Part shown: in pieces, positions 1 through 64,000 of the stretch
Layout: every line of letters starts with the position of its first letter
Numbering within the stretch: position 1 is the stretch's first letter
DNA from: Synechococcus sp. CBW1002
GTDB lineage: Bacteria; Cyanobacteriota; Cyanobacteriia; PCC-6307; Cyanobiaceae
Assembly (NCBI RefSeq): GCF_015840915.1
Contig: NZ_CP060398.1
Span: forward strand, 2,852,001 to 2,916,000
Length of the DNA stretch: 64,000 nucleotides
Direction of reading: 5' to 3'
The notes under the pieces: model-generated
What the model saw: only the letters and a program-made list of their open reading frames with translations
The model's database searches: none
What the model was told of the DNA's origin: nothing
Program-made: the position numbers and the translations under genes

Positions 1-291
1 GATATTTCTGCTTTGGTTGATCAGTTGGTCGCTGAGCAACCAGTAACGGATGAGCACTTGGCGGATTATCAACACGACATCATCCATACAGATCCTGCTT
101 TCGGTACCAACCTCGATCCTGGTTTCGATGATGGCTCTTCTGCCGCTTTGGATGCCAGCTCCTTTGATGCTGCTGCCGACGATGGCACCGATACGCAGGA
201 TCTTCCTCAGGATGATCCGCTCAGCCATTCCACGAGTTTTGATGATGGCAGCATCCACCCTGTCTACGACGACCCCAGCGCGATCGGCTAA
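1..291 (+). CDS. Acidic protein of unknown function, C-terminal part
   Basis: The reading frame is open from the first base to a TAA at 289-291, so this is the last 96 residues of a protein whose start lies outside the window. The visible part is strongly acidic, rich in Asp, Ser and Ala, and has no hydrophobic segment or recognisable domain. It looks like a disordered tail. A good hairpin terminator follows about 30 bases downstream, which supports a real gene end here. Function cannot be inferred from this piece. Confidence 0.6.
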   Translation, partial: DISALVDQLVAEQPVTDEHLADYQHDIIHTDPAFGTNLDPGFDDGSSAALDASSFDAAADDGTDTQDLPQDDPLSHSTSFDDGSIHPVYDDPSAIG

Positions 292-320
292 GGTCTGACC
301 TGCCAACACCAGGACCTGTG

Positions 321-352
321 CCGCCCCTTTCCTTTGATCTGGGGCGGTTTTT
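321..352 (+). terminator. Rho-independent terminator after the first gene
   Basis: A perfect 7-bp stem (CCGCCCC at 321-327, GGGGCGG at 341-347) encloses a 13-base loop and is followed by five T residues. It ends the gene whose stop is at 291 and separates it from the response regulator that starts at 434. Confidence 0.85.
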
Positions 353-433
353 CCTGTTGAACCGTTGCTTCCCTTGCTCGTTGATTCGTCCTATGACTGT
401 CCACTGATCTCTTGATGGGCTTCTGCTCTGGCC

Positions 434-1141
434 GTGTCCCTTTTGCCATTGGCTTCCGTGGAGCATGGCCACCTCTTGTTGTTGGCCAAGGGCAACGAAG
501 CCCAGCTCCTGGCAAAAACGTTTCGCGGTGTTGGGTACCGTGTGGCTCTCTGCACCACGTCTGCCATGGCGGCTGCTGAGTTTCAGCAGCTCCCCTTCCT
601 TGCGGCCGTCATGGATGCCTCCATGTCAGACGTGAATGTGGCACAGCTCAGCTCCCGGCTGCGCGAATCCGGTTGCACAACGCCTCTGCTGGCGCTCTGC
701 GATTCCAACCATTATCAGGATCGCGTCGCCCTTCTGGATGCTGGTGCCGACGACGTGATCAGCCGCCCTTACGCCATCGAAGAACTGCTGGCCCGACTGC
801 GTGTCTGGCAGCGTCGCTCCAGCATGGGCCATGTGGATGCCGCAGGCGATCTGCTCTGCCACAAGGATCTGATCTTAAATACCGAAACCCGTGAGGTGCA
901 GAGGGCCGGAACAGCGATCAAACTCTCGGTGAAGGAATACGACCTGCTGCTGTTTCTGCTGCGCCACGCCGGCCAAGTGCAGGAGCGGCAACGCATCCTG
1001 GAGGCGGTGTGGGGGGAGAACTTCTTTGGTGATGCCAATATCCTGGAAGTGTATATCCGCTATTTGCGTAAAAAAATTGAGCGGCCCGATCTGGAGCCGC
1101 TCATTCAGACCATCCGTGGTGTGGGTTATCTGCTCAATTAG
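434..1141 (+). CDS. OmpR/PhoB-type response regulator with atypical receiver
   Basis: A 235-residue regulator with an N-terminal receiver-like domain (about 10-125) and a C-terminal winged-helix DNA-binding domain (about 140-235, ending in the family motif TIRGVGYLLN). The candidate phospho-acceptor Asp61 is present (AVMDAS). The acidic pair expected near the N-terminus is missing (LLLAKGNE), and the conserved Lys is replaced by Arg in the SRPY segment. NblR, the cyanobacterial phycobilisome-degradation regulator, is known as an atypical receiver of this kind, so an NblR-like role is possible but unproven. The start is GTG. The gene converges on chlH with a 38-base gap. Confidence 0.85.
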   Translation: MSLLPLASVEHGHLLLLAKGNEAQLLAKTFRGVGYRVALCTTSAMAAAEFQQLPFLAAVMDASMSDVNVAQLSSRLRESGCTTPLLALCDSNHYQDRVALLDAGADDVISRPYAIEELLARLRVWQRRSSMGHVDAAGDLLCHKDLILNTETREVQRAGTAIKLSVKEYDLLLFLLRHAGQVQERQRILEAVWGENFFGDANILEVYIRYLRKKIERPDLEPLIQTIRGVGYLLN

Positions 1142-1179
1142 GTCTTCAGCCTGAGTTTTGCGGTTTGGCTTCTGAAGGT

Positions 1180-4100
1180 TCAGCCTTGGGGCGTAACGCC
1201 TTCAATCCGATCTTCGATCTCCTGGTAGATCTCCTGCAGCTGGGCGATGTTCTCATCGCTGGTTTCCCAGTAGCCGCGGCCATTCACCTCCAGCAGGGTG
1301 CCCACGATGCGGCGGAAGCTGTGGGGGTTGAGGTCCATCAGCCGCTTGCGCATCTCGGGATCGTTGATGAAGGTGTCGTTGGCTTCCTCATAGACGAAAT
1401 TATCCACCGAGCCGCTGGTGGCGCTCCAGCCAAGCGTGAAGTTAAGCCGTTTGGCCACCTCTCGCACGCCCTCATAACCGGAATTGAGCATGCCTTCATA
1501 CCACTTGGGGTTGAGCAGCTTGGTGCGGGAATCGAGGCGGATCGTTTCACTCAAAGAGCGCACCTGGGCGTTGGCGGTGGTGGTATCGGCGATGTAGCTC
1601 GCCGGTGCCTTGCCATCGTCGCGCAGGCCCTGGATCAGCTTGGTGGGATCGGAATCGAAGTAGTGGCTCACATCGGTGAGCGAGATTTCAGCGGAATCGA
1701 GGTTCTGGAAGGTCACGTCAGCGGTTTTCATCGCTGATTCGAACACCTCCCGCTTCTGGTTCATCTCGCCGGGATTGTCGGCATTGAAGGCGAAGGTCTT
1801 GCGGCTCAGATACATCTCCTGCAGCTCCCCTTCCTCCTCCCAGGTGCTGTTCTCCACCGCCAGGTTCACATTCGACGAGTAGCTGCCGCTGGCATTGGAG
1901 AACACGCGGGTGGCGGCATCGCGCAGGCTGATGCCATTGGCGGCCGCCTGCTCCTGGGCGTGCTTGCGCACGAAGTTGCTCTCCAGCGGTTCGTCCGCTT
2001 CGGCGGCCATCTTGACCCCCTGATCGATCAGGCCCATCTGGTTGATGAACAGATCGCGGAACACACCGCTGCAGTTCACCACCACATCGATCCGCGGACG
2101 GCCCAGCTCTGCAAGCGGAATCAGCTCCAGCTTGTTGACGCGGCCCAGGGAATCGGGCACCGGCCGCACACCGATGAACCAGAGGATCTGGGCCAGGGAT
2201 TCACCGTAGGTCTTGATGTTGTCCGTGCCCCAGAGCACGCAGGCGATGGTTTCGGGCCAGGCGCCTTGCTCAGCCTTCTGGCGCTCGATCAGCCGATCCA
2301 CCACCACCTTGGCGGCGGCGATGGCGGCGCGGGTGGGGATCGCCTGGGGATCGAGGGCGTGGATGTTCTTGCCGCTGGGCAGCACCCCCGGGTTGCGGAT
2401 TGGATCGCCGCCCGGCCCTGGAATCACGTATTCGCCATCGAGGGCCTTGAGCAGGCTCTCCATTTCCATATCGGCGCAGATCTGCTCGAGGCAGAAGCGC
2501 AGGTAGGCGAACAGTTTGTCGAGTTCGCCCGCATCCACGCTCACAAAGCCCGCAGCGCAGCAGGCCCGCAGCCAGGGGCTGGGCAGCTTGAAGCCGATCC
2601 GCTCCAGCAGGCTCACCAGCCAGCCGAAGTTGCGCCGCAGCGTCACCCGGCCATCGCGGCCCGTCACCTCCCGCACCATCGCCCCCACTGCCAGGCGGCT
2701 GGTTTCGGTAATACGGCGGTTGAGCTCCACATCGGCCAGTACCCCCTCATCGTTGCCGCGATACACCGCTTCGATCGTGCGCCCCAGGCTCTGGGCCAGC
2801 AGGGCCGGCAGGGAGCGGATGCCCTCCTCTTCCCGCTCCAGGGCGGCGATGTTCACCAGGGTGGCGATCGCTTCTTCGGCGGTGGGGGGCTTACCGATCG
2901 TGTGCAGGCCGCAGGGCAGCAGCCGGCTCTCGATCTCCATCAGCTGGCGGTACACCGCCCCCACCACGGCATCGCGGCCATCCAGATTCAGCTCGGCGGC
3001 TTCCCCCTCCGGCAGGGTCACATCCTTATCAAGATTGCACTGGCGCGCCGTTTCCACGATCGCGTTGACGATCTGCACACCTCTGGAGCTTTCGCGCAAC
3101 TGCTGGTAGGAGCCCACCAGCTCGCCCAGCTCCTTCAGCCCCTTGTAGAGACCGGCATTTTCGGCCGGGGGGGTGAGGTAGCTGATCGTGGCGGCATAGC
3201 CGCGTCGCTTGGCGATCGTGGCTTCGGACGGGTTATTGGCGGCGTAGTAGTACAGATTCGGCAGGGCGCCGATCAGGGAATCCGGATAGCACATCTCGCT
3301 CATGCCCATCTGCTTGCCGGGCATGAACTCCAGCGAGCCGTGGGTGCCGAAGTGCAGCACCGCATCGGCGCCCCACACCTTCTCCAGATAGGTGTAATAG
3401 GCCGCGAAGCCGTGATGCGGACTGGCGCTGCGGGAATAGAGCAGCCGCATCGGGTCGCCCTCGTAGCCGAAGGTGGGCTGCACCCCCACGAACACATTTC
3501 CGAAGTGGCGGCCGTAGATCAGCAGGTTGGTGCCGTCGGAATTGAGGTTGCCGGGGGGCTTGCCCCAGTTCTCCTCCAGCCTCTGGGAATAGGGGGTGAG
3601 CCGCTCGTATTCCTCCACGCTCATGCGGTGGGCGATCGCCAGTTCCGGTGCCCCCTGCAGGGCCTCGGGATCGTTGATCACCGCCTCCATCAGTGCCTTG
3701 GGGGTGTGGGGCACGCCCTGCACGTCGTAGCCCTTGCGCTTCATCTCCTCCAGCACCCGGTGGATCGAGCCGAACACATCCAGGTAGGCGGCGGTGCCCA
3801 CATTGCCCTTATCGGGAGGGAAGCTGAACACGGTGATTGCCAGCTTCTTGTCGCTGCGGGGCTTGATCCGCAGCGACGCCCAGCGGATCGCCCGCTCGGC
3901 AATCGCCTCGACCCGGTCCTGCAGGGTGTGGGCCTTGCCGGTGGCATCGTCGCGGCCGCTCAGCACGATCGGCTCGATCGCCCCATCCAGCTCGGGGATG
4001 GCGATCTGCAGGGCCACCTGCACCGGGTGCAGCCCCAGGTCGCTCTCCTCCCATTCCTGGGTGGTCTGGAACACCAGCGGCAGCGCCACCATGTAGGGGC

Positions 4101-5187
4101 GGTTGAGGGTCTTGAGCACCTCGATCGCCCTGGGGTGATCCTGCCGGGCGGGGCCACCGACCAGGGCGAAGCCGGTGAGGCTCACCACCCCATCCACCAG
4201 CGGTTGGTCGGGGTTGAGCGGGTCGTAGAAGAAGGCATTCACCGGTTTGGTGAAATCGAGCCCGCCACAGAACACCGGGATCACGGTGGCGCCGCGGTAT
4301 TCCAGTTCCTGGATCACGGCCACGTAGTGGGCCTCATCGCCGGTCACGATGTGGCTGCGCTGCAGCACCAGGCCGATCACCGGGCCCTGGCGGGCCTGGT
4401 CGGAGAGGTCGGATCGGCTGGTGTTCCAGTTGAGGTATTCCTTCAGATCTTCAAACATCCCCGGAGCCAGGGGATGCCAGATGCCCAGGTCGGGGAACAC
4501 CACGGGCTCGGCCACCTGCAGCTCCGGCCGGTCATGGCCGCTGCGGGGGAAGACGTACTTATCGGCCAGCATCAACAGGAAGTTGCGCAGGTTGTCTGGC
4601 GTGCCGCCCAGCCAGTACTGGAAGCTGAGCATGAAGGAGCGGGCATCCTGCGCCTTCTCCACCGGCAGGTACTTGAGAACCGTGGGCAGGGTGTTGAGCA
4701 GCTTCAACATCGCGTCCTGGAAGCCGGCGCTGTTGGCCTCCTTCCGCTTCTTCATGAAGCTGGCGATGGCGCTCTTGCTCTGGCCCAGCTGGGCCATCGA
4801 GAAGGTGCCCAGCTTGTTGAGACGCATCACCTCCGGCATGGAGGGGAACACCACGGCGGCCTTGAGCCGGTCGCGGTGGGGCGCCACCGCCTCCACCACC
4901 TTCTGGGCCAGGTCTTCGATGAAGATCAGCGAGGCGATGAGCACATCCGCATCGGCCACATCGGCGCAGAAATCGGCGTAGTTCTGCGGATCGCGCAGTT
5001 CTTCGATCAGGTAGCCGCTCAGTTCGATCGCCAGGGGACCGTTCTGGTCGTTGAGGCTGTTGGCAGCGGTGGTGAGGGCGTTCTGGTACTGGGGCTCCAG
5101 CACCACATACACCGCCTTCATCACGGCGCGGCCCTCACGGCTGGCAGGGCTGACCCGGCGGTTGGCGGAGCGGACCTGCGTGAACAT
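1180..5187 (-). CDS. chlH: Magnesium chelatase subunit H
   Basis: A 1335-residue protein of the CobN/ChlH family, full length for a cyanobacterial ChlH. It binds protoporphyrin IX and, with ChlI and ChlD, inserts Mg2+ using ATP, the first committed step of chlorophyll synthesis. An N-terminal DUF3479-type region (about 25-185) precedes the large core. The porphyrin-pocket segment [14 protein letters not shown] lies near residue 615. A second Met at residue 23 ([11 protein letters not shown]) is where many family members begin, so the first 22 residues may be untranslated. It is transcribed alone, divergently from dapB. Confidence 0.97.
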
Positions 5188-5341
5188 GCGGGCGGATTGA
5201 GCAATGTGAAGGAGCCTACGAAGGGCCGTGCACTCTCGCGAGCCCTTCTTTCAAGGCGTTACAGGGCTTGCGGATCGGCCCTTGCCGGCGTAATGGCCGG
5301 TTCGGAAGCCCGCATAGGCTCGCCTGGTTCCGCCGATCGCC
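5188..5341. promoter_or_regulatory. Divergent chlH/dapB intergenic region with a hairpin
   Basis: The 154-base gap must hold promoters for both chlH and dapB. A perfect 7-bp stem (GAAGGGC at 5220-5226, GCCCTTC at 5242-5248) with a 15-base loop sits about 33 bases upstream of the chlH start and would lie in its mRNA leader. No clear -10/-35 pair is visible. The hairpin could be a leader element or chance; nothing else is seen here. Confidence 0.3.
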
Positions 5342-6226
5342 ATGACGAGCGCTCCCGTTCCCCCAGCCATGCCTTCCGCCACCCCCGCCGCTGCTCCGAT
5401 CCCGGTGGTGGTGGCCGGTGCCCTGGGCCGCATGGGCGCCGAGGTGGTGCGGGCCGTGCTGGCGGCACCGGACTGCGCCCTGGTCGGCGCGATCGACACC
5501 ACCCCCGGCAAGGAAGGTGTCGACGTCGGGCTTGAGCTGGGGCTGGAGGAGCTGGAGCTGGCGATCACCGCCGATCTCGAGGGCACCCTCTGCCAGGTGA
5601 GCCAGAGCGTGCGCAACGCCGGCCCCGGCGGCGGTGCCGTGCTGGTGGATTTCACCCATCCGTCGGTGGTGTACGAGCACACCCGCGCCGCGATCGCCTA
5701 CGGGGTGCATCCGGTGATCGGCACCACGGGGCTGAGCCCGCAGCAGCTGGCGGATCTGGCCAGCTTCAGTGAGAAGGCGTCGGTGGGGGGAGCGGTGATC
5801 CCCAACTTCTCGGTGGGCATGGTGCTGCTGCAGCAGGCCGCCGCCGCCGCCGCCCGCTTCTACGACTTCGCCGAGCTCACCGAGCTGCACCACAACCGCA
5901 AGGCCGATGCTCCCAGCGGCACCTGCATCAAGACCGCCGAACTGATGGAGGATCTGGGCAAGGCCTTCAATCCGGCCCAGGTGGAGGAGCACGAAAGCCT
6001 GGCGGGCTGCCGCGGTGGTCTGCGGGAGAGCGGGCTGCGGCTGCATTCGATCCGCCTGCCGGGCCTGGTGGCCCATCAGGAGGTGATGTTCGGCGCCCCC
6101 GGCGAGACCTACACCCTGCGCCACGACACGATCGACCGCTCGGCCTACATGCCCGGGGTGCTGCTCACCGTGCGGCAGGTGCGCAAGCTGGGGGGCCTGG
6201 TCTACGGCCTGGAGCGGCTGCTCTGA
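5342..6226 (+). CDS. dapB: 4-hydroxy-tetrahydrodipicolinate reductase
   Basis: A 294-residue DapB that reduces 4-hydroxy-tetrahydrodipicolinate with NAD(P)H in the diaminopimelate/lysine pathway. The nucleotide-binding motif VAGALGRMG lies near residue 25, and the catalytic and substrate-binding signature [11 protein letters not shown] lies near residue 185. ATG 5342 is used; another Met ten codons in is possible because the first 20 residues are Ala/Pro-rich. The TGA stop overlaps the ATG of the next gene by one base (TGATG), which suggests translational coupling. Confidence 0.96.
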
Positions 6227-6870
6227 TGCTGCTGCCCCTGAAACCGGGTGAACTATCGCGGCTGATTCCGGCGGTGGCCACCGGTCCCCAGTTCGCGGCC
6301 TCCAGCGGCAATCCGCGCAAAGTGCTGCAGCGGCTGCTGATCTCGCTGATCGGCGGGGTGATCTCCCTGCTGGTGGCCCAGAGCCTGTTCTCCAGCCGTT
6401 TCGGGCCGGTGTGGCTGGTGGTGGGCTTTGTGTTCCTGCTTTACATGCTCTGGGGTCCGATCCTCGAGGCGGGGCGCCGCAACGCCACCCTGCGCCGTTA
6501 TCCGGTGGCGGCCCTGTTCGAGGGTGAGGTGGGCGATCTCTACACCCGTGAGGTGGTGGAGGAGCGGCGCGAGCAGGCGGGCAAGCAGGGGCGGCTGGAA
6601 CTGGTGGAGAACAAGCGCACCTGGCTCTGCCTCGAGCTCGAAGATGAGGAGGGCTACCTGGGCCAGGTGCGCTTTCCGATGGAGAAGAAGCACCAGGCGA
6701 TCCGGCGGGGCATGGTGGTGCGCGCCCTGGTGCTGAGTGAACGCAAGGATTTCGCCCGCATCGGCGCGATCAGCGATGCCTGGCTGCCGCAGCCGAAGCT
6801 GTGGGTGGGCGAGTACCCCTACCTGCTGCGGCCGGCGTTTGAGGAGCTCTGCCTGCGGCGGCTGCGCTGA
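6226..6870 (+). CDS. Conserved cyanobacterial membrane protein of unknown function
   Basis: A 214-residue protein that starts on the last base of the dapB stop codon. It has two closely spaced hydrophobic segments (about residues 35-50 and 60-75), then a soluble C-terminal domain with charged and beta-rich stretches (about 90-205). I recognise it only as a protein seen in picocyanobacterial genomes. No catalytic motif is evident. The tight junction with dapB implies one operon but does not show a shared function. Confidence 0.75.
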   Translation: MLLPLKPGELSRLIPAVATGPQFAASSGNPRKVLQRLLISLIGGVISLLVAQSLFSSRFGPVWLVVGFVFLLYMLWGPILEAGRRNATLRRYPVAALFEGEVGDLYTREVVEERREQAGKQGRLELVENKRTWLCLELEDEEGYLGQVRFPMEKKHQAIRRGMVVRALVLSERKDFARIGAISDAWLPQPKLWVGEYPYLLRPAFEELCLRRLR

Positions 6871-6912
6871 GGCGGGCCTGGCCTGAGCCAGCTGCCCATC
6901 AAGGCGGGTTTG

Positions 6913-6961
6913 CTGACAGAAACGAAACATTGCGTTACAGTCTTCGTAACACCCCGTAACG
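6913..6961 (+). promoter_or_regulatory. hli promoter with HLR1-like direct repeats
   Basis: A plausible sigma70-type promoter is CTGACA at 6913-6918 and TACAGT at 6936-6941 with a 17-base spacer. Three hexamers on the same strand overlap it: GTTACA 6934-6939, GTAACA 6946-6951 and GTAACG 6956-6961. This resembles the HLR1 site (two GTTACA-like direct repeats) bound by RpaB at cyanobacterial high-light genes. The spacing and the T-to-A changes make it a candidate, not a match. Confidence 0.5.
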
Positions 6962-6969
6962 AGGTCTCC

Positions 6970-7236
6970 ATGGCTCAAGCCACCGCTACCACCCCCGCCG
7001 CTGCCGCCGCCGTCATCCGCGGCGCCACCGTGACCACCGAAGACGGTGGTCGCCTCAATGCCTTCGCCAGCGAGCCCCGCATGGAAGTGGTGAGCGCCGA
7101 GAGCGGCTGGGGCTTCCATGAGCGCGCCGAGAAGCTGAACGGCCGCATGGCCATGCTCGGCTTCATCGCCCTGATCGCCACGGAAATCGCCCTCGGCGGC
7201 GAAGCCTTCACCCGCGGTCTGCTCGGCATCGGCTGA
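6970..7236 (+). CDS. High-light-inducible protein (one-helix chlorophyll-binding protein)
   Basis: An 88-residue Hli/Scp protein. The generic LHC motif, with the NGRxAM core and its chlorophyll-binding Asn/Glu, lies at about residues 52-66 ([12 protein letters not shown]) inside the single transmembrane helix. Such proteins bind chlorophyll and carotenoid in thylakoids and protect new or damaged photosystem II. Start ATG 6970 is chosen because GAGGT sits 4-8 bases upstream; an upstream in-frame ATG at 6910 would overlap the promoter repeats. The N-terminal extension of about 35 residues is Ala/Thr-rich. A strong terminator follows. Confidence 0.95.
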
Positions 7237-7262
7237 GCCAGCCGCTCGCTTTAATCTCCCCA

Positions 7263-7290
7263 CCGCAGCGGAAAACCGCTGCGGTTTTTT
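7263..7290 (+). terminator. Strong rho-independent terminator after hli
   Basis: A perfect 9-bp stem (CCGCAGCGG at 7263-7271, CCGCTGCGG at 7276-7284) with an AAAA loop is followed by six T residues. It is among the clearest terminators in the window and makes hli a single-gene transcript. Confidence 0.95.
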
Positions 7291-7309
7291 GTTGTTGCCA
7301 CCCGATCGG

Positions 7310-8491
7310 ATGACCCTGCCGCTGCAGGCGCGGGTTCACGGAGCCGGCCCCACCGGCGCCCTGGCGGCCCTTGCCCTGGCTGATGCCGGCTGGGCTGTTC
7401 GCCTCGTGGATCCCCTCGATGCCGAGCGGCTGCAGCAACGCAGCCGCGCCTATGCCTTCACCCACTCCAGCCGGCGCCTGCTGCAGCGGCTGGGGCTGTG
7501 GCAGGCGCTCGAGCCGCTGTTGACTCCCTTCCGGGACCTGCAGCTGCGTGATCTGGCGCTCGATCCAGGCGGTGACTTTGGCGTTGGGTTCGTGGCCGCG
7601 GATCTCGCTCCGGTGGATCCAGTGCCGGCAGGAGGCGCTGCCGCCGTGGGCTGGATCGCAGAGCATGGCCCCCTCCTGGCGGTGCTGCTGGAGCGATTGC
7701 AGGCCCATCCCGCCGTGACCCTGCAGCTCGGGCAGGGCAGCCGCCCGGACGATGCCGCGGTTGGCGCCTGCGATCTGCTGGTGGCTGCCGATGGGCCGGC
7801 CTCGCCCCTGCGCACCGCCCGCGGCATCGGTGTCTGGCGGCGTGTCTACCGGCAGGCCTGCCTCACCGCCCAGGTGCAGCTGCGTGGCAGCGCCCCCGAC
7901 CAGGCCTGGGAGCTGTTCCGCCCCGAAGGTCCCTTCGCGTTGCTGCCCCTCGGCGGCCAGCAGGTGCAGGTGGTCTGGAGCGCGCCGGTGGCCCGCTGCC
8001 GCCAGTTGGAGCAGCTCGGTGGCCCGGCCTTTCTCGATGCCCTGGCCGGCACCCTGCCGGATCGCTTCCAGCCCGACGCTCTGCTTGACACCCCGCGGGC
8101 CTTCCCGGTGGAGCGGCTGCTGGCCCATCGCCTGCACAGCGGTTCGCTGGTGCTGGTGGGGGAGAGCGCCCACCGCTGCCATCCGGTGGGCGGCCAGGGC
8201 CTCAACCTCTGCTGGCGCGACGTGGCGGTGCTGCACCGGCTGGCCCTTCGCGTCGCCTCGGGCCGGCTGCGGCCCCGCCGGCTGCCCGCCGCCTACGCAC
8301 GCCGCCGCTGGCCCGATCTGCTTGCCACCCTGCTCGTGACCGATCTGCTGGTGCGGCTCTATTCCACCCGCCTGCCCCTGCTGCTGCCGCCGCGCCGCCT
8401 GGCCGTGCTGCTGCTGCAGAGGTTCGCGCCGCTGCGGCGGCTGGTGCTGTCGCAGATGACCAACGGGACTTGCCTTCCCAGCCGCACCTGA
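7310..8491 (+). CDS. UbiH-like FAD-dependent hydroxylase
   Basis: A 393-residue class A flavoprotein monooxygenase. An N-terminal Rossmann motif (GAGPTGALAALALADAG) binds FAD, and a second FAD motif near residue 285 reads LVLVGESAHRCHPVGGQG, where most family members have GDAAH (here GESAH). The fold is typical of aromatic-ring hydroxylases in quinone synthesis (UbiH/UbiF/VisC type), so a role in prenylquinone metabolism is plausible; the substrate is unknown. ATG 7310 is preferred because the alternative TTG at 7289 lies within the upstream terminator T-tract. Confidence 0.85.
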   Translation: MTLPLQARVHGAGPTGALAALALADAGWAVRLVDPLDAERLQQRSRAYAFTHSSRRLLQRLGLWQALEPLLTPFRDLQLRDLALDPGGDFGVGFVAADLAPVDPVPAGGAAAVGWIAEHGPLLAVLLERLQAHPAVTLQLGQGSRPDDAAVGACDLLVAADGPASPLRTARGIGVWRRVYRQACLTAQVQLRGSAPDQAWELFRPEGPFALLPLGGQQVQVVWSAPVARCRQLEQLGGPAFLDALAGTLPDRFQPDALLDTPRAFPVERLLAHRLHSGSLVLVGESAHRCHPVGGQGLNLCWRDVAVLHRLALRVASGRLRPRRLPAAYARRRWPDLLATLLVTDLLVRLYSTRLPLLLPPRRLAVLLLQRFAPLRRLVLSQMTNGTCLPSRT

Positions 8492-8503
8492 CACCATGAC
8501 GCC

Positions 8504-8716
8504 ATGGTGATCAGCACCACGCCCCAACCCACCCCGCCCTCGGCCCTGGTGCAGTATCTGCGGCTGCAGCTGGGCCTGAGCGAGAGCGCCCTGGCGCTGG
8601 GATTGCGCCAGGCCCGGCTCGAGCAGGCGCCCTTACCGGTGGTGCTGTGGCGCTTCGGGCTGATCAGCCTCGATCAGTTCGATCAGGTGCTGCGCTGGCA
8701 GAACAGCCACACCTGA
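8504..8716 (+). CDS. DUF2949 family small protein
   Basis: A 70-residue soluble protein with a compact helical region (LGLSESALALGLRQ, then LPVVLWRFGLISLDQFDQVL). The pattern matches the cyanobacteria-specific DUF2949 family, whose function is unknown. It lies 12 bases after the hydroxylase on the same strand and converges on apt with only six bases between the stops. Confidence 0.8.
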   Translation: MVISTTPQPTPPSALVQYLRLQLGLSESALALGLRQARLEQAPLPVVLWRFGLISLDQFDQVLRWQNSHT

Positions 8717-8722
8717 GATGGT

Positions 8723-9262
8723 TCAGGCGTAGATGATCAGCGATTCGATCGGGTGCTGCTCCGGCAGGCGGCGACGGCCTTTGAGAGCCGCCAGTTCGGC
8801 CACGAAGCCGAAGCCGCACAGCTCACCGCCGGCCGCCTGCACCAGCTCGGCACAGGCTGAGGCCGTGCCGCCGGTGGCCAGCAGATCGTCGACGATCAGC
8901 ACCCGTTCGCCGGCGGCCAGGGCATCGCTGTGGATCTCGAGCCGGTCGCTGCCGTACTCGAGCTCATAATCCACACCGGTCACGGCGCCAGGCAGTTTGC
9001 CGGGTTTGCGCACCGGCACGAAGCCCAGCCGGGTGGCCGTGGCCAGGGCCGTGCCCACGATGAAGCCCCGTGATTCGATGCCCACGATCAGATCCGGCTG
9101 GAGGCGCTCACACAGCACCGCCAGCTGGCGGATCACCTCCTGCCAGCCATCCGGATCCCGCATCAGGGGCGTGAGATCGCGAAACAGAATGCCCGGCTTG
9201 GGAAAGTCAGGGATGTCGCGCACCAGTTGCCGCAGATCGAGCGGGGATGGGCTGGCGACCAT
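8723..9262 (-). CDS. apt: Adenine phosphoribosyltransferase
   Basis: A 179-residue type I phosphoribosyltransferase that converts adenine and PRPP to AMP (purine salvage). The PRPP-binding motif [16 protein letters not shown] is near residue 125, and the N-terminal signature [17 protein letters not shown] is typical of Apt. ATG 9262 gives the usual family length; the frame stays open far upstream, but that part is antisense to the next gene. Confidence 0.96.
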
Positions 9263-9358
9263 GGCGGGGCTGACGGAGGGGTGAATCGGACGGAAGCGGC
9301 GCGGCGGAAACCCCAGCGGGCGTGACGGAAGGGCTCTGCCGCTGGCATCATCGCAGCC

Positions 9359-9919
9359 ATGGTCCAGACCCTCCCCGTGCAGCACCCCGAGACTCAGCCT
9401 GTGGGGGGCGAGCCGCTGCCCAGGCGCGGCGTCGAGCGGCTCGACCTGATGCTGCTCGCCGTTGAGGCCCTTGATCTCAACGGCGGCGAAGCCATGGTGT
9501 GGATGAGCGAGCAGCTGGGCTTCTCCGGCCTCTTCCCCAACCGGGTGGAGCTGTGGAAGCGCCGCTGCCACAACCCCCTGCGCCGCACCACCCGCCGCGG
9601 CTCGCTCGTCGAGGCTGAGACCGATGCCCTGATCCGCATCCTCTGCGCCCTGGCGGATCGGCTTTATCCGATGCTGCGTGCCCTGCTCTCCCAGGCGGAA
9701 CCGGAGGCGCTGACCCGCCAGCGCTGGGCCCTGTTCGAAGCCCGGCTGGCCGAGCTGCTGAATGAGCGCATGAACCCTCGCCGTGGTGGCGTGCAGCAAC
9801 TGCTCGATCCGCAGGGCGGCGCCGACCAGCGCCGTCGCCTCATTCAGGCCCTGGCTTTGGGGGCCGGTCCCGGCGGCTTCGAGCGGATGCGGGCCAGCCT
9901 GCGGGATGCGGCACCCTGA
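9359..9919 (+). CDS. DUF3038 family protein
   Basis: A 186-residue protein with the segment [19 protein letters not shown] followed by [18 protein letters not shown], which I recognise as the cyanobacteria-specific DUF3038 family. It is soluble and helical, and its function is unknown. The next gene is of the DUF4335 type. These two families are commonly neighbours in cyanobacteria, which suggests they act together. Confidence 0.8.
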
Positions 9920-10027
9920 TCGGTTGCTTCCAGATCAGGAGCCCCCTGATCAGCGGCCTGCTTTGACCCTCACGTTGCTTCGCCGGCCGCCTTCCCTTCC
10001 TCCGCCCCCTGCCCGTTCCCCGTTCCC

Positions 10028-10654
10028 TTGAAGCAGACCTTTCGCTACGACCAGACCAGCTGCCGCTTGCAACTGGAGGGCCTGCCCGATGTGTCGGTGG
10101 GGCACAGCGGTGCGGTGATCGGCATCCTCACCGGCTGGTCGCTGCAGTGGACCGGCCGGCCCGAACTGGAGGGACGCAAGGAGCACCTGATGGCGCTCAT
10201 GCAGGTGGTGCTTCCCTACGCGCGGCAACTGATCAGCGGCGTGGACCGGCCCGTGGGTGGTGCCGACCTGCCGGTGGAGATCCGGGGCAAGTCCGGTGGT
10301 GGACACCGGCTGCAGCTGCGCAGCAGTCAGCCCGATACGCCCCCTCTGGAGGTGGTGCTCGACGACGCCGAGCTTGCGGATCTGGTGCGGGTGCTGGATC
10401 AGGTGCGCCTCGATGGGCGCGTCACCCTGCGCTGGGAGGTGCCGGAGCCCCAGCCGTTGCGCACCCGCGAGCTCCTGGAGCGGGTCCCTTTGCGTCGACG
10501 TCTGGCGGCGCCGTTGGGAGGGGTCGTGGTGCTGGCGGTCAGCGTTGGCCTCGGCTGGCTGGTGCCGCCACCGGCTCCCTTGAAGCCTGTCGCCCCCGAT
10601 GAGCGGGCCGCACCGGCCGCCGCCAACGAGGCCCCGGTTGCGTCTCCCCCCTGA
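10028..10654 (+). CDS. DUF4335 family protein with one membrane helix
   Basis: A 208-residue protein of the cyanobacterial DUF4335 type (opening KQTFRYDQTSCRLQLEGL). A globular beta-rich region spans about 1-140. A single hydrophobic helix follows at about 160-180, then a Pro/Ala-rich tail. The start is TTG at 10028, decided by homology to the family opening. It follows the DUF3038 gene by about 110 bases and probably shares its transcript. Confidence 0.75.
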   Translation: MKQTFRYDQTSCRLQLEGLPDVSVGHSGAVIGILTGWSLQWTGRPELEGRKEHLMALMQVVLPYARQLISGVDRPVGGADLPVEIRGKSGGGHRLQLRSSQPDTPPLEVVLDDAELADLVRVLDQVRLDGRVTLRWEVPEPQPLRTRELLERVPLRRRLAAPLGGVVVLAVSVGLGWLVPPPAPLKPVAPDERAAPAAANEAPVASPP

Positions 10655-10699
10655 ACGGTGGCTGGTCACACTGGAATGGTTGTAGGCGGCAGCCATCCC

Positions 10700-10945
10700 A
10701 TGTCTCTCACCTGGTCGGAACTGCGGCGCCGCGTCACCCGCCTCGGCGCCAGCCTCGATGTGGTGGTGCGCAGCGACCCTGAGGTCTGCGGGCTGAGCGG
10801 CCGGACGTTCCATCTCTCCCTGCACCACGGCGGCCAGGGCGACTGCACGGTGGGAGATCTGTCCCTGGTGGATTGCCCCAACGAGCTGGTGCTGATGGAA
10901 TTCGAGCGCTGGATGCGAGGGGCCGGTCATCGGCTTGAAGGATGA
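10700..10945 (+). CDS. Small conserved protein of unknown function
   Basis: An 81-residue protein from ATG 10700 (MSLTWSELRRRV). GTG 10658 would add 14 residues. It has a helix followed by beta-rich sequence with two Cys residues (EVCGLSG, DCTVGDL). I do not recognise a family. Its TGA overlaps the ATG of the next gene in an ATGA junction, which implies translational coupling with that membrane protein. Confidence 0.6.
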   Translation: MSLTWSELRRRVTRLGASLDVVVRSDPEVCGLSGRTFHLSLHHGGQGDCTVGDLSLVDCPNELVLMEFERWMRGAGHRLEG

Positions 10946-11310
10946 GCCGCGATCAACCCGCCATCCATCTGCCCCGCACCAGTGGGCCCAAGCAGCGCAA
11001 TGTGTTCAGGGGAAGGCGTCGTCGCCCGCCCCGCTGGCGCCAGGTGTTCGCCGCTCTGGCCCTGGGCGCGCTCGGTGCCGGTCTGCTGGTGGGCCTGCTG
11101 CAGCTGCCCAGTCGCTTTGACACGATCCTTCTGGTCAGCACGGCGATCGCCAACCTGATCGACGGCCTCGGGAGTTTCCTGCTGGGAATGCTTCAGCTTG
11201 CCGCCCTCGCGCTGGTGCTTGCGGTGGCGGTGGCGGGCCTGCTGCTGCTTGTGGCGGCGGTTCTTCGCTTCGTGCGGGCCTTCCTGCCTCAGCCTCGCCG
11301 GCCGAGTTGA
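10942..11310 (+). CDS. Small two-helix membrane protein of unknown function
   Basis: A 122-residue protein that begins in an ATGA overlap with the preceding gene. A basic N-terminus (residues 1-33, many Arg/Lys) leads to a hydrophobic helix at about 35-52 and a longer hydrophobic stretch at about 78-112, ending in a basic tail. This matches a small inner-membrane or thylakoid protein with cytoplasmic termini. No family is recognised. Confidence 0.65.
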   Translation: MSRDQPAIHLPRTSGPKQRNVFRGRRRRPPRWRQVFAALALGALGAGLLVGLLQLPSRFDTILLVSTAIANLIDGLGSFLLGMLQLAALALVLAVAVAGLLLLVAAVLRFVRAFLPQPRRPS

Positions 11311-11351
11311 TCAGCGCTATCCATCAGGAGTGTCCTCCCGGTGATGAAGCG

Positions 11352-12545
11352 ATGGTCAAACGCGGCAAATCCAGTCCGGCCAGGTCTGACGTGGAGGGCA
11401 AAGCCAGGAGCAGTGGCAAAGGCAAGGGGAGTGGCAAAGGCAAGGAGAGTGCCAGAGCCCTGGAGAACGGTGCCAGACACGTGGCGCCCACAGATCAGAA
11501 GCCGCGCCTATCGAGACCAACCTCCAAGACCACCCGCGGTCGCAGGACCGACGACGCGATTCCGGCCGTGCGTCTTCACTTCGGAGCATTGAGCGATCGG
11601 TATTACCCCTCCGCCCAGCTTGATGACCTCACCGACGTGGCGGTGGATTCGCTGCCCATGGCTGAGCTCAGGGGCGTTGGCGAGTCCACGACGAAGTTCG
11701 ATCGTAAAGCCTATGAGCGGGAGCTCACCCGCCTGCAGCAGGAGCTGGTGAAGATGCAGTACTGGATCAAGAGCAGCGGTTTTCGCCTGATCGTGTTGTT
11801 CGAAGGCCGGGATGCGGCAGGTAAAGGTGGCACGATCAAGCGCATCACCGAACCGCTCAATCCACGCGGCTGCCGTGTGGTTGCACTGGGAACCCCCTCG
11901 GATCAGCAGAAGAGCCAGTGGTATTTCCAGCGCTATGTGGAGCATTTCCCCTCCGCCGGTGAGATCGTGATCTTCGATCGCAGCTGGTACAACCGCGCCG
12001 GAGTGGAGCGGGTGATGGGGTTCTGCAGTGAGGCTGAAGTGGAGGAGTTCGCTCAGTCGTGTCCGGAGTTCGAACGGATGCTCGTACGTTCCGGCATCGT
12101 GTTGCTCAAGTACTGGTTTTCCGTGAGCGACGAGGAACAGGAGGCCCGGTTTCAGGCGCGCATCGATGACCCCACCCGGCGCTGGAAACTCTCACCGATG
12201 GATCTGGAGGCTCGCGATCGATGGATCGAGTTTTCGCAGGCCAAGGATGACATGTTCGCCCACACCAACATCCCGGAGGCACCCTGGTTCACGGTGGAGG
12301 CGGATGACAAACGCCGGGCTCGCCTCAATACCATTCACCACCTGCTGAGCAAAGTGCCGTATACCGACATGACCCACCCAAGATTGCTTTGCCACCCCGC
12401 CGGTCGGCCCCATGGATTGACCGGCCGCCGATCAATGAGCGATTCTTCGTGCCCAATTGTTATCCCTGAATCGGGATGTGAACCTAGCCATGCAGCCGCT
12501 CGATCCAGTAGCCGGCCAGTTGCCAGGACGACCAGAGGAAAATGA
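11352..12545 (+). CDS. ppk2: Polyphosphate kinase 2, C-terminus frameshifted
   Basis: A PPK2-family enzyme that moves phosphate between polyphosphate and nucleotides. The catalytic core is intact: Walker A GRDAAGKGG near residue 152, Walker B IVIFDRSWYNRAG near 206, and lid residues after them. ATG 11352 is preferred over TTG 11307. After VPYTDMTHPR (about 12380) the encoded tail loses family resemblance. The +2 frame instead reads ALPPRRSAPWIDRPPINERF and stops at 12467-12469, like a normal PPK2 end. A one-base loss near 12370-12386, or a sequencing error, is the simplest explanation. As read, the protein carries about 55 unrelated residues. Confidence 0.88.
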   Translation: MVKRGKSSPARSDVEGKARSSGKGKGSGKGKESARALENGARHVAPTDQKPRLSRPTSKTTRGRRTDDAIPAVRLHFGALSDRYYPSAQLDDLTDVAVDSLPMAELRGVGESTTKFDRKAYERELTRLQQELVKMQYWIKSSGFRLIVLFEGRDAAGKGGTIKRITEPLNPRGCRVVALGTPSDQQKSQWYFQRYVEHFPSAGEIVIFDRSWYNRAGVERVMGFCSEAEVEEFAQSCPEFERMLVRSGIVLLKYWFSVSDEEQEARFQARIDDPTRRWKLSPMDLEARDRWIEFSQAKDDMFAHTNIPEAPWFTVEADDKRRARLNTIHHLLSKVPYTDMTHPRLLCHPAGRPHGLTGRRSMSDSSCPIVIPESGCEPSHAAARSSSRPVARTTRGK

Positions 12546-12597
12546 CGAGAAACATCCAGTTCATCCAGGCGGGACGTTCGCGAGGTTCAGGAGTCAT
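12484..12597 (-). CDS. Putative 37-residue single-helix membrane protein
   Basis: An unlisted short frame, ATG at 12597 and TAG at 12484-12486. It encodes a short polar N-terminus (MTPEPRERPAW), a Trp/Phe/Leu-rich helix (MNWMFLVIFLWSSWQLAGYW) and a charged end. The helix-plus-polar-ends pattern is that of a small thylakoid or plasma-membrane protein. It lies 36 bases after the stop of the SNase-like gene on the same strand and could share its transcript. No Shine-Dalgarno is visible, and function is unknown. Confidence 0.5.
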   Translation of the reverse strand: MTPEPRERPAWMNWMFLVIFLWSSWQLAGYWIERLHG

Positions 12598-12633
12598 GCG
12601 GGTGCAGCAGCAATGGGGCGTGTTCGCGCTGGA

Positions 12634-13353
12634 TCAAGGTTCAGCGGTGGTGTCGCCCAACCGTTGGATCAGGTCCCAGGGGCGTTCAATCCCTCCGGGC
12701 GTCGACCAGACGCCAAGCTTGCGGCGGCGTGCCTCGGCCTCCAGGGAGGCATAGGGGAGATCGTCACAGAGGCCGAGATAACCGTCGAAGACGAAGACAG
12801 CGCCACGCTGCAGCTGCCGGGCTGCCACGTCCTGGCCCTGGTGTCGCACCACCGCCACCTCCCGGGCAAACACATCTCGGGCGCGCAGTTCCAGGGTCAC
12901 GGCAGTCCCGGCAGGCAGGCTGTCGAGCAGCAGCTGGCGTGCCTGACGTGCAAAGGGTTGCTGCTGGGGGCGTGGGGCCTGAATGCAGGCCAGCCGCACC
13001 CGTCGCTCCTGTCCCTTCACGTTGACCAGCAGATCCTGACCTGTGGACACATGAATCACCGTGGCGCTGGAGAGCTGAGCGCTACCGGGTGGCGCGCTCA
13101 CTGCCGGTTGCGTCGGGATGACGGCTTCTGCCAGGGCCCCACCACTGACGAGGCTCAGGGGGAGCAGCACTGCCAGGGAGCCACGTACCACCCTCGAGGC
13201 CGTCCTGATGGCAGCGGCTCCACGGGCAGACGGAAGTGATGGCAGTGGTGCTGCTGATCGAGAGCAGGGGGCAGGGGCGGAACCCAATCGGCAGAGGCGG
13301 CTGGGCGGGACTCTAGGCAGAGTCGCCCCGCTCGGCACTGCGGTGACGAGCAT
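12634..13353 (-). CDS. SNase-like (thermonuclease fold) exported protein
   Basis: Residues about 95-225 form a staphylococcal-nuclease-like OB fold. One Arg of the active site is kept in RRVRLACIQAP and the other in DVFARE. The catalytic acids expected in the IDAPE segment read IQAPR, so ordinary nuclease activity is doubtful. A hydrophobic, signal-like stretch (SLAVLLPLSLVSGGALA) starts near residue 59. The true start is uncertain: ATG 13353 directly abuts the stop of the cupin gene, while GTG 13191 would give a conventional signal peptide. Confidence 0.75.
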   Translation of the reverse strand: MLVTAVPSGATLPRVPPSRLCRLGSAPAPCSRSAAPLPSLPSARGAAAIRTASRVVRGSLAVLLPLSLVSGGALAEAVIPTQPAVSAPPGSAQLSSATVIHVSTGQDLLVNVKGQERRVRLACIQAPRPQQQPFARQARQLLLDSLPAGTAVTLELRARDVFAREVAVVRHQGQDVAARQLQRGAVFVFDGYLGLCDDLPYASLEAEARRRKLGVWSTPGGIERPWDLIQRLGDTTAEP

Positions 13354-13767
13354 TCAGGCCGCCAGGGAGCGCCACTGATCGAGCAGGGCCTCCGGTACCC
13401 GCCGGGGGCGGTAGTCGCGGGGGTCGTTTGGCCCATGGCGCAGCACCGCGTTCACCACCAGGGCTGGAGTGCGGCCGCGGTTGATCGCGCCATGGGGCAC
13501 CCCAGGGGGAATGCGTACCCATGCGGGCTCGTCCTCACGCAGGGTGATGTGGTGCAGACGCTTCTGTTGCAACACCACCAGATCAATCGAGCCGCGCAGC
13601 ACCATCAGCTGATCCGTCTGGTTTCGGTGGCAGAAGAGTTCATCGATCCGATCGGTGCCCACCTCGGCGATCAGGGTTTCATCGCTGGCTTGTGGCTCGC
13701 AGAACAGGGTGTAACCGGAGAAGGATCGCTGAATCTGCAGGAGCTCAATGTGTCGGGCCAGGCCCAT
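13354..13767 (-). CDS. Cupin-domain protein
   Basis: A 137-residue single-cupin protein with the barrel motif IPPGVPHGAINRG near residue 90 and a first motif with few metal-binding His residues (DELFCHRNQTDQLMVLRG). Similar proteins are sometimes annotated as sugar epimerases or mannose-6-phosphate isomerase-like. The substrate cannot be told from sequence. Its TGA is immediately followed by the ATG of the longest SNase-like frame, so the two may be coupled. Confidence 0.75.
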   Translation of the reverse strand: MGLARHIELLQIQRSFSGYTLFCEPQASDETLIAEVGTDRIDELFCHRNQTDQLMVLRGSIDLVVLQQKRLHHITLREDEPAWVRIPPGVPHGAINRGRTPALVVNAVLRHGPNDPRDYRPRRVPEALLDQWRSLAA

Positions 13768-13931
13768 GGAGTTGTCGCAAGTGGATGAAGACTTGCAACA
13801 ACTTCCTGGGATTCTGGTGTTACTTGCTACCCGATTGGGCCCCAGTCAGGGTTCCACGGCATGGCTGTTGTCCGGCCTGCTCTGTTTTCCGGTCTGGTTG
13901 TCTGCTGTTGATGCAGCGTCGCTCCATGAAC

Positions 13932-14144
13932 TCAGAGCTTCCGATAGTCGGGATCGACCCAGCAGCGCGGCAGGCCTTCCCCGGAGGGAAACTGCAGATC
14001 TGCCTTGCCGAAAGGCTCGGGTTCCTGCATCTCCTCTCCGGCGTGGAAGCGCCCCAGCACCCGCGCCGCGAAGGGATCGAACAGCTGCTTCAGGTCCAGC
14101 ACTTCAACAAGGGCCTCGTCCTCCTGGCGCAATTTCAGAAACAT
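13932..14144 (-). CDS. Small conserved cyanobacterial protein
   Basis: A 70-residue soluble protein starting MFLKLRQEDEALVEVLDL. Start ATG 14144 is chosen because GGAGG lies at 14149-14153 on the coding strand, an ideal distance. Met at 14162 would place this ribosome site inside the gene. The sequence is acidic with a central FDPFAARVLGRFHAGEE segment. I know similar proteins from marine Synechococcus but not a function. It lies divergently from sqr. Confidence 0.7.
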   Translation of the reverse strand: MFLKLRQEDEALVEVLDLKQLFDPFAARVLGRFHAGEEMQEPEPFGKADLQFPSGEGLPRCWVDPDYRKL

Positions 14145-14335
14145 GACGACCTCCAGCCCCACGGGGTCAGGGTTTTCTCAAGTCTGATCACAACCGCCGC
14201 GGTTCGGTATCGGTCGTCACGTTTGCTTGTCTTCTGTGGCCGGCCTCACCGGCTTTGCACCACTCCCGTGACGGTTTCCTGGACGAAGGCGCAGGATCCA
14301 GGTAGATCAAGGCCAGCTTCGTTGTCGGCCGGACC

Positions 14336-15565
14336 ATGGCCCATCACCAGATCCTGATCCTTGGCGGCGGTACCGCCGGCCTCACCGCGGCCAGCCAGCT
14401 GCGGCGGGCCCGGCCGGAGCTGGAGGTCGCCATCCTCGAGCCGTCGCGGGATCACTACTACCAACCTGGCTGGACCCTGGTGGGCGGCGGTGTCTTCACC
14501 CTGGAGCAGACCCACCGTCTGGAAGTGGACCTGATCCCGGAGGGAGTGGTCTGGATTCATGATGCCGTCGCGAGCTTTGATCCTGATGCCAATGCGGTGC
14601 GCACCGCCGGAGGTGCCACGATCACCTACGACGTGCTGGTGGTCGCGACCGGCATCAAGCTCTGCTGGGAGCGGATCAAGGGCCTGAGCGAGGCGCTGGG
14701 CAGCGACGGTGTCACCAGCAACTATTCGCGGGAGCACGCTGCCTACACCTGGCAGACGATTCAGAACTTCCAGGGTGGCAATGCCGTGTTCACCTATCCG
14801 GAGACGCCGATCAAGTGCGCCGGTGCACCGCAGAAAATCATGTACATGGCCGACGACGTGTTCAAACGCTCGCCGGAGGTCGCTTCCCGTACCAAGGTGA
14901 TCTATGCCACGGCAACTCCGGGAATCTTCGGCATCCCGATTTATGCTGAGCCCCTCAAGAAGGTGGTGGCACGCCGTGGCATCACCACCAACTTTCTGCA
15001 CACCCTCAAGGAGGTGCGTGCCTCGAGCAAGGAGGCCGTGTTTCACGTGAAAGACGGGGACACCATCCGTGAAGAAGTGATCTCTTACGAGATGCTGCAC
15101 GTCACCCCACCGATGGCAGCGCCCGATGTGGTGGCCGAGAGTCCCCTGGCCGTGGCTGGCCCGGGTGGTTGGGTCGAGGTGGATAAGTTCACGACCCAGC
15201 ATGTTCGTTTCCCGAACGTTTTTTCCCTGGGGGATGTCTCGTCTCTACCGAACTCCAAGACGGCTGCGGCGGTGAGGGGCCAGGCGCCGGTGCTGGTGGC
15301 CAACCTGCTGGCCTTCCTCGATCAACGTCCCCTGGAGGCCCGTTACGACGGCTATGCCTGCTGTCCGCTGATCACTGGCTATGGCAAAACGATCATGGCT
15401 GAGTTTGATTATGATGGCAATCCCAAACCATCCTTCCCCTGCGATCCCACCCAGGAGCGATGGACCATGTGGATCGTCAAGACCAAGGTGCTGCCCTGGC
15501 TCTACTGGAACCGTATGTTGAAGGGCTATGGACATGAACGTCAGTTCATGCCGGGCGTCTCCTGA
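14336..15565 (+). CDS. sqr: Sulfide:quinone oxidoreductase, type II
   Basis: A 409-residue flavoprotein of the disulfide reductase superfamily that oxidises sulfide and passes electrons to plastoquinone. Motifs are the N-terminal FAD site ILGGGTAGLTAASQL, the HYYQPGW segment, a redox Cys in IKCAGAPQK (near 162), a GDVSS FAD site near 301, and a C-terminal segment YDGYACCPLITGYGKTI. The end (LPWLYWNRMLKGY) resembles eukaryotic SQR and type II bacterial enzymes rather than type I. The gene stands alone. It suggests sulfide detoxification or use in occasionally sulfidic settings. Confidence 0.92.
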   Translation: MAHHQILILGGGTAGLTAASQLRRARPELEVAILEPSRDHYYQPGWTLVGGGVFTLEQTHRLEVDLIPEGVVWIHDAVASFDPDANAVRTAGGATITYDVLVVATGIKLCWERIKGLSEALGSDGVTSNYSREHAAYTWQTIQNFQGGNAVFTYPETPIKCAGAPQKIMYMADDVFKRSPEVASRTKVIYATATPGIFGIPIYAEPLKKVVARRGITTNFLHTLKEVRASSKEAVFHVKDGDTIREEVISYEMLHVTPPMAAPDVVAESPLAVAGPGGWVEVDKFTTQHVRFPNVFSLGDVSSLPNSKTAAAVRGQAPVLVANLLAFLDQRPLEARYDGYACCPLITGYGKTIMAEFDYDGNPKPSFPCDPTQERWTMWIVKTKVLPWLYWNRMLKGYGHERQFMPGVS

Positions 15566-15585
15566 ACTCCCCTACCTGAACTCCC

Positions 15586-15810
15586 CTAATGGTGCTGCTG
15601 GGTGTAACTGGCAGCCCGCTGGCGTTGCTCCAGGGCATAGAGAGGAATCTGCTGGCCGGGATGATCGGGATCCGATACGAAGCTGCACCAGTGACGGATT
15701 GTGCTCTGGTGAATCTGGTAGCTTTTGGGATGCTCTGCCTGTGAGGCCGGGTGGTCTGAGCCATGGCCCCGGGAGCGACGACGCTGGCCGGACCTTTTGT
15801 CAGGTTTCAT
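15586..15810 (-). CDS. Small basic protein of unknown function
   Basis: A 74-residue His/Gln/Arg-rich protein beginning MKPDKRSGQRRRSRG. Its ATG at 15808-15810 overlaps the end of the CHAD gene by 11 bases on the same strand, as co-translated genes often do. There is no hydrophobic segment and no recognised domain. Its reality rests on the overlap and on the lack of another gene here. Confidence 0.45.
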   Translation of the reverse strand: MKPDKRSGQRRRSRGHGSDHPASQAEHPKSYQIHQSTIRHWCSFVSDPDHPGQQIPLYALEQRQRAASYTQQHH

Positions 15811-16780
15811 CGGTCACTCCTGGGCATGAGCTGAGAAACAGGCCCTGAAATTCCCAGCGCCGTTCCCTCGCCTTGAGGCGACTGGCGAGCGTTTGCCAGT
15901 CTTCCCAGCAGCGGTCCAGCTGATGCTGGATGGCTACCCCCAGCTCAGGCAGGTCAGCCACCCGTGGCCGCAGCTCCTGTTCGCCGATCACATCGGCCAG
16001 AACCTGAAGATCATGGAGCTCACCAAGGGACTCCTGTGCGAGCTTCAACTCCTGAATCCAATGGTGACCGCCGCTGGGCAGGAAAGGCTCAAGGTTTTCG
16101 AGCGCGTAGCGCGCCTCCTTGATCCGCTTTCGGAGTTCGTGTAACGACTTGTCGCGTGGATTGGCTTCCTGCCAACCCGCATGGAGAAACAACCCATGGC
16201 TGAGAGATCCTTGCCACTCGACCAGCCAATCGCCGATCGGCTGCTGCCCAAGAATGGTGAAATCCGGCTTTCTCAGCCATTTGCTCAGCCGTGCCAACAT
16301 CTTCAGATAGTTGGCATCCTGCAGAGCTTTTTCCAATCCTTCAAAGGCCTGGCGGCGGTTGCTTGCGAGCCCTTTAAGCAGCCGCTTCAGGGCCTTCGCC
16401 TTGATCGTTGGATCGGAGTCCTCACCATCGGCAGAGATGGGCAGGGCGGGAAACAGATCGAGCTCCAGTCGCTGCCTGAGCACGTCCAGATCCCTGGTCA
16501 GTCCCGTCTGGCGTGTGACGCGGGCCAGGCGTTGCTCACTTACGCCATCGGGAAGTATCAAAGCTGCTTCGAATTGATTCAGCACCGTGCGTAAGCGACG
16601 CAGTGTCACCCGCAGCTGGTGCAGAGCTTCGGGGTCCTGATCCGCCAGAACTTCGGGATGCAGTCTGCCAATCCGCCGGGTCTGCTTCTGAATCAGATCG
16701 GCCACATAATCGCCACAACGGGGGGACGTGGCCATGGCTTTGCTGTCTGCAAGGGTGATCAGGACTGAGAATCCGCTCAT
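15800..16780 (-). CDS. CHAD domain protein
   Basis: A 326-residue alpha-helical CHAD protein with repeated His/Arg-rich helices (LHQLRVTLRRLRTVL near 57; SLHELRKRIKEARYALENL near 210). CHAD domains bind polyphosphate through such basic surfaces (known for the family) and localise to polyphosphate granules. Met at residue 16 (MATSPRCGDYV, 16735) is an equally good start. ppk2 lies 3 kb away, so a link to polyphosphate granules is a reasonable inference. Confidence 0.9.
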   Translation of the reverse strand: MSGFSVLITLADSKAMATSPRCGDYVADLIQKQTRRIGRLHPEVLADQDPEALHQLRVTLRRLRTVLNQFEAALILPDGVSEQRLARVTRQTGLTRDLDVLRQRLELDLFPALPISADGEDSDPTIKAKALKRLLKGLASNRRQAFEGLEKALQDANYLKMLARLSKWLRKPDFTILGQQPIGDWLVEWQGSLSHGLFLHAGWQEANPRDKSLHELRKRIKEARYALENLEPFLPSGGHHWIQELKLAQESLGELHDLQVLADVIGEQELRPRVADLPELGVAIQHQLDRCWEDWQTLASRLKARERRWEFQGLFLSSCPGVTDET

Positions 16781-16824
16781 GGTTCAACCTGCCAGCGCGA
16801 GGTGAGTCAGACGTTCAGGCTGGG

Positions 16825-17997
16825 TTATTGCTTTGCCTGGCCTCCTCCACTGACCTTAGGTGTGCGGAGCGTCACTGCACGGTTCTGCTGCCCTGAGGGC
16901 GCCAGGTCTCCCTGGTGACTGCAGCCTGGCTGATGCCGGGGCGCGATCACCGCCAGGAGGTTCTGCTGGAAGGGGTTGAAGTTGTCGTCGCTCACCAGCA
17001 CGAAGCTGGAGCGACCATCCGCCAGAGTGGGCCCCTGGGTCAATCCTTCCCAGTTGTCGGGTGGAAGCCCGCTGCTGATCAGATCCCAGCGGGCCTTCCT
17101 GTGCCATTGGTCCTGTTGGAGTTCGACGAGGCTCAGTTCGGCTCGCCAGGAGCCTGGAGGTGTGAAGGATCGCCACAGGGCCAGGGTGGGGAGCGTGGCG
17201 GATGGACCCGACAAGGCCAGAAGATCCGTGAGCCCCCAGGCTTCACTCACGTCTGGAGCCAGCAAGGGAGGCAGCACCCGGCTGGTGATGTCAGCTGAGC
17301 TGGCCGGCACGGACCAGAGCAGGGTGCGACGCTCCCGGGCTGAATCCTGCAACAGCGGCTGTTCTGTCGCCATCAGCAGCCGCAGCGTTGGGTTCGGTGT
17401 TGTCGAGCCAGAAGGCAGCAGGGTGAGGGATTCCGGTCCGCCGTTCGGCGCAAGGCCAGATCGGGTCCGAAGGTGCCATGCCTCAGGCAGAGGGATGGCC
17501 TGCCTGAGTGCCCCGGAGTGGCGATCGAAGCGCAGCAACCTGGCCGGCTGTGCCGGTGTCAGGCGCCCTTCGCTGGCCACCCAGGCGTCAGAGCCCTGCA
17601 GCACCAGCCCTTCGCCATCCATCTCAGGTCGAAAGCTGTTGCCGCTGCCGCTGCCGCTGCCGTTGCCGGCTTCTCCGCTCTGCAAGGGAATGGTGGCAAA
17701 CAGCTGCAGGAGTTGCGGTTCCTCCTTCCGGTTCGATCCCATCGGATGGAGGCCCATCCCATTGGGGCCCCTCAGGATCTGACGAAGACCACGCCAGCCG
17801 AGCAGCTGGCCGCGGGGTGTATCGCTGATCAGCCAGAGCACATCGTCTTCAGGCTCGTACACAGCCCCTGAAAAGCCTCCGATCGGCTCTCCCTCCGTTC
17901 CCCTGCGGGGCATGGTCTGGGTGAAGAGCAATTGCCAGCCAGCGGAGAGCGGACAGGGCAGATCGGCAGGAGGGGCGACCGGAGCCGCCACGATCAT
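16825..17997 (-). CDS. Phytase-esterase-like protein
   Basis: A 390-residue protein of the 'esterase-like activity of phytase' group, a beta-propeller-type fold. Supporting segments are GGFSGAVYEPEDDVLWLISD near 40-60, a DGEGLVLQGSDAWVASEGR segment near 130, and WEGLTQGPTLADGRSSFVLV near 345. No obvious cleavable signal peptide is present, and a Gly/Ser repeat (SGSGSG) lies near 118. Substrate is unknown; phosphoester hydrolysis is suggested only by family name. It starts in an ATGA overlap with the upstream small gene. Confidence 0.75.
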   Translation of the reverse strand: MIVAAPVAPPADLPCPLSAGWQLLFTQTMPRRGTEGEPIGGFSGAVYEPEDDVLWLISDTPRGQLLGWRGLRQILRGPNGMGLHPMGSNRKEEPQLLQLFATIPLQSGEAGNGSGSGSGNSFRPEMDGEGLVLQGSDAWVASEGRLTPAQPARLLRFDRHSGALRQAIPLPEAWHLRTRSGLAPNGGPESLTLLPSGSTTPNPTLRLLMATEQPLLQDSARERRTLLWSVPASSADITSRVLPPLLAPDVSEAWGLTDLLALSGPSATLPTLALWRSFTPPGSWRAELSLVELQQDQWHRKARWDLISSGLPPDNWEGLTQGPTLADGRSSFVLVSDDNFNPFQQNLLAVIAPRHQPGCSHQGDLAPSGQQNRAVTLRTPKVSGGGQAKQ

Positions 17998-18284
17998 GGA
18001 ATCTTCGTGTCGAGTAACGCATCTTTACTATAGCGCAAATCTTTCCAGATCGCCCGGATTTTGGCATAAGCCTGTTCCTGGGAGATCTTGCCATTGGCCT
18101 GTAATCCCACGATCAGGCCGACCTGCTCAGCAAAGGATTCAAGATTTTGATGGAACACCAGCCTCTCGGGAGACCACCCAGATCCCCGGTAGCCTCCATG
18201 GGCTTCCATCGGTGATTGGATTCCATCCGGAGCCCAACCCGAGCTCGATTGGGCGAGTTCTGAGCGTTCGTCGCCCAAGATCAT
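17994..18284 (-). CDS. Small cyanobacterial protein, DUF7219-like
   Basis: A 96-residue soluble protein. The C-terminal half (RLVFHQNLESFAEQVGLIV, then KISQEQAYAKIRAIWKDL) is helical and resembles a short protein family widespread in cyanobacteria (I believe DUF7219, unverified). The stop overlaps the start of the phytase-like gene as ATGA, so the two are one operon. AAGG directly upstream of ATG may be a weak ribosome site. Confidence 0.65.
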   Translation of the reverse strand: MILGDERSELAQSSSGWAPDGIQSPMEAHGGYRGSGWSPERLVFHQNLESFAEQVGLIVGLQANGKISQEQAYAKIRAIWKDLRYSKDALLDTKIP

Positions 18285-18591
18285 CCTTAACGTTCTGATC
18301 CTCTCAATTTAGTCAGGCTGGTTCGGCGATGTTGGTTAAGACTGGCTCAAGCTTTCCGGCTCCGCCTCAGCTGGCGGTTTGCCGGGGTGCTGCGACGCTT
18401 CAGCCGGCTGTGATGCACGGCACTGTTCCACGGCTGCAGCAAGTCTGGAATGGGGGGCGTGATTCCACTGTCAACGCCATGGCCTTCCTGCAGCGTTCCT
18501 GGCTAAAACCGGTGGGCATCTGCCTGCTTCTTCAGGCGGCCCTTCTCAGTGGGGGCAGGGTGTTCCATGGCTGGCTCATCCCGGAGGAACG
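18285..18591. other. Divergent intergenic region before corA
   Basis: This 307-base gap carries the promoters for the DUF7219/phytase-like operon and for the CorA-type gene. Two TTAACC-like half-sites are seen: CTTAACG at 18286-18292 on plus and CTTAACC at 18334-18340 on minus. They could be degenerate Pho-box halves but lack proper tandem partners. No convincing -10/-35 pair or hairpin terminator is visible. Confidence 0.3.
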
Positions 18592-19701
18592 GTGCTGCGT
18601 CTCACGCCTGGAGCTCTGACCTCCCAGCGTCTGGAGGAGAGACCGGCCAATCTGCCCAGTCACCTGTACGTGCACGGCGGGCAACGGCCCACCACGTTTT
18701 CCGCTGTCGTGTTTCTGCCTGAGGGGCCTGTGCTCCGTCAGGTGCAGACCGGCGACGAGAGCCTGCTGGATGTGGCACGACAGCGGCAGTTGCCAGTGTG
18801 GTTGCGGATCAGTGGGCTGCGGGATCGCCGTCGGATCGAGGCCTTGCTGGCGCGCCTCGACGTGCCAGCGGAGCTGCTGCCTCCCCTGCTGGACGTGCCT
18901 CAGCGGCCCAGGGTCGATTCCTTTGGCGAGGCGGTGCTGGTGGTGCTGCACCGGCTGGGTTTCGCCAAGGATCCTGCCCATCTGGTGAGTGAGCAGGTGG
19001 GATTGCTTCTGTTGCCCGATCTGTTGGTCACGCTGGAGGAGGCCAGCAGCGGAGAACCGTTTGCGGACCTTACCGACTGGTTGATCTCTCGGGCCGGAGC
19101 AGTGGAGCATCGCGATCTGGACGATCTGCTGCATTTTCTGATCGATGATCTGCTTGATGATCTGTTCCCGATGCTGGAGAGTATTGCTAACAGACTGGAT
19201 GACCTGGAAGCTGCCGCCCTACGCCAACCCAAGCCAACTGTATTGGGAAGAACCACACAGTTTCGTAGTGGCGTTCGCACGATCCGCAGCCAGATCTGGC
19301 CGTTGCGCCATCAGATCCGAGCCCTTCTGCGCCAGCGCCAGCAGCTGCTGGGCCCCGAGGCCCTGGGCGGATTTCAGGAGATGGCTGACCTGGTGGAGTT
19401 GCTGTTTGATCAGTGTGAATCGCTGCGGGCCCAGTGTGATGCGATCACACAGGCCTATGCCGCCAGCATCGGCAATCGCATGAACCAGGTCATGAAGACA
19501 CTCACAATCCTCACCAGTGTCTTTGCCCCGCTTACCTTTATTGCAGGAATCTATGGCATGAACTTTGACGTGATGCCCGAGCTTCACTGGCGCTATGGTT
19601 ATCTGACAGTGATCCTGCTGATGGGCGCTGTTGCTGTTCTCCAGGCCTCCTGGCTTTGGCGCCGTGGCTGGTTCGAAGATTGGACGACGCCGCGTCGTTG
19701 A
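18592..19701 (+). CDS. corA: CorA-family magnesium/divalent cation transporter
   Basis: A 369-residue CorA-type channel. A long acidic and helical cytoplasmic domain (1-305) precedes two C-terminal membrane helices (about 308-330 and 340-360). The family selectivity motif GMN is present (GIYGMNFDVMPE) directly after helix 1. GTG 18592 is supported by GGAGG at 18583-18587. The protein transports Mg2+ or related ions across the plasma membrane. Confidence 0.93.
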   Translation: MLRLTPGALTSQRLEERPANLPSHLYVHGGQRPTTFSAVVFLPEGPVLRQVQTGDESLLDVARQRQLPVWLRISGLRDRRRIEALLARLDVPAELLPPLLDVPQRPRVDSFGEAVLVVLHRLGFAKDPAHLVSEQVGLLLLPDLLVTLEEASSGEPFADLTDWLISRAGAVEHRDLDDLLHFLIDDLLDDLFPMLESIANRLDDLEAAALRQPKPTVLGRTTQFRSGVRTIRSQIWPLRHQIRALLRQRQQLLGPEALGGFQEMADLVELLFDQCESLRAQCDAITQAYAASIGNRMNQVMKTLTILTSVFAPLTFIAGIYGMNFDVMPELHWRYGYLTVILLMGAVAVLQASWLWRRGWFEDWTTPRR

Positions 19702-19742
19702 ATCCCCGGTTGGGTGTCGCGCAGACGACGGGGATGCCTCGC

Positions 19743-19761
19743 CTTAACCCTGCAATAACGA
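19743..19761 (+). promoter_or_regulatory. Candidate Pho box upstream of first pstS
   Basis: The sequence reads CTTAACCC, three bases, then AATAACGA. This fits the cyanobacterial Pho-box layout of tandem 8-mers resembling CTTAACCT separated by three bases, the site bound by PhoB/SphR. It sits 54 bases before the pstS start, and phoB lies 4.4 kb downstream. The first repeat is good and the second is weak. Confidence 0.5.
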
Positions 19762-19814
19762 CTGGCGTACCGGCCAGTTGCTATCCAGGATGGGCCCCAC
19801 CCCATGGCTATTCA

Positions 19815-20795
19815 ATGACCTTCGTCAAGAAGGCCCTGATCTTCGGAACCCTGGCAGCACTTGGCGCCGGAGCCGCAGCATCCGCCCAGTCCACTCTCAA
19901 TGGGGCCGGCGCCACATTCCCGGCTCCCTTCTACCTGCGTGCCTTTGATGGGCTTGCCAAGACCGGGACGCGCGTGAACTACCAGGCTGTTGGTTCTGGC
20001 GCCGGTGTGCGTCAGTTCGTTGCCGGCACCGTGGATTTTGGCGCCACCGATGAACCGATTAAAGCTGCTGAAGCTGCCAAGGTGTCGCGCGGCGTGGTTC
20101 AGTTCCCCACCGTGGGAGGCACGATCGCGATTGCCTACAATAAGCCTGATTGCGCGAACCTGAAGCTCACGCAGAAGCAGGCAGTCGATATCTTCCTGGG
20201 CACCATCAAGACCTGGGATCAGCTCAAGTGCGGCAAGGGCCCGATCAAGGTGGTGCACCGTTCTGACGGTTCCGGCACGACTTTCGCCTTCACCAACTCG
20301 CTTTCGGCCTTTTCTCCCACCTGGAAAAGCAAGGTTGGTGAGGGAAAGACCGTCAAATGGCCCGTTGGTATCGGCGGCAAGGGCAATGAGGGAGTGGCTG
20401 GTGTGATCAGCAACACCAGTGGCTCAATCGGCTATCTGAACCAGGCCTTTGTCAGGGGCAAGATCAAGGCAGCAGCTCTGCAGAACAAGGCAGGCAAGTT
20501 TGTGCTGCCGAATCTGGCCAGCGGCGCCGCGGCACTGAACAACATCCGTCTGGATAGCAACCTGGCCGGGGAGGATCCCAATCCCGCCGGTGCAGCCAGC
20601 TATCCGATTTCGACCCTCACCTGGATCCTTGCCTATCAGAAAGGTAACGGTGCCAAGGCCGCCACGATCCAGAGGGCGATGAACTATCTGCTCAGCCCCG
20701 CTGCCCAGGACCAGGCCGATAACCTCGGCTATGTTCCGCTCAAGGGCAATATCCTGGCCGCGTCCCGCAAGGCTGTGGCTCGCATCGGCAAGTGA
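19815..20795 (+). CDS. pstS: Phosphate ABC transporter substrate-binding protein
   Basis: A 326-residue periplasmic phosphate-binding protein. ATG 19815 gives a signal peptide with a Lys-Lys head, a hydrophobic core and an ASA-type cleavage site near residue 24. Phosphate-pocket motifs are GAGATFPAPFY (about 30) and HRSDGSGTTFAF (about 153). It is the secreted (non-lipoprotein) paralogue of the second pstS at 22245; both end with AEVAKIG/AVARIG-like tails. No pstCAB genes are nearby. Confidence 0.95.
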   Translation: MTFVKKALIFGTLAALGAGAAASAQSTLNGAGATFPAPFYLRAFDGLAKTGTRVNYQAVGSGAGVRQFVAGTVDFGATDEPIKAAEAAKVSRGVVQFPTVGGTIAIAYNKPDCANLKLTQKQAVDIFLGTIKTWDQLKCGKGPIKVVHRSDGSGTTFAFTNSLSAFSPTWKSKVGEGKTVKWPVGIGGKGNEGVAGVISNTSGSIGYLNQAFVRGKIKAAALQNKAGKFVLPNLASGAAALNNIRLDSNLAGEDPNPAGAASYPISTLTWILAYQKGNGAKAATIQRAMNYLLSPAAQDQADNLGYVPLKGNILAASRKAVARIGK

Positions 20796-20800
20796 TTTCC

Positions 20801-20851
20801 GCGGGCTGGACCGGCGCCATCCATCGCTGCTGGTTCAGCCCGCTCTTCCTT
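20801..20851 (+). terminator. Hairpin terminator after first pstS
   Basis: A 12-bp stem (GCGGGCTGGACC at 20801-20812, GGTTCAGCCCGC at 20832-20843, one G-T pair) closes a 19-base loop, followed by TCTTCCTT. It starts six bases after the pstS stop and ends that transcript before the IS. Confidence 0.7.
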
Positions 20852-20938
20852 GGATCCGCCGATGCAGCGTTCTCCAAAGCTTGCCCGCTAGCAGGAACAC
20901 CAACTCGTCGCCATTGGATTGAGGTGGTCTGGCTTTTC

Positions 20939-22166
20939 TGGACAGGCCCCATCGTTAACCTCTGAGGCGGGGTACCGCCCCTGAAAGGGGCTCCCACCGA
21001 TGAGCAAGCGCCGCACCCACAGCCCCGAGTTCAAGGCCAGGGTCGCCATGGAGGCGATCAGTGGCCGCAAGACGATCCAGGAGATCGCCGCCGACCACGC
21101 CATCCACCCGATCCAGGTGAGCCAGTGGAAGCGGCAGCTCCTGGACGGTGCCAGCGAGCTCTTCACCCGAGGCAAGAAGACCAAGGACAAGGAGGAGGGG
21201 CAGGCCAAGGAGGCGGAGCTGTTCCAGCAGATCGGACGGCTGCAGATGGAGCTGGAGTGGCTCAAAAAAAAGTCTCAACTGCTCTGATGCCCGTGAACTG
21301 CGCAAGCTGGTCGATCACGACCACCCCGAGCTCAGCATCAGCAGGCAGTGTGCGCTGCTGGGGCTGCCTCGATCCACGCTGTACTACCGGCCGACACCGG
21401 TCCGTGTATCGACGCTGCGGATCATGGCCAGGATCGATGCTCTCTACCTGGAGGATCCCTGCAGCGGCAGCCGCCGGATGGTGGACTATCTGGCCCAAGA
21501 TGGTATCCCGATCAGCCGAGATCGAGTGCGAAACCTCATGCGGCGCATGGGATTACGGGCGATCTACCAGAAGCCCCGGACGACGGTTCCAGGTGATCCG
21601 TCCGTGCGGTTCCCCTGCCTGGTGGACCTCACGCAGGTCACGTCGGTGGATCAGGTCTGGGCGACCGACATCACCTACATCCCTCTGCAGAAAGGGTTCC
21701 TCTATCTGGTGGCGATCATGGATCTCCATTCCAGGCATGTGCTCAGCTGGAGGCTCTCCAACAGCCTTGACACGAAGTTCTGTCTGGAGGCCCTGGAGAT
21801 GGCCTTGGGAGGCGGCCGTAGGCCAGAGATCTTCCACTCCGATCAAGGCTGTCAGTTCACGTCCGCTGACTTTGTGGCCAGACTCAAAGGGGAGCGGATC
21901 CAGATCAGCTGGTCCGGCAGAAAGCGGTGCTACGACAACATCCTTGTTGAACGGCTGTGGAGGACTGTCAAGTACGAGGAGGTCTACCTACGGGCATACA
22001 GCGATGGCTGGGACGCTGAAATCAGCCTGGCCCGCTTCCTGTGGCGGTATTGCCATGTAAGACCTCACAGTTCCCTTGGAGGCAAAACTCCCCACGCGGT
22101 CTACACTGAGGCCGAACCATGTTCCACCCGTCCTGGGTTAACGATGTCAGGGGCCGGAACTGTCCA
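20939..22166 (+). mobile_element. IS3-family insertion sequence between two pstS genes
   Basis: About 1.23 kb, bounded by TGGACAG (20939-20945) and CTGTCCA (22160-22166). The ends are imperfect inverted repeats sharing TGGACAG, GGCCCC and ATCGTTAACC with small gaps; similarity continues a few bases outward (CTTTT), so the limits are good to about 6 bases. No target-site duplication is seen. It carries orfA and orfB. It sits in the gap between pstS paralogues and breaks no gene. Confidence 0.85.
21000..21287 (+). CDS. IS3-family transposase OrfA
   Basis: A 95-residue protein with an N-terminal helix-turn-helix (FKARVAMEAISGRKTIQEIA; IHPIQVSQWKRQLL) that binds the element ends, and a leucine-zipper-like C-terminus (ELFQQIGRLQMELEWLKKK). 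It ends just after an eight-A run (21264-21271), the usual place for ribosomal frameshifting into OrfB in this family. Confidence 0.92.
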   Translation: MSKRRTHSPEFKARVAMEAISGRKTIQEIAADHAIHPIQVSQWKRQLLDGASELFTRGKKTKDKEEGQAKEAELFQQIGRLQMELEWLKKKSQLL

Positions 22167-22170
22167 ATAA
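21262..22170 (+). CDS. IS3-family transposase OrfB (DDE integrase core)
   Basis: The catalytic domain of the transposase. The DDE triad is visible: Asp in WATDITYIP, Asp in FHSDQGCQF, and Glu in ILVERLWRTVKYEE. It has no independent standard start near its beginning and is expected to be made as an OrfAB fusion by slippage on the A-run. The frame lies +1 (equivalently -2) relative to OrfA, not the usual -1. The -1 frame encodes nothing like a transposase. The stop falls on the outer edge of the right inverted repeat. Confidence 0.88.
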   Translation, partial: SKKSLNCSDARELRKLVDHDHPELSISRQCALLGLPRSTLYYRPTPVRVSTLRIMARIDALYLEDPCSGSRRMVDYLAQDGIPISRDRVRNLMRRMGLRAIYQKPRTTVPGDPSVRFPCLVDLTQVTSVDQVWATDITYIPLQKGFLYLVAIMDLHSRHVLSWRLSNSLDTKFCLEALEMALGGGRRPEIFHSDQGCQFTSADFVARLKGERIQISWSGRKRCYDNILVERLWRTVKYEEVYLRAYSDGWDAEISLARFLWRYCHVRPHSSLGGKTPHAVYTEAEPCSTRPGLTMSGAGTVQ

Positions 22171-22244
22171 AAGGCACCCACCTCAGGAGCTCGCTCTCGA
22201 GCACGCTGTCTACGATCAACGTCCTGTAACCCCTCTTTCTGTCC

Positions 22245-23261
22245 ATGGCTTTTCCCTGCTCCCTCCTCCGTCCGCGTGCCATCGCGGCGGTGGCGACTCT
22301 CACGGCGATCGGTCTGACCGGCTGCGGAGGTGGAGGCGGTACCACCATCAGTGGAGCAGGGGCAACCTTTCCTGCGGCGGCTTATCAACGCTGGAGCAGC
22401 GACTATGCGGCTGAAACCGGGAATCAGGTGAATTATCAGTCGGTGGGTTCAGGTGCGGGTGTGCGTCAGTTTGCCGCCGGCACGGTGGACTTTGGTGCCA
22501 GTGATGAGCAACTCAGCGAGGAAGACTTCAAGGCAGGTGCGGCGGGCCAGCGGGGTGCTCTGCAGATTCCGATGTTGGGCGGCACAGTCACGCCGGCCTA
22601 CAACAATGCCGATTGTCCCGATCTGAAACTCACCCAGGCTCAACTCGCCGATATCTTCCTCGGCAAGATCAAGGACTGGAAGGATCTCGGTTGTCCGTCG
22701 AAGCCGATCACGGTGGCCCACCGATCCGATGGCTCCGGCACCACCTACGCCTTCACCAACTCCCTGGCTTGTTTTTCGCCTGAGTGGAGCAAGAGTGTGG
22801 GCAAGGGCAAGAGCGTCAACTGGCCCGTTGGCGTGGGGGCCAAGGGTAACGAGGGCGTGGCTGGCCTGCTGTCCAACACTCCTGGTTCGATCGGCTATGT
22901 GAACCTTGCCTATGTGCGGGATCCGCTGCGCCCAGTGGCGCTGCAGAACAAGGATGGTCAATTCGTGCTTGCCAGTGTGGCCAGTGGCGCCGCAGCGCTC
23001 AACAATGTCGTACTCAACGACAAACTGGGTGGTGAAGACTGCAACCCCGCTGGAGCTGAGAGCTTCCCGATCGTGGCCTTCACCTGGATCCTGGCCTACG
23101 AAACTGGCTATGGCGACAAGAAGGCCGAGGCCGTGCGCAACTTCCTCGACTGGTCCCTGGGTGAGGCCCCGCAGAAGCAGGCAGCTGAGCTCGGCTATGT
23201 CCCCCTCACCGGTGAGGTGCTGAACAAGGCCCGCGCCGAAGTGGCCAAGATCGGCAGCTGA
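22245..23261 (+). CDS. pstS: Phosphate ABC transporter substrate-binding lipoprotein
   Basis: A 338-residue PstS with a lipoprotein signal peptide (lipobox LTGC near residue 27, then a Gly run). Phosphate-pocket motifs are GAGATFPAAAY and HRSDGSGTTYAF. It is clearly paralogous to the upstream pstS but is predicted to be membrane-anchored rather than free in the periplasm. The IS right end lies 78 bases before its start and could have replaced its original promoter region. Confidence 0.95.
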   Translation: MAFPCSLLRPRAIAAVATLTAIGLTGCGGGGGTTISGAGATFPAAAYQRWSSDYAAETGNQVNYQSVGSGAGVRQFAAGTVDFGASDEQLSEEDFKAGAAGQRGALQIPMLGGTVTPAYNNADCPDLKLTQAQLADIFLGKIKDWKDLGCPSKPITVAHRSDGSGTTYAFTNSLACFSPEWSKSVGKGKSVNWPVGVGAKGNEGVAGLLSNTPGSIGYVNLAYVRDPLRPVALQNKDGQFVLASVASGAAALNNVVLNDKLGGEDCNPAGAESFPIVAFTWILAYETGYGDKKAEAVRNFLDWSLGEAPQKQAAELGYVPLTGEVLNKARAEVAKIGS

Positions 23262-23352
23262 TGATTCCCCACTGACTTCTCACCAATGGATTCTCACGAA
23301 ACGGTTCTCAGCAACGCTGGGCATCGTCTGGGAAGAATCCGTGGTTTGGCTC

Positions 23353-23399
23353 CCGCCAGGGTTGAGGGTTCTTGTTCCCTCGATCTCTGGCGGCTTTCT
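23353..23399 (+). terminator. Hairpin terminator after second pstS
   Basis: A long stem (CCGCCAG..TTGAGGG at 23353-23368 with CCCTCGA..CTGGCGG at 23377-23393, one bulge region) closes an 8-base T-rich loop and is followed by CTTTCT. It lies about 90 bases after the second pstS stop. The rest of the 300-base gap before ptrA holds no gene. Confidence 0.65.
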
Positions 23400-23567
23400 G
23401 ACTGGGTTCGAGGTCAATGTTCGGCGTAATGCTTTGCCCAACCCCTGGCCTGAACGACCTGTCCAGGCGCTCTTAGCCTCGACTTAATCAAGGCACTACC
23501 TCATCTTGGTGCTTGGGGCGTGTCGCGCTCCATACAATCGCCTGCAAACCGCCACCCGGCACTCCTC

Positions 23568-24212
23568 ATGGTGTTCACCCCTTCCCCGGAAGCAGGCCGC
23601 AGCGATGGCTTCCGGGCTGTGCTGGAGGAGTGCTATCAGAAACGCAGCCTGGTTCATCTCGCTGCCGGCAGCAGTGTGCCGTTACTGCGTCACACCATCT
23701 GGCTGGTGGTGCGGGGCATGGTGAAACTCGGTGCGGTATCGATTCACGGCGATGAGTTGTTGCTTGGTCTGGCCGGTCCGAATGAACCCTTCGGCGAGCC
23801 ACTCACCGATGTGCAGGCCTTCCAGGCGATCACGGTGACCGATACGGACCTGCTCTGCTTCACCTCTCAGGACATCCAGAACGATCCTCAGTTGGCCACG
23901 GCCATGTTGCGTGCCGTGGCGGCCCGTCAACGCCAGAGTGAGGCGATGCTGGCCCTGCTGGGTCTGCGACGCATCGAGGAGCGGCTGCGCGGCTTCCTCG
24001 AGCTGCTGGCTGAGCAGTATGGCCAGCCCTGCCCCCAGGGGCTGCGCCTCAATCTGCGCCTCACCCACCAGGATCTCGCCAGTGCCCTCAGCACCACCCG
24101 CGTCACCGTGACGCGCATCCTCGGTGTGCTGCGTGACGAAGGCTGGTTGCAGATCGACGACGAGCGTCGCCTGGTGATCGGCTTCACCCCGTCCCGCAAG
24201 ATCCGCCCATGA
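23568..24212 (+). CDS. ptrA: CRP/FNR-family regulator, PtrA-like
   Basis: A 214-residue CRP-family activator. The N-terminal cyclic-nucleotide-binding-like fold lacks the usual cAMP pocket signature. The C-terminal helix-turn-helix is LTHQDLASALSTTRVTVTRIL. PtrA, a phosphate-stress regulator of picocyanobacteria, is encoded next to phoBR and pstS, as here. ATG 23568 is preferred over GTG 23520 because a TACAAT box at 23533-23538 would place transcription start just upstream of it. The stop overlaps the phoB start as ATGA. Confidence 0.82.
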   Translation: MVFTPSPEAGRSDGFRAVLEECYQKRSLVHLAAGSSVPLLRHTIWLVVRGMVKLGAVSIHGDELLLGLAGPNEPFGEPLTDVQAFQAITVTDTDLLCFTSQDIQNDPQLATAMLRAVAARQRQSEAMLALLGLRRIEERLRGFLELLAEQYGQPCPQGLRLNLRLTHQDLASALSTTRVTVTRILGVLRDEGWLQIDDERRLVIGFTPSRKIRP

Positions 24213-25000
24213 CGGCGACCCTGGTCGTGGCACCGTTGGGTGAGGCCGAGCAGTCCACTCTGCTGAACCAGGCTTCCATCACCAACAATGGGGGTATGCC
24301 TGCCTCTGTTCTGGTCGTCGAGGATGACGACACCATCCGTGAGACCGTCTGTGAGGCCCTGGCCCTCGAGGGCTATGCCGTGACTGGCTGCAGCAATGGC
24401 CGCAAGGCCCTTGATCTCCTCCACTCCGATGCGACGGAGCAGGGGAGCGAAGGATTTGCATTGGTGGTGCTGGACCTGATGCTGCCCGGTCTGGGGGGCC
24501 TTGATCTCTGTCGAAAGCTGCGCCAGGTGCACAACCAGACCCCGATTCTGGTGGTGAGCGCGCGCGATTCGGAAACGGATCGGGTGCTGGGCCTCGAGGT
24601 GGGAGCTGATGACTACCTTGTCAAGCCGTTTGGCATGCGTGAGCTGGTCGCCCGCTGCCGCGCCCTGATGCGCCGCAGCACCCTGCAGCAGCGGGATGAG
24701 CGCCAGATGCTGCAGCACGCCAACCTCTGCCTCTATCCGGAGGAATGCCGGGTTCTGCGCGATGGTTTGGAGGTCAACCTCTCCCGCCGCGAATTCCGGC
24801 TGCTGGAGCTGTTCATGCAGCATCCACGCCGGGTCTGGAGCCGCGACAAACTGCTGGAACGTCTCTGGGGATTCGATTATTTCGGTGATCCCAAGACCGT
24901 TGATGTCCACATCCGCTGGCTGCGCGAGAAGATCGAAGATGATCCGTCGGCACCGCAGCATGTGCAGACGGTGCGGGGCTTCGGTTATCGCTTCGGCTGA
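24209..25000 (+). CDS. phoB: Phosphate response regulator PhoB (SphR)
   Basis: An OmpR-family regulator. Its receiver has the acidic cluster VVEDDD, phospho-Asp in VLDLMLPG and Lys in YLVKPFG. The winged-helix domain ends in TVRGFGYRF. ATG 24209 overlaps the ptrA stop; ATG 24296 (MPASVLVVEDD) would give a more typical PhoB length and may be the true start, leaving 29 extra residues otherwise. With phoR downstream it should activate pstS and other phosphate-stress genes. Confidence 0.93.
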   Translation: MTATLVVAPLGEAEQSTLLNQASITNNGGMPASVLVVEDDDTIRETVCEALALEGYAVTGCSNGRKALDLLHSDATEQGSEGFALVVLDLMLPGLGGLDLCRKLRQVHNQTPILVVSARDSETDRVLGLEVGADDYLVKPFGMRELVARCRALMRRSTLQQRDERQMLQHANLCLYPEECRVLRDGLEVNLSRREFRLLELFMQHPRRVWSRDKLLERLWGFDYFGDPKTVDVHIRWLREKIEDDPSAPQHVQTVRGFGYRFG

Positions 25001-25032
25001 GGCGTGCCGGTGGGGCCGCTTGCGGCCGTGAG

Positions 25033-26238
25033 ATGAACGTTGTGGTCGGATTTGGGCTTGGAGTGGCAGCGGGTCTGCTGGCTGGCTGGTGGTTGGCGGG
25101 TTGGTCTCGGCGGCGAGGGCGGGGGCGCGCCATACCGTCGCAACGCCCCGGCCGTCGTCAGCTGCTGCGCTGGATTGAGGCGGCACCCCTGGGCTGGATG
25201 CTGCTGGATGGGGAGGGTGTGATCCGCACCATCAATCCCCGTGCTGTGCGATTGCTGCAGTTATCAGCGGCTGGTCTCCACCGGGGTGAGCCGCTTCAGG
25301 CACTCTGCCGTGCACCGCAGCTGCGCAGCGCCATCGACAGCGCCCGCAGCCAGCAGCGGCTTCAACGGCTGGAATGGCAGCACGGGGAAGAGGATCTGGA
25401 GGTGCATGCCCTCCCCGGTGACGATGGCTGGGTGGCGGTGCTGCTGCAGACCCGCCGCTCCCTGGAAGCCCAGCTGGAGCAGCAGGAGCGCTGGGTCAGC
25501 GATGTGGCCCATGAGCTCAGGACCCCCCTCACGGCCCTGCTGTTGGTGGGCGACAGCCTCGCTTCCCAGGTGAACAGCCGCCATGCGGTGCTGGTGGAGC
25601 GGCTGCAGCGGGAGTTGCTGCGGTTGCAGCAGCTGGTGGGGGATCTGCTGGAGCTGTCGCGGCTGGAGAACGCCCTGCCTGGAGATCCGGGTCGCAGCGA
25701 TCCGGTCGATCTGGGTGCCCTGGTGGAAAAGGTGTGGGCAGGTCTGCGTCCCCTGGCGGAACAGCGCCGGATCGAGTTGGCCCTGCACCGGGTGCCCCGA
25801 CAGCCACCGGAGCCGGAAGGGGAGGATCCGGCCCCGACGGTGGTGTGGGGCGATGGGTCGCGGCTGCATCGGGCCCTGCTCAACCTGCTCGATAACGCCA
25901 TCCGCTATGCGCCTGATGGCACGGCGGTTCAGGTGGATCTGGTCAGCAGTGGCGACTGGACACTGCTGAGCGTTCGTGATCACGGCCCCGGCCTCAGCGA
26001 GCAGGATCTGACCCATCTGTTCGAGCGCTTCTATCGCGGCGATCCCTCCCGGGTGCGCAGCAAACGGACCGGCAGTGGCCTGGGCCTGTCGATCGTGCAG
26101 CAGATCGCCGTGACCCAGGGTGGACGGGTCCAGGCCCGCAACCACCCCGAGGGGGGTGCGGTTCTGGAGTTGTGGTTGCCGGAGCGGGGCACACGCCGGC
26201 GGGAGCGTCCGTTCAGCGCCTGGCCATCGGGCCGCTAA
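25033..26238 (+). CDS. phoR: Phosphate sensor histidine kinase PhoR (SphS)
   Basis: A 401-residue kinase. One membrane helix (about 3-25) is followed by a basic stretch, a PAS-like region (about 50-145), the dimerisation/phospho-acceptor box DVAHELRTPLTAL (His near 161), and an ATPase domain with N-box NLLDNAIRYAPDG, GPGLSE and GSGLGLSIV. The gene follows phoB by 32 bases. The layout ptrA-phoB-phoR is that of a picocyanobacterial phosphate regulon. Confidence 0.93.
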   Translation: MNVVVGFGLGVAAGLLAGWWLAGWSRRRGRGRAIPSQRPGRRQLLRWIEAAPLGWMLLDGEGVIRTINPRAVRLLQLSAAGLHRGEPLQALCRAPQLRSAIDSARSQQRLQRLEWQHGEEDLEVHALPGDDGWVAVLLQTRRSLEAQLEQQERWVSDVAHELRTPLTALLLVGDSLASQVNSRHAVLVERLQRELLRLQQLVGDLLELSRLENALPGDPGRSDPVDLGALVEKVWAGLRPLAEQRRIELALHRVPRQPPEPEGEDPAPTVVWGDGSRLHRALLNLLDNAIRYAPDGTAVQVDLVSSGDWTLLSVRDHGPGLSEQDLTHLFERFYRGDPSRVRSKRTGSGLGLSIVQQIAVTQGGRVQARNHPEGGAVLELWLPERGTRRRERPFSAWPSGR

Positions 26239-26277
26239 GGCCGTCAGTCTGGGATGGCAATCCGGCTGTCCAGGTCA

Positions 26278-27816
26278 TCAGTGGGCTCCAGCCAGGTCTC
26301 CGCCGCGTCCGCCGGCCTCCTCTGCCATGCCGATCCGGGCGAACAGGTCGGTGCTGGCGGGGTTGAGGTGAATCACCTCCACGGAGCTGCCTCCGAGCTT
26401 GATGCGGCGGATCACCTGATCGAGGGCGGTGACTCCGCTCTGATCCCAGATGTGCGCCTCTCCCATATCGATGCTGACCCGGGCCGGATGCTCATGCACA
26501 TCGAAGCCCTGGCGGAAATAGATGCTGCTCACGAAGAACAGCTGACCCCGCACCGTGTAGATGCGATGGTCGTCGCCGTCGAGGCGACTCTCCACCTCGA
26601 TCACCTTGGCCACCTTACGGCTGAACAGGATGCCCGCCAGGGCCACACCCGCCAGCAGACCGATGGCCAGGTTGTGGGTGAGCACGGTGATGACCACCGT
26701 GAGCACCATCACGGCGGTGTCGCTGCGGGGGATTCGGCGGATTTCGGTGATCGAGCGCAGATTGGCGGTGTTGATCGCGATCATGATCATCACGCCTACC
26801 AGGGTGGCCATGGGGATCTGATTCACCCACTCGCGGGCCAGCAGGATCATCGCCAGCAGGCTCATGCCCGAGGTGAGGGTGGAGAGCCGGGTGCGGCCGC
26901 CATACCCCACGTTCATGACCGACTGGCCCACCAGGGCACAGCCCGGCATGCCGCCGAACAGCGCGCTGACGATATTGCCGATCCCCTGTCCGCGGGCCTC
27001 GACGTTCTTGTGGCTGGTCTGGTCGGTGATGTCGTCGAGGATGTCCTGGGTGAGGAAGGTCTCCATCAGCCCCACCAGGGAGATGGCCAGAGCCGTCGGC
27101 AGGATCAGCCCGAGGGTGTTGAGGTTGAAGGGCACCTGGGGCAGACCGAAGCTCGGCAGACCCTGGGGCAGGGTGCCGAGCGACGCCACCGTGGGCACAT
27201 CCAGCTTCAGCTGGATGGCGATCCCCGTGGTGATCAAGATGGCGATCAGGGCCGAGGGAATCACCTTGGTGACCCGTGGCAGCAGATAGATCAGCACCAG
27301 GGTGAGCAGGGTCAGGCCCCACACCGCCGGCAACTGGGCGGGCTGCACCGTCACCACCTCGGGGTGGAAGGCGTCGAGGCCGAGCTGGGGGAGCTGGGCC
27401 AGCAGGATCAGGATCGCCAGGGCATTGACGAAACCAGCCATCACCGGCTGGGGCACGAAGCGCATCTGATGGGCCAGGCGCAGATAGCCCCAGGCGATCT
27501 GCAGCAGGCCCGTGAGGATGCCGGCGGCCAGCAGAAACTGCAGCCCCAGGCCCGCCCCCAGAGCATCGCCCTGCTGCACCAGGCCGGTCATCAGCAGGGC
27601 CGTGGAGCCGGTGGCCGAGGTGATCATCGCCATGCGGCCGCCCACGATCGCCAGGGTGACCGCCAGGCAGAAGGCACCGAACAGGCCCACACTGGGATCG
27701 ACCCCGGCGATGCCGGAGAAGGCGATCGCCTCGGGGATCATGGCGAAGGCCACCACCAGGCCGGAGAGGACGTCGCGGTGGGGCTGCTGCCACCACTCGC
27801 GCAGCGGGACTTGCAT
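26278..27816 (-). CDS. SulP-family anion transporter with STAS domain
   Basis: A 512-residue SulP transporter. It has ten or more hydrophobic segments, the family N-terminal segment [20 protein letters not shown], and a C-terminal STAS domain (about 425-505). It is distinct from the BicA-type paralogue 800 bases away. Sulfate, bicarbonate or another anion could be the substrate. ATG 27816 is used; an upstream in-frame extension to 28059 has no transporter-like sequence and overlaps the opposite-strand gene. Confidence 0.9.
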
Positions 27817-27919
27817 CAGGAGTTTGGGTATCTGTTGGCTGGCTGTCCAGCGTCGCAGGCGCCCACCGGTCAGCGTTGCCAGAGGTGGGGCGATGCTGGA
27901 GGTAGGCGCGCGTCCAGGG

Positions 27920-28615
27920 ATGGCTCGATTCGGTGAACTGCTCAGGGCCGCCAACAACCTCAAATTGCTGGCGGCGATCGGCCGCAGTGGCGGCGACCTG
28001 GGTTCGGTGGCGGATCTGGTCGACAACATGCTCGACACACCGCAGATGGAGGCCTGCATCGGCCGCTTTCGCAGCGTCCCTGGTGGTGCCGCGATGATGG
28101 ATGCCCGATACCCGCCCCTGCAGCCGGATCTGGATCGGCTGATCCAGCTGCCGGAGGGAAGCCTGGGCCGCAGCTACGCCCAGCTGATTCGTCAGCTCGA
28201 CTACGACCCTGAATTCTTCCGGCCCAGGCCCACGGGAACCCAGGCCCACTGGTTGACCCAGCGCATCGCCACCACCCACGACATCCACCATGTGGTGAGT
28301 GGATTCGGCACGGTTTCCGAAGGGGAAAGTGGGGTGCTGGCGATCACCGCCTGTCAGATCGGCTTTCCCGCCTACGTGCTGCTCACCACAGCCGGACAAC
28401 TGGCCACCTTCCGCTTCCAGACCGAGCGCCTGCCGCGACTGAGCGCGGCTGTGGCGCACGGCATGGCGATGGCTCGGCAGGCGAGTTGCCTGGCCGTGGC
28501 CCACTGGGAAGAGGGCTGGCACAGTCCGGTGGCCGATTGGCGGGAGGAGCTGGGGATCCTCGAACCCGCCGATGGTGAGCCCTATGGACTGACCCCAGCA
28601 GTACCCGCCGCCTGA
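27920..28615 (+). CDS. Coq4-family protein
   Basis: A 231-residue helical protein with the Coq4 metal-binding motif [11 protein letters not shown] followed by an acidic segment (near residues 119-135). In eukaryotes Coq4 supports coenzyme Q synthesis; cyanobacterial relatives are conserved but not well characterised, so a role in quinone metabolism is inference. It lies between two SulP genes on the opposite strand and starts 103 bases from the first of them. Confidence 0.85.
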
Positions 28616-28642
28616 GCCGAGCCCCGCAGAATCTCCCTGCGT

Positions 28643-30331
28643 TCAGACGAGCCCCGCAACCGCTCGCTCGAGCGCCTCATGACGACTGATCTCGAGGTGA
28701 TCCACCGGCAGCTTGGCGTAGAGACCAAGCCTCTCGAGCCGCTTGCGGGTGGTGCCGTTGGCCCCCACCACAAACACCTGCCGACCTTTCTCCAGGGCCT
28801 CCTCCACCGCGTTTTCAACGGCGAGGGCTGCGGTGACCCCCAGGTGGGACACCTCCGTGAGGTCAAACACGATGGCCTGGCAACTGCCGATGGCGTTGTG
28901 CTCCCGGTCGATCGCCTTGGCCACCCCGAAGATCATGGCGCCGGTCAGCTGGAACAGCAGCACCTTGCCGTTGCCCCGATCCAGCAGGGCCTTCTCCTCA
29001 CTGGGCAGATTGAGCTCGCCGTCGGCGGTGCTGACGGATTTCACCTGCTTCGACTGGAGCGAACTCATCCGGTCGATGGTGAGGATGTTGGCGATGAACA
29101 CGCCGATGCCCACGGCCGCGATCAGATCGACCAGCACGGTGAGGCCGATCACCAGATACATGATCAGGGCGCCCTTGATCGAGATCCGATGGGCGCGCTT
29201 GAGGAAGCTCCAGTCGACGATGTCGACACCCACTTTCAGGGCGATGCCGGCCAGCACCGCCTGGGGGATCTGGGCCGCCAGGCGCGTGCCCGCCAGGATC
29301 ACCAGCATCAGCACCAGGGCGCGGGTGATGCCCGAAAGGGCGCTGCGGCCACCGGCCTGGATGTTCACCACCGTGCCCATGGTGGCGCCGGCACCGGCGA
29401 TGCCGCCGAACAGGCCCGAGACGAGGTTGCCGAGGCCCTGGCCGATCAGCTCCTTGTTCGAATCGCTCTCGGTGCGGGTGATGCTGTCGGCGATCACCGC
29501 CGTGAGCAGGGCATCGATACAGCCCAGCATCCCGAGCACGGCGCCGTTGACGAGCATCGTCTCCAGCTGGGGCAGGGAGAAGTAGGGCAGCTGCAGCTTC
29601 GGAAAACCGGAGGCGATCTCGCCGATCCGGCGGATCTCTTCACCATCGCCGCCGCCACTCAGCAGCGAGAGGGACAGGAGCGTGCCCAGGATCAGGGCGA
29701 TCAGCTGGGGCGGCGCAATCGTCTTGACCTTCGATGGCGTCAGCCAGAGGATCGCCAGGGTGATCACCGCCAGGATCACTTCGGTGGGCCGGGCGCTGGT
29801 GATCAGGCCCGGCAGGGCATTCAAGGTGCCGAGCACCCCACCTTTGGGAATCGCCTGCCCCAGAAAGGGACCGATCTGAAGAATGATCAGGATGAAGCCG
29901 ATCCCGGACATGAAGCCCGAGATCACGGTGTACGGCATCATCGTGACGTAACGGCCCAGCTTCAGGAAGCCGAACAGGATCTGGAACAGACCCGCCAGCA
30001 TCACCACGGTGAAGGCCATGGCCAGGCCGTGTTCCGGATTCTGGGAGGTGAGTTTGGCAATCACCGCCGTCATCACCACTGTCATCGGACCGGTGGGCTC
30101 CGAGATCAGGGTGGGGGTGCCGCCGAACAGGGCGGCGAACAGGCCAACCAGCACGGCCCCCCAGAGGCCTGCGGCGGCACCAGCTCCGGAGGCGACACCG
30201 AAGGCCAGGGCCATGGGAAGGGCGATCACCGCGGCGGTGACGCCACCGAACAGGTCCCCCTTGATGTGCTGGGAGCTGATCCGGTTGAACACTGCCGAGG
30301 GCGAGAACGCCGGCGCAGCGGGAGGCGACAT
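28643..30331 (-). CDS. bicA: Low-affinity sodium-dependent bicarbonate transporter BicA
   Basis: A SulP-family protein of 562 residues from ATG 30331, very close to the length of characterised BicA. The N-terminus reads GDLFGGVTAAVIALPMALAF, then GGTPTLISEPTGPMTV, as in known BicA proteins. Twelve or more helices precede a C-terminal STAS domain (about 440-555). It imports HCO3- at the plasma membrane for the carbon-concentrating mechanism. ATG 30412 would add 27 residues without family similarity. Confidence 0.94.
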   Translation of the reverse strand: MSPPAAPAFSPSAVFNRISSQHIKGDLFGGVTAAVIALPMALAFGVASGAGAAAGLWGAVLVGLFAALFGGTPTLISEPTGPMTVVMTAVIAKLTSQNPEHGLAMAFTVVMLAGLFQILFGFLKLGRYVTMMPYTVISGFMSGIGFILIILQIGPFLGQAIPKGGVLGTLNALPGLITSARPTEVILAVITLAILWLTPSKVKTIAPPQLIALILGTLLSLSLLSGGGDGEEIRRIGEIASGFPKLQLPYFSLPQLETMLVNGAVLGMLGCIDALLTAVIADSITRTESDSNKELIGQGLGNLVSGLFGGIAGAGATMGTVVNIQAGGRSALSGITRALVLMLVILAGTRLAAQIPQAVLAGIALKVGVDIVDWSFLKRAHRISIKGALIMYLVIGLTVLVDLIAAVGIGVFIANILTIDRMSSLQSKQVKSVSTADGELNLPSEEKALLDRGNGKVLLFQLTGAMIFGVAKAIDREHNAIGSCQAIVFDLTEVSHLGVTAALAVENAVEEALEKGRQVFVVGANGTTRKRLERLGLYAKLPVDHLEISRHEALERAVAGLV

Positions 30332-30572
30332 GGAGATGCAGACAAGGGAAATGTTCCGAAGGCACAGCGTCAGATGCTTGCCCGATACAGGCCGCCGGAG
30401 TGACGCGAACATTAGGGAGGAGGCTCCGTTCGCGTGGGCTCATCCGGAAACCGGGCCATCGCTCTTCACAAAGACACTGTCCGTATGGCCTGTTTTCCCA
30501 GGGTTTTGCTCCTGCTGATGAAGGCATCCGAAAAGGGGCTGCCTAGGGTGCCAGCGGATTTGGTACCGGCGG

Positions 30573-31550
30573 ATGAGCCCGATCTATACCGACAACAGCC
30601 TCAGCATCGGCAATACCCCGATGGTGCAGCTTAACCGGGTCACGGCCGGTTGCGGGGCGAGGGTTCTCGCCAAGATCGAGGGGCGCAATCCCGCCTATTC
30701 GGTGAAGTGCCGCATCGGTGCGGCCATGATCTGGCAGGCCGAGCAGGCCGGACGGCTGGGTCAGGGCAAGGAACTGATCGAACCCACCAGCGGTAACACC
30801 GGCATCGCCCTGGCCTTTGTGGCGGCCTCGCGCGGTATTCCCCTGACGCTCACCATGCCGGAAACCATGAGCCTGGAGCGGCGCAAGCTGCTTACGGCCT
30901 ATGGCGCCCGTTTGATGCTCACCGAGGGGCGGCTGGGCATGGGCGGGGCGATCGGGGCTGCCAAGGAGCTGGCCGAGTCTGATCCGGATCGCTACGTGCT
31001 GCTGCAGCAGTTCAGCAATCCCGCCAATCCCCAGATTCACCACGACACCACGGGCCCCGAGATCTGGAACGACGCTGATGGCGAGGTGGACGTTCTGGTG
31101 GCGGGGGTCGGCACCGGCGGCACGATCTCCGGCGTGAGCCGCTACATCAAGACCACTCTGGGCCAGCCGTTGGTCTCGGTGGCGGTGGAGCCGGTCAACA
31201 GTCCGGTGATCAGCCAGGCGAAGGCCAACCTGCCGCTGCAGCCCGGATCCCACAAGATCCAGGGCATCGGGGCCGGTTTCCTGCCCGACAACCTGGATCT
31301 GGATCTGGTCGATCGCGTCGAAACCGTGAGCGACGACGACGCGATGGGCATGGCGCGCCGTCTGATGTGTGAGGAAGGCATCCTGGCCGGCATTTCCTGC
31401 GGAGCAGCCACCGTTGCTGCCTTGCGGCTGGCGCGGGAGGAGGCTTTCGCCGGCAGGACGATCGTGGTGGTGCTTCCCGATTCCGGTGAGCGCTATCTCA
31501 GTTCGGCCCTCTTCGAAGGCGTGTTCAACGAGCGTGGCCTGGCGGTCTGA
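30573..31550 (+). CDS. cysK: Cysteine synthase (O-acetylserine sulfhydrylase)
   Basis: A 325-residue PLP enzyme that makes cysteine from O-acetylserine and sulfide. Visible motifs are the PLP Lys in [11 protein letters not shown] (about 46), the substrate loop [10 protein letters not shown] (about 71), and the phosphate-binding GTGGTISG (about 180). The usual SSS/KDR wording varies here, but all functional positions are present. It lies divergently from bicA. Confidence 0.95.
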
Positions 31551-31628
31551 ACCAACCCGTGTTGACACCGATGAAGGGTGCGGGAGAGGCCTTGTATAAG
31601 GGGAGGATCCGTCGCAGCCGAAGGTCCG

Positions 31629-32495
31629 ATGCCGGAGAACGACTCCCCAGCTGGTATCCCAGCCGAAGCGCAACCTGTCGAAGCGCAACCAGCTGAAGCG
31701 CAACCAGCTGAAGCGCAACCAGTTGAAGAGCAACCAGTTGATGCTCAGCCAGAAGCTTTTCATCCACCAGCCGAGTCGTCTGAGCCAGCGCAGTCAGCTC
31801 CCTCTAAGCCCGAGATGCACCAGCCTTCAGCGGGTGTGCCAGGGACTGTCGCTGAGCCGGTGCCGTCGCCGGTGCCGGTGCCGGTGCCGGAGCCTGTCGC
31901 TGAGCTGCAGTCCGGTTCTGAGCTGAAGGCCCCGCCGCTCGAGAACCCTGTTGCGGCCATCGCGTCAGCGCCCGAAGCCGCCAGAGAGGGGGATGTTCAC
32001 GTTGAGGTCATGTCTGCGACGGCTGTCCCGGTGGCGAGCCCTGCCCCCGCCCCCGTTCTGGAGGATCTGCCTGAGAAGCCTGTGGTGCAGGCGATCCATC
32101 CTGTGATTCCGGTGGCTGAGCCCGCGCCCCTGGCCCCGCGGCCAGCGCAGCCAGCAGGGGCAGCGGCCGAAACCTCTGCCGCAGAGGCCCTGCGGTTGCC
32201 GCTCCAGTTTCTCAATCAGGTGCTGGGCAAGCTTGGAGCATCCCAGCTGAAGTCCTTCGAGGATCTGCTGCCGGTGGCGCGGCTGCTGCTCCTGGCCGTG
32301 GTGGCCGGTGTGGCGCTCAAGCTCACGGGTGCCACCTTGCAGGCTATCGATGAGTTGCCCTTGATTGGTGGCCTGCTGGAGCTGGTCGGTCTGGTGGCGG
32401 TGCTTAATTTTCTCGCCCGCAACGCCCTGCGGCAGCAGAAGCGCGCCGAGCTGCTCAGCCGTATCCACCAGATCCGCAAGGATCTGCTGGGTTAG
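31629..32495 (+). CDS. CAAD/CURT1-domain membrane protein with repeat-rich N-terminus
   Basis: A 288-residue protein. Residues 1-185 are Pro/Ala/Glu-rich and probably disordered, including six tandem pentapeptides near the start. Residues about 205-285 match the CAAD domain: two membrane helices (LLLLAVVAGVALKLTGATL; LIGGLLELVGLVAVLNFLA) ending in an amphipathic helix. CAAD domains anchor some cyanobacterial aminoacyl-tRNA synthetases to thylakoids and relate to CURT1 membrane-curvature proteins. ATG 31629 is chosen; an earlier in-frame start at 31578 overlaps the likely promoter. Confidence 0.85.
   Translation: MPENDSPAGIPAEAQPVEAQPAEAQPAEAQPVEEQPVDAQPEAFHPPAESSEPAQSAPSKPEMHQPSAGVPGTVAEPVPSPVPVPVPEPVAELQSGSELKAPPLENPVAAIASAPEAAREGDVHVEVMSATAVPVASPAPAPVLEDLPEKPVVQAIHPVIPVAEPAPLAPRPAQPAGAAAETSAAEALRLPLQFLNQVLGKLGASQLKSFEDLLPVARLLLLAVVAGVALKLTGATLQAIDELPLIGGLLELVGLVAVLNFLARNALRQQKRAELLSRIHQIRKDLLG
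31662..31751 (+). repeat. Six 15-bp tandem repeats in the CAAD gene
   Basis: Six 15-base units in perfect register (core GAAGCGCAACCAGCT) encode the pentapeptide (A/V)EAQP. Units 2-4 are almost identical; units 5 and 6 have diverged. Tandem repeats like this can change copy number by slippage. Confidence 0.9.
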
Positions 32496-32649
32496 GCCTG
32501 GTCACGACGGATTTCGGTCAGAACCGGCCTGGTCTGGAGCGGCTTCAGTCGATCATGGCTTCCGTAACGGCATGGCACCGCCTGGGTCGCGGAGCTGACG
32601 GCCGCTCCTACCCTCCCAACAAACCGATTGTTCCGTCTGCAGCCGAGGC

Positions 32650-33048
32650 ATGAGCCATCTCCGCGAGATCATGCAGCGCCTCAATGCAAAGGCGCCTTCT
32701 CCAGCCACGCCGCCGGCCCAGCTGGAGGGGCACCTGACTGCCTACGAACGGCAGCTGCACGACTGCAGCGATTCGATGCTCCAATACGAGGCGGTCTGGC
32801 TGGAAGAGCATCTGCAGGGTCTGGATCTCTGTGCCAGCAAGCCAGAGATGCGCGCGGCGGCCGGCGGTGCCGCCCATGTGGCCCTGCTGCGCCAGGAGAG
32901 TGAACGCTTCATCAGCCTGCTGCACGCTGAGATGGAGCGCCGCGAGCTTCAGCCGGCTCGGCATCGGGCTGCCGTGGTTCCCACCGAGCACGCCTGGGAA
33001 CTGACCAATCCAGCGATCCGCCAGGCCTGGGGCATCGACGTCTCCTGA
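32650..33048 (+). CDS. Conserved hypothetical helical protein
   Basis: A 132-residue soluble protein, mostly helical, with an acidic segment YEAVWLEEHLQGLDLCASKP and a C-terminus that ends NPAIRQAWGIDVS. No membrane helix, signal or known motif is present. I do not recognise a family. It lies alone between the CAAD gene and the P-type ATPase, both on the same strand. Confidence 0.6.
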   Translation: MSHLREIMQRLNAKAPSPATPPAQLEGHLTAYERQLHDCSDSMLQYEAVWLEEHLQGLDLCASKPEMRAAAGGAAHVALLRQESERFISLLHAEMERRELQPARHRAAVVPTEHAWELTNPAIRQAWGIDVS

Positions 33049-33129
33049 GCTTCAAAAAGGCACTGCCCGCCAGCACTGACGCCGTGAGTCTGGCGATCCA
33101 CTCTTGGATCACCCTGCCGCTCAGGCTTC

Positions 33130-35919
33130 GTGCTGCTCTCCGCCGCCCAGCCGATCTGGTCGCTCCCGCAGAGCGAGGTGTGCGACGCCCTGCAGACCAC
33201 CCCGACCGGGCTGAGCAGCGCCGAGGCTCTGCGGCGACTGGAGCGCTTCGGGCCCAACAGTCTGCCGGCCCTGCGTCGCCGCTCCCTCTGGCTGCGGTTC
33301 GTGGATCAGCTGGTGCATTTCATGGCCCTGTTGCTCTGGATCGCCGGCGGCCTGGCCTTTGTTGCAGGGACCCCGGCCCTCGGCTGGGCGATCTGGGCCG
33401 TGGTGCTGATCAACGGGGCGTTCTCCTTCTGGCAGGAATTCCAGGCTGAACGCACCCTGGCTGCCCTGACGCGCGCCCTGCCCCGCCAGGTGCAGGTGTG
33501 GCGCGATGGTCAGCTGCAGACCTGCCAGGCCGATCAGCTCGTTCCAGGCGATCGGGTCGCCCTGGAGGAAGGCGATCAGGTGCCGGCGGATGGGCGCCTG
33601 CTCGAATCGATCCGGCTTTATCTGGATGTGTCGGTTCTGACCGGCGAATCCCTGCCGGTGGCCCGTCAGGCCGAAACGCTGCCGCCGGAGCGCAGTGACC
33701 ATCCGATCCCCACGCGCGAGCGCTCCAATCTGGTGCTGGCCGGCACCACCGTGACCGCCGGCCGTGGCATCGCCGTGGTCTATGCCACCGGCGCCGAGAC
33801 CGAGTTCGGTCAGGTGGCCCACCTCACGGCCAGCACCGAACGCAGCCCCAGCACCCTCGAACGGCAGGTGGCCCGCATCGTGCGGGTGATCACCACGATC
33901 GCGGTCTCGATGGGGCTGCTCGTGTTCGGTCTCAGCCTCGTGTTTGTCGGTATGGGGCCCTTGGAGGGCCTGGTGTTCGCCGTGGGGATCCTGGTGGCGA
34001 ATGTGCCGGAGGGACTGCTCCCCAGCGTCACCCTCGCCCTGGCCCTGAATGTGCGCCGCATGGCCCAGCGCAACGCGTTGGTGCGGCGTCTGTCGGCGAT
34101 CGAAACGCTCGGCTCGGTGAGCGTGATCTGCAGCGACAAGACCGGCACCCTCACCTGCAATCGCATGGCAGTGGAGGACACCTGGCTGCCGAACCCGGAC
34201 CCGCTGCTGCACAACTGGTTGCTGGTCTGGTCGTGCCTGTGTTCCAACGCCCATCTCGAGCTGGCCCCGGCCCGGCATGTGGTGGGCGATCCCACCGAGG
34301 CGGCCCTGCTGGTGGCGGCCGATGCGGCCGGACTGAACCCCGAGCGGTTGCCCCAGCTCCATCCCCGCCGCCAGGAGATTCCGTTTGATTCGCACCGCCG
34401 TCGCATGAGCGTGGTGGTGGAGGCGGGCCCTGGCTGGCAGTCCGGTGGAATGGGCTGGGGCTGGCTGGAGTCCCAGGCTCTGGTCATCACCAAGGGGGCG
34501 CCGCTGGAAGTGCTCGACCATTGCGTGTCGGGTATGGCTGCGGCGGGTCCGATCCCCTTGCTGGAGCCTGAGCGTCGCCGCATCCGCGAGGCCAATGACC
34601 GGCTGGCGAGCCAGGGTTATCGGGTGATCGCCGTGGCGATACGGCTGCTGCCCCACGATGGCGGGTCCGGCACGGATGCCAGTGAGGCTGTGGAGCAGCA
34701 GCAGGTGTTCGTGGGGTTACTGGGGTTGTACGACCCCCCACGGCCGGAGGTTCCCGAGGCGATCCGGCGCTGCCGCGAGGCCGGCATCAAGGTCACCATG
34801 GTGACGGGCGACTACGGCGTGACCGCCCAGGCCATCGCCCAGCAGATCGGCCTGCTCGAGCCCAGCGCCGTCCGTTAGGCGGATCCGGTGCGGGTGATCG
34901 AGGGTGGCGCCCTGGCCCGGATCAGTGATGTGCAGCTGCGCCAGCTGCTCAAACACCGCACCCGTCTGGTGTTTGCCCGAATGGCTCCAGAGCAGAAGCT
35001 ACGGCTGGTGCAGGCCTATCGCGCCCTCGGGGAGGTGGTGGCCGTGACCGGCGACGGTGTCAACGATGCCCCGGCCCTGCGCGCCGCTGATGTGGGCCTG
35101 GCGATGGGATGCAACGGTACCGATGTCGCCCGGGAAGCGGCGGACATCGTGCTGCTGGACGACAACTTCGCCACGATCATCGAGGCGATCCGCTACGGGC
35201 GGGCCGTGGTGAGCAACATCGGCAAATTTCTCACCTACATCCTCGCCTCCAACGTGCCGGAGATCCTGCCGTTTCTGGCGATGGTGGCGCTGCGCATCCC
35301 CGCGGCCCTCACGGTGCTGCAGATCCTGGCGGTGGATCTGGGCACCGATCTGCTGCCGGCCCTGGGTCTGGGGGCGGAGCCACCGGAGGCCGGTGGCATG
35401 CGCCGACCACCGCGGAAGCGGGATACGCCGTTGCTGAGCGGAGCCCTGTTGCTGCGGGCCTACCTGTTCCTCGGCTTGATCGAGGCCGTGCTGGCCATGG
35501 GGGGCTATCTGCTGGTGTGGCAGGGGGCGGGCTTTGATCTGGCGGCGCTGCGGCAGCTGGCGCCGGCCCTGTTGCATCGCAGTGCTCCAGCCGAGTTGCT
35601 CTGGTTGCAGCGGCAGGCCTCCGCCGTGGCCTTCTGCCTGATCGTGTTCTCCCAGGTGGGTGTGTTGCTGGCCTGCCGCAGGGAGCGGAGCAGCGGCTGG
35701 TCGCTGCCGGCCTGGCGGGACAATCCCCTGCTCTGGATTGGGGTCATGGCTGAGCTGGCCCTCACCGCCGCCTTGATCCTGACGCCGGCCCTGGCGGAGT
35801 TGTTCGCCATGGCCCCCTTCCCTGCCGCCTGGCTGCCCTGGATGCTGGTGGCTCCGGTGACCATCCTGCTGGCGGATGATCTGCGCAAGGGTCTGCTGCC
35901 GCTGCAGCGTGCCGGTTGA
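33130..35919 (+). pseudogene. P2-type cation ATPase interrupted by an in-frame TAG
   Basis: The joined frame encodes 929 residues of a P-type ATPase: actuator TGES (about 178), NVPEGLLP in helix 4 (about 295), phosphorylation site ICSDKTGTLT (about 333), then after the break MAPEQKL and TGDGVNDAP (about 640), and C-terminal helices. TAG at 34876-34878 splits it in the phosphorylation domain without a frame change. GTG at 34888, ten bases on, could restart translation with AGGCGGA four bases upstream. The NVPEGLL wording resembles Na+/K+- and Ca2+-type pumps. It is either a nonsense-mutated pseudogene, a split enzyme or a sequencing error. Confidence 0.85.
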
Positions 35920-35924
35920 CAGGC

Positions 35925-37331
35925 TCAGTTGGCCATGGTCACGAATTCTTCAGACACGCTGGGGTGCAGGGCCATGGTTCGGTCGAAGTCCGCCTTGGTG
36001 GCTCCCATGCCGATCGCAATGGCGGCCATCTGGATGATCTCGGCGGCGTGCTCACCCACCATCTGAACCCCCAGGACCCTGTCGGTGGCCGCCTCCACCA
36101 CCAGCTTGAGCAGCACCCGCGGACCTCGAGCGGGCAGGGCCTGGGCCATGGGGCGGAACCGGGCCCGATGCACCCGCAGGCCCTCAGGGCCGCAGCGGGC
36201 GATCGCCTCCTCTTCGCTCAGGCCCACCGTGGCCAGTTCCGGCTGACTGAACACGGCACTGGCCACCAGGTCGTGGTTCACCTGCCTGGGTTTGCCGCCA
36301 TACACCGAGTCGGCGAAGGCGCGCCCCTCATCCACCGCCACCGGGGTGAGGTTGATCACGTCGGTGGCATCTCCCACCGCGTAGATATGGGGCACGTTGG
36401 TGGCCTGGTTTCTGTCCACCGGGATGCGCCGGCCATTGTCTGTGGCCACGCCGGCCGCATCCAGGTGCAGAGGCTCCAGATGGGGATGGCGGCCGGTGGC
36501 CAGCAACACCCCACCACAGGCGATCTGTTCGCCGCTCTGGGCTGTCACCACCAGGGCCCCCGGCTCTCCTGCGATCTGGGCGGGGCTGTGGGCGAAGCGG
36601 ATGTCGATGCCGCCCGCTTCCATGCCCTCCTGCACGGCGTGGGCGGCCTCCAGATCAAAGCCGCGCAGCAGGTGATCACCGCGCACCAGCTGGGTCACCT
36701 GGACGCCGAGCCCATTGAGGATGCAGGCGAATTCGCAGGCGATGAAGCCCGCACCCACGATCACGACCCGTTCCGGCAAGGATTCGAGCAGGAACAGGTC
36801 GTCGCTCACCCAGCAATGCTCGGCCCCCTGGATCAGCGGGCGGGTGGGTCGGCCCCCCACGGCGATCAGGATCCGTTCACCGCGCAGGATGCGGGGCGGG
36901 CTGCCGGGGGCCGGATCCGATTCCGAGGACTGGTCACGGAGGGTGGCTGGTGTTGCCGTCACTGCCACGCTGCGGGAATCGAGGAAGTGGCCCCAGCCAC
37001 GTACCAGCTCCACCCCCGCCTTCTCGAGCAGGCCGATGTGCAACTGGTTGAGCCGATCCACTTCGGCGCGCACGTTGGCGAGCAGGGTGCCGGCGTCGTG
37101 GCGCACCTCTCCCATCGACCAGCCGTAGCTGGCCGCATCGGCCAGCAGGTGCTTGTAGGCGGAGCCGTAGACCAGCAGTTTCTTGGGCACGCAGCCGCGG
37201 ATCACGCAGGTGCCGCCCACCCGATCCCCCTCCACGATCGCCACGCGGGCGCCGTAGGAGGCGGCCCGTTTGGCGGCGGCCAGGCCGCCGGAGCCGGCAC
37301 CGAGCACGATCAGATCGAAGTGGTCGCTCAT
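35925..37331 (-). CDS. gor: Glutathione reductase
   Basis: A 468-residue flavoprotein that regenerates glutathione with NADPH. The FAD site is VLGAGSGGLAAAKRAA, the redox disulfide is GGTCVIRGCVPKK (about 40-52), the NADPH-binding site is VIVGAGFIACEFA (about 195), and the C-terminal catalytic pair HP..E is present (ALHPSVSEEFV). It converges on the ATPase gene with a five-base gap. Confidence 0.95.
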   Translation of the reverse strand: MSDHFDLIVLGAGSGGLAAAKRAASYGARVAIVEGDRVGGTCVIRGCVPKKLLVYGSAYKHLLADAASYGWSMGEVRHDAGTLLANVRAEVDRLNQLHIGLLEKAGVELVRGWGHFLDSRSVAVTATPATLRDQSSESDPAPGSPPRILRGERILIAVGGRPTRPLIQGAEHCWVSDDLFLLESLPERVVIVGAGFIACEFACILNGLGVQVTQLVRGDHLLRGFDLEAAHAVQEGMEAGGIDIRFAHSPAQIAGEPGALVVTAQSGEQIACGGVLLATGRHPHLEPLHLDAAGVATDNGRRIPVDRNQATNVPHIYAVGDATDVINLTPVAVDEGRAFADSVYGGKPRQVNHDLVASAVFSQPELATVGLSEEEAIARCGPEGLRVHRARFRPMAQALPARGPRVLLKLVVEAATDRVLGVQMVGEHAAEIIQMAAIAIGMGATKADFDRTMALHPSVSEEFVTMAN

Positions 37332-37430
37332 GGCAGGGGAGCTCTCGATGCCTATCGCTGGGCCTCAAGCTATGTCAATCGGGCGAACTCACTCGGGCGA
37401 GGTCTCTGAGGTCAGGTGATCAGCGGGCGT

Positions 37431-38108
37431 TCAGTCGGGCAGCAGGGTGCCGCTGAGGACGGCCTTGTCGAGCCGGGCGCTGGCCAGGGATGTGTCGCGC
37501 AGGTCGCAGCCGCTCAGATCGGCTTCACTCAGATCGGCGCCCGAGAGGTTGGCGCCGTAGAGGCAGGCGCCGCGCAGGTCGGCGCCGTGCAGCTGGGAGC
37601 CCTGCAGCTGGGCATAGCTGAGATCGGCACCCCGCAGATCGGCCCGGCCCAGATCAGTGAGCTGGTCGAGGCCGCTGCGGAAATCGGCCTCCACCAGGCG
37701 GGTGTCGCGCCAGTGGCTGCCGGCTGCCACCACCCCCCGCAGGCAGCAGCGGTGCATCAGGGCCCCGGAGAAGTCGGCGTTCTGGAGCCGGGCGCCGGAG
37801 AGATCGGCGTCGTGCCAGAAGGAACCCGCGGCCTGCAGCCCGGAGAGATCCGCTCCCCGGAGCAGGGCCCCCTGGAAACGGCAACCGGTCACCTGGGCCC
37901 GTTGCCAGCGGCTGCGGCCGAAGCGGGCTTCCTGGAAGGTGCCTCCGCTGAGGTCACAGTCGCTCAGGTCGAGATCGACACCATCGAGATCACGGAGCTG
38001 CAGGCCCGGGAACTGCCGATCTCCAGCGGCGAGGGCCTGGCGCAGGCTTTCAAGATCGGTGGGCAGACCTGGCGAGACAGGCACGTCTGCAGAGGAGGGA
38101 GACGACAC
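37431..38108 (-). CDS. Pentapeptide repeat protein
   Basis: A 225-residue protein. From about residue 38 to the end it consists of A(D/N)LSG-type pentapeptides (LSGADLSEADLSGCDL), which fold as a right-handed quadrilateral beta-helix. No membrane helix is present. Such proteins are abundant in cyanobacteria, and most have no assigned role. It ends 100 bases before the gor start and lies 18 bases downstream of the ArsR-type gene, so the three may share a transcript. Confidence 0.9.
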   Translation of the reverse strand: MSSPSSADVPVSPGLPTDLESLRQALAAGDRQFPGLQLRDLDGVDLDLSDCDLSGGTFQEARFGRSRWQRAQVTGCRFQGALLRGADLSGLQAAGSFWHDADLSGARLQNADFSGALMHRCCLRGVVAAGSHWRDTRLVEADFRSGLDQLTDLGRADLRGADLSYAQLQGSQLHGADLRGACLYGANLSGADLSEADLSGCDLRDTSLASARLDKAVLSGTLLPD

Positions 38109-38125
38109 AGCAGCTCGGCAGCCTG

Positions 38126-38494
38126 TCAGAGGATCGCCGCCAGGGCGTCGAGCTGCTGGCGCTTCGCCGAGAGCATCAACTTTTCGGCGCGGGCCAGCAA
38201 CTTGAACACGCTTTTATCGATCACCTCGTAGAACACCAGGCTTCCCTCCGGCCGTCGCCGCACCACACCGGCGATGGTGAGCAGCTTGAGGTGTTTCGAT
38301 ACCAGGGCCTGGCTGTGGCCTGTCTTCTCCACCACGGCCGTCACATTGAGCGGTCCGGTGCGCAGGGCGTCGAGCACGGCGAGCCGGTTGGGTTCGGAGA
38401 AGACCTTGAAGTATTCGGCGAGGGCGTCCATCGCGGAGAAGGCCGCAGCAGGCGGCGATGGCTGAAGTCCAAGCCTAGCGCGGATCTCCATCAT
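38126..38494 (-). CDS. ArsR/SmtB-family transcriptional regulator
   Basis: A 122-residue winged-helix repressor-like protein. The recognition region is VTAVVEKTGHSQALVSKHLKLL, followed by a wing (VRRRPEGSLVFYEVI). There is no obvious CxC metal-sensing motif, so this is not a classical arsenic or zinc sensor. ATG 38431 (MDALAEYFKVF) could be the true start. It lies divergently from the decayed cyclase gene, with operator-like repeats between them. Confidence 0.9.
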   Translation of the reverse strand: MMEIRARLGLQPSPPAAAFSAMDALAEYFKVFSEPNRLAVLDALRTGPLNVTAVVEKTGHSQALVSKHLKLLTIAGVVRRRPEGSLVFYEVIDKSVFKLLARAEKLMLSAKRQQLDALAAIL

Positions 38495-38513
38495 CTGCTC
38501 AACGCGCTCTGCT

Positions 38514-38562
38514 GTTTCAAGGAAACTGGCAAGACGTTGTATTGCGATGACGTTGTTTCAAG
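38514..38562. promoter_or_regulatory. Repeats between arsR-type gene and cyclase remnant
   Basis: Three overlapping patterns lie in 49 bases: a perfect inverted repeat GTTTC-AAG-GAAAC (38514-38526), GTTTCAAG directly repeated at 38514 and 38555, and GACGTTGT directly repeated at 38533 and 38549. The density and position just upstream of the divergent regulator start suggest operator DNA for the ArsR-type protein. Confidence 0.45.
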
Positions 38563-38632
38563 TTGTCCTGTCCCAGCCCGGCACAGCCCGGCCGTTCCGG
38601 TCGCGCCCTCGCCCCGGCTTCGAGTCCATTCC

Positions 38633-39138
38633 ATGCTCGGCGCGATGGAGGCCGATGACAACCGCGAGCACGTTGATCGCAAGGCGCCGTTGAACCGGCT
38701 GGGTCATCGTTCAGCAGCGGAGACGGAGGCCCAAGAGAGTGATCTGGTGCAGTCGTGCGTATTGGATGTTCCGGCTTTCTGCTGTTCAAGGAGCTCTCCC
38801 GCCGATTGCAGAAGGCTGGCCGTCCGGAGCTCAGCCGCCTGTTCAACCTGATGGCCCGCGATGAGGCGCGCCATGCCGGCTTTCTCAACCGTGCCCTGAT
38901 GGCCGAAGGCATCGAGATCGATCTGCCCAGCCTCGGCACCAAGCGACCGATCACCTGGTTTCCGCTCAGCTGGGTGCTGGATTCGTTCTGCCTCACGGAA
39001 TACATCGGCACCTGGCGTTCCATCCTCATCGACCGCCCTCTCAAGGCCCATCCTGACCATGCCTTCGCGCCGTTGTTCGATTGTTTCGAGCCCTGGTGTC
39101 AGGACGCGAATCGGCATGGAGACTTTTCAACCCGTTGA
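38633..39138 (+). pseudogene. Remnant of Mg-protoporphyrin IX monomethyl ester cyclase (AcsF/ChlA)
   Basis: Pieces of the di-iron cyclase are recognisable in order: MLGAMEADDNREHVDRKAPL (38633 on), LVQSCVL, then after a frame change CSGFLLFKELSRRL, the iron-binding MARDEARHAGF, ITWFPLSWVLDSFCLTEYIG, and CQDANRHGDF. One base is missing near 38768, and a second frame change follows the GDF segment near 39130. The second ligand motif, normally DENRH, reads DANRH. About 100 N- and C-terminal residues each are absent or unreadable. The gene cannot make an active enzyme. Confidence 0.8.
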
Positions 39139-39281
39139 TCCGTTGCTGGCCTGGACTGCGTCAGGGGCTTCAAGGGCGACTGCTTCGTCGATTTCCAAGG
39201 TCCAGCCATCGCAGCCATGGCCGCAGGATGGGCCGCGCCGCCTTAAGTTGACGCCGCTACAGCACCCGTGGCAAAAGGACC

Positions 39282-40583
39282 ATGCTCTGGCAGGCGGTGC
39301 GAGGAACTCTGGGAATTGCATTGCTGCTTTTGGTGGCGTGGTTGTTCTCGCAGGATCGGAGGGCCACGCCCTGGCGGCTGATCGGGGTGGCCCTGGCCAC
39401 CCAGCTGGGGCTTGGGGTGTTGCTGTTTCAGCTGGCGTTCGGCCGGGTGGTGTTTTCCTGGCTGAATGGGGCTGTGGTGGCGCTACTGGCGCCTGCCCGC
39501 ACGGGTGCTGAATTCGTGTTTGGCCCGCTGGCGGTGCCCGCGGGCGAACAGGGCAGCCTGGGCTTGATCCTGGCCTTCCAGGCCTTCCCGATTGCCATTT
39601 TTTTCGCAGCTCTCACGGCTCTGCTCTATCACCTGGGGGTCATGCAGAGGGTGATTGCCACTCTGGCGCGCTTCTTCCGCCGGAGCCTGGGAATCACAGG
39701 CGTGGAGGCAACCGTGACCGCCAGCAATGTGTTTGTGGGGATTGAATCGATGCTCACGATTCGCCCTTATCTGGCCACTGCCCAGCCGCATGAACTGGCG
39801 GTGGTACTCACCGCCGGCATGGCCACCATCGCCAGCACCATGCTGGGGCTGTATGTGGGTGTGCTCCAGCCCCACTTTCCGGGCATTGCCGGCCATCTGA
39901 TCACGGCCAACCTGCTGAGTGCTCCGGCGGCAGTGATGATGGCGCGCCTCCTGGTGCCGGCACCGCTGGTGCGGCTGCCTGTACCAGCCAGCGAATCACG
40001 GCCGCTGCTGCCCGAGCCGGTGCAAGAGGTGCGCTATGGGAGCAGCGTGGAGGCCATCACCCAGGGCGCCAACGATGGACTGAAGCTGGCCGTGGGCATC
40101 ACGGCCGTGCTGATTGCCTTCGTTGGACTGCTCGCCTTGACCAATTCAGGCATCGGCTGGGTGGGCGGCTGGTTCGGCCAGCCGCAGGCCACGCTGCAAT
40201 CCCTGCTGGCCTGGGTGTTTGTTCCGTTTGTGTGGATGATCGGAGTGCCCTTCAGCGACGCGGTACCAGCTTCGGAACTGCTGGCGTTGCGGCTGGTGGC
40301 CACGGAGGTGCCTGCGTTCGTCAGCCTGGCCAGCAGCCTGCAGGCGGGCCAATGGAGCGATCCGCGCTCGGTGGTGATCCTCGCCTACGCACTCTGCGGC
40401 TTTGCCCATCTCCCCTCGCTGGGAATCTTTGTGGGGGGGTTGTGTGCGTTGGCGCCCGAGCAGAAGGGAGTGGTGGGAACACTGGCCTGGCGCGTGCTGC
40501 TGGCCTCCACGCTGGCTTGCCTGCTCACCGGTGCAGTGGCAGGATTGCTGGGTGGATTCACGGGATTCTCGTTGACACCATAA
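39282..40583 (+). CDS. CNT-family nucleoside transporter
   Basis: A 433-residue concentrative nucleoside transporter. It has eight or more hydrophobic segments and the family signature VTASNVFVGIESMLTIRPYL near residue 150, plus LALTNSGIGW and PFSDAVPASELL in the C-terminal half. It imports nucleosides driven by an ion gradient. ATG 39282 is the first start after the cyclase remnant. Confidence 0.88.
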   Translation: MLWQAVRGTLGIALLLLVAWLFSQDRRATPWRLIGVALATQLGLGVLLFQLAFGRVVFSWLNGAVVALLAPARTGAEFVFGPLAVPAGEQGSLGLILAFQAFPIAIFFAALTALLYHLGVMQRVIATLARFFRRSLGITGVEATVTASNVFVGIESMLTIRPYLATAQPHELAVVLTAGMATIASTMLGLYVGVLQPHFPGIAGHLITANLLSAPAAVMMARLLVPAPLVRLPVPASESRPLLPEPVQEVRYGSSVEAITQGANDGLKLAVGITAVLIAFVGLLALTNSGIGWVGGWFGQPQATLQSLLAWVFVPFVWMIGVPFSDAVPASELLALRLVATEVPAFVSLASSLQAGQWSDPRSVVILAYALCGFAHLPSLGIFVGGLCALAPEQKGVVGTLAWRVLLASTLACLLTGAVAGLLGGFTGFSLTP

Positions 40584-40666
40584 GCGTTGTTGGTGCTGAT
40601 GCCAGAGCTGCGGGCACCAGATGTGCTGGCCCGAAGCATGACGACGCGCCGAAAACTTTTGGTTGA

Positions 40667-40691
40667 GGGGCTCCCGCCATCGGGGAGCCCC
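40667..40691. terminator. Hairpin between convergent CNT and linker genes
   Basis: A 9-bp perfect stem (GGGGCTCCC at 40667-40675, GGGAGCCCC at 40683-40691) with a 7-base loop lies between the two convergent stops. On the minus strand it is followed within ten bases by AAAAGTTTT. It probably terminates one or both transcripts. Confidence 0.6.
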
Positions 40692-40730
40692 CACTGCTCA
40701 GGTGTTGTTGGCGACCCTGGGCAGCAGCTC

Positions 40731-41669
40731 TCAGCTCACCGCTACATCCACAACCCGGCCGCCGAGGCGATTGACCCGACGCAGGGCTTCATTCATGCGG
40801 CTGAAGGGAATCCGCAGCACGTAGGCACCACTGCGGACGTAGGAATTGTCGGCGATGCCGGTGGCGGTGATCGTCACCACGCGGCCAGAGGCGTCGCTGC
40901 TGCGGCTGCCGGCATCCACCCGCAGGGCTTCGCGGCGATGGCTCTGGGTGGGGGTGCTGCGGAACTCACCGGACTCGAACGACTCGCCCAGATCGTGGGT
41001 CGTGCTCACCAGGGCCTGGAACGGTCCTTCGGTGGAGACAATCACCACTCGGGGTGCCGAACCCTGGACGGGCAGAGCCCGATCCTGATGGAGGGCTTTC
41101 CCAAGCCGGAACTGGTTGCCGGAGGCATCGCCCTTGGCTGAGGCGGCGGCGCCACGGGCCAGTTGCATCAGCCAGGAGAACTGGCGGCCCTCATGGCCCT
41201 TGGAGTAATCCCAGCCGTGCAGATAGGGAACGGTATCCTGACCAAAACGCTCCTGATATTCGACGCTATCGATGTAGGAATCAATCTCTGCATCATAACC
41301 CTGCTCCTGCAGGATTGTGAAGTGATGCAGCATCTCCGCCTTGTTCTGGGGAGCCCGGCCGAGCAGATGCTTGTGGTTGAGCTCAATGAAACGGTAGGGA
41401 TTGCTGTTCTCGAAGAAGCGGCTGCGGTAGAGGCCGCTCTTGGCGACGGCCCGCACCAGCTCGCGGACGTTGAGGTAATCGTTGCGGAACAGGGATTCCA
41501 CGGCGCTCAGCCGTTCGCTGGCCATCACGTATTGATAGCCGAGAACCTGCCGATAGACCGCCCGGATGATGGTGCTTTTGTCGTCGGAAGAAGCATGCGA
41601 CCAGCTTTCCTTGTCGCGATCATTGGCGAAGCGATCAATGCCCAGCTGGGGCGCTCTGACCAGGGTCAT
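40731..41669 (-). CDS. cpcC: Phycobilisome rod linker polypeptide
   Basis: A 312-residue rod linker. An N-terminal PBS linker domain (about 18-150; VYRQVLGYQYVMASERLSAV, FRNDYLNVRELVRAVA) is followed by a spacer and a C-terminal CpcD-type domain (about 255-312; ITATGIADNSYVR, RMNEALRRVNRLGGRV). This is the architecture of phycocyanin-associated linkers (CpcC). ATG 41669 gives the usual MTLVRAPQLG start. No phycobiliprotein subunit genes are nearby. Confidence 0.92.
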   Translation of the reverse strand: MTLVRAPQLGIDRFANDRDKESWSHASSDDKSTIIRAVYRQVLGYQYVMASERLSAVESLFRNDYLNVRELVRAVAKSGLYRSRFFENSNPYRFIELNHKHLLGRAPQNKAEMLHHFTILQEQGYDAEIDSYIDSVEYQERFGQDTVPYLHGWDYSKGHEGRQFSWLMQLARGAAASAKGDASGNQFRLGKALHQDRALPVQGSAPRVVIVSTEGPFQALVSTTHDLGESFESGEFRSTPTQSHRREALRVDAGSRSSDASGRVVTITATGIADNSYVRSGAYVLRIPFSRMNEALRRVNRLGGRVVDVAVS

Positions 41670-41971
41670 GCGAAGAATGGCAAAAGGGCTAGGGGAGGGC
41701 ACATGGCAACAGTCATGGCCGGCGCGATGCTAGGTGTAACTGTCCGAGGAAATCATGCAACGGCGTCGCTGTATGCAAACTCTACGAATCTACTGCTTGA
41801 ATGATGCGTTTGCTCACGAAATATGTAGTCATGTTATGAGCATCTCGTCCGGTCGACCTCCCTATCCATCCGCTCCGGCTCGAACCCCCTGAGCTCTTGA
41901 TCTCTCGAGCTCCTGGGCCTCCGTTCCTGGCTCCTCGTCCCTGAAGCTGAAGCTTCGCCCGGGCTTCGGCG
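41670..41971. other. Intergenic region upstream of the linker gene
   Basis: A 302-base stretch between the linker start and the desaturase stop. It is noticeably more A/T-rich than the surroundings (around 41750-41850) and presumably holds the linker promoter. I see no ORF, tRNA or hairpin in it. Confidence 0.35.
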
Positions 41972-42769
41972 TCAGGCCCGCATGCGGCTGGCCTGATGGC
42001 TGTCCAGTCGGATCAGGTCAGCTGTGCTGCCACCGCTTTGGCGGCGACGAGCCCGCAGGGCCTGGTCGGAGGGGAGGCGCAGCTGGCTGGCCAGGCCCAG
42101 CTGCTTCAGCAGCAGGATGAAGCGATAGGTGGGATCGGGCAGGACAACCGGTTCGCCCTGGCGCAGGCCCAGGCCCTGGCGGGCTGAGGAGGGGAAGGCG
42201 TGGTGCAGGTTGTGCCAACCCTCACCCAGGGTGATCAGGGCGACCCAGCGGCTGTTGCGGCTGGCATCGCCGCTCTCGAAGGGCTGCTCTCCCCAGAGGT
42301 GGGCCGCGGAGTTCACCGTCGCCACGCCGTGGAACAGGACCGTGGTGCTGAGGCAGAAGGCCGCCAGCCAGGGCAGGCCGCCCAGGGCGTAGGAGAGGCC
42401 CGCCAGGGCCAGCACCGGCAGCATGTGCAAGCGGTCGATCGCCCGCAGCACCGGATCGGCTTCCACATCCGCAGGCAGCTGTTCGGGGAAGAAGCTGCTG
42501 CCCAGCAGCCAGCCCGCCTGGGAACGCCAGAGGCCATGCCACCAGCCCGTCGCCGGCTGCAGGGGGCTGTGGGGGTCGCGGGGGGTGTCCACATGGCGAT
42601 GGTGCTGCTGGTGATGGGCCTTCCACCAGCTCGGTCCCATCTGTCCGGCGGAGGCCGCCACCAGGGAGCCAAGCCACCAGATCGGCCGCGGTGCCCGGTA
42701 GCTGCCGTGGGTGATCAACCGGTGGTAGATCGCCGTGGTGGCCAGCATCCGCGCCAGATACAGCCCCAC
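41972..42769 (-). CDS. Delta-9-type fatty acid desaturase
   Basis: An integral-membrane di-iron desaturase with all three histidine boxes: YHRLITH, KAHHQQHH and WHNLHH. The listed start is GTG 42769. The open frame continues upstream to a stop at 42893 and encodes a convincing first part (LAYGCGPVLIILSHLG and a further hydrophobic helix) typical of the family. No ATG, GTG or TTG occurs there, only CTG (for example 42889). The real start is probably CTG, or a start codon was lost by mutation or error. Confidence 0.85.
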   Translation of the reverse strand: MGLYLARMLATTAIYHRLITHGSYRAPRPIWWLGSLVAASAGQMGPSWWKAHHQQHHRHVDTPRDPHSPLQPATGWWHGLWRSQAGWLLGSSFFPEQLPADVEADPVLRAIDRLHMLPVLALAGLSYALGGLPWLAAFCLSTTVLFHGVATVNSAAHLWGEQPFESGDASRNSRWVALITLGEGWHNLHHAFPSSARQGLGLRQGEPVVLPDPTYRFILLLKQLGLASQLRLPSDQALRARRRQSGGSTADLIRLDSHQASRMRA

Positions 42770-42944
42770 GGCCCACAGCGCTGCTCCCAGCTCCAGGCCC
42801 GTGCTCAGCAGCAGCAGGCAGCCCAGATGGCTGAGGATGATCAGAACGGGGCCACATCCGTAGGCCAGCCGGCGGCGAAGAGGGATCAGAAATCAGCTCA
42901 CAGCAGGACTGATCCTAGGCAGCCGACATGGCTCGACTGAACGG

Positions 42945-43883
42945 TCAGCCTTCCTCCGCCCGTTCTTCCCCGGGGTCTGGCATTGGGCAGGCGCGCGTCT
43001 GGTGGAAGCGGGAGAAGTCGATCACCGCCCGGGCACCGTCGGTTTCCACCATGTCCACGAAGCAGCGCCCGAAGGCGATGCAGTCGACCGGATAGCTGGC
43101 GTGGGCGTGGATCGGACGCTCCAGGATTCCGTCGGTGCCGCTGAAGGACACCACCACCTCGGCATGGTCCACCGCCAGCTGGTCGGGACCCAGTCCCCAC
43201 AGGGGGCTGTCGCGGTTGATCGGATGCATCGCCGTCCAGGCCAGGGTGAAGGCGATGCCGTCTTCCCGGCTGAGGCGCAGGGGATGCAGTCGCCGCATCC
43301 GGTGGCCTTCGCTGCTGCGCTCGTCGATGCTGAGGTAGGCCTTCAGATTCGCTCCCAGGATGGTGTTGCGTCGCTCATTGGCCACCCGGAAGGTGAGGGT
43401 GGGAACGCCGTTGTAGGGATGCACCGCCGCCAGGCTGGAGAAACGGATCCGGGCCGAGCTGCGGGAAAAGCGGGCAAAGGCCAGGCCGGTGGTGAGGGCG
43501 ATGAAGATCAGCCCCGTCAGCGCCTCGGCGGTCACGATCAGGTGGGCGGTGAGGCTGCTGGGGTGGAGCACGCCGTAGCCGATCGAGCCCAGGGTCTGGA
43601 CGCTGAAGAAGAAGGCGTCCGCGAAACTGGCCGCGCCTCCGCCTGAAACCCCGCCGATGCCGGCCGGATCCAGCCGGTACAGCGCGGCGAACAGCAGGTT
43701 GATCAGCAGGTACAGCGTCGTGATCAGCCCCAGGAACAGGGGCCACGACACGGACAGCATCAGCAGGTAGGGCTCTCGCCAGTGGCGGAAGCCGCTCTGT
43801 GCCTCGGTGATCGTGAGCAGGCCCCTCAGGCGTCTGGCCTGTTCCCGTTGTTCGGGTCGGCGCTGCGGCCGCCTCTGGCTCAC
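42945..43883 (-). CDS. Kir-type (inward rectifier) potassium channel
   Basis: A 312-residue KirBac-like channel. Outer helix about 40-65, pore with selectivity filter TLGSIGYG (about 96-103), inner helix about 110-135, and a cytoplasmic immunoglobulin-like C-terminal domain (about 145-300). The filter agrees with the K+ signature TxGYG. Its ATG overlaps the stop of the upstream lipoprotein gene as ATGA. Confidence 0.92.
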   Translation of the reverse strand: MSQRRPQRRPEQREQARRLRGLLTITEAQSGFRHWREPYLLMLSVSWPLFLGLITTLYLLINLLFAALYRLDPAGIGGVSGGGAASFADAFFFSVQTLGSIGYGVLHPSSLTAHLIVTAEALTGLIFIALTTGLAFARFSRSSARIRFSSLAAVHPYNGVPTLTFRVANERRNTILGANLKAYLSIDERSSEGHRMRRLHPLRLSREDGIAFTLAWTAMHPINRDSPLWGLGPDQLAVDHAEVVVSFSGTDGILERPIHAHASYPVDCIAFGRCFVDMVETDGARAVIDFSRFHQTRACPMPDPGEERAEEG

Positions 43884-44131
43884 TCCTCGCCGCCTTCGCC
43901 GCCTTCACCGCCTTCATCTGAACCGTGCATCTCCTGATCCTTGGTCTTGCCCTGCATCGCCCCCTCGCCCATCGCTTCCTTCTGCATCTTCGGTGCGGTC
44001 TGCGGAGCCGGCGTGCTCATGCCGGACGACTCTTCGCCGCCGCTGCCGGAGTCGGGTGCCTTGCCGCAGCCCACGGCTCCGGCCATCAGGCCGGCGGTGG
44101 CAAGAAACAGAGCGATGCTGGGGCGGGCCAT
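43880..44131 (-). CDS. Small acidic lipoprotein
   Basis: An 83-residue protein from ATG 44131. It has a signal peptide with a lipobox-like AVGC (Cys near 22), then a low-complexity Gly/Ser/Met/Glu-rich chain that ends in GGEGGEGGEE. The mature part is probably disordered. Overlap with the Kir-channel start implies a two-gene operon. Function is unknown. Confidence 0.7.
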   Translation of the reverse strand: MARPSIALFLATAGLMAGAVGCGKAPDSGSGGEESSGMSTPAPQTAPKMQKEAMGEGAMQGKTKDQEMHGSDEGGEGGEGGEE

Positions 44132-44315
44132 GGAGGTGGTGCGGCTGGCCACCATTCTTGAGGAGTCCGCGCCCGGCGGTGGCTGCTGGGCGGAGCAGGT
44201 CGTGATCCATCGGTCTCACTGATGTGATCAACCGCCGCAGTGGTGCGGATCAACAGGCACAGCGCGGCGTGATCCAACGGCAAAGCATGGTGGGATCCAC
44301 CGACGGCCTCCGTTC

Positions 44316-44981
44316 ATGCGCTTCATTGTCGAGCCCCTGTTCAGCCCTGAGGCGACCCGTGCCCTGGCTGAGGCGCTGCGGGCCGACGACGCTCCCTGGC
44401 GGCCCGGTGCCGAAACCGCCGGTTGGCATGCCCGCGGGGTGAAACGCAACCGGCAGCTGGAGCGGGGCTCCGACCTGCATCACCAGCTGGAGGCTCAGGT
44501 GCGGGAGGCCCTGCTGGCCGATCCGCTGGTGCGTTCGGCGGCCCTGCCGCTGCATGTCCATGGGGTGCTGTTCAGCCTCACCGGCCCTGGCGAGGGCTAT
44601 GGGCGCCATGTCGACAACGCCTTCATGGCCGGTGGTCGCTCTGACCTGTCCTTCACGGTGGCCCTCACCGATCCAGCGGCCTACGAGGGTGGTGATCTGG
44701 TGCTGGAGTCGCCGGATCGGGAGGAGCGCGTGCGTCTCGGCTCAGGCCAGGCGATCGTGTATCCCAGCACCCTGCTGCATCGGGTCGAGCCGGTCACCGC
44801 CGGTGAGCGCCTGGTGGCGGTGGGCTGGATCCAGAGTCGCATCCGCAGCAGTGAACAGCGGGAACTGCTGTTTGAGCTGGACGCGGCGCGGCGGGCCCTG
44901 TTTCAGCAGCAGGGCAAGGGGGAGATCTTCGATCTGCTCTGCCGCAGCTACACCAACCTGCTGCGGATGTGGGGTGAGTGA
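44316..44981 (+). CDS. PKHD-type Fe(II)/2-oxoglutarate dioxygenase
   Basis: A 221-residue hydroxylase of the YbiX/PiuC type. The iron ligands are His and Asp in YGRHVDNAF (about 104-106) and His in LLHRVEPV (about 157), with the 2-oxoglutarate Arg in GERLVAVGW. PiuC-like enzymes are often iron-regulated; the substrate is unknown. It lies just upstream of the heme oxygenase on the same strand. Confidence 0.9.
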   Translation: MRFIVEPLFSPEATRALAEALRADDAPWRPGAETAGWHARGVKRNRQLERGSDLHHQLEAQVREALLADPLVRSAALPLHVHGVLFSLTGPGEGYGRHVDNAFMAGGRSDLSFTVALTDPAAYEGGDLVLESPDREERVRLGSGQAIVYPSTLLHRVEPVTAGERLVAVGWIQSRIRSSEQRELLFELDAARRALFQQQGKGEIFDLLCRSYTNLLRMWGE

Positions 44982-45002
44982 GGCCGGCGCCCCGGAAGCC
45001 AT

Positions 45003-45040
45003 GTAACAGTCTTTCTGCGTAACAACAGTAGCGTTATACA
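45003..45040 (+). promoter_or_regulatory. Repeat-containing promoter region of heme oxygenase gene
   Basis: GTAACA occurs twice (45003-45008 and 45019-45024, 16-base period), followed by a -10-like TATACA at 45035-45040. The segment ACAGTCTT..CGTAACA is shared with the hli promoter at 6936-6951. A transcription start near 45047 would fit translation from ATG 45079. Confidence 0.4.
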
Positions 45041-45078
45041 GTTTGACTGTTTCTTCGTCGCTTTCGGCGTGTCCGCCC

Positions 45079-45768
45079 ATGACTGCTGCCATCCCCGGGT
45101 CCATCTCGGACCATGCCCGGCCTGCCGATGCCGTGATGCGCAAGGGGTTCGGGCCACGCGTCCGGCGGCTGCATGGCCGCATCGGCGCCGCGCACCACAA
45201 AGCGGAAGGCATGGCCTTCTCCCGCTCGCTGCTGGCCGGAGAAGCCAGTCCGCTGCAGCTGGCCGCCCTGCTGCGGGCCCTGGCACCCGCCTACGCCCTG
45301 ATCGAGCGGCGGGGGCCGGCCCTGGCGGAGGCCCTCGGGGCCACGCTGCCCTGGGCTGATCTGGCTCGCAGCGCCGCCCTCGGCCATGACCTGGCCCAGC
45401 TGGAGGCTGCGGCCGTTCCCGCCACGTCTCCGTCTGCCGCCGCCAGCTCCTGGCTCGAGCAGCTCTCCACCCTCGCTGAGACCGCGCCCCACCGCTTCCT
45501 CGCCCACGTGTACGTGCGCTACGGCGGTGATCTCTCCGGCGGGCAGCAGCTCAGCGAGCAGGCCAATGCCATCCTGCGCCGCCACGGCCTGCCCGCCGTG
45601 GAGTTCTGGCAGTTCGACCGGCCCCTGAGTGAGCTCAAGCAGGGTCTCCACGACGGCTTCGAGCAGCTGCGGCTCAGCGAGTCCCAGGAGCAGGAGCTGC
45701 TGCAGGAAGCGGAGGACGCCTTCCTCGCCACCCAGCGCCTGCTGGCCGAACTGGGCGAGCTGGTCTGA
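45079..45768 (+). CDS. ho: Heme oxygenase (biliverdin-producing)
   Basis: A 229-residue heme oxygenase that opens heme to biliverdin, the precursor of phycobilins. The proximal His is in AAHHKAEG (about 48), and the distal-helix signature YGGDLSGGQ is near residue 155. ATG 45079 is preferred over TTG 45043 because a likely transcription start lies between them. It is followed 71 bases later by hemN on the same strand, the same pairing as ho2-hemN in low-oxygen gene sets. Confidence 0.92.
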   Translation: MTAAIPGSISDHARPADAVMRKGFGPRVRRLHGRIGAAHHKAEGMAFSRSLLAGEASPLQLAALLRALAPAYALIERRGPALAEALGATLPWADLARSAALGHDLAQLEAAAVPATSPSAAASSWLEQLSTLAETAPHRFLAHVYVRYGGDLSGGQQLSEQANAILRRHGLPAVEFWQFDRPLSELKQGLHDGFEQLRLSESQEQELLQEAEDAFLATQRLLAELGELV

Positions 45769-45839
45769 GCGGAGCGCCGCTGTCCAGCCGTTCCCCATCC
45801 GCTCTCGCCGCACCCTTCGCTCCCCTAGCCCCCGATCTG

Positions 45840-47225
45840 ATGACGTTCGCGCCATCCCGTTCCGTTTCTGCCACCAAGCCCTCGGTTTCCACCCCGATCG
45901 CGCTGCTGCTCAAGTACGACAAGCCGGTGCCGCGTTACACCAGCTACCCCACCGCCGCCGCCTTCTCGGAGGCGGTGGGCGCCGCCGATCTGGCGGCCCA
46001 GCTGGCCAGGCCCGCTGCCGAACCCCTGTCGCTGTATGTCCATGTGCCCTTCTGCCGCCATGCCTGCTGGTATTGCGGTTGCAACCGGGTCACCACCCAG
46101 GCCGGCTCCCGGGTGGTGGGCCCCTATCTGCAGGCGCTGGAGCGGGAGCTGCAGCTGATCGGGGCCGCCGCGGGCCAGCGGTGGCGGGTGGGGCAGCTGC
46201 ACTGGGGCGGCGGCACCCCCAACTACCTCACGCCGGCGGAACAGGGGCAGCTGTGGGAGCTGCTGGATCAGCACTTCGATCTCGCCACCGATCTGGAGGC
46301 CTCGATCGAGGTGAATCCCGAGTTCCTCAGCCGTGACGAGCTGCTCGGCCTGCGCCGGCTCGGCTTCAATCGCATCAGCTTCGGCATCCAGGATGCCGAT
46401 CCCGAGGTACAGAAGGCGGTCAATCGGGTGGTGCCCGTCGAGCAGCTCCGTCGGGCGATGGCCTGGATGCGGGAGGCCTCGTTCGAGAGCGTCAACGTGG
46501 ATCTGATCTGCGGCCTGCCGCTGCAGACACCGGAGCGCTTCCGCACCACCCTGGAGCTGGTGCGGGAGCTGCGGCCCGATCGCATCTCCCTGTTCTCCTT
46601 CGCCTATCTGCCGCAGCAACTGCCCCTGCAGCGCAAGATCGCGGCCGAGGATCTGCCCAGCCAGCACCAGCGGCTGGCCATGCTGGAGTCCGCCAGCCAG
46701 CTGCTGGCCGCCGCCGGCTACGACGCCATCGGCATGGATCACTACGCCCTGGCGGGCGACAGCCTGGCGGTCGCGGCCCGCGAGGGCCGGCTGCACCGCA
46801 ACTTCCAGGGCTACACCACCGGTGGTGAGCTCGATCTGCTGGGGGTGGGCCCCACGGCGATCAGCCAGTTCCCCCATCTGTTCAGCCAGAACCTGCGTGA
46901 TCTGCGCGCCTACTACGCCGCGCTCGAGGCCGGTCGCCTGCCGGTGGAACGGGGCCTGGTGGTGCGCGATCCGGCGGTGCTGGAACGGCGCCGGCTGATT
47001 CAGGAGGTGATGTGCCGCTTCCGGGTTGCGCTGCCCCTGGAGGGTTTCGCGCAGGAGTGGCACGACCTTCAGGCCCTGGCCGCGGATGGCCTGGTGCAGC
47101 TGCAGCGCCAGGGCGATCAGGGCCTGGTCGAGGTCACGTCCCAGGGCCGCTGGCTGATCCGCTCGATCGCCGCGGTGTTCGATCCGGAGCAGCGCCGGCG
47201 TGCCAGCGGTTCCCGGCTGGTCTGA
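45840..47225 (+). CDS. hemN: Oxygen-independent coproporphyrinogen III oxidase (radical SAM)
   Basis: A 461-residue HemN. The radical SAM cluster motif CRHACWYCGC is near residue 70, preceded by the HemN-specific N-terminal segment VPRYTSYPTA and followed by GGGTPNYL. The C-terminal HemN domain is complete. It decarboxylates coproporphyrinogen III to protoporphyrinogen IX without O2, in contrast with the aerobic HemF. Confidence 0.94.
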   Translation: MTFAPSRSVSATKPSVSTPIALLLKYDKPVPRYTSYPTAAAFSEAVGAADLAAQLARPAAEPLSLYVHVPFCRHACWYCGCNRVTTQAGSRVVGPYLQALERELQLIGAAAGQRWRVGQLHWGGGTPNYLTPAEQGQLWELLDQHFDLATDLEASIEVNPEFLSRDELLGLRRLGFNRISFGIQDADPEVQKAVNRVVPVEQLRRAMAWMREASFESVNVDLICGLPLQTPERFRTTLELVRELRPDRISLFSFAYLPQQLPLQRKIAAEDLPSQHQRLAMLESASQLLAAAGYDAIGMDHYALAGDSLAVAAREGRLHRNFQGYTTGGELDLLGVGPTAISQFPHLFSQNLRDLRAYYAALEAGRLPVERGLVVRDPAVLERRRLIQEVMCRFRVALPLEGFAQEWHDLQALAADGLVQLQRQGDQGLVEVTSQGRWLIRSIAAVFDPEQRRRASGSRLV

Positions 47226-47276
47226 CACCTGCGCGGCGGCCCGCCGTCAGGATGGCCTGGTCTGGCTGCCGGTGCG

Positions 47277-47828
47277 ATGGCCCCTGCCTCCCCGTCAGCG
47301 CTGCCGGCCCCGGCAGCGCTGCCCTCCCTGGCGGATCTGGAACGCCGTGCCGCAGGCGGCGGCCTGCTTCTGCGCCTGCAGGTGTCCGACCGTCTGGGGA
47401 TCCGGGGCCTGCGGGTGGTGGTGGCCCGGCCCCGGCCGCAGCAGCCTCCCCTGCTGCTGGGGGAGCTCAAGGGCTGGGCGCTCCCCACGGCCGCGGGCCT
47501 GCAGCTCGACACCATGCGGGTGCAGGGACAGGACACCGCCGCGGTGGGCCCCTTGATCTGGGCCGCCACCGGCGCCTGGGCCCTGGAGTGCACGCCCTGC
47601 CGCCAGGCGCGCCTGCTCGCCATCCGCGACGATCCGCGTCAGCACCGCCGCTTGGTGCGCTATTTCGAGCGACTTGGCTTCATGCCGCTGCGCGACCTCG
47701 GCGCCGGTCCGCTCGATCTTGCCCTGCGCCTGGTGTGGGGCGGGACGGGGTTGCTGATGCGCGGCGAGCTGGTGGAGGTGCTGCGGCGCAGCGTGCGGCG
47801 GCTGGAATGGATTGCCCCAGGGCCTTGA
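47277..47828 (+). CDS. Conserved cyanobacterial protein, possibly GNAT-like
   Basis: A 183-residue protein. The C-terminal part (ARLLAIRDDPRQHRRLVRYF, then ERLGFMPLRDLGAG) resembles the acetyl-CoA-binding and following helix of GNAT acetyltransferases, but the motif is loose. A Cys pair (LECTPCRQ) lies just before it. Substrate and function are unknown. It follows hemN by 51 bases and precedes the DUF429 gene by 56 bases. Confidence 0.65.
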   Translation: MAPASPSALPAPAALPSLADLERRAAGGGLLLRLQVSDRLGIRGLRVVVARPRPQQPPLLLGELKGWALPTAAGLQLDTMRVQGQDTAAVGPLIWAATGAWALECTPCRQARLLAIRDDPRQHRRLVRYFERLGFMPLRDLGAGPLDLALRLVWGGTGLLMRGELVEVLRRSVRRLEWIAPGP

Positions 47829-47884
47829 GGGCCGCGGCCAACAGCCGCGCGCCAGGATCGCCTCCCCAGCACGGACGGAACGGC

Positions 47885-48577
47885 ATGCAGGGCTTGCGCG
47901 GGGTGGATGGCTGCCGGGCCGGCTGGCTGGCGGTGTCCTGCGAGGGACCGGGGGAGCCCGTCACCGCCCGGCTGTTCCCCTCCGCCCTTGAGCTGCTGGA
48001 GGGGCCGGGCTGGCAGCTCACCGCCATCGACATCCCCATCGGTCTGCCCGAAGCCGGGCCCCGCCGCTGCGATCGCGAAGCCCGCCGCCTGCTGGGCCCC
48101 CGCCGCAGCAGTGTCTTTTCAGCGCCCCTGCGCGGCGTGCTGGCCGCCACCAGCTACCCGGAGGCCTGTGCCTTGTCCCAGGCGGCCCAGGGTTGCAAAC
48201 TCAGCAAGCAGGCGTTCCACATCCTCGCCAAGGTGCGCCAGGTGGACGCCTGGTTGCAGCGCGATCCAGGGCAGGCCCGCTGCCTGGTGGAGGTGCACCC
48301 GGAGCTGTGTTTCCGCGAGTGGAACGGTGGTGTGCCGATGCCGCACCCCAAGAAGAGCGCCGCCGGCGCCGCCGATCGCCTGGCCTTGGTGGAGCGGACC
48401 TTCCCGGGGGCGGCGGCCGCGATCCGCGCCCGTTTCCTGCGCCGCCAGGTGGCCGATGACGACATCCTCGATGCCCTGGCGGCCCTGTGGAGCGCCGCGC
48501 GCATCGAGGCCGGCACGGCCCTGCGCCTCGGCGGCGACCTCGACGGCACGGGCCTGCCGATGCAGATTCTGGTCTGA
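47885..48577 (+). CDS. DUF429 family protein
   Basis: A 230-residue protein with the family opening GVDGCRAGWLAV and conserved IDIPIGLPE, CDREARRLLGPRRSSVF and VEVHPELCFREW. DUF429 proteins have an RNase H-like fold and are often predicted nucleases, with no confirmed role. It directly precedes umuD (11 bases), but the LexA-like box between them suggests umuD has its own promoter. Confidence 0.88.
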   Translation: MQGLRGVDGCRAGWLAVSCEGPGEPVTARLFPSALELLEGPGWQLTAIDIPIGLPEAGPRRCDREARRLLGPRRSSVFSAPLRGVLAATSYPEACALSQAAQGCKLSKQAFHILAKVRQVDAWLQRDPGQARCLVEVHPELCFREWNGGVPMPHPKKSAAGAADRLALVERTFPGAAAAIRARFLRRQVADDDILDALAALWSAARIEAGTALRLGGDLDGTGLPMQILV

Positions 48578-48581
48578 ATCT

Positions 48582-48594
48582 GGTACAGATGAAC
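48582..48594 (+). promoter_or_regulatory. LexA-like box overlapping the umuD start
   Basis: GGTAC-AGA-TGAAC has the half-site layout of the cyanobacterial LexA box (roughly RGTACNNNDGTWC) with one mismatch in the right half. It overlaps the ATG at 48589-48591. Repressor bound here would cover the start of umuD, or transcription could start downstream with GTG 48622 used instead. Confidence 0.45.
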
Positions 48595-49122
48595 TACTGT
48601 GAGCTGGTTCGGCTGGTTGCCGTGTCCGGATCCCGTCCCCGTTCCTGCTTGCCCGCTCCGCCACCCGCATCGCCACCCGCGCCGCCGCCGGAGCCGGCCG
48701 TTGCCGGGCCCTGGCGCCTGGAGCCGCAGCGCCCGCCGCTGGCCCTGCCCCTCGCCGCCGAGGCGGTGGCGGCCGGCTTCCCCAGCCCCGCGGACGATTA
48801 CATGGAGGCGGCCATCGATCTCAACGAGGTGCTGATCCGCCATCCCAGCAGCACCTTTTTCCTGCGGGTCAGCGGTGATTCGATGATCGGGGCCGGCATT
48901 CACCACGGCGATCTGCTGATCGTGGATCGCAGCCTGGAACCGCGCCCCGGGCGGATTGTGGTGGCGGTGCTGGAGGGGGCCTTCACGCTCAAGCGCCTGG
49001 TGCGGCAGCAGGGGCGCTGGCTGCTGGAGGCGGCCCATCCGGCCTATCCGTTGCTGGAGCTGGGGGCGGCGGACGATGACCGGCTCTGGGGCGTGGCCAT
49101 TCACGTGATCCACCCGCTCTGA
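48589..49122 (+). CDS. umuD: UmuD-type S24 self-cleaving peptidase
   Basis: A 177-residue LexA/UmuD-family protein. A Pro-rich N-terminus is followed by the cleavage region AAGFPSPADDY (about 63), the nucleophile Ser in SGDSMIGAGI and the general base Lys in FTLKRL. RecA-stimulated self-cleavage would yield UmuD', the partner of UmuC in polymerase V. It ends 10 bases before umuC. Confidence 0.92.
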   Translation: MNYCELVRLVAVSGSRPRSCLPAPPPASPPAPPPEPAVAGPWRLEPQRPPLALPLAAEAVAAGFPSPADDYMEAAIDLNEVLIRHPSSTFFLRVSGDSMIGAGIHHGDLLIVDRSLEPRPGRIVVAVLEGAFTLKRLVRQQGRWLLEAAHPAYPLLELGAADDDRLWGVAIHVIHPL

Positions 49123-49132
49123 GCGCTCTCCC

Positions 49133-50446
49133 ATGGCCCTGGCCACGGTGCTGATCGACGCCAACAATTTCTACGCCTCCTGCGAGGCGGCCCTCGATCC
49201 CGCCGTGGCCGGCCGGCCGCTGGTGGTGCTCTCCAACAACGACGGCTGCATCGTGGCCCGCAGCGCCGCAGCGCGCAGCCTGGGCATTCCCATGGGCCAG
49301 CCCTATTTCCAGGTGCGTCGCGAGCTGGAGCGGCTGGGGGTGATCGTGCGCAGCTCCAATTACGCCCTCTATGCCGACATGAGCCAGCGGCTGATGGCCA
49401 CGATCGAGCCCTGGGTGGAGGAGCTGGAGGTCTATTCGATCGACGAGGCCTTTGGTCGCCTGCATCGGCCTGCAGCCGGCGATCCCAGCGGCGCGGATCT
49501 CAGGCCTGGCGGTGATCTCACGAGTTGGGGGCGGCGGCTGCGGGCTCAGGTGCAGCGCCATCTCGGTCTGCCGGTGGCGGTGGGCATCGCGCCCACCAAG
49601 GTGCTGGCCAAGATCGCCAACCGTCTGGCCAAGGGCGATCCCCGCCACGGTGGGGTGTTCGATCTGGGGGCGGTGGCGGATCCTGACCCCTGGCTGGAAT
49701 CCGTCGCCATCGAGGACGTCTGGGGCATCGGCCGCCAGCTGGCGCGTTGGTGCCGCCTGCGCGGCGTCGCCGATGCCCGCCAGCTGCGCGATCTGGCCAG
49801 CGGCGAGCTGCGCCGCCGGTGTGGCGTGGTGGGTCTGCGGCTGCAGGAGGAACTGCGCGGCCGGAGCTGTCTGCCCCTGGTGAGCCTGCCGCCGGCCAAG
49901 CAGGAAACCTGCGTCAGCCGCAGCTTCAGCCAGCCCGTCACCACGCTGACGGATCTGCGCGAGGCGATCGCCACCTATCTCAGCCGCGCCGCCGAGAAGC
50001 TGCGGCGTCAGCGGCAGCGGGCCGGGGCGATCACCGTGTTCGTGCGCAGCAGCCCCTTCGATGGCAGCCGCTTCTACAGCAATGCCGCCACGGTGCAGCT
50101 GCCCCTGGCCAGCAACGACACCGCCGTGCTGCTGGCCGCCGCCCTTCCCCTGGCCGAGCGTCTGTTCCGGCCCCACAAGCCGTTGCAGAAGGCCGGTGTG
50201 CTGCTGCAGCAGCTCCAGCCCCTCGAGCAGCTGCAGCACCATCTGCTGGCACCGATGCCGCTGGAGCAGCAGCAGCGCCGTGAGGCCCTTCTGGCCACGA
50301 TCGATGCCCTGAACCGCCGCTACGGTCGAGGCACGGTGCAGTGGGCGGCCTGTGGCTTGCGGCCCGCCTGGATGATGCGCCGTTCCCGGCTCTCCCGTGC
50401 CGCCACCACGCGTCTGAGCGATCTGCCCTGGGTGCAGGCCGGCTGA
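49133..50446 (+). CDS. umuC: DNA polymerase V catalytic subunit
   Basis: A 437-residue Y-family polymerase. Catalytic carboxylates are in VLIDANNFYASCE (residue 8) and YSIDEAFG (about 102), with helix-hairpin-helix and little-finger domains after residue 180. With UmuD' it copies past DNA lesions at the cost of mutation. The gene is complete, with no frameshift. Confidence 0.95.
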   Translation: MALATVLIDANNFYASCEAALDPAVAGRPLVVLSNNDGCIVARSAAARSLGIPMGQPYFQVRRELERLGVIVRSSNYALYADMSQRLMATIEPWVEELEVYSIDEAFGRLHRPAAGDPSGADLRPGGDLTSWGRRLRAQVQRHLGLPVAVGIAPTKVLAKIANRLAKGDPRHGGVFDLGAVADPDPWLESVAIEDVWGIGRQLARWCRLRGVADARQLRDLASGELRRRCGVVGLRLQEELRGRSCLPLVSLPPAKQETCVSRSFSQPVTTLTDLREAIATYLSRAAEKLRRQRQRAGAITVFVRSSPFDGSRFYSNAATVQLPLASNDTAVLLAAALPLAERLFRPHKPLQKAGVLLQQLQPLEQLQHHLLAPMPLEQQQRREALLATIDALNRRYGRGTVQWAACGLRPAWMMRRSRLSRAATTRLSDLPWVQAG

Positions 50447-50593
50447 ACATCCAACCGAATCGTGACTGGCGGCCGCTGAGATCCGACCGGATGCGACTGG
50501 CGCTGGACTGGCGTGATGACACCGATAAGGTCGATGCATTCCGGAGCCCCTGAGTGACATCCGCTCCGGCCGAAATCCTTCTGGGAGGTTGTC

Positions 50594-50824
50594 ATGAGCA
50601 TGCAGAATCTTCACCGCCTGGTGGTGGATGCCGAGAGGGACGAGCGGATGCGTGCCCGTCTGCGCCGCTGCCGCAACACCGCCGATCTGATTCGCACGGC
50701 ACGGCGTCTCGGCTATGGGATCAGCGCCGTCGATCTGAAACGTGCCCGCCAGGACGATCAGCGCAGTCGCGAGGTTGTAGCGCGGCAGGCGGTGGCTGGC
50801 TCAGTCAGCTCCCATCAGGCGTGA
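50594..50824 (+). CDS. Nif11-like small protein
   Basis: A 76-residue protein with the Nif11 pattern: a helix with LVVDAERDERMRARL, then TADLIRTARRLGYGISAVDL. Start ATG 50594 has GGGAGG 7-12 bases upstream. Nif11 domains occur as leaders of nitrile-hydratase-type and proteusin peptides and as stand-alone proteins. No Gly-Gly cleavage site, Cys-rich core or modifying enzyme is seen here, so it is a stand-alone member. Its last 24 bases overlap the convergent GGDEF gene. Confidence 0.75.
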   Translation: MSMQNLHRLVVDAERDERMRARLRRCRNTADLIRTARRLGYGISAVDLKRARQDDQRSREVVARQAVAGSVSSHQA

Positions 50825-51790
50825 GATCTGGTCGCGGCCGTTGGTCTTGGCCAGATCCAGGGCATGTTCGGCGCGGTGCAGCAGATCGTTGAAGCTGGTG
50901 TCGCCGGCGGTGCGGCTGGTGAGTCCACCGCTGATCTGGAGCTGGTAGCCGGAATGGGAGAACACGCCAGGGAGGTGGTGAACGCTCTCGCGCAGTTGTT
51001 CGGCGATCTGCAGGGCGGAGTCACTGTCGCGCTCCAGCATCAGCAGTGCGAATTCGCTGTTCCCCATGCGCACCACCAGATCATGCTCCGGCAGCAGGCT
51101 GCGGCAGAGCTGGCTCACGTCGCGGAGCACCTGATCACCGGCGGGGTGGCCCCAGCGGTTGTTGATCAGGCGGAAATTGTCGAGGTCGATGCACAGAAGT
51201 GACAGGGGCAGGTCGTGCTGCAGCGCTCTCTCGAACTCCTTGGTGCCGAGTTTGTGCAGCAGGGTGCGCTGCGGCAGTCCGGTCACCGGACAGTGGTGAC
51301 TCATCCGCCGGAGTTCGATCTCGCGCATCACCAGGTCGGCCAGCAGCTTCAGCTGATCGATCTGCTCAGGGCTGGGCTGGCGCGGTTCCCGGTCTATCAC
51401 GCAGAGAGAGCCGAGCTTGTGCCCATCGGGCGTGCGTAGCGGCGCTCCGGCGTAGAAGCGGATGTGGGGATCGCCCGTGACCAGGGGATTGGTGGAGAAG
51501 CGCTCGTCGGCCAGGGCATCGGGCACCACCAGCACCTCGTCTCCGAGAATGGTGTGGCCGCAGAAGGCCTGCTCCCGCGGTGTTTCCCGCACCGTCAGGC
51601 CCTGACGGGAGAGAAACCACTGCCGATCGGCTTCCACCAGGGAGATCACGGCGATCGGAGTCTGGTAGAGGCTCCGGGCCAGGGTCAGAATCCGATCGAA
51701 GTGGGGATCATCGGCATGGCCCTTGAGATCGTGCCGCTCCAGATCACGCAGGCGCTCCTGTTCATCGGCAGGAATCGGAAAGCTGGCCAT
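50801..51790 (-). CDS. GAF-GGDEF protein with degenerate active-site motif
   Basis: A 329-residue protein. A GAF domain (about 25-160; CGHTILGDEVLVVPDALAD) is followed by a GGDEF domain (about 175-325). The signature, expected as GGDEF, reads GNSEF, so cyclic-di-GMP synthesis is unlikely. The protein may be a c-di-GMP or GTP-binding effector. No EAL domain is present. ATG 51790 gives MASFPIPADEQERL, the usual start of this GAF type. Confidence 0.85.
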   Translation of the reverse strand: MASFPIPADEQERLRDLERHDLKGHADDPHFDRILTLARSLYQTPIAVISLVEADRQWFLSRQGLTVRETPREQAFCGHTILGDEVLVVPDALADERFSTNPLVTGDPHIRFYAGAPLRTPDGHKLGSLCVIDREPRQPSPEQIDQLKLLADLVMREIELRRMSHHCPVTGLPQRTLLHKLGTKEFERALQHDLPLSLLCIDLDNFRLINNRWGHPAGDQVLRDVSQLCRSLLPEHDLVVRMGNSEFALLMLERDSDSALQIAEQLRESVHHLPGVFSHSGYQLQISGGLTSRTAGDTSFNDLLHRAEHALDLAKTNGRDQISRLMGAD

Positions 51791-51839
51791 GGCGGTGCGG
51801 AGACAAACAGGGAGTGCCGGTGAGGCCGGAGGACGGCGA

Positions 51840-52109
51840 TCAGAGCAGGTGGCCGTCCGGCGGCGTATCGCCAAGGGCCTCTCTGATCATGGCGGCGGTC
51901 ACCGGCAGCGTCTCAAGTTCATCGGCGTTGTCGAGAAAGGCATCGAAGGAGGCGTAGCGGCGCACCATCGGTTCGGCGCCCGGCGCGGCGCAGGCCTGCT
52001 CCCAATCCTGATCATCCGGGCGAACGGCGGCAAAGCATTCCAGGGCCTCGGCCAGGTCGGCGCCGTCGCCGATCTGCTCGCCATGCCAGAGAACCTCGTA
52101 GAAGCCCAT
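51840..52109 (-). CDS. Small acidic protein of unknown function
   Basis: An 89-residue acidic soluble protein (MGFYEVLWHGEQIGDGADLA). A Met five codons upstream (52124) is also possible. There is no recognised domain. It sits between dnaG and the GGDEF gene on the same strand, with a 49-base gap to the latter. Confidence 0.55.
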   Translation of the reverse strand: MGFYEVLWHGEQIGDGADLAEALECFAAVRPDDQDWEQACAAPGAEPMVRRYASFDAFLDNADELETLPVTAAMIREALGDTPPDGHLL

Positions 52110-52152
52110 GGCGACACCATGCACGCTGTCTTCATTGTGAAGGCAGACAGCC

Positions 52153-54306
52153 TCAGGCCGGGCCCGAGGTCAGCTCCGATCTGGCTTCCCGGACCAGCTC
52201 CTCATAGCCGGCGCGGCGGCGGGCATCGAGCTGCTCGAGATAGCGACGCTCGTTGTAATAGAGGTCCTGGAAGCGCAGGGCGTCGCTGTTGAGCTCCGCG
52301 AACATGGCCTCGATGCGGCTCTCCATGTCCAGGGCGGCTTCCGCCGGAGCCGTGGCTCGTGCCGGATCCGTGGTTGCTGCTGTGCTGGCCTCTGCCGCTC
52401 CCGGCGGATTGGTGGCGGTGGGGGCATCGATGGGGTTCAGCAGGCGGGCGAGACAGCGTTCCAGAGTTTCCAGGTTCTGGGACCTCCAGGCATCGAGCAG
52501 GTGTCGGCAGCGCTTCAGGGCCCGCTGCCGCTCGAGCACGGCCGTGGTGCCACGCAGCTGCAGCTCGGGCTGGGCCAGGGCCATGCGATGCAGTTCGCAA
52601 GGTTCCAGCAGCGGCGTCAGACGGCTGAGCAGGGCGCTCTGCTCCACCACCAGCTGATCGCCCAGCAACCGTGGCAGATCCAGATCAGCCAGATCCTCTC
52701 CGCCATCACTGCCGCGGTTGATCGCCTCCAGCCGGCCGGCCCCGAGGTTGTCTTCCTCGAGGGCGCTGATCGCGGCCCAGAGCAGGCGATGGTGCTGCAG
52801 GGCGAAGTCTTCCAGGTCCCGTTGCCGCAGCTCCCGCCGGATCAGGGGACGGTGCAGCGGGCAGTGGAGGTAGAGCCGCAGCACCTCCGCCTCGGCCCGT
52901 TCCCGCAGTCCCGCTTCGCCGGGCTGCTCCCACTTCTGGGAGCGTCCGTGCCAGCGCTGGCCCTTCACCTGCTGGCGCAGGTCTTCCTCCAGCTGCAGGG
53001 CCAGGCGGGCCTGGCCGCCGCTGAGCCGCTCCGCCACCTGCTGCAGGTAGTGGCTGCGCACGGCGCTCTGGGGGAGTTTGCCGAGCAGTTCCACCAGGCC
53101 AGCCACCGCCTGCTGGAACTGGTCGGCCCGGGCGAGATCGCGGTCGGCCAGCACCTGCTCGATCTGCCAGTCGAGCCAGAGGGGCGCGGCTTCCAGCAGG
53201 GCGCGGTACTCGCCGGGGCCGTGCTGCCTGAGGAACTCGTCGGGATCCTTGCCGGCGGGCAGGTGCAGCACGCGCAGCTCCAGCTGCCCCTGCAGGGCCA
53301 GCTGCTCCACTTCGCCGATCGCCCGCTGGGCGGCCCGCACGCCGGCGCCGTCGCTGTCGAAATTGAGGATCAGCCGCTTGCTGTCGCAGCCGCGGCAGAT
53401 CTGGGTGATCTGCTGACTGCTCAACGCTGTCCCCAGGGCCGCCACCGCATTGGTGATGCCGGCCGCATGGAGGGCGATCACATCGAAATAGCCCTCCACC
53501 ACCACCGCCTGGTCGTCCTTGCGGATCGCGGCGGTGGCCCGGTCGAGGCCGAACAGATGCTTGCCCTTCTCGAACACCTCCGTTTCCGGGGAGTTGAGGT
53601 ACTTCGGTTCGCCGCCATCGAGGCTGCGGCCACCGAAGCCGATCACCCGGCCCTGGCGGTCCTTGATCGGCACCATCACGCGATGGCGGAAGCGGTCGTA
53701 GAAGCCCTCACCGCCCTTGCGGGCCACCACCATCCCGGCGGCCTCCAGCAGATCCACCCCAAGGCCCTCCACCTGCTGCAGGTGGGTGAGCAGACCGTCC
53801 CAACGGTCCGGGGCGTAGCCCAGCTCGAAGGTCTCGAGAGTGCCTTCGCTGAGGCCGCGATTGTCCTTGAGGTAGGCGAGGGCCGCGGCGCCCTCGGGAC
53901 TGCGCAGCTGGCTGCGGAACCAGCCCGCCGCCAGGGTGAGCACCCGATGCAGCTGCTCACGGCGGGACAGCTGCTTGCGCAGCCGTTCCTGCTGGGGTCC
54001 GTCGACGGTCTCGATCGGCAGCTGATACTTGCGCGCCAGCTCCAGCACCACATCGCCGAAGCTCTGGCGCTGCAGTTCCATCAGGAACTTGATGGCGTTG
54101 CCGCCGGCACCGCAGGAGAAGCAGTAATAGAACTGCTTGGCCGGCGACACCGTCATCGACGGTGATTTGTCGTCGTGGAAGGGGCAGATCCCCACGAACT
54201 CGCGCCCCTTCTTCTTGAGCACCACGTGCTCGCCGACCACATCGACGATGTCGGCCCGTTCCTTGACGGCCTCGATCGTGCGGGGGTGGAGGCGGGGCAG
54301 GCTCAA
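52153..54306 (-). CDS. dnaG: DNA primase
   Basis: A 717-residue DnaG from TTG 54306 (MSLPRLHPRTIEAVKERADI). A CHC2 zinc finger (CPFH..YYCFSCGAGG, about 40-65), TOPRIM core (VVVEGYFDVIALHAAG, about 265; FDSDGAG, about 310) and C-terminal helicase-binding region are all present. It makes RNA primers at the replication fork. The frame is open upstream to 54699, but that part lacks family similarity and overlaps a divergent gene, so the TTG start is preferred. Confidence 0.92.
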   Translation of the reverse strand: MSLPRLHPRTIEAVKERADIVDVVGEHVVLKKKGREFVGICPFHDDKSPSMTVSPAKQFYYCFSCGAGGNAIKFLMELQRQSFGDVVLELARKYQLPIETVDGPQQERLRKQLSRREQLHRVLTLAAGWFRSQLRSPEGAAALAYLKDNRGLSEGTLETFELGYAPDRWDGLLTHLQQVEGLGVDLLEAAGMVVARKGGEGFYDRFRHRVMVPIKDRQGRVIGFGGRSLDGGEPKYLNSPETEVFEKGKHLFGLDRATAAIRKDDQAVVVEGYFDVIALHAAGITNAVAALGTALSSQQITQICRGCDSKRLILNFDSDGAGVRAAQRAIGEVEQLALQGQLELRVLHLPAGKDPDEFLRQHGPGEYRALLEAAPLWLDWQIEQVLADRDLARADQFQQAVAGLVELLGKLPQSAVRSHYLQQVAERLSGGQARLALQLEEDLRQQVKGQRWHGRSQKWEQPGEAGLRERAEAEVLRLYLHCPLHRPLIRRELRQRDLEDFALQHHRLLWAAISALEEDNLGAGRLEAINRGSDGGEDLADLDLPRLLGDQLVVEQSALLSRLTPLLEPCELHRMALAQPELQLRGTTAVLERQRALKRCRHLLDAWRSQNLETLERCLARLLNPIDAPTATNPPGAAEASTAATTDPARATAPAEAALDMESRIEAMFAELNSDALRFQDLYYNERRYLEQLDARRRAGYEELVREARSELTSGPA

Positions 54307-54448
54307 GGAAAAGGCGGAGGGGGAAAGGAGAGAGGAGGGAGGAGAGAGACTGAGGGCGATTCTGCAGGGATCAGGAGGGAGCCGCTGCCGTTTCGATGGC
54401 ACAGCCTGGCTGCAGAGTGCGATCCTGAGCAGCCCGCCAGGGACACTC

Positions 54449-55375
54449 GTGCGCGTTCTGCCGCTGGGGTCAACCCCGATCGAGGCCGCCGCCGTGCGGG
54501 CGATGCTGCTCAGCGCCCTGAGCTTCAGCCTGATGGGGGTGTGCGTCAAGCAGGTGGGCGCCCGCATCCCCGCCGCCGAGGTGGTGCTGGCCCGGGCGCT
54601 GCTGAGCGTGGCCCTGAGCTGGTGGTTGCTGCGCCGCGCCGACATCGACCCCTGGGGCCGCCGGCGTGGCCTGCTGATCGTGCGGGGGGCCATCGGCACC
54701 CTGGCGCTGCTGTGCGTCTACGCGGCCCTGGCGGCGCTGCCGCTCGCTTCAGCCACGGTGCTGCAGTACCTCTACCCCACCTTCACCGCCCTGCTGGCCT
54801 GGCTGGCCCTGGGGGAGCGGATCGGCCGGCGCGTGCTGGCGGCCATGGCGGTGGGCTGGCTGGGGGTGCTGCTGGTGGCCCAGCCGGCGGCGCTGCTGGG
54901 CGGGATGGGCCGGGCCTCCGCCCCTTCCCTGCCGCTGATTCCGGTGCTGATCGCCCTGGCCGGAGCCCTGTGCACTGCCCTGGCCTACGTGAGCGTGCGC
55001 CAGCTGGGCCGCAGTGAGCATCCCCTGGTGATCGTGTTCTATTTCCCCCTGGTGGCCGTGCCCCTGAGCCTGCCGCTGGTGGCGCTCGATCCGGTGATGC
55101 CCACGCCGGTGGAGCTGCTCTGGCTGGTGGGGGTCGGACTGTTCACCCAGCTGGGCCAGGTGTGGCTCACCCGGGGCCTCACCGCCCTGCCGGCGGCCAC
55201 GGCCACGGCGATCAGCTACGCCCAGGTGGTGTTCGCCGGGCTCTGGGGCTGGCTCATCTTCCAGGAGGGGATCGATGGCTGGACGCTCCTGGGCGCGGCC
55301 CTGGTGCTGCTGGCCACCCTGCTCAGCCTGAGCGGCCGTTCAGAGGCAGGGGGTAGGTCAGCCAGTCCTGGTTGA
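54449..55375 (+). CDS. EamA-family drug/metabolite transporter
   Basis: A 308-residue membrane protein with ten predicted helices in two EamA repeats (LLSALSFSLMGVCVKQ at the start; ISYAQVVFAGLWGWLIFQEG near the end). These exporters move small organic metabolites; the substrate is unknown. The start is GTG 54449, divergent from dnaG. The last 53 bases overlap the convergent lipoprotein gene. Confidence 0.85.
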   Translation: MRVLPLGSTPIEAAAVRAMLLSALSFSLMGVCVKQVGARIPAAEVVLARALLSVALSWWLLRRADIDPWGRRRGLLIVRGAIGTLALLCVYAALAALPLASATVLQYLYPTFTALLAWLALGERIGRRVLAAMAVGWLGVLLVAQPAALLGGMGRASAPSLPLIPVLIALAGALCTALAYVSVRQLGRSEHPLVIVFYFPLVAVPLSLPLVALDPVMPTPVELLWLVGVGLFTQLGQVWLTRGLTALPAATATAISYAQVVFAGLWGWLIFQEGIDGWTLLGAALVLLATLLSLSGRSEAGGRSASPG

Positions 55376-55787
55376 GACCGTCGCTGCTGCCGGTCGGTTG
55401 GGCCAGCCGCCAGCTCTGGCCCCGCTCGCCCCGCTGCAGATAGAGATCGAAGGGGGTATCGACCCGGATGGGATCGCCGGCCAGGCGCCAGTCGAAACGG
55501 CCGTTGAGGTGCAGGCCCTTGGCCTCGCCGATGGCCAGGCTTTCCTGGTGCTCCACCCGCACCCGGCTCACCTCGGGCGGGCCGGCCGGCTCCAGGGCCA
55601 GGGCCTGGGCAATGGCTCCCTGGGTGAGGTCGATCTGCAGGCCCAGGGCGCTGAGCAGCACCGATCGCGGCGGCTGCCCCACGCCGCCACATCCCCCCAG
55701 GCTCAGCGGCAGCAGCAGCGCCAGCAGGATCAGGCTGCCTGTGAGCAGCCGGCGCAACTGCGAGGGGGGTGGCAGGGCGGGCAGCAT
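55323..55787 (-). CDS. Putative lipoprotein of unknown function
   Basis: A 154-residue protein from ATG 55787. A signal peptide with lipobox LGGC (Cys near 33) is followed by a beta-rich domain (about 45-145) ending in LTYPLPLNGR. I do not recognise a family. It lies divergently from ruvA with 24 bases between their starts and overlaps the EamA gene end by 53 bases. Confidence 0.7.
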   Translation of the reverse strand: MLPALPPPSQLRRLLTGSLILLALLLPLSLGGCGGVGQPPRSVLLSALGLQIDLTQGAIAQALALEPAGPPEVSRVRVEHQESLAIGEAKGLHLNGRFDWRLAGDPIRVDTPFDLYLQRGERGQSWRLAQPTGSSDGLNQDWLTYPLPLNGRSG

Positions 55788-55811
55788 GGGGGCGACGAAG
55801 CGAGCTTCCCC

Positions 55812-56513
55812 ATGATCGGTTGGCTGCAAGGGCAGGTGAGCGATCCCTGGCAGCAGGGGGCGCGCTGCGGATTGCTGCTGCTCTGCCAGGGCGTGGGCTA
55901 TGAGGTGCAACTGAGCCAGCGGCACTGGCGGGAGCTGCCGTCGGCTGGGTCGCGGCTCAGCCTGCACATCCATCACGCCATCCGGGACGATGCCTGGACG
56001 CTCTACGGCTTCCCCCAACGGCAGGAGCGCGACCTGTTCCGAGAGCTGGTGGCCGTGAGTGGCGTGGGCCCGCAGATGGCCCTGGGGTTGCTGGGTGCGA
56101 TGGCGGCCGAGGAGCTGGCCCGCGCCATCGTCCAGGCGGATCTGCGCCAGCTCAGCAGTGCCCCCGGGGTGGGCAAGCGCACGGCGGAGCGGTTGTCGGT
56201 GGAACTGCGGAGCCGTTTGCAGGAGCGCTTCGCTGACCTGCTGGACGGCGTGGTGGATGGCTTCGACGACTGGGCGGAGAGTCCGACCGCTGGAGCGGAG
56301 GGCGCGGCGACGGCCCTGGTCGCGTCCACCCGCAGCGAGGTGGAGCAGACGCTCGAGGCCCTCGGTTATGAGGTGCTGGAGATTCACCGGGCCCTGCGGG
56401 CCGTGGCGGCCAGTGATGCCGCCGCTGTTGCCCAGGGCGAGCTCGGCCTCTGCGGCGACGCCGAGACCTGGCTGGCGGCCTGCCTGCGCTGGCTGTCGCG
56501 GCCAGCGGCCTGA
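55812..56513 (+). CDS. ruvA: Holliday junction helicase subunit RuvA
   Basis: A 233-residue RuvA. An N-terminal OB fold (MIGWLQGQV), two helix-hairpin-helix motifs (LVAVSGVGPQMALGLL; LSSAPGVGKRTAERL) and a C-terminal three-helix RuvB-binding domain are present, with a longer linker than in Escherichia coli. RuvA binds four-way junctions and guides RuvB in branch migration. Confidence 0.95.
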   Translation: MIGWLQGQVSDPWQQGARCGLLLLCQGVGYEVQLSQRHWRELPSAGSRLSLHIHHAIRDDAWTLYGFPQRQERDLFRELVAVSGVGPQMALGLLGAMAAEELARAIVQADLRQLSSAPGVGKRTAERLSVELRSRLQERFADLLDGVVDGFDDWAESPTAGAEGAATALVASTRSEVEQTLEALGYEVLEIHRALRAVAASDAAAVAQGELGLCGDAETWLAACLRWLSRPAA

Positions 56514-56602
56514 TCAAAACAGGGAAGGAATGGCCTGCCAGAGAGCTGTTCTGCCGGAAGGTAGGGTAGATGTTTGTTCGTTACGGGCCAGACGCCGCCC
56601 CC

Positions 56603-56872
56603 ATGCCGCTCAACACCATCCAGAAGCAGGAACTGATCAACAGCCATCAGACCCACGGCACCGACACGGGTTCGGTCGAAGTGCAGGTGGCGATGCTGAG
56701 CGAGCGCATCAGTCAGCTCAGCGGACACCTGCAGAAGAACATCCACGATTTCTCCTCCCGCCAGGGTCTGCTGAAGATGATCGGTCGCCGCAAGCGGCTG
56801 CTCGCCTACCTGCGCAGCAACAGCGAGGATCGCTACACCTCTCTGATCGCCACCCTCGGCATCCGCGGCTGA
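56603..56872 (+). CDS. rpsO: 30S ribosomal protein S15
   Basis: An 89-residue S15 with the family sequence [20 protein letters not shown] and [10 protein letters not shown]. It binds 16S rRNA early in 30S assembly. ATG 56603 gives the standard length. It is followed after nine bases by the PAM68-type gene. Confidence 0.97.
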
Positions 56873-56881
56873 GGTCTCGCC

Positions 56882-57328
56882 ATGGCCCGCCAGGGACAGC
56901 CCAAGCCGTTTGAGCCCCGCGGGTCCAGGAAGCCTGCAAAGGCCACTGCCAAATCCTCAATCAGCCCTAAAGCCTCGGGCAGCGCCAAAGCCTCCCGTGG
57001 TCAGCAGGCCATTCCTGAGATGGTGGCTAATCGCATGGCCCGTCGTATCGCCATTGCCACCGGCATTCCCTCCGCTCTTGGCATGGGGGTGTTCGTGGCC
57101 AGTTATTTTCTGGTCAGCCGAGGTGTGGTGGACATCGCTCCCGCCCTCACCCTGGTGACTTCCGGAGCGTTTTTCCTGCTGGGTCTGGTCGGCCTGAGCT
57201 ACGGCGTTCTGTCTTCCAGCTGGGAAGATGTGCCGGGCAGCCTGCTGGGGCTGGAGCAGATCCGCGTCAATCTCGGACGACTGCGTCAGTCTGTGCGGGC
57301 CATGCGTCAGGGCAGCCCGGCTGAGTGA
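56882..57328 (+). CDS. PAM68-family photosystem II assembly protein (DUF3464)
   Basis: A 148-residue protein. A basic, Ala/Lys-rich N-terminus (1-45) precedes two membrane helices (about 58-80 and 86-106) and a C-terminal helix with SSSWEDVPGSLLGLEQ. This matches PAM68, which helps early photosystem II assembly in thylakoids. Location next to rpsO is common in cyanobacteria. Confidence 0.88.
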   Translation: MARQGQPKPFEPRGSRKPAKATAKSSISPKASGSAKASRGQQAIPEMVANRMARRIAIATGIPSALGMGVFVASYFLVSRGVVDIAPALTLVTSGAFFLLGLVGLSYGVLSSSWEDVPGSLLGLEQIRVNLGRLRQSVRAMRQGSPAE

Positions 57329-57348
57329 GGTCCTACCCGCCTTGAGTC

Positions 57349-60300
57349 CTACCCCGCCTTGAGGGGAGAGCGCAACGTCGCTCGGAAGTCTGCCGAGCCC
57401 AGGGTGGCGACGGCAGCTTCTGCATCGGCCACACAGAACTGGTGGCCCAGGCGCACATAGAGGGTTTTCTCGGCCTGTCGCACCACCGCCACCACCGGCA
57501 CCCGCAACCCCGCTTCGTCCTGGGGCGGACGGTGGCGCTGCAGACATTCGCGCAGCCGATGCTGCACACCAATGTCGGCAGCGGCCTCGGCGGGCAGCTC
57601 CACCAGCAGCAGTTGCAGGTCTTCGATGCTGCGACAGTCGTCCACGATCAGCTGAACCCGGTCGTCGCGCCGGTCGATCGAGCCCCAGATCAGCAGCCGC
57701 GCATCCACCATCAGGTGATCGGCGAGCCGCGCGTAGCTCTTGGGGAACACCACCGCCTCGCAACTGCCGGTGAGATCCTCCAGCTGCAGGACCGCCATGC
57801 GATCGCCCTTGCGGGTGGTGACCTGACGCAGCTCCGGCACCATCACCACCGCACTCACCTTGGCCTTGTCCGCCTGCTCCTCCAGGGCCGCCAGGCTCAC
57901 CGGTGACAGCAACTTCACCTGCTGGGCCAGCTGCTTGAGCGGGTGGTCGGACAGATAGAACCCCACCAGATCCTTTTCCAGCCGCAGCTTCTCGGTGGGG
58001 GGATAGTCCTTCACGGGGGCCGCCTTGGGGGCGGTGCTGAGGTCGCTGCCCGTCGAACCGCCGGCTGCGGTGCTGTCTTGCGCGGCACCACCACTGGCCA
58101 GGCCACCACCGAGCAGGTCGAACAGATTGCCCTGGCCGCTGGCCCGGTCCTTGGCGCGGGAACTGGCCCAGTCGAGCACCAGATCCAGATCCGCCATCAG
58201 CTGGGCCCGGTTGGCGCTGGGTTCGAGCGCGTCGAGAGCACCGCAGTGGATCAGGGCCTCCAGAGCGCGGCGGTTGAGCTGCTGGGAGGGGATCCGGTCG
58301 CAGAGATCCGCCAGGGAGCGGAAGGCTCCATCGCTGCCGCGGGCCTCAAGCAACTGGCGGATGGCGCCATCGCCGAGGTTGCGCACGGCCGAGAGGCCGA
58401 AGAGGATGCGATCACCCACGGGGGTGAAATCGATGCCGGAGGCATTCACATCCGGCGGCATCACTTCGATGCCCATGGCGTTGCAGTTGGCGATGTAGCG
58501 CTGCACCTTGCTGCTGTCGCCGGCATTCACCGTGAGCAGCGCCGCCATGTAGGCCACCGGGTAGTGGGCCTTGAGATAGGCGGTCTGGTAGGTCACCGCG
58601 CCGTAGGCGGTGGAGTGGCTCTTGTTGAAGCAGTATTCGGCGAACAGCACCATCTGCTCAAACAGCGCTTCGGCGAGCTTCGGATCGACTCCGCGTTCCG
58701 TGGCACCCTGCACGAAGAGGCTCTGGTGCTTTTCCATCTCGCTCTTTTTCTTCTTGCCCATCGCCCGCCGCAGCAGATCGGCCTCACCGAGGGAGTAGCC
58801 GGCCAGGTCCTGGGCGATCTTCATGATCTGCTCCTGATAGACCATGATCCCGTAGGTTTCGTTCAGAATCGGCTTCAGGGTCTCGTGGGCGAAGTCGATC
58901 GCTTCGCGGCCATGCTTGCGGTTGATGAATTTGGGGATCAGGCCCGCATCCAGAGGCCCTGGTCGGTACAGGGCCAGGATCGAGGAGATGTCTTCAAGGG
59001 ATGAGGGCTTGAGGTCGCGCACGATCTGCCGCATACCGCTCGATTCCAGCTGGAAGATGCCCTCCAGATCTCCGCGGGCCAGCAGCGCGAAGGTGCCTTC
59101 ATCGGCGGGCGGCAGATCGTCGGGATCGATGCGTTCGCCACAGCTCTGCTGCACCAGATCGAGCGTCTTCTCGATCATGGTGAGATTCTTGAGGCCGAGG
59201 AAGTCCATCTTCAGCAGCCCCATCGACTCCACATCCTCCATGAAGTACTGGGTGATCACCTGACCATCGTTGTTCCGCTGCAGTGGCACCAGCTCATCGA
59301 GGGGATCGGCGGCGATCACAACGCCCGCGGCATGGACGCCGAAGGTCTTGTTGGTGCCTTCGATCCGGCGGGCCAGATCCACCCAGTGCTTCACCTTCGG
59401 GTCGTTCTCGTACTTCTCGCGGAACTCCGGCGCCGGTGATTCGGGTCCGATCATCTCCTTCAGCTTGGCGGGTTTACCCCGCACCACCGGGATCAGCTTC
59501 GCCAGGCGGTCGGCTTCGCCATAGGGAATGTCGAGCACGCGGGCCACGTCCTTGAGCACCGCCTTCGAGGTCATGCGGTTGAAGGTGATGATCTGCGCCA
59601 CCTTCTCCTCGCCGTAGCGGCGGGTCACGTACTCGATCACCTCACCGCGGCGCTCGATGCAGAAGTCGGTGTCAATATCCGGCATTGACTTGCGTTCCGG
59701 GTTGAGGAAGCGCTCGAACAGCAGACCGTTGGTGACCGGGTCGATGTTGGTGATCCCCAGGGCGTAGGCCACCAGGGATCCGGCGGCCGATCCCCGCCCC
59801 GGACCCACTGGGATGCCGTTGTCTCGGGCGAAGCGGATGTAGTCCCACACCACCAGGAAGTAGGTGGGGAAGCCCATCTGCTCCATCACCTGCAGTTCGA
59901 AGGCGAGGCGCTCGCCGTAGGTGGGATCGAAGCCGTCTCCCTCGGCCAGCTTCAGCCGCGCCCGCAGGCCCTGCTCAGCCACGGCGGTGAGATAGCTCAC
60001 GGCCGTGTGCCCCTCCGGGATCGGAAAGCGGGGCATCTGGTAGCGGCCGAGGATGTCGTAGTCCTCCACTTTGTCGGCCACCTTGGCGGTGTTGGCGATC
60101 GCCGCCTCGATCACCGCCGGCTCGAGGTGATCGCTGAAGAGCTGGCGCATTTCCGCCTCGCTCTTGATGTATTCGGTGCCGGTGTAGCGCAGCCGCTTCT
60201 CGTCGGTGATCAGCTTGCCGGTGAGCACGCAGAGCAGCGCATCGTGCGCTTCCACATCCCCCACGCTGAGGTAGTGGGCATCGTTGGTGGCCACCAGCGG

Positions 60301-60903
60301 AATTCCCAGCTCGGCACCGATCGCGGCGATGCCGGTATTGACGATCCGGTCTTCGATGCCGCCGTGGTCCTGGATCTCGAGGTAGAAATCGTCTCCGAAG
60401 ACGCTCTGGTACCAGCCCGCCACCTCCCGCGCCACATCGGGCCGGCCCCGCAGGATCGCCTGGGGGATTTCGCCGCCGAGGCAGGCGGTAGCCACGATCA
60501 GTCCCTCGCTGTATAGCTGCAGCAGCTGCTTGTCGATGCAGGCGCGTGAAAAGATGCCGCGGCCTCGCATGCCGCGCAGGTGGCTGATGCTGGTGAGCTT
60601 CACCAGGTTGCGGTAGCCGGTGGCGTTCTTGGCCAGCACCACCAGGTGGTAACGGCGCTCCTTCTTCGGCTGTGGATCCTCGATCGAACCGTTGATCACA
60701 TACATCTCATTGCCGATGATCGGCTTGATGCCGGCGCCCTTGCAGAGCTTCAGCAGCTCGATCGCGCCGTACATCACACCGTGATCTGTGAGGGCCAGGG
60801 CGGGCATACCCAGCTCCACAGCCCTCTCCACCATCGCCGGCAGCTGACTGGCCCCGTCCAGCAGGCTGTAGTCGCTGTGGTTGTGGAGAGGGACGAAGGC
60901 CAA
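57349..60903 (-). CDS. dnaE: DNA polymerase III alpha subunit
   Basis: A 1184-residue replicative polymerase. It has a PHP domain ([16 protein letters not shown] at the start), the catalytic Asp motif MPDIDTDF (near 402), a helix-hairpin-helix region and a C-terminal OB domain. Unlike many filamentous cyanobacteria and Synechocystis, the gene is not split by an intein. It converges with the PAM68 gene. Confidence 0.96.
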
Positions 60904-60994
60904 GGGGTTGCCGGGGGTGAAGCGGGCTGAAGACGGCAGGCCACCGCAGACAACGGGGCCCCGTGCACCCTAGGCCCGCCGGACCCGATTCACC

Positions 60995-61045
60995 CCAGAT
61001 CCAGTGTTTCAGAGCAGTTGGATCGCTCTGAAACACCGGATCTGG
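60995..61045. repeat. 21-bp inverted repeat between gatA and dnaE
   Basis: Arms 60995-61015 and 61025-61045 are inverted copies with one mismatch in 21 bases and a 9-base loop. No T-tract follows on either strand, so it is not a standard terminator, although it lies 47 bases after the gatA stop. It is also 92 bases upstream of the dnaE start. It could be transcript-end stabilising structure, a regulatory site or a dispersed repeat. Confidence 0.8.
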
Positions 61046-61091
61046 TGGTCCTGGTGCCGCCTGCGATTCCGGGCCAGGGCAGCGGTATGGC

Positions 61092-62552
61092 TCAGGGCAC
61101 CAGGGCGGCTTCCGGTCGGCTGGCCATCACATCGGCGGCTTGCTCGTAGTGATGCGCCACCTGCAGCAGGCGCTCCTCTTCCAGCACGCCCGTGATCAGC
61201 TGCAGGCCGATCGGCAGGCCCTTGGAATCGAAGCCGCAGGGAACGCTGATCGCCGGCAGGCCGGCCATGTTGGCCGGGATGGTCAGCAGGTCGGCCAGGT
61301 ACATGGCCAGGGGGTCGTCGCTGTGGGCACCGAAGCGGAAGGCGGTGGTGGGGGAGGTGGGGGTGAGCAGCACGTCCACCGTCTCGAAGGCGCGATTGAA
61401 ATCACGGCGGATGAGGGTGCGCACCTGCTGGGCCTTCTTGTAGAAGGCGTCCACGTAGCCGGCCGAGAGCGCGTAGGTGCCGATCAGGATGCGGCGCTGC
61501 ACCTCGTCGCCGAAGCCCTCGGCGCGGCTGCGGGAGGTCATCTCGGCCAGGCTGCCCGTTCCTTCGGCCCGGTAGCCGTACTTGACGCCGTCGTAACGGG
61601 CCAGGTTGGCGCTGGCCTCCGAGGGGGCGATCACGTAGTAGGTGGCGATGCCGTCGTTGAAGCGCGGGCAGCTCACATCCACCAGGTCACAGCCGAGGGC
61701 CTCGAGCTGGGCTGCGGCGGCCATCACCGAGGCCTTCACTTCCGGGTCGAGCCCTTCGGCTTCGAAGCACTCGCGCACCAGGCCCACCCGCAGGCCCGCC
61801 ACCGGCTGGCGCAGCGCGGCCAGGTAATCGGGAACAGGAGCCTTGAGGCAGGTGGCATCGCGGGGGTCGGCGCCGGCGATCACCTGCAGGATCTCGGCCG
61901 CATCGGCCACGCTGGTGGCGAACGGACCCACCTGATCGAGGGAACTGGCGAAGGCCACAAGCCCCCAGCGGCTCACCCGGCCGTAGGTCGGCTTGAGACC
62001 CACCACCCCGCAGAAGGAGGCGGGCTGGCGGATCGATCCACCTGTATCTGAGCCGAGGGCTGCAAGGCCTTCGCCGGCTGCCACGGCGGCGGAGCTTCCA
62101 CCGGAGCTGCCGCCCGGTACGCAGTCGGGGTCCCAGGGATTGCGGCTGGGTCCGAAGGCCGAGGTCTCGGTGGAGCTGCCCATGGCGAACTCGTCGAGGT
62201 TGGTCTTGCCGAGCAGCACGCCGCCGGCGTTCCAGAGCCGCTCGGTGACGGTGGATTCATAGGGCGGAACGAAGCTCTCCAGCATGCGGCTGGAGCAGGT
62301 GGTGCGGATCCCCTTGGTGCAGAGGTTGTCCTTGATCGCCAGCGGAACGCCAGCCAGGGGGGGGAGCTCCTCACCCGCGGCCCGGGCCGCATCGATGCGA
62401 TCCGCGTCGGCGCGGGCGCGATCGGCGGTCACCTCGAGGAAGGCGTGGATGGCGGGATCCACGGCCTTGATGCGGGCCAGATGGTGATCGGTGAGCTCGC
62501 GGGCGGACACCTCGCCGCTGTTCAGCTGCTCACGCCATGCGGCGATCCCCAT
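61092..62552 (-). CDS. gatA: Asp-tRNA(Asn)/Glu-tRNA(Gln) amidotransferase subunit A
   Basis: A 486-residue amidase-family protein. The catalytic Lys is in IKDNLCTKG (about 79), and the Ser pair is in the glycine/serine-rich signature [14 protein letters not shown] (about 148-161). With GatB and GatC it amidates mischarged tRNAs to make Gln-tRNA and Asn-tRNA. The length is standard. Confidence 0.97.
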
Positions 62553-62582
62553 CCACCCTGATCCCGACTGCGATGGACGCTA

Positions 62583-62843
62583 TCAGTCGGCACCCTCGCC
62601 GTCGTCGGGGAATTCGGTCAGGGGTTCGCTCTTGTGGGTGCGTACCAGCTCGTGCTCGATCGATCCGGGCTTCTCTTCGGACAGATCGGCGAGGAAGGCC
62701 GGCAGGGCGGCCTCCAGCGAACGGCGCCGCAGGAAGGGGCCGAACCAGTACACGGCTTCGGGGTCATGGGTTTCGATCCGGGCCCACCAGGCCAGTCCCA
62801 GCCCATTCACAACACTCCGCGTGGGCCAGAGCAGGGGATTCAT
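62583..62843 (-). CDS. DUF1816 family small protein
   Basis: An 86-residue protein from ATG 62843 with the segment LGLAWWARIETHDPEAVYWF and GPFLRRRSLEAALPAFLADL, which fits the cyanobacterial DUF1816 family (often linked to phycobilisome genes, role unknown). A Met eight codons upstream is an alternative start. It lies 30 bases upstream of gatA on the same strand. Confidence 0.8.
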   Translation of the reverse strand: MNPLLWPTRSVVNGLGLAWWARIETHDPEAVYWFGPFLRRRSLEAALPAFLADLSEEKPGSIEHELVRTHKSEPLTEFPDDGEGAD

Positions 62844-62903
62844 CAAAAGGGCGCCAGTCCTTTCCATTCTGCCCAGGTCATCGGCCTCTGATCCGCCATG
62901 CCG

Positions 62904-64000
62904 TCAGAGCCGGATATCTCCGTCAAAGCCGGAAGCGGCGCCGTAGGCATCACCAGTCTCGGAGGCGGTGAAGTCGTCGCTGACGAGCGCGTCCGGGGCC
63001 GGATCCTCCAACGGGGTGCCAGCTCCCTGGTCCTGCAGCCCGTGATCCTCAGCAGCGCTGCTGCCACCGGAATGGACCAGGGCAGCACTGGTGCCGGCCA
63101 TCGGGAGGTCGGCAGCGTCGTGACCGACGGTGCCCAGGAGGGGAGACCCAAGCTGAGCAGACTCTGGAGGGGCGGCCTCCAGGGGGGCTGGGTCCAATTC
63201 GGCCGTGTCGAGCGGGGAATTGGCGAGATCGAGAGTGCTGCGATCGGCAGGGTCGGGATCAGGGGTGTCGACCAAGTTGATGGCCTCCTGGATCAGTCCC
63301 TGGCTGTCGACAGGTTGCGCGGATGCGGCTGCCTCGGGTGCGTCTTCGTCGTCCAACTCTGGTTCGCTGGAGACAGCCGGCATGGTGACAGCTGCGGCAC
63401 TGGGCAGGGCCGGCCGCACAATCCGCGGCGCCGGAGCGGAGCCCAGCACGGTCTTCATCCAGCTGCGGCGGGCCACCTCGTAGAGCATCAGGGCCGTGGC
63501 CACCGAGGCATTGAGACTGGGGGTGGCGCCCCGCAGGGGAATGCGCACCAGCTGGTCGCAGGAGCGGCGGGTGAGCATCGACAGCCCGTCACCTTCTGAG
63601 CCGGTAACGATCACCAGCGGACCATCCAGGTCAGCCTCCTCGAGGGTGACGCTGCCTTCGCTGGCCAGGCCTACGACGCGATAGCCCTCCTTCTTGAGGG
63701 TGTCCAGGGCGCGGTTGAGGTTCACCACCCGGGCCACCGGCAGATGTTCGAGGGCGCCGGCGGCCACCTTGGCCACTGAGCCGGTCAGGCCGGCGCTGCG
63801 GCGTTGGGGCAGGACCAGGCCGTGGGCCCCGAGGGCTTCGGCGCTGCGGGCGATCGCGCCCAGGTTGTGGGGATCGGTGACGCTGTCGAGGGCCATCAGC
63901 AGGGGCGGTTCGCCGATCTCGCGACAGCCCTCGATCAGGCTGGGCAGATCGAGGGTTTCGGCCGCGGCGGTCTGCAGCACGATCCCTTGATGCACGGCCC
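62904..64000 (-). CDS. SpoU/TrmH-type RNA 2'-O-methyltransferase with acidic tail, partial
   Basis: The N-terminus lies beyond the window. The visible first 175 residues form a SpoU methyltransferase: motif 1 DPHNLGAIARSAEALG, motif 2 IVTGSEGDGLS, motif 3 RIPLRGATPSLNASVATA, which builds the knotted SAM site. It probably methylates 23S rRNA or tRNA (RlmB-like). After about YEVARRSW a tail of about 185 residues follows, rich in Asp, Glu, Ala, Ser and Pro, with no domain. Such a tail is not usual for the family. Confidence 0.9.
   Translation of the reverse strand, partial: AVHQGIVLQTAAAETLDLPSLIEGCREIGEPPLLMALDSVTDPHNLGAIARSAEALGAHGLVLPQRRSAGLTGSVAKVAAGALEHLPVARVVNLNRALDTLKKEGYRVVGLASEGSVTLEEADLDGPLVIVTGSEGDGLSMLTRRSCDQLVRIPLRGATPSLNASVATALMLYEVARRSWMKTVLGSAPAPRIVRPALPSAAAVTMPAVSSEPELDDEDAPEAAASAQPVDSQGLIQEAINLVDTPDPDPADRSTLDLANSPLDTAELDPAPLEAAPPESAQLGSPLLGTVGHDAADLPMAGTSAALVHSGGSSAAEDHGLQDQGAGTPLEDPAPDALVSDDFTASETGDAYGAASGFDGDIRL

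Follow-up and report, generated by a model that had tools for sequence, protein, structure and literature searches.

The window, by which we mean the whole 64-kb stretch of the Synechococcus sp. CBW1002 genome that was analysed (window coordinate equals genome coordinate minus 2852000), carries a regulator gene of the ArsR family (arsR1), the remains of a chlAII-type cyclase gene, a desaturase gene and an adjacent pair of intact genes encoding a second heme oxygenase and an oxygen-independent coproporphyrinogen III oxidase (Table 1). The cyclase remnant, the neighboring ArsR-type regulator and the intact ho-hemN pair had been named in the original prediction, and all of them proved real. The desaturase is ~34-42% identical to the desaturase adjoining chlAII in relatives. 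A scan of 38400-47400 for promoters and terminators found one and four, respectively, versus 0.6 and 4.0 in shuffles, and hence gave no signal.

Table 1. Features of the arsR1 to hemN region, in window coordinates
Feature	Position	Strand	Basis
Pentapeptide-repeat protein gene	37431..38108	-	PF00805; 17 nt after arsR1
arsR1, ArsR-family winged-helix regulator without cysteine	38126..38494	-	NF033788, 71 bits, cut-off 55
Decayed palindromic site between arsR1 and chlAII remnant, TATTGCGATGACGTTGTT	38540..38557	+	Score 16.0 (best of 1050 shuffled intergenics, 15.9)
chlAII pseudogene (judged from sequence)	38611..39197	+	DNA alignment to G001, pieces, polarised changes, tree
Nucleoside-transporter stretch replacing last 364 bp of chlAII	39194..40661	+	No counterpart at G001 locus
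Acyl desaturase, between remnant and ho2	41972..42769	-	PF00487
Same-family palindromic site just upstream of ho2, TATAACGCTACTGTTGTT	45021..45038	-	Score 14.9
ho2, second heme oxygenase, intact	45043..45768	+	PF01126, E 2.3e-24
hemN, oxygen-independent coproporphyrinogen III oxidase, intact	45840..47228	+	TIGR00538, 471 bits, above cut-off

The cyclase model NF010172 matches 38755-39135 (E 1.3e-48, profile positions 103-220 of 361). Against the whole protein of G001 (Synechococcus sp. CS-1328, same genus), the remnant aligns in three pieces, 38627-38788 (amino acids 44-97), 38767-39129 (91-211) and 39117-39197 (208-234), so that codons ~40-234 of 353 are left in shifted frames, the start codon and the 3' third being missing. 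In addition, Glu204, which we take to lie in the diiron region of the cyclase and which is invariant in all 35 other sequences, is Ala in the remnant. Because the reading frame is broken and this residue is lost, the sequence marks the window chlAII as a pseudogene (5' deletion, 3' replacement, frameshifts, invariant Glu lost) and no longer a ChlAII member by function. When residue changes were polarised, 12 were derived in the remnant and one in G001, with two ambiguous, which argues for lineage-specific decay. The stretch that replaces its end joins at window 39193 and 40662 in the alignment to G001 and contains a CNT/NupC family nucleoside transporter gene (39282-40583) that is missing from the G001 locus.

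The remnant is 87-88% identical to G001 chlAII versus 50% to the genome's own acsF, the housekeeping cyclase gene, which is intact elsewhere and is the genome's best match to the cyclase family. It groups with the chlAII genes of G001, G121 and G094 (support 92/87) in a tree that has a single ChlAI sequence on a long branch, so that the deep ChlAI/ChlAII split lies outside its reach. A second chlAII fragment, apparently foreign, is found at 338 kb of the genome, truncated near an IS66-type transposase gene; since a simple 11-mer check found no terminal inverted repeats of the element, we describe the fragment by its position and do not ascribe the break to insertion. On sequence grounds, then, two separate chlAII copies have been lost in this genome, not one. 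As for other cyclase routes, the window genome has no BchE orthologue, the closest match reaching 29% identity across residues 175-351 of 539, and BchE was accordingly rejected as a substitute.

The product of ho2 is 24% identical to the genome's own HO1, and its true start may lie 10-20 codons downstream, where relatives begin aligning. In a search of its own genome, hemN was the only copy above the family cut-off. With dN/dS values of 0.11 for ho2 versus G001 and 0.17 for hemN, both genes are under purifying selection.

Conservation of the gene set in the family

Among 101 genomes of the family, HO2 and HemN are found in the same 22, and a whole chlAII is present in 21 of these, the window genome being the only exception. 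In G001, where the gene order is the same, the corresponding position holds a whole chlAII with arsR1 next to it, and ho2-hemN is close by; SynAce01 likewise has chlAII, ho2 and hemN whole. No unrelated insertions were seen in relatives. Where both chlAII and ho2 are present (21 family genomes), they share a contig and lie 0.1-12 kb apart in 18 (they are far apart in G085 and on different contigs in G019 and G118), the linkage that characterizes a chlAII-ho2-hemN micro-oxic cluster, and the window remnant lies 6 kb from ho2. The connection across these 6 kb, originally offered as an inference, is thus backed by synteny, co-occurrence and a common DNA site, and synteny rules out chance linkage. 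Synteny and the tree likewise support descent from an ancestor with the complete set, although the single cyclase loss first envisaged must be replaced by two, and what was kept under selection is not HemN by itself but ho2 plus hemN.

The cysteine-poor ArsR1 is present in all 22 genomes with HO2 and HemN and, as orthologues of at least 63% identity, in 29/101 overall; the co-occurrence tests take no account of common descent. Its gene is divergent to chlAII in 17 of 21 genomes; in seven of these 17 the gap is longer than 500 bp, leaving room for a possible small additional gene. In four genomes (G066, G073, G102 and G109, two of them only 69-74% complete) ArsR1 is present and no chlAII-type gene, ho2 or hemN was found, and ArsR1 may therefore have another job. 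Of the 29 genomes with ArsR1, 25 have the pentapeptide-repeat gene beside arsR1 (it was not seen there in G105, G102, G073 and G066), and the two genes probably form one operon. Two other cyanobacterial families (G042 and G049) have an ArsR1 homologue, 46-48% identical, in the vicinity of chlAII, which suggests from sequence an old ArsR1-chlAII partnership; these two loci are without the palindromic site described below (best scores 11.5 and 9.2).

The protein also scores above the cut-off for PF01022, and its AlphaFold2 model (pLDDT 88.5) has Rv0081 and SmtB as nearest solved folds, in agreement with a winged-helix ArsR domain. A Cys metal- or thiol-sensing site, a trait of many but not all ArsR/SmtB members, is absent: the window protein has no cysteine and the 25 aligned ArsR1 proteins have no invariant Cys column, so that a metal site built on Cys and a vicinal disulfide of the RexT type are both excluded.

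A palindromic site before chlAII and ho2

Of the 21 genomes with a whole chlAII, 20 have a palindrome, approximately TATMACG-NTRN-CGTTATR, ahead of that gene (17 of them defined it; three have arsR1 elsewhere). All 19 training genomes, from which the site was derived, have it between ArsR1 and chlAII, and it scores 26.8 in the held-out G104; it is also upstream of chlAII in three of the four ArsR1-unlinked genomes (26.9-29.7), none of them used in training. Before ho2, the site reaches a score of at least 12 in 29 of 34 regions. With a hold-out matrix, trained on chlAII sites without G000, G001 and G104 and hence without this genus, 22 of the 34 regions reach this score; among 2000 fragments drawn at random from these loci, some of which may contain true sites, 81 do. 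A one-mismatch pattern scan of the 101 whole genomes found 24 sites, 20 of them in ArsR1 genomes, and 19 of these 20 stand before chlAII (or a chlAII fragment) or ho2. No recognisable site was found in G077, which has ArsR1, chlAII, ho2 and hemN, and none before ho2 in G035, G094, L076 and L078 either. Near unlinked arsR1 genes, none was found in G077, G060 and G099 and a weak one in G105 (13.6); thus autoregulation is not general.

The operator-like DNA that had been noted beside the remnant does exist, but it has decayed. With the hold-out matrix (the shuffle control applies to the full matrix), the sites at the remnant and before ho2 score 13.2 and 11.7, and both rank in the top three of the window; the third, 14.1 at 8495, stands at neither the remnant nor ho2, and the next distinct score is 7.5. 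Both palindromic sites of the window are weak.

Discussion

Low-oxygen induction of the chlAII-ho2-hemN cluster is known in Synechocystis (PMC4500134). The clusters of Synechocystis 6803 and Synechococcus 7002 (acsFII-ho2-hemN-desF) have the same three enzyme types as the set described here, in which ho2 and hemN are also adjacent, chlAII and often a desaturase are near, and common regulation might be expected. By analogy with these orthologues, the set would have a low-oxygen role in the window genome as well. The differences are that chlAII is, by its sequence, dead in the window genome, that chlAII and ho2 of relatives stand 0.1-12 kb apart (in 18 of 21), and that the linked regulator of picocyanobacteria is of the ArsR type with another candidate DNA site, not ChlR.

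ChlR (Sll1512), of the MarR/HxlR type with a [4Fe-4S] cluster, is an activator in Synechocystis. Its gene adjoins and diverges from chlAII in Synechococcus 7002, and its four-Cys signature is Cys-X4-6-Cys-Pro (PMC4500134). In the family studied here, HxlR relatives of ChlR are found in 11 of the 22 genomes with HO2 and HemN, and HO2 is present in 11 of the 14 genomes with an HxlR protein (p 1.1e-6, in co-occurrence tests that ignore shared ancestry). However, no HxlR match was found in G000 or G001. The family has 20 HxlR matches, spread over 14 genomes; of the ten that were examined, none has the ChlR Cys pair, so that ChlR is not supported as the regulator here. A four-Cys form beside chlAII in the distant genomes L119 and L123 would, from its cysteines and place, be ChlR.

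ArsR1 resembles ChlR in being a small winged-helix protein whose gene is divergent from a neighboring chlAII and for which a very small target set is predicted. It differs in its family, in having no conserved Cys and in its candidate site, TATMACG-N4-CGTTATR versus the ChlR motif TTMCC-N3/4-GGWAA (PMC13421787). With SmtB, RexT and Rv0081 it shares fold and sequence family, but, unlike RexT with its vicinal disulfide (PMC13421787), the window protein is cysteine-free. ArsR-type repressors are connected with hemN elsewhere: deletion of sHdrR and SoxR in Hyphomicrobium denitrificans lowers hemN transcripts (PMC12423496), an effect that is possibly indirect, and these proteobacterial, sulfane-sulfur responsive proteins come without a chlAII or ho2 set.

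Taken on its sequence evidence, the region is likely to be what remains of a micro-oxic tetrapyrrole regulon, together with an ArsR1-palindrome switch of chlAII and ho2-hemN in picocyanobacteria, and ArsR1 appears the best candidate for the switch of this set. We lean, with less assurance, towards a more specific proposal, in which ArsR1 responds to oxygen or to a tetrapyrrole and thereby controls the micro-oxic genes for chlorophyll, heme and bilins, as a non-homologous replacement of ChlR whose sensing would need no cysteine. In the first, broader reading, ArsR1, usually transcribed away from chlAII, would bind the palindrome before chlAII and ho2-hemN and switch them together, probably as a repressor released by a drop in oxygen or a change in a tetrapyrrole signal, and would thereby do in picocyanobacteria the job of the [4Fe-4S] activator in Synechocystis.

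It is less probable, though it deserves weight, that a known cluster has simply lost a gene, with ArsR1 a mere neighbor whose true partner is the pentapeptide-repeat gene and with another protein binding the palindrome. These two genes do stay together where chlAII is elsewhere (G077, G060 and G099, the genomes without a site found near arsR1), and G109 keeps both without the set. Against this, ArsR1 occurs in every genome that has the set, and in most of them its gene diverges from chlAII. Moreover, G029 and G093, where ArsR1 stands beside the only cyclase found, have the site (22.6 and 19.3; both are training genomes), whereas upstream of same-type cyclases without an ArsR1 orthologue (16 of 37 genomes) the best score is 13.3, one stretch being of 253 bases.

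We regard it as very improbable that the palindrome is bound by a paralogous ArsR downstream of hemN. Such a paralogue does adjoin hemN in some genomes (L075/L101 of G099, L099 of G060, and L088), but second ArsR matches also occur in genomes without the set (e.g., G010, G070, G082, G087 and G114), and G120 has the site (24.6) with no second ArsR match listed, in a genome 85% complete. Finally, an origin of the fragment by decay of acsF, with no connection to ho2-hemN, has a negligible chance: the common protein family and the rank of acsF as best family match could be cited for it, but identity, tree and synteny refute it.

With ArsR1 as the switch, the targets left to it in the window strain would be ho2-hemN and perhaps its own operon, and low-oxygen ring-E cyclisation would depend on the housekeeping cyclase alone. 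The candidate ArsR1 site offers a specific, testable regulatory answer for picocyanobacteria. The window genome, in which ho2 and hemN have been kept under selection after two cyclase losses, can be seen as a natural experiment in which the value of making heme and bilins at low oxygen is set apart from that of making chlorophyll under the same conditions.

Decay of chlAII near ho2 and hemN

The original prediction named a heme oxygenase gene, hemN, an ArsR-type gene and a cyclase remnant, and all four proved real. The genome concerned (G000) is one contig of 3.85 Mb and 99.74% complete. It can be compared with the same-genus relative Synechococcus sp. CS-1328 (G001), which has a whole chlAII, the second (micro-oxic type) Mg-protoporphyrin ester cyclase gene, at the same place and whose HO is 96% identical to that of the window. 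Over window 38611-39193 the remnant matches the chlAII DNA of G001 at 89% (520 of 585 alignment columns); on its 5' side about 243 bp are gone, start codon included, and the final 364 bp of the G001 gene give way to 1468 bp (39194-40661) with a nupC-type gene, the match picking up again at the first base past the G001 stop codon. A protein search resolves the remnant into three overlapping pieces. The longest differs from G001 at 15 residues, of which 12 are derived here, one is derived in G001 and two are ambiguous; Glu204, among the residues changed in the remnant (to Ala), is conserved in all 35 other sequences that cover this position, the housekeeping cyclase included. Against G001, this piece has a dN/dS of 0.33, a value that includes, and is diluted by, the branch of the intact gene. 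None of the 11 other genes compared reaches it (0.09-0.29; ho2 0.11, hemN 0.17).

Coordinates of the features (window positions unless C1 is given)
Feature	Position	Strand	Remark
ArsR1 gene	38126-38494	-	
Palindromic site	38540-38557	+	
chlAII remnant	38611-39197		
Inward-rectifier (Kir-type) potassium channel gene	42945-43883		PF17655
Palindromic site	45021-45038	-	
ho2	45043-45768	+	
hemN	45840-47228	+	
Second chlAII fragment in G000	C1:338449-338952		residues 9-176

For the second fragment, at 338 kb, lateral arrival is likely, though not proven, on sequence grounds, because it is 89% identical to chlAII of two other family genomes (G071 and G074) and the tree places it with the G074 sequence (88/94) and apart from the native copy. 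An IS66-type transposase gene lies near it and an IS110-type one farther out; a search of G000 for the 3' part of this copy did not find it.

Elsewhere in the window, a P-type cation ATPase (33130-35919) is read as two open frames of 582 and 343 aa, 9 nt apart, which jointly contain the N-terminal, catalytic and C-terminal domains; it is possibly a frameshifted gene.

The set across the family

All searches covered the same 101 family genomes, with identity thresholds of at least 50% for HO2, 68% for intact chlAII and 63% for ArsR1, the ArsR-family protein encoded beside the remnant. HO2 was found in 22 genomes and HemN in those same 22, and 21 of them have an intact chlAII, G000 being the exception. 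ArsR1 occurs in 29 genomes, including all 22 with HO2, and none of the 72 genomes without ArsR1 has HO2 (Fisher p 1.7e-16, ancestry ignored). The ArsR1 gene adjoins chlAII divergently in 17 of the 21 intact-chlAII genomes, across gaps of 121-1313 bp (more than 500 bp in seven). In G104, which has neither ho2 nor hemN, it adjoins a chlAII fragment that, judged by sequence, is another decay. In another collection hemN follows ho2 at 21 of 21 named ho2 loci, which overlap the survey (one is G001, and several others are also survey genomes).

In many genomes a desaturase gene, like desF in Synechococcus 7002, adjoins chlAII (loci L047, L048, L089, L093) or hemN (L115, L118, L119, L051); the G001 and window locus has a different desaturase (~36%) in reversed orientation. 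Inspected by eye, the longer ArsR1-chlAII gaps (G030, G019, G074, G067, G118, G071, G104) seem to contain one more small gene, in the same orientation as chlAII and behind the palindromic site described below.

Mostly small genomes, 37 of the 101, have a chlAII-type cyclase of 61-66% identity, which we label the "marine type", and no further cyclase match save in G003. In the tree, seven of these cyclases fall together in a single clade that lies within picocyanobacterial ChlAII (91/93). A ChlAII descendant may be the only cyclase that such genomes use. At L104 (G029) and L105 (G093) the sole cyclase found is of this type, adjoins ArsR1 and carries the palindromic site (scores 22.6 and 19.3). 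At locus L049 (G003, 4322-7461), two chlAII-type genes, one per type, stand in tandem next to ArsR1 and ho2-hemN, an arrangement that may be intermediate.

A palindromic site before chlAII and ho2

In the ArsR1-chlAII gap, the 19 genomes used to train a matrix (17 of the 21 intact-chlAII genomes plus G029 and G093) all have a site resembling TATCACGATGTCGTTATG, with scores of 16.8-29.2; of 1050 best scores in a shuffle control, 99% fell under 11.0 and the maximum was 15.9. The held-out G104 scored 26.8. Of four genomes in which ArsR1 is unlinked to chlAII, three still have the site upstream of chlAII (G105, 29.4; G060, 29.7; G099, 26.9), and none was found there in the fourth, G077. A related form precedes ho2. 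With the full matrix, 29 of 34 regions score at least 12 (28 of 33 once a repeated region is dropped); with a matrix whose training left out G000, G001 and G104, 22 of 34 do, against 81 of 2000 random fragments, which may themselves contain true sites.

Scanning the 101 whole genomes with TATMACGNTRNCGTTATR at no more than one mismatch, a form that overlooks weaker sites, both window sites included, gave 25 rows, or 24 sites in 18 genomes. Twenty are in ArsR1 genomes, 19 of which precede chlAII, a chlAII fragment or ho2 (the exception is G094:C1:923970), and four are in genomes without ArsR1 (G013, G083, G088, G100). The sole match in G000 is a perfect site carried by the 338-kb fragment. A backwards control pattern matched mainly in small, presumably AT-rich genomes. 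A third site-like match in the window (8495-8512, minus strand; 14.1 after hold-out), just past the 3' end of the open frame 7289-8491, is probably due to chance.

ArsR1 and other candidate regulators

ArsR1 of the window has no cysteine, and 25 aligned homologues share no invariant one, those of G060 and G099 having two each. AlphaFold2 predicts a confident winged helix (pLDDT 88.5, pTM 0.72), nearest in fold to Rv0081 and SmtB. In two genomes of other families, G042 and G049, an ArsR1 homologue (46-48%) is encoded close to chlAII, and the palindromic site was not found at these loci. At L099, L101, L075 and L088 the neighbour of hemN on its downstream side is another ArsR-like gene, with 34-40% identity to ArsR1.

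The known regulator ChlR is described as a MarR/HxlR-type iron-sulphur activator (PMC4500134; PMC13421787). A four-cysteine HxlR protein that adjoins chlAII in distant genomes (L119, L123) is taken to be ChlR. The family search gave HxlR matches in 14 of the 101 genomes. Eleven of these 14 belong to the 22 with HO2 and HemN, and G000 and G001 had none; the ChlR cysteine pair was present in 0 of 10 family HxlR proteins examined.

Among the matches listed by a literature search outside which most subscription literature lay, no paper tied an ArsR protein to the chlAII-ho2-hemN set, and novelty is unproven. The only paper found with both "ArsR" and "chlAII" is about sulfide and arsenic genes in the text available and mentions chlAII solely in a reference title (PMC5061849). 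A paper on Black Sea Synechococcus reports that picocyanobacteria have tetrapyrrole enzymes of both aerobic and anaerobic kinds, and names no regulator in its accessible portion (PMC6776005). Work on Hyphomicrobium reports hemN transcripts affected by the ArsR-type sHdrR and SoxR (PMC12423496), a distant precedent.

With the decay, the intactness and the linkage of these genes and the distribution of the site established, we propose that ArsR1 would bind the palindrome, and would do so as a repressor because, in our reading, its TATAAC/GTTATA strings could overlap a -10 element. The trigger might be low oxygen or a tetrapyrrole. In the window strain, HO2 and HemN would then still be raised, and the micro-oxic cyclase would not.
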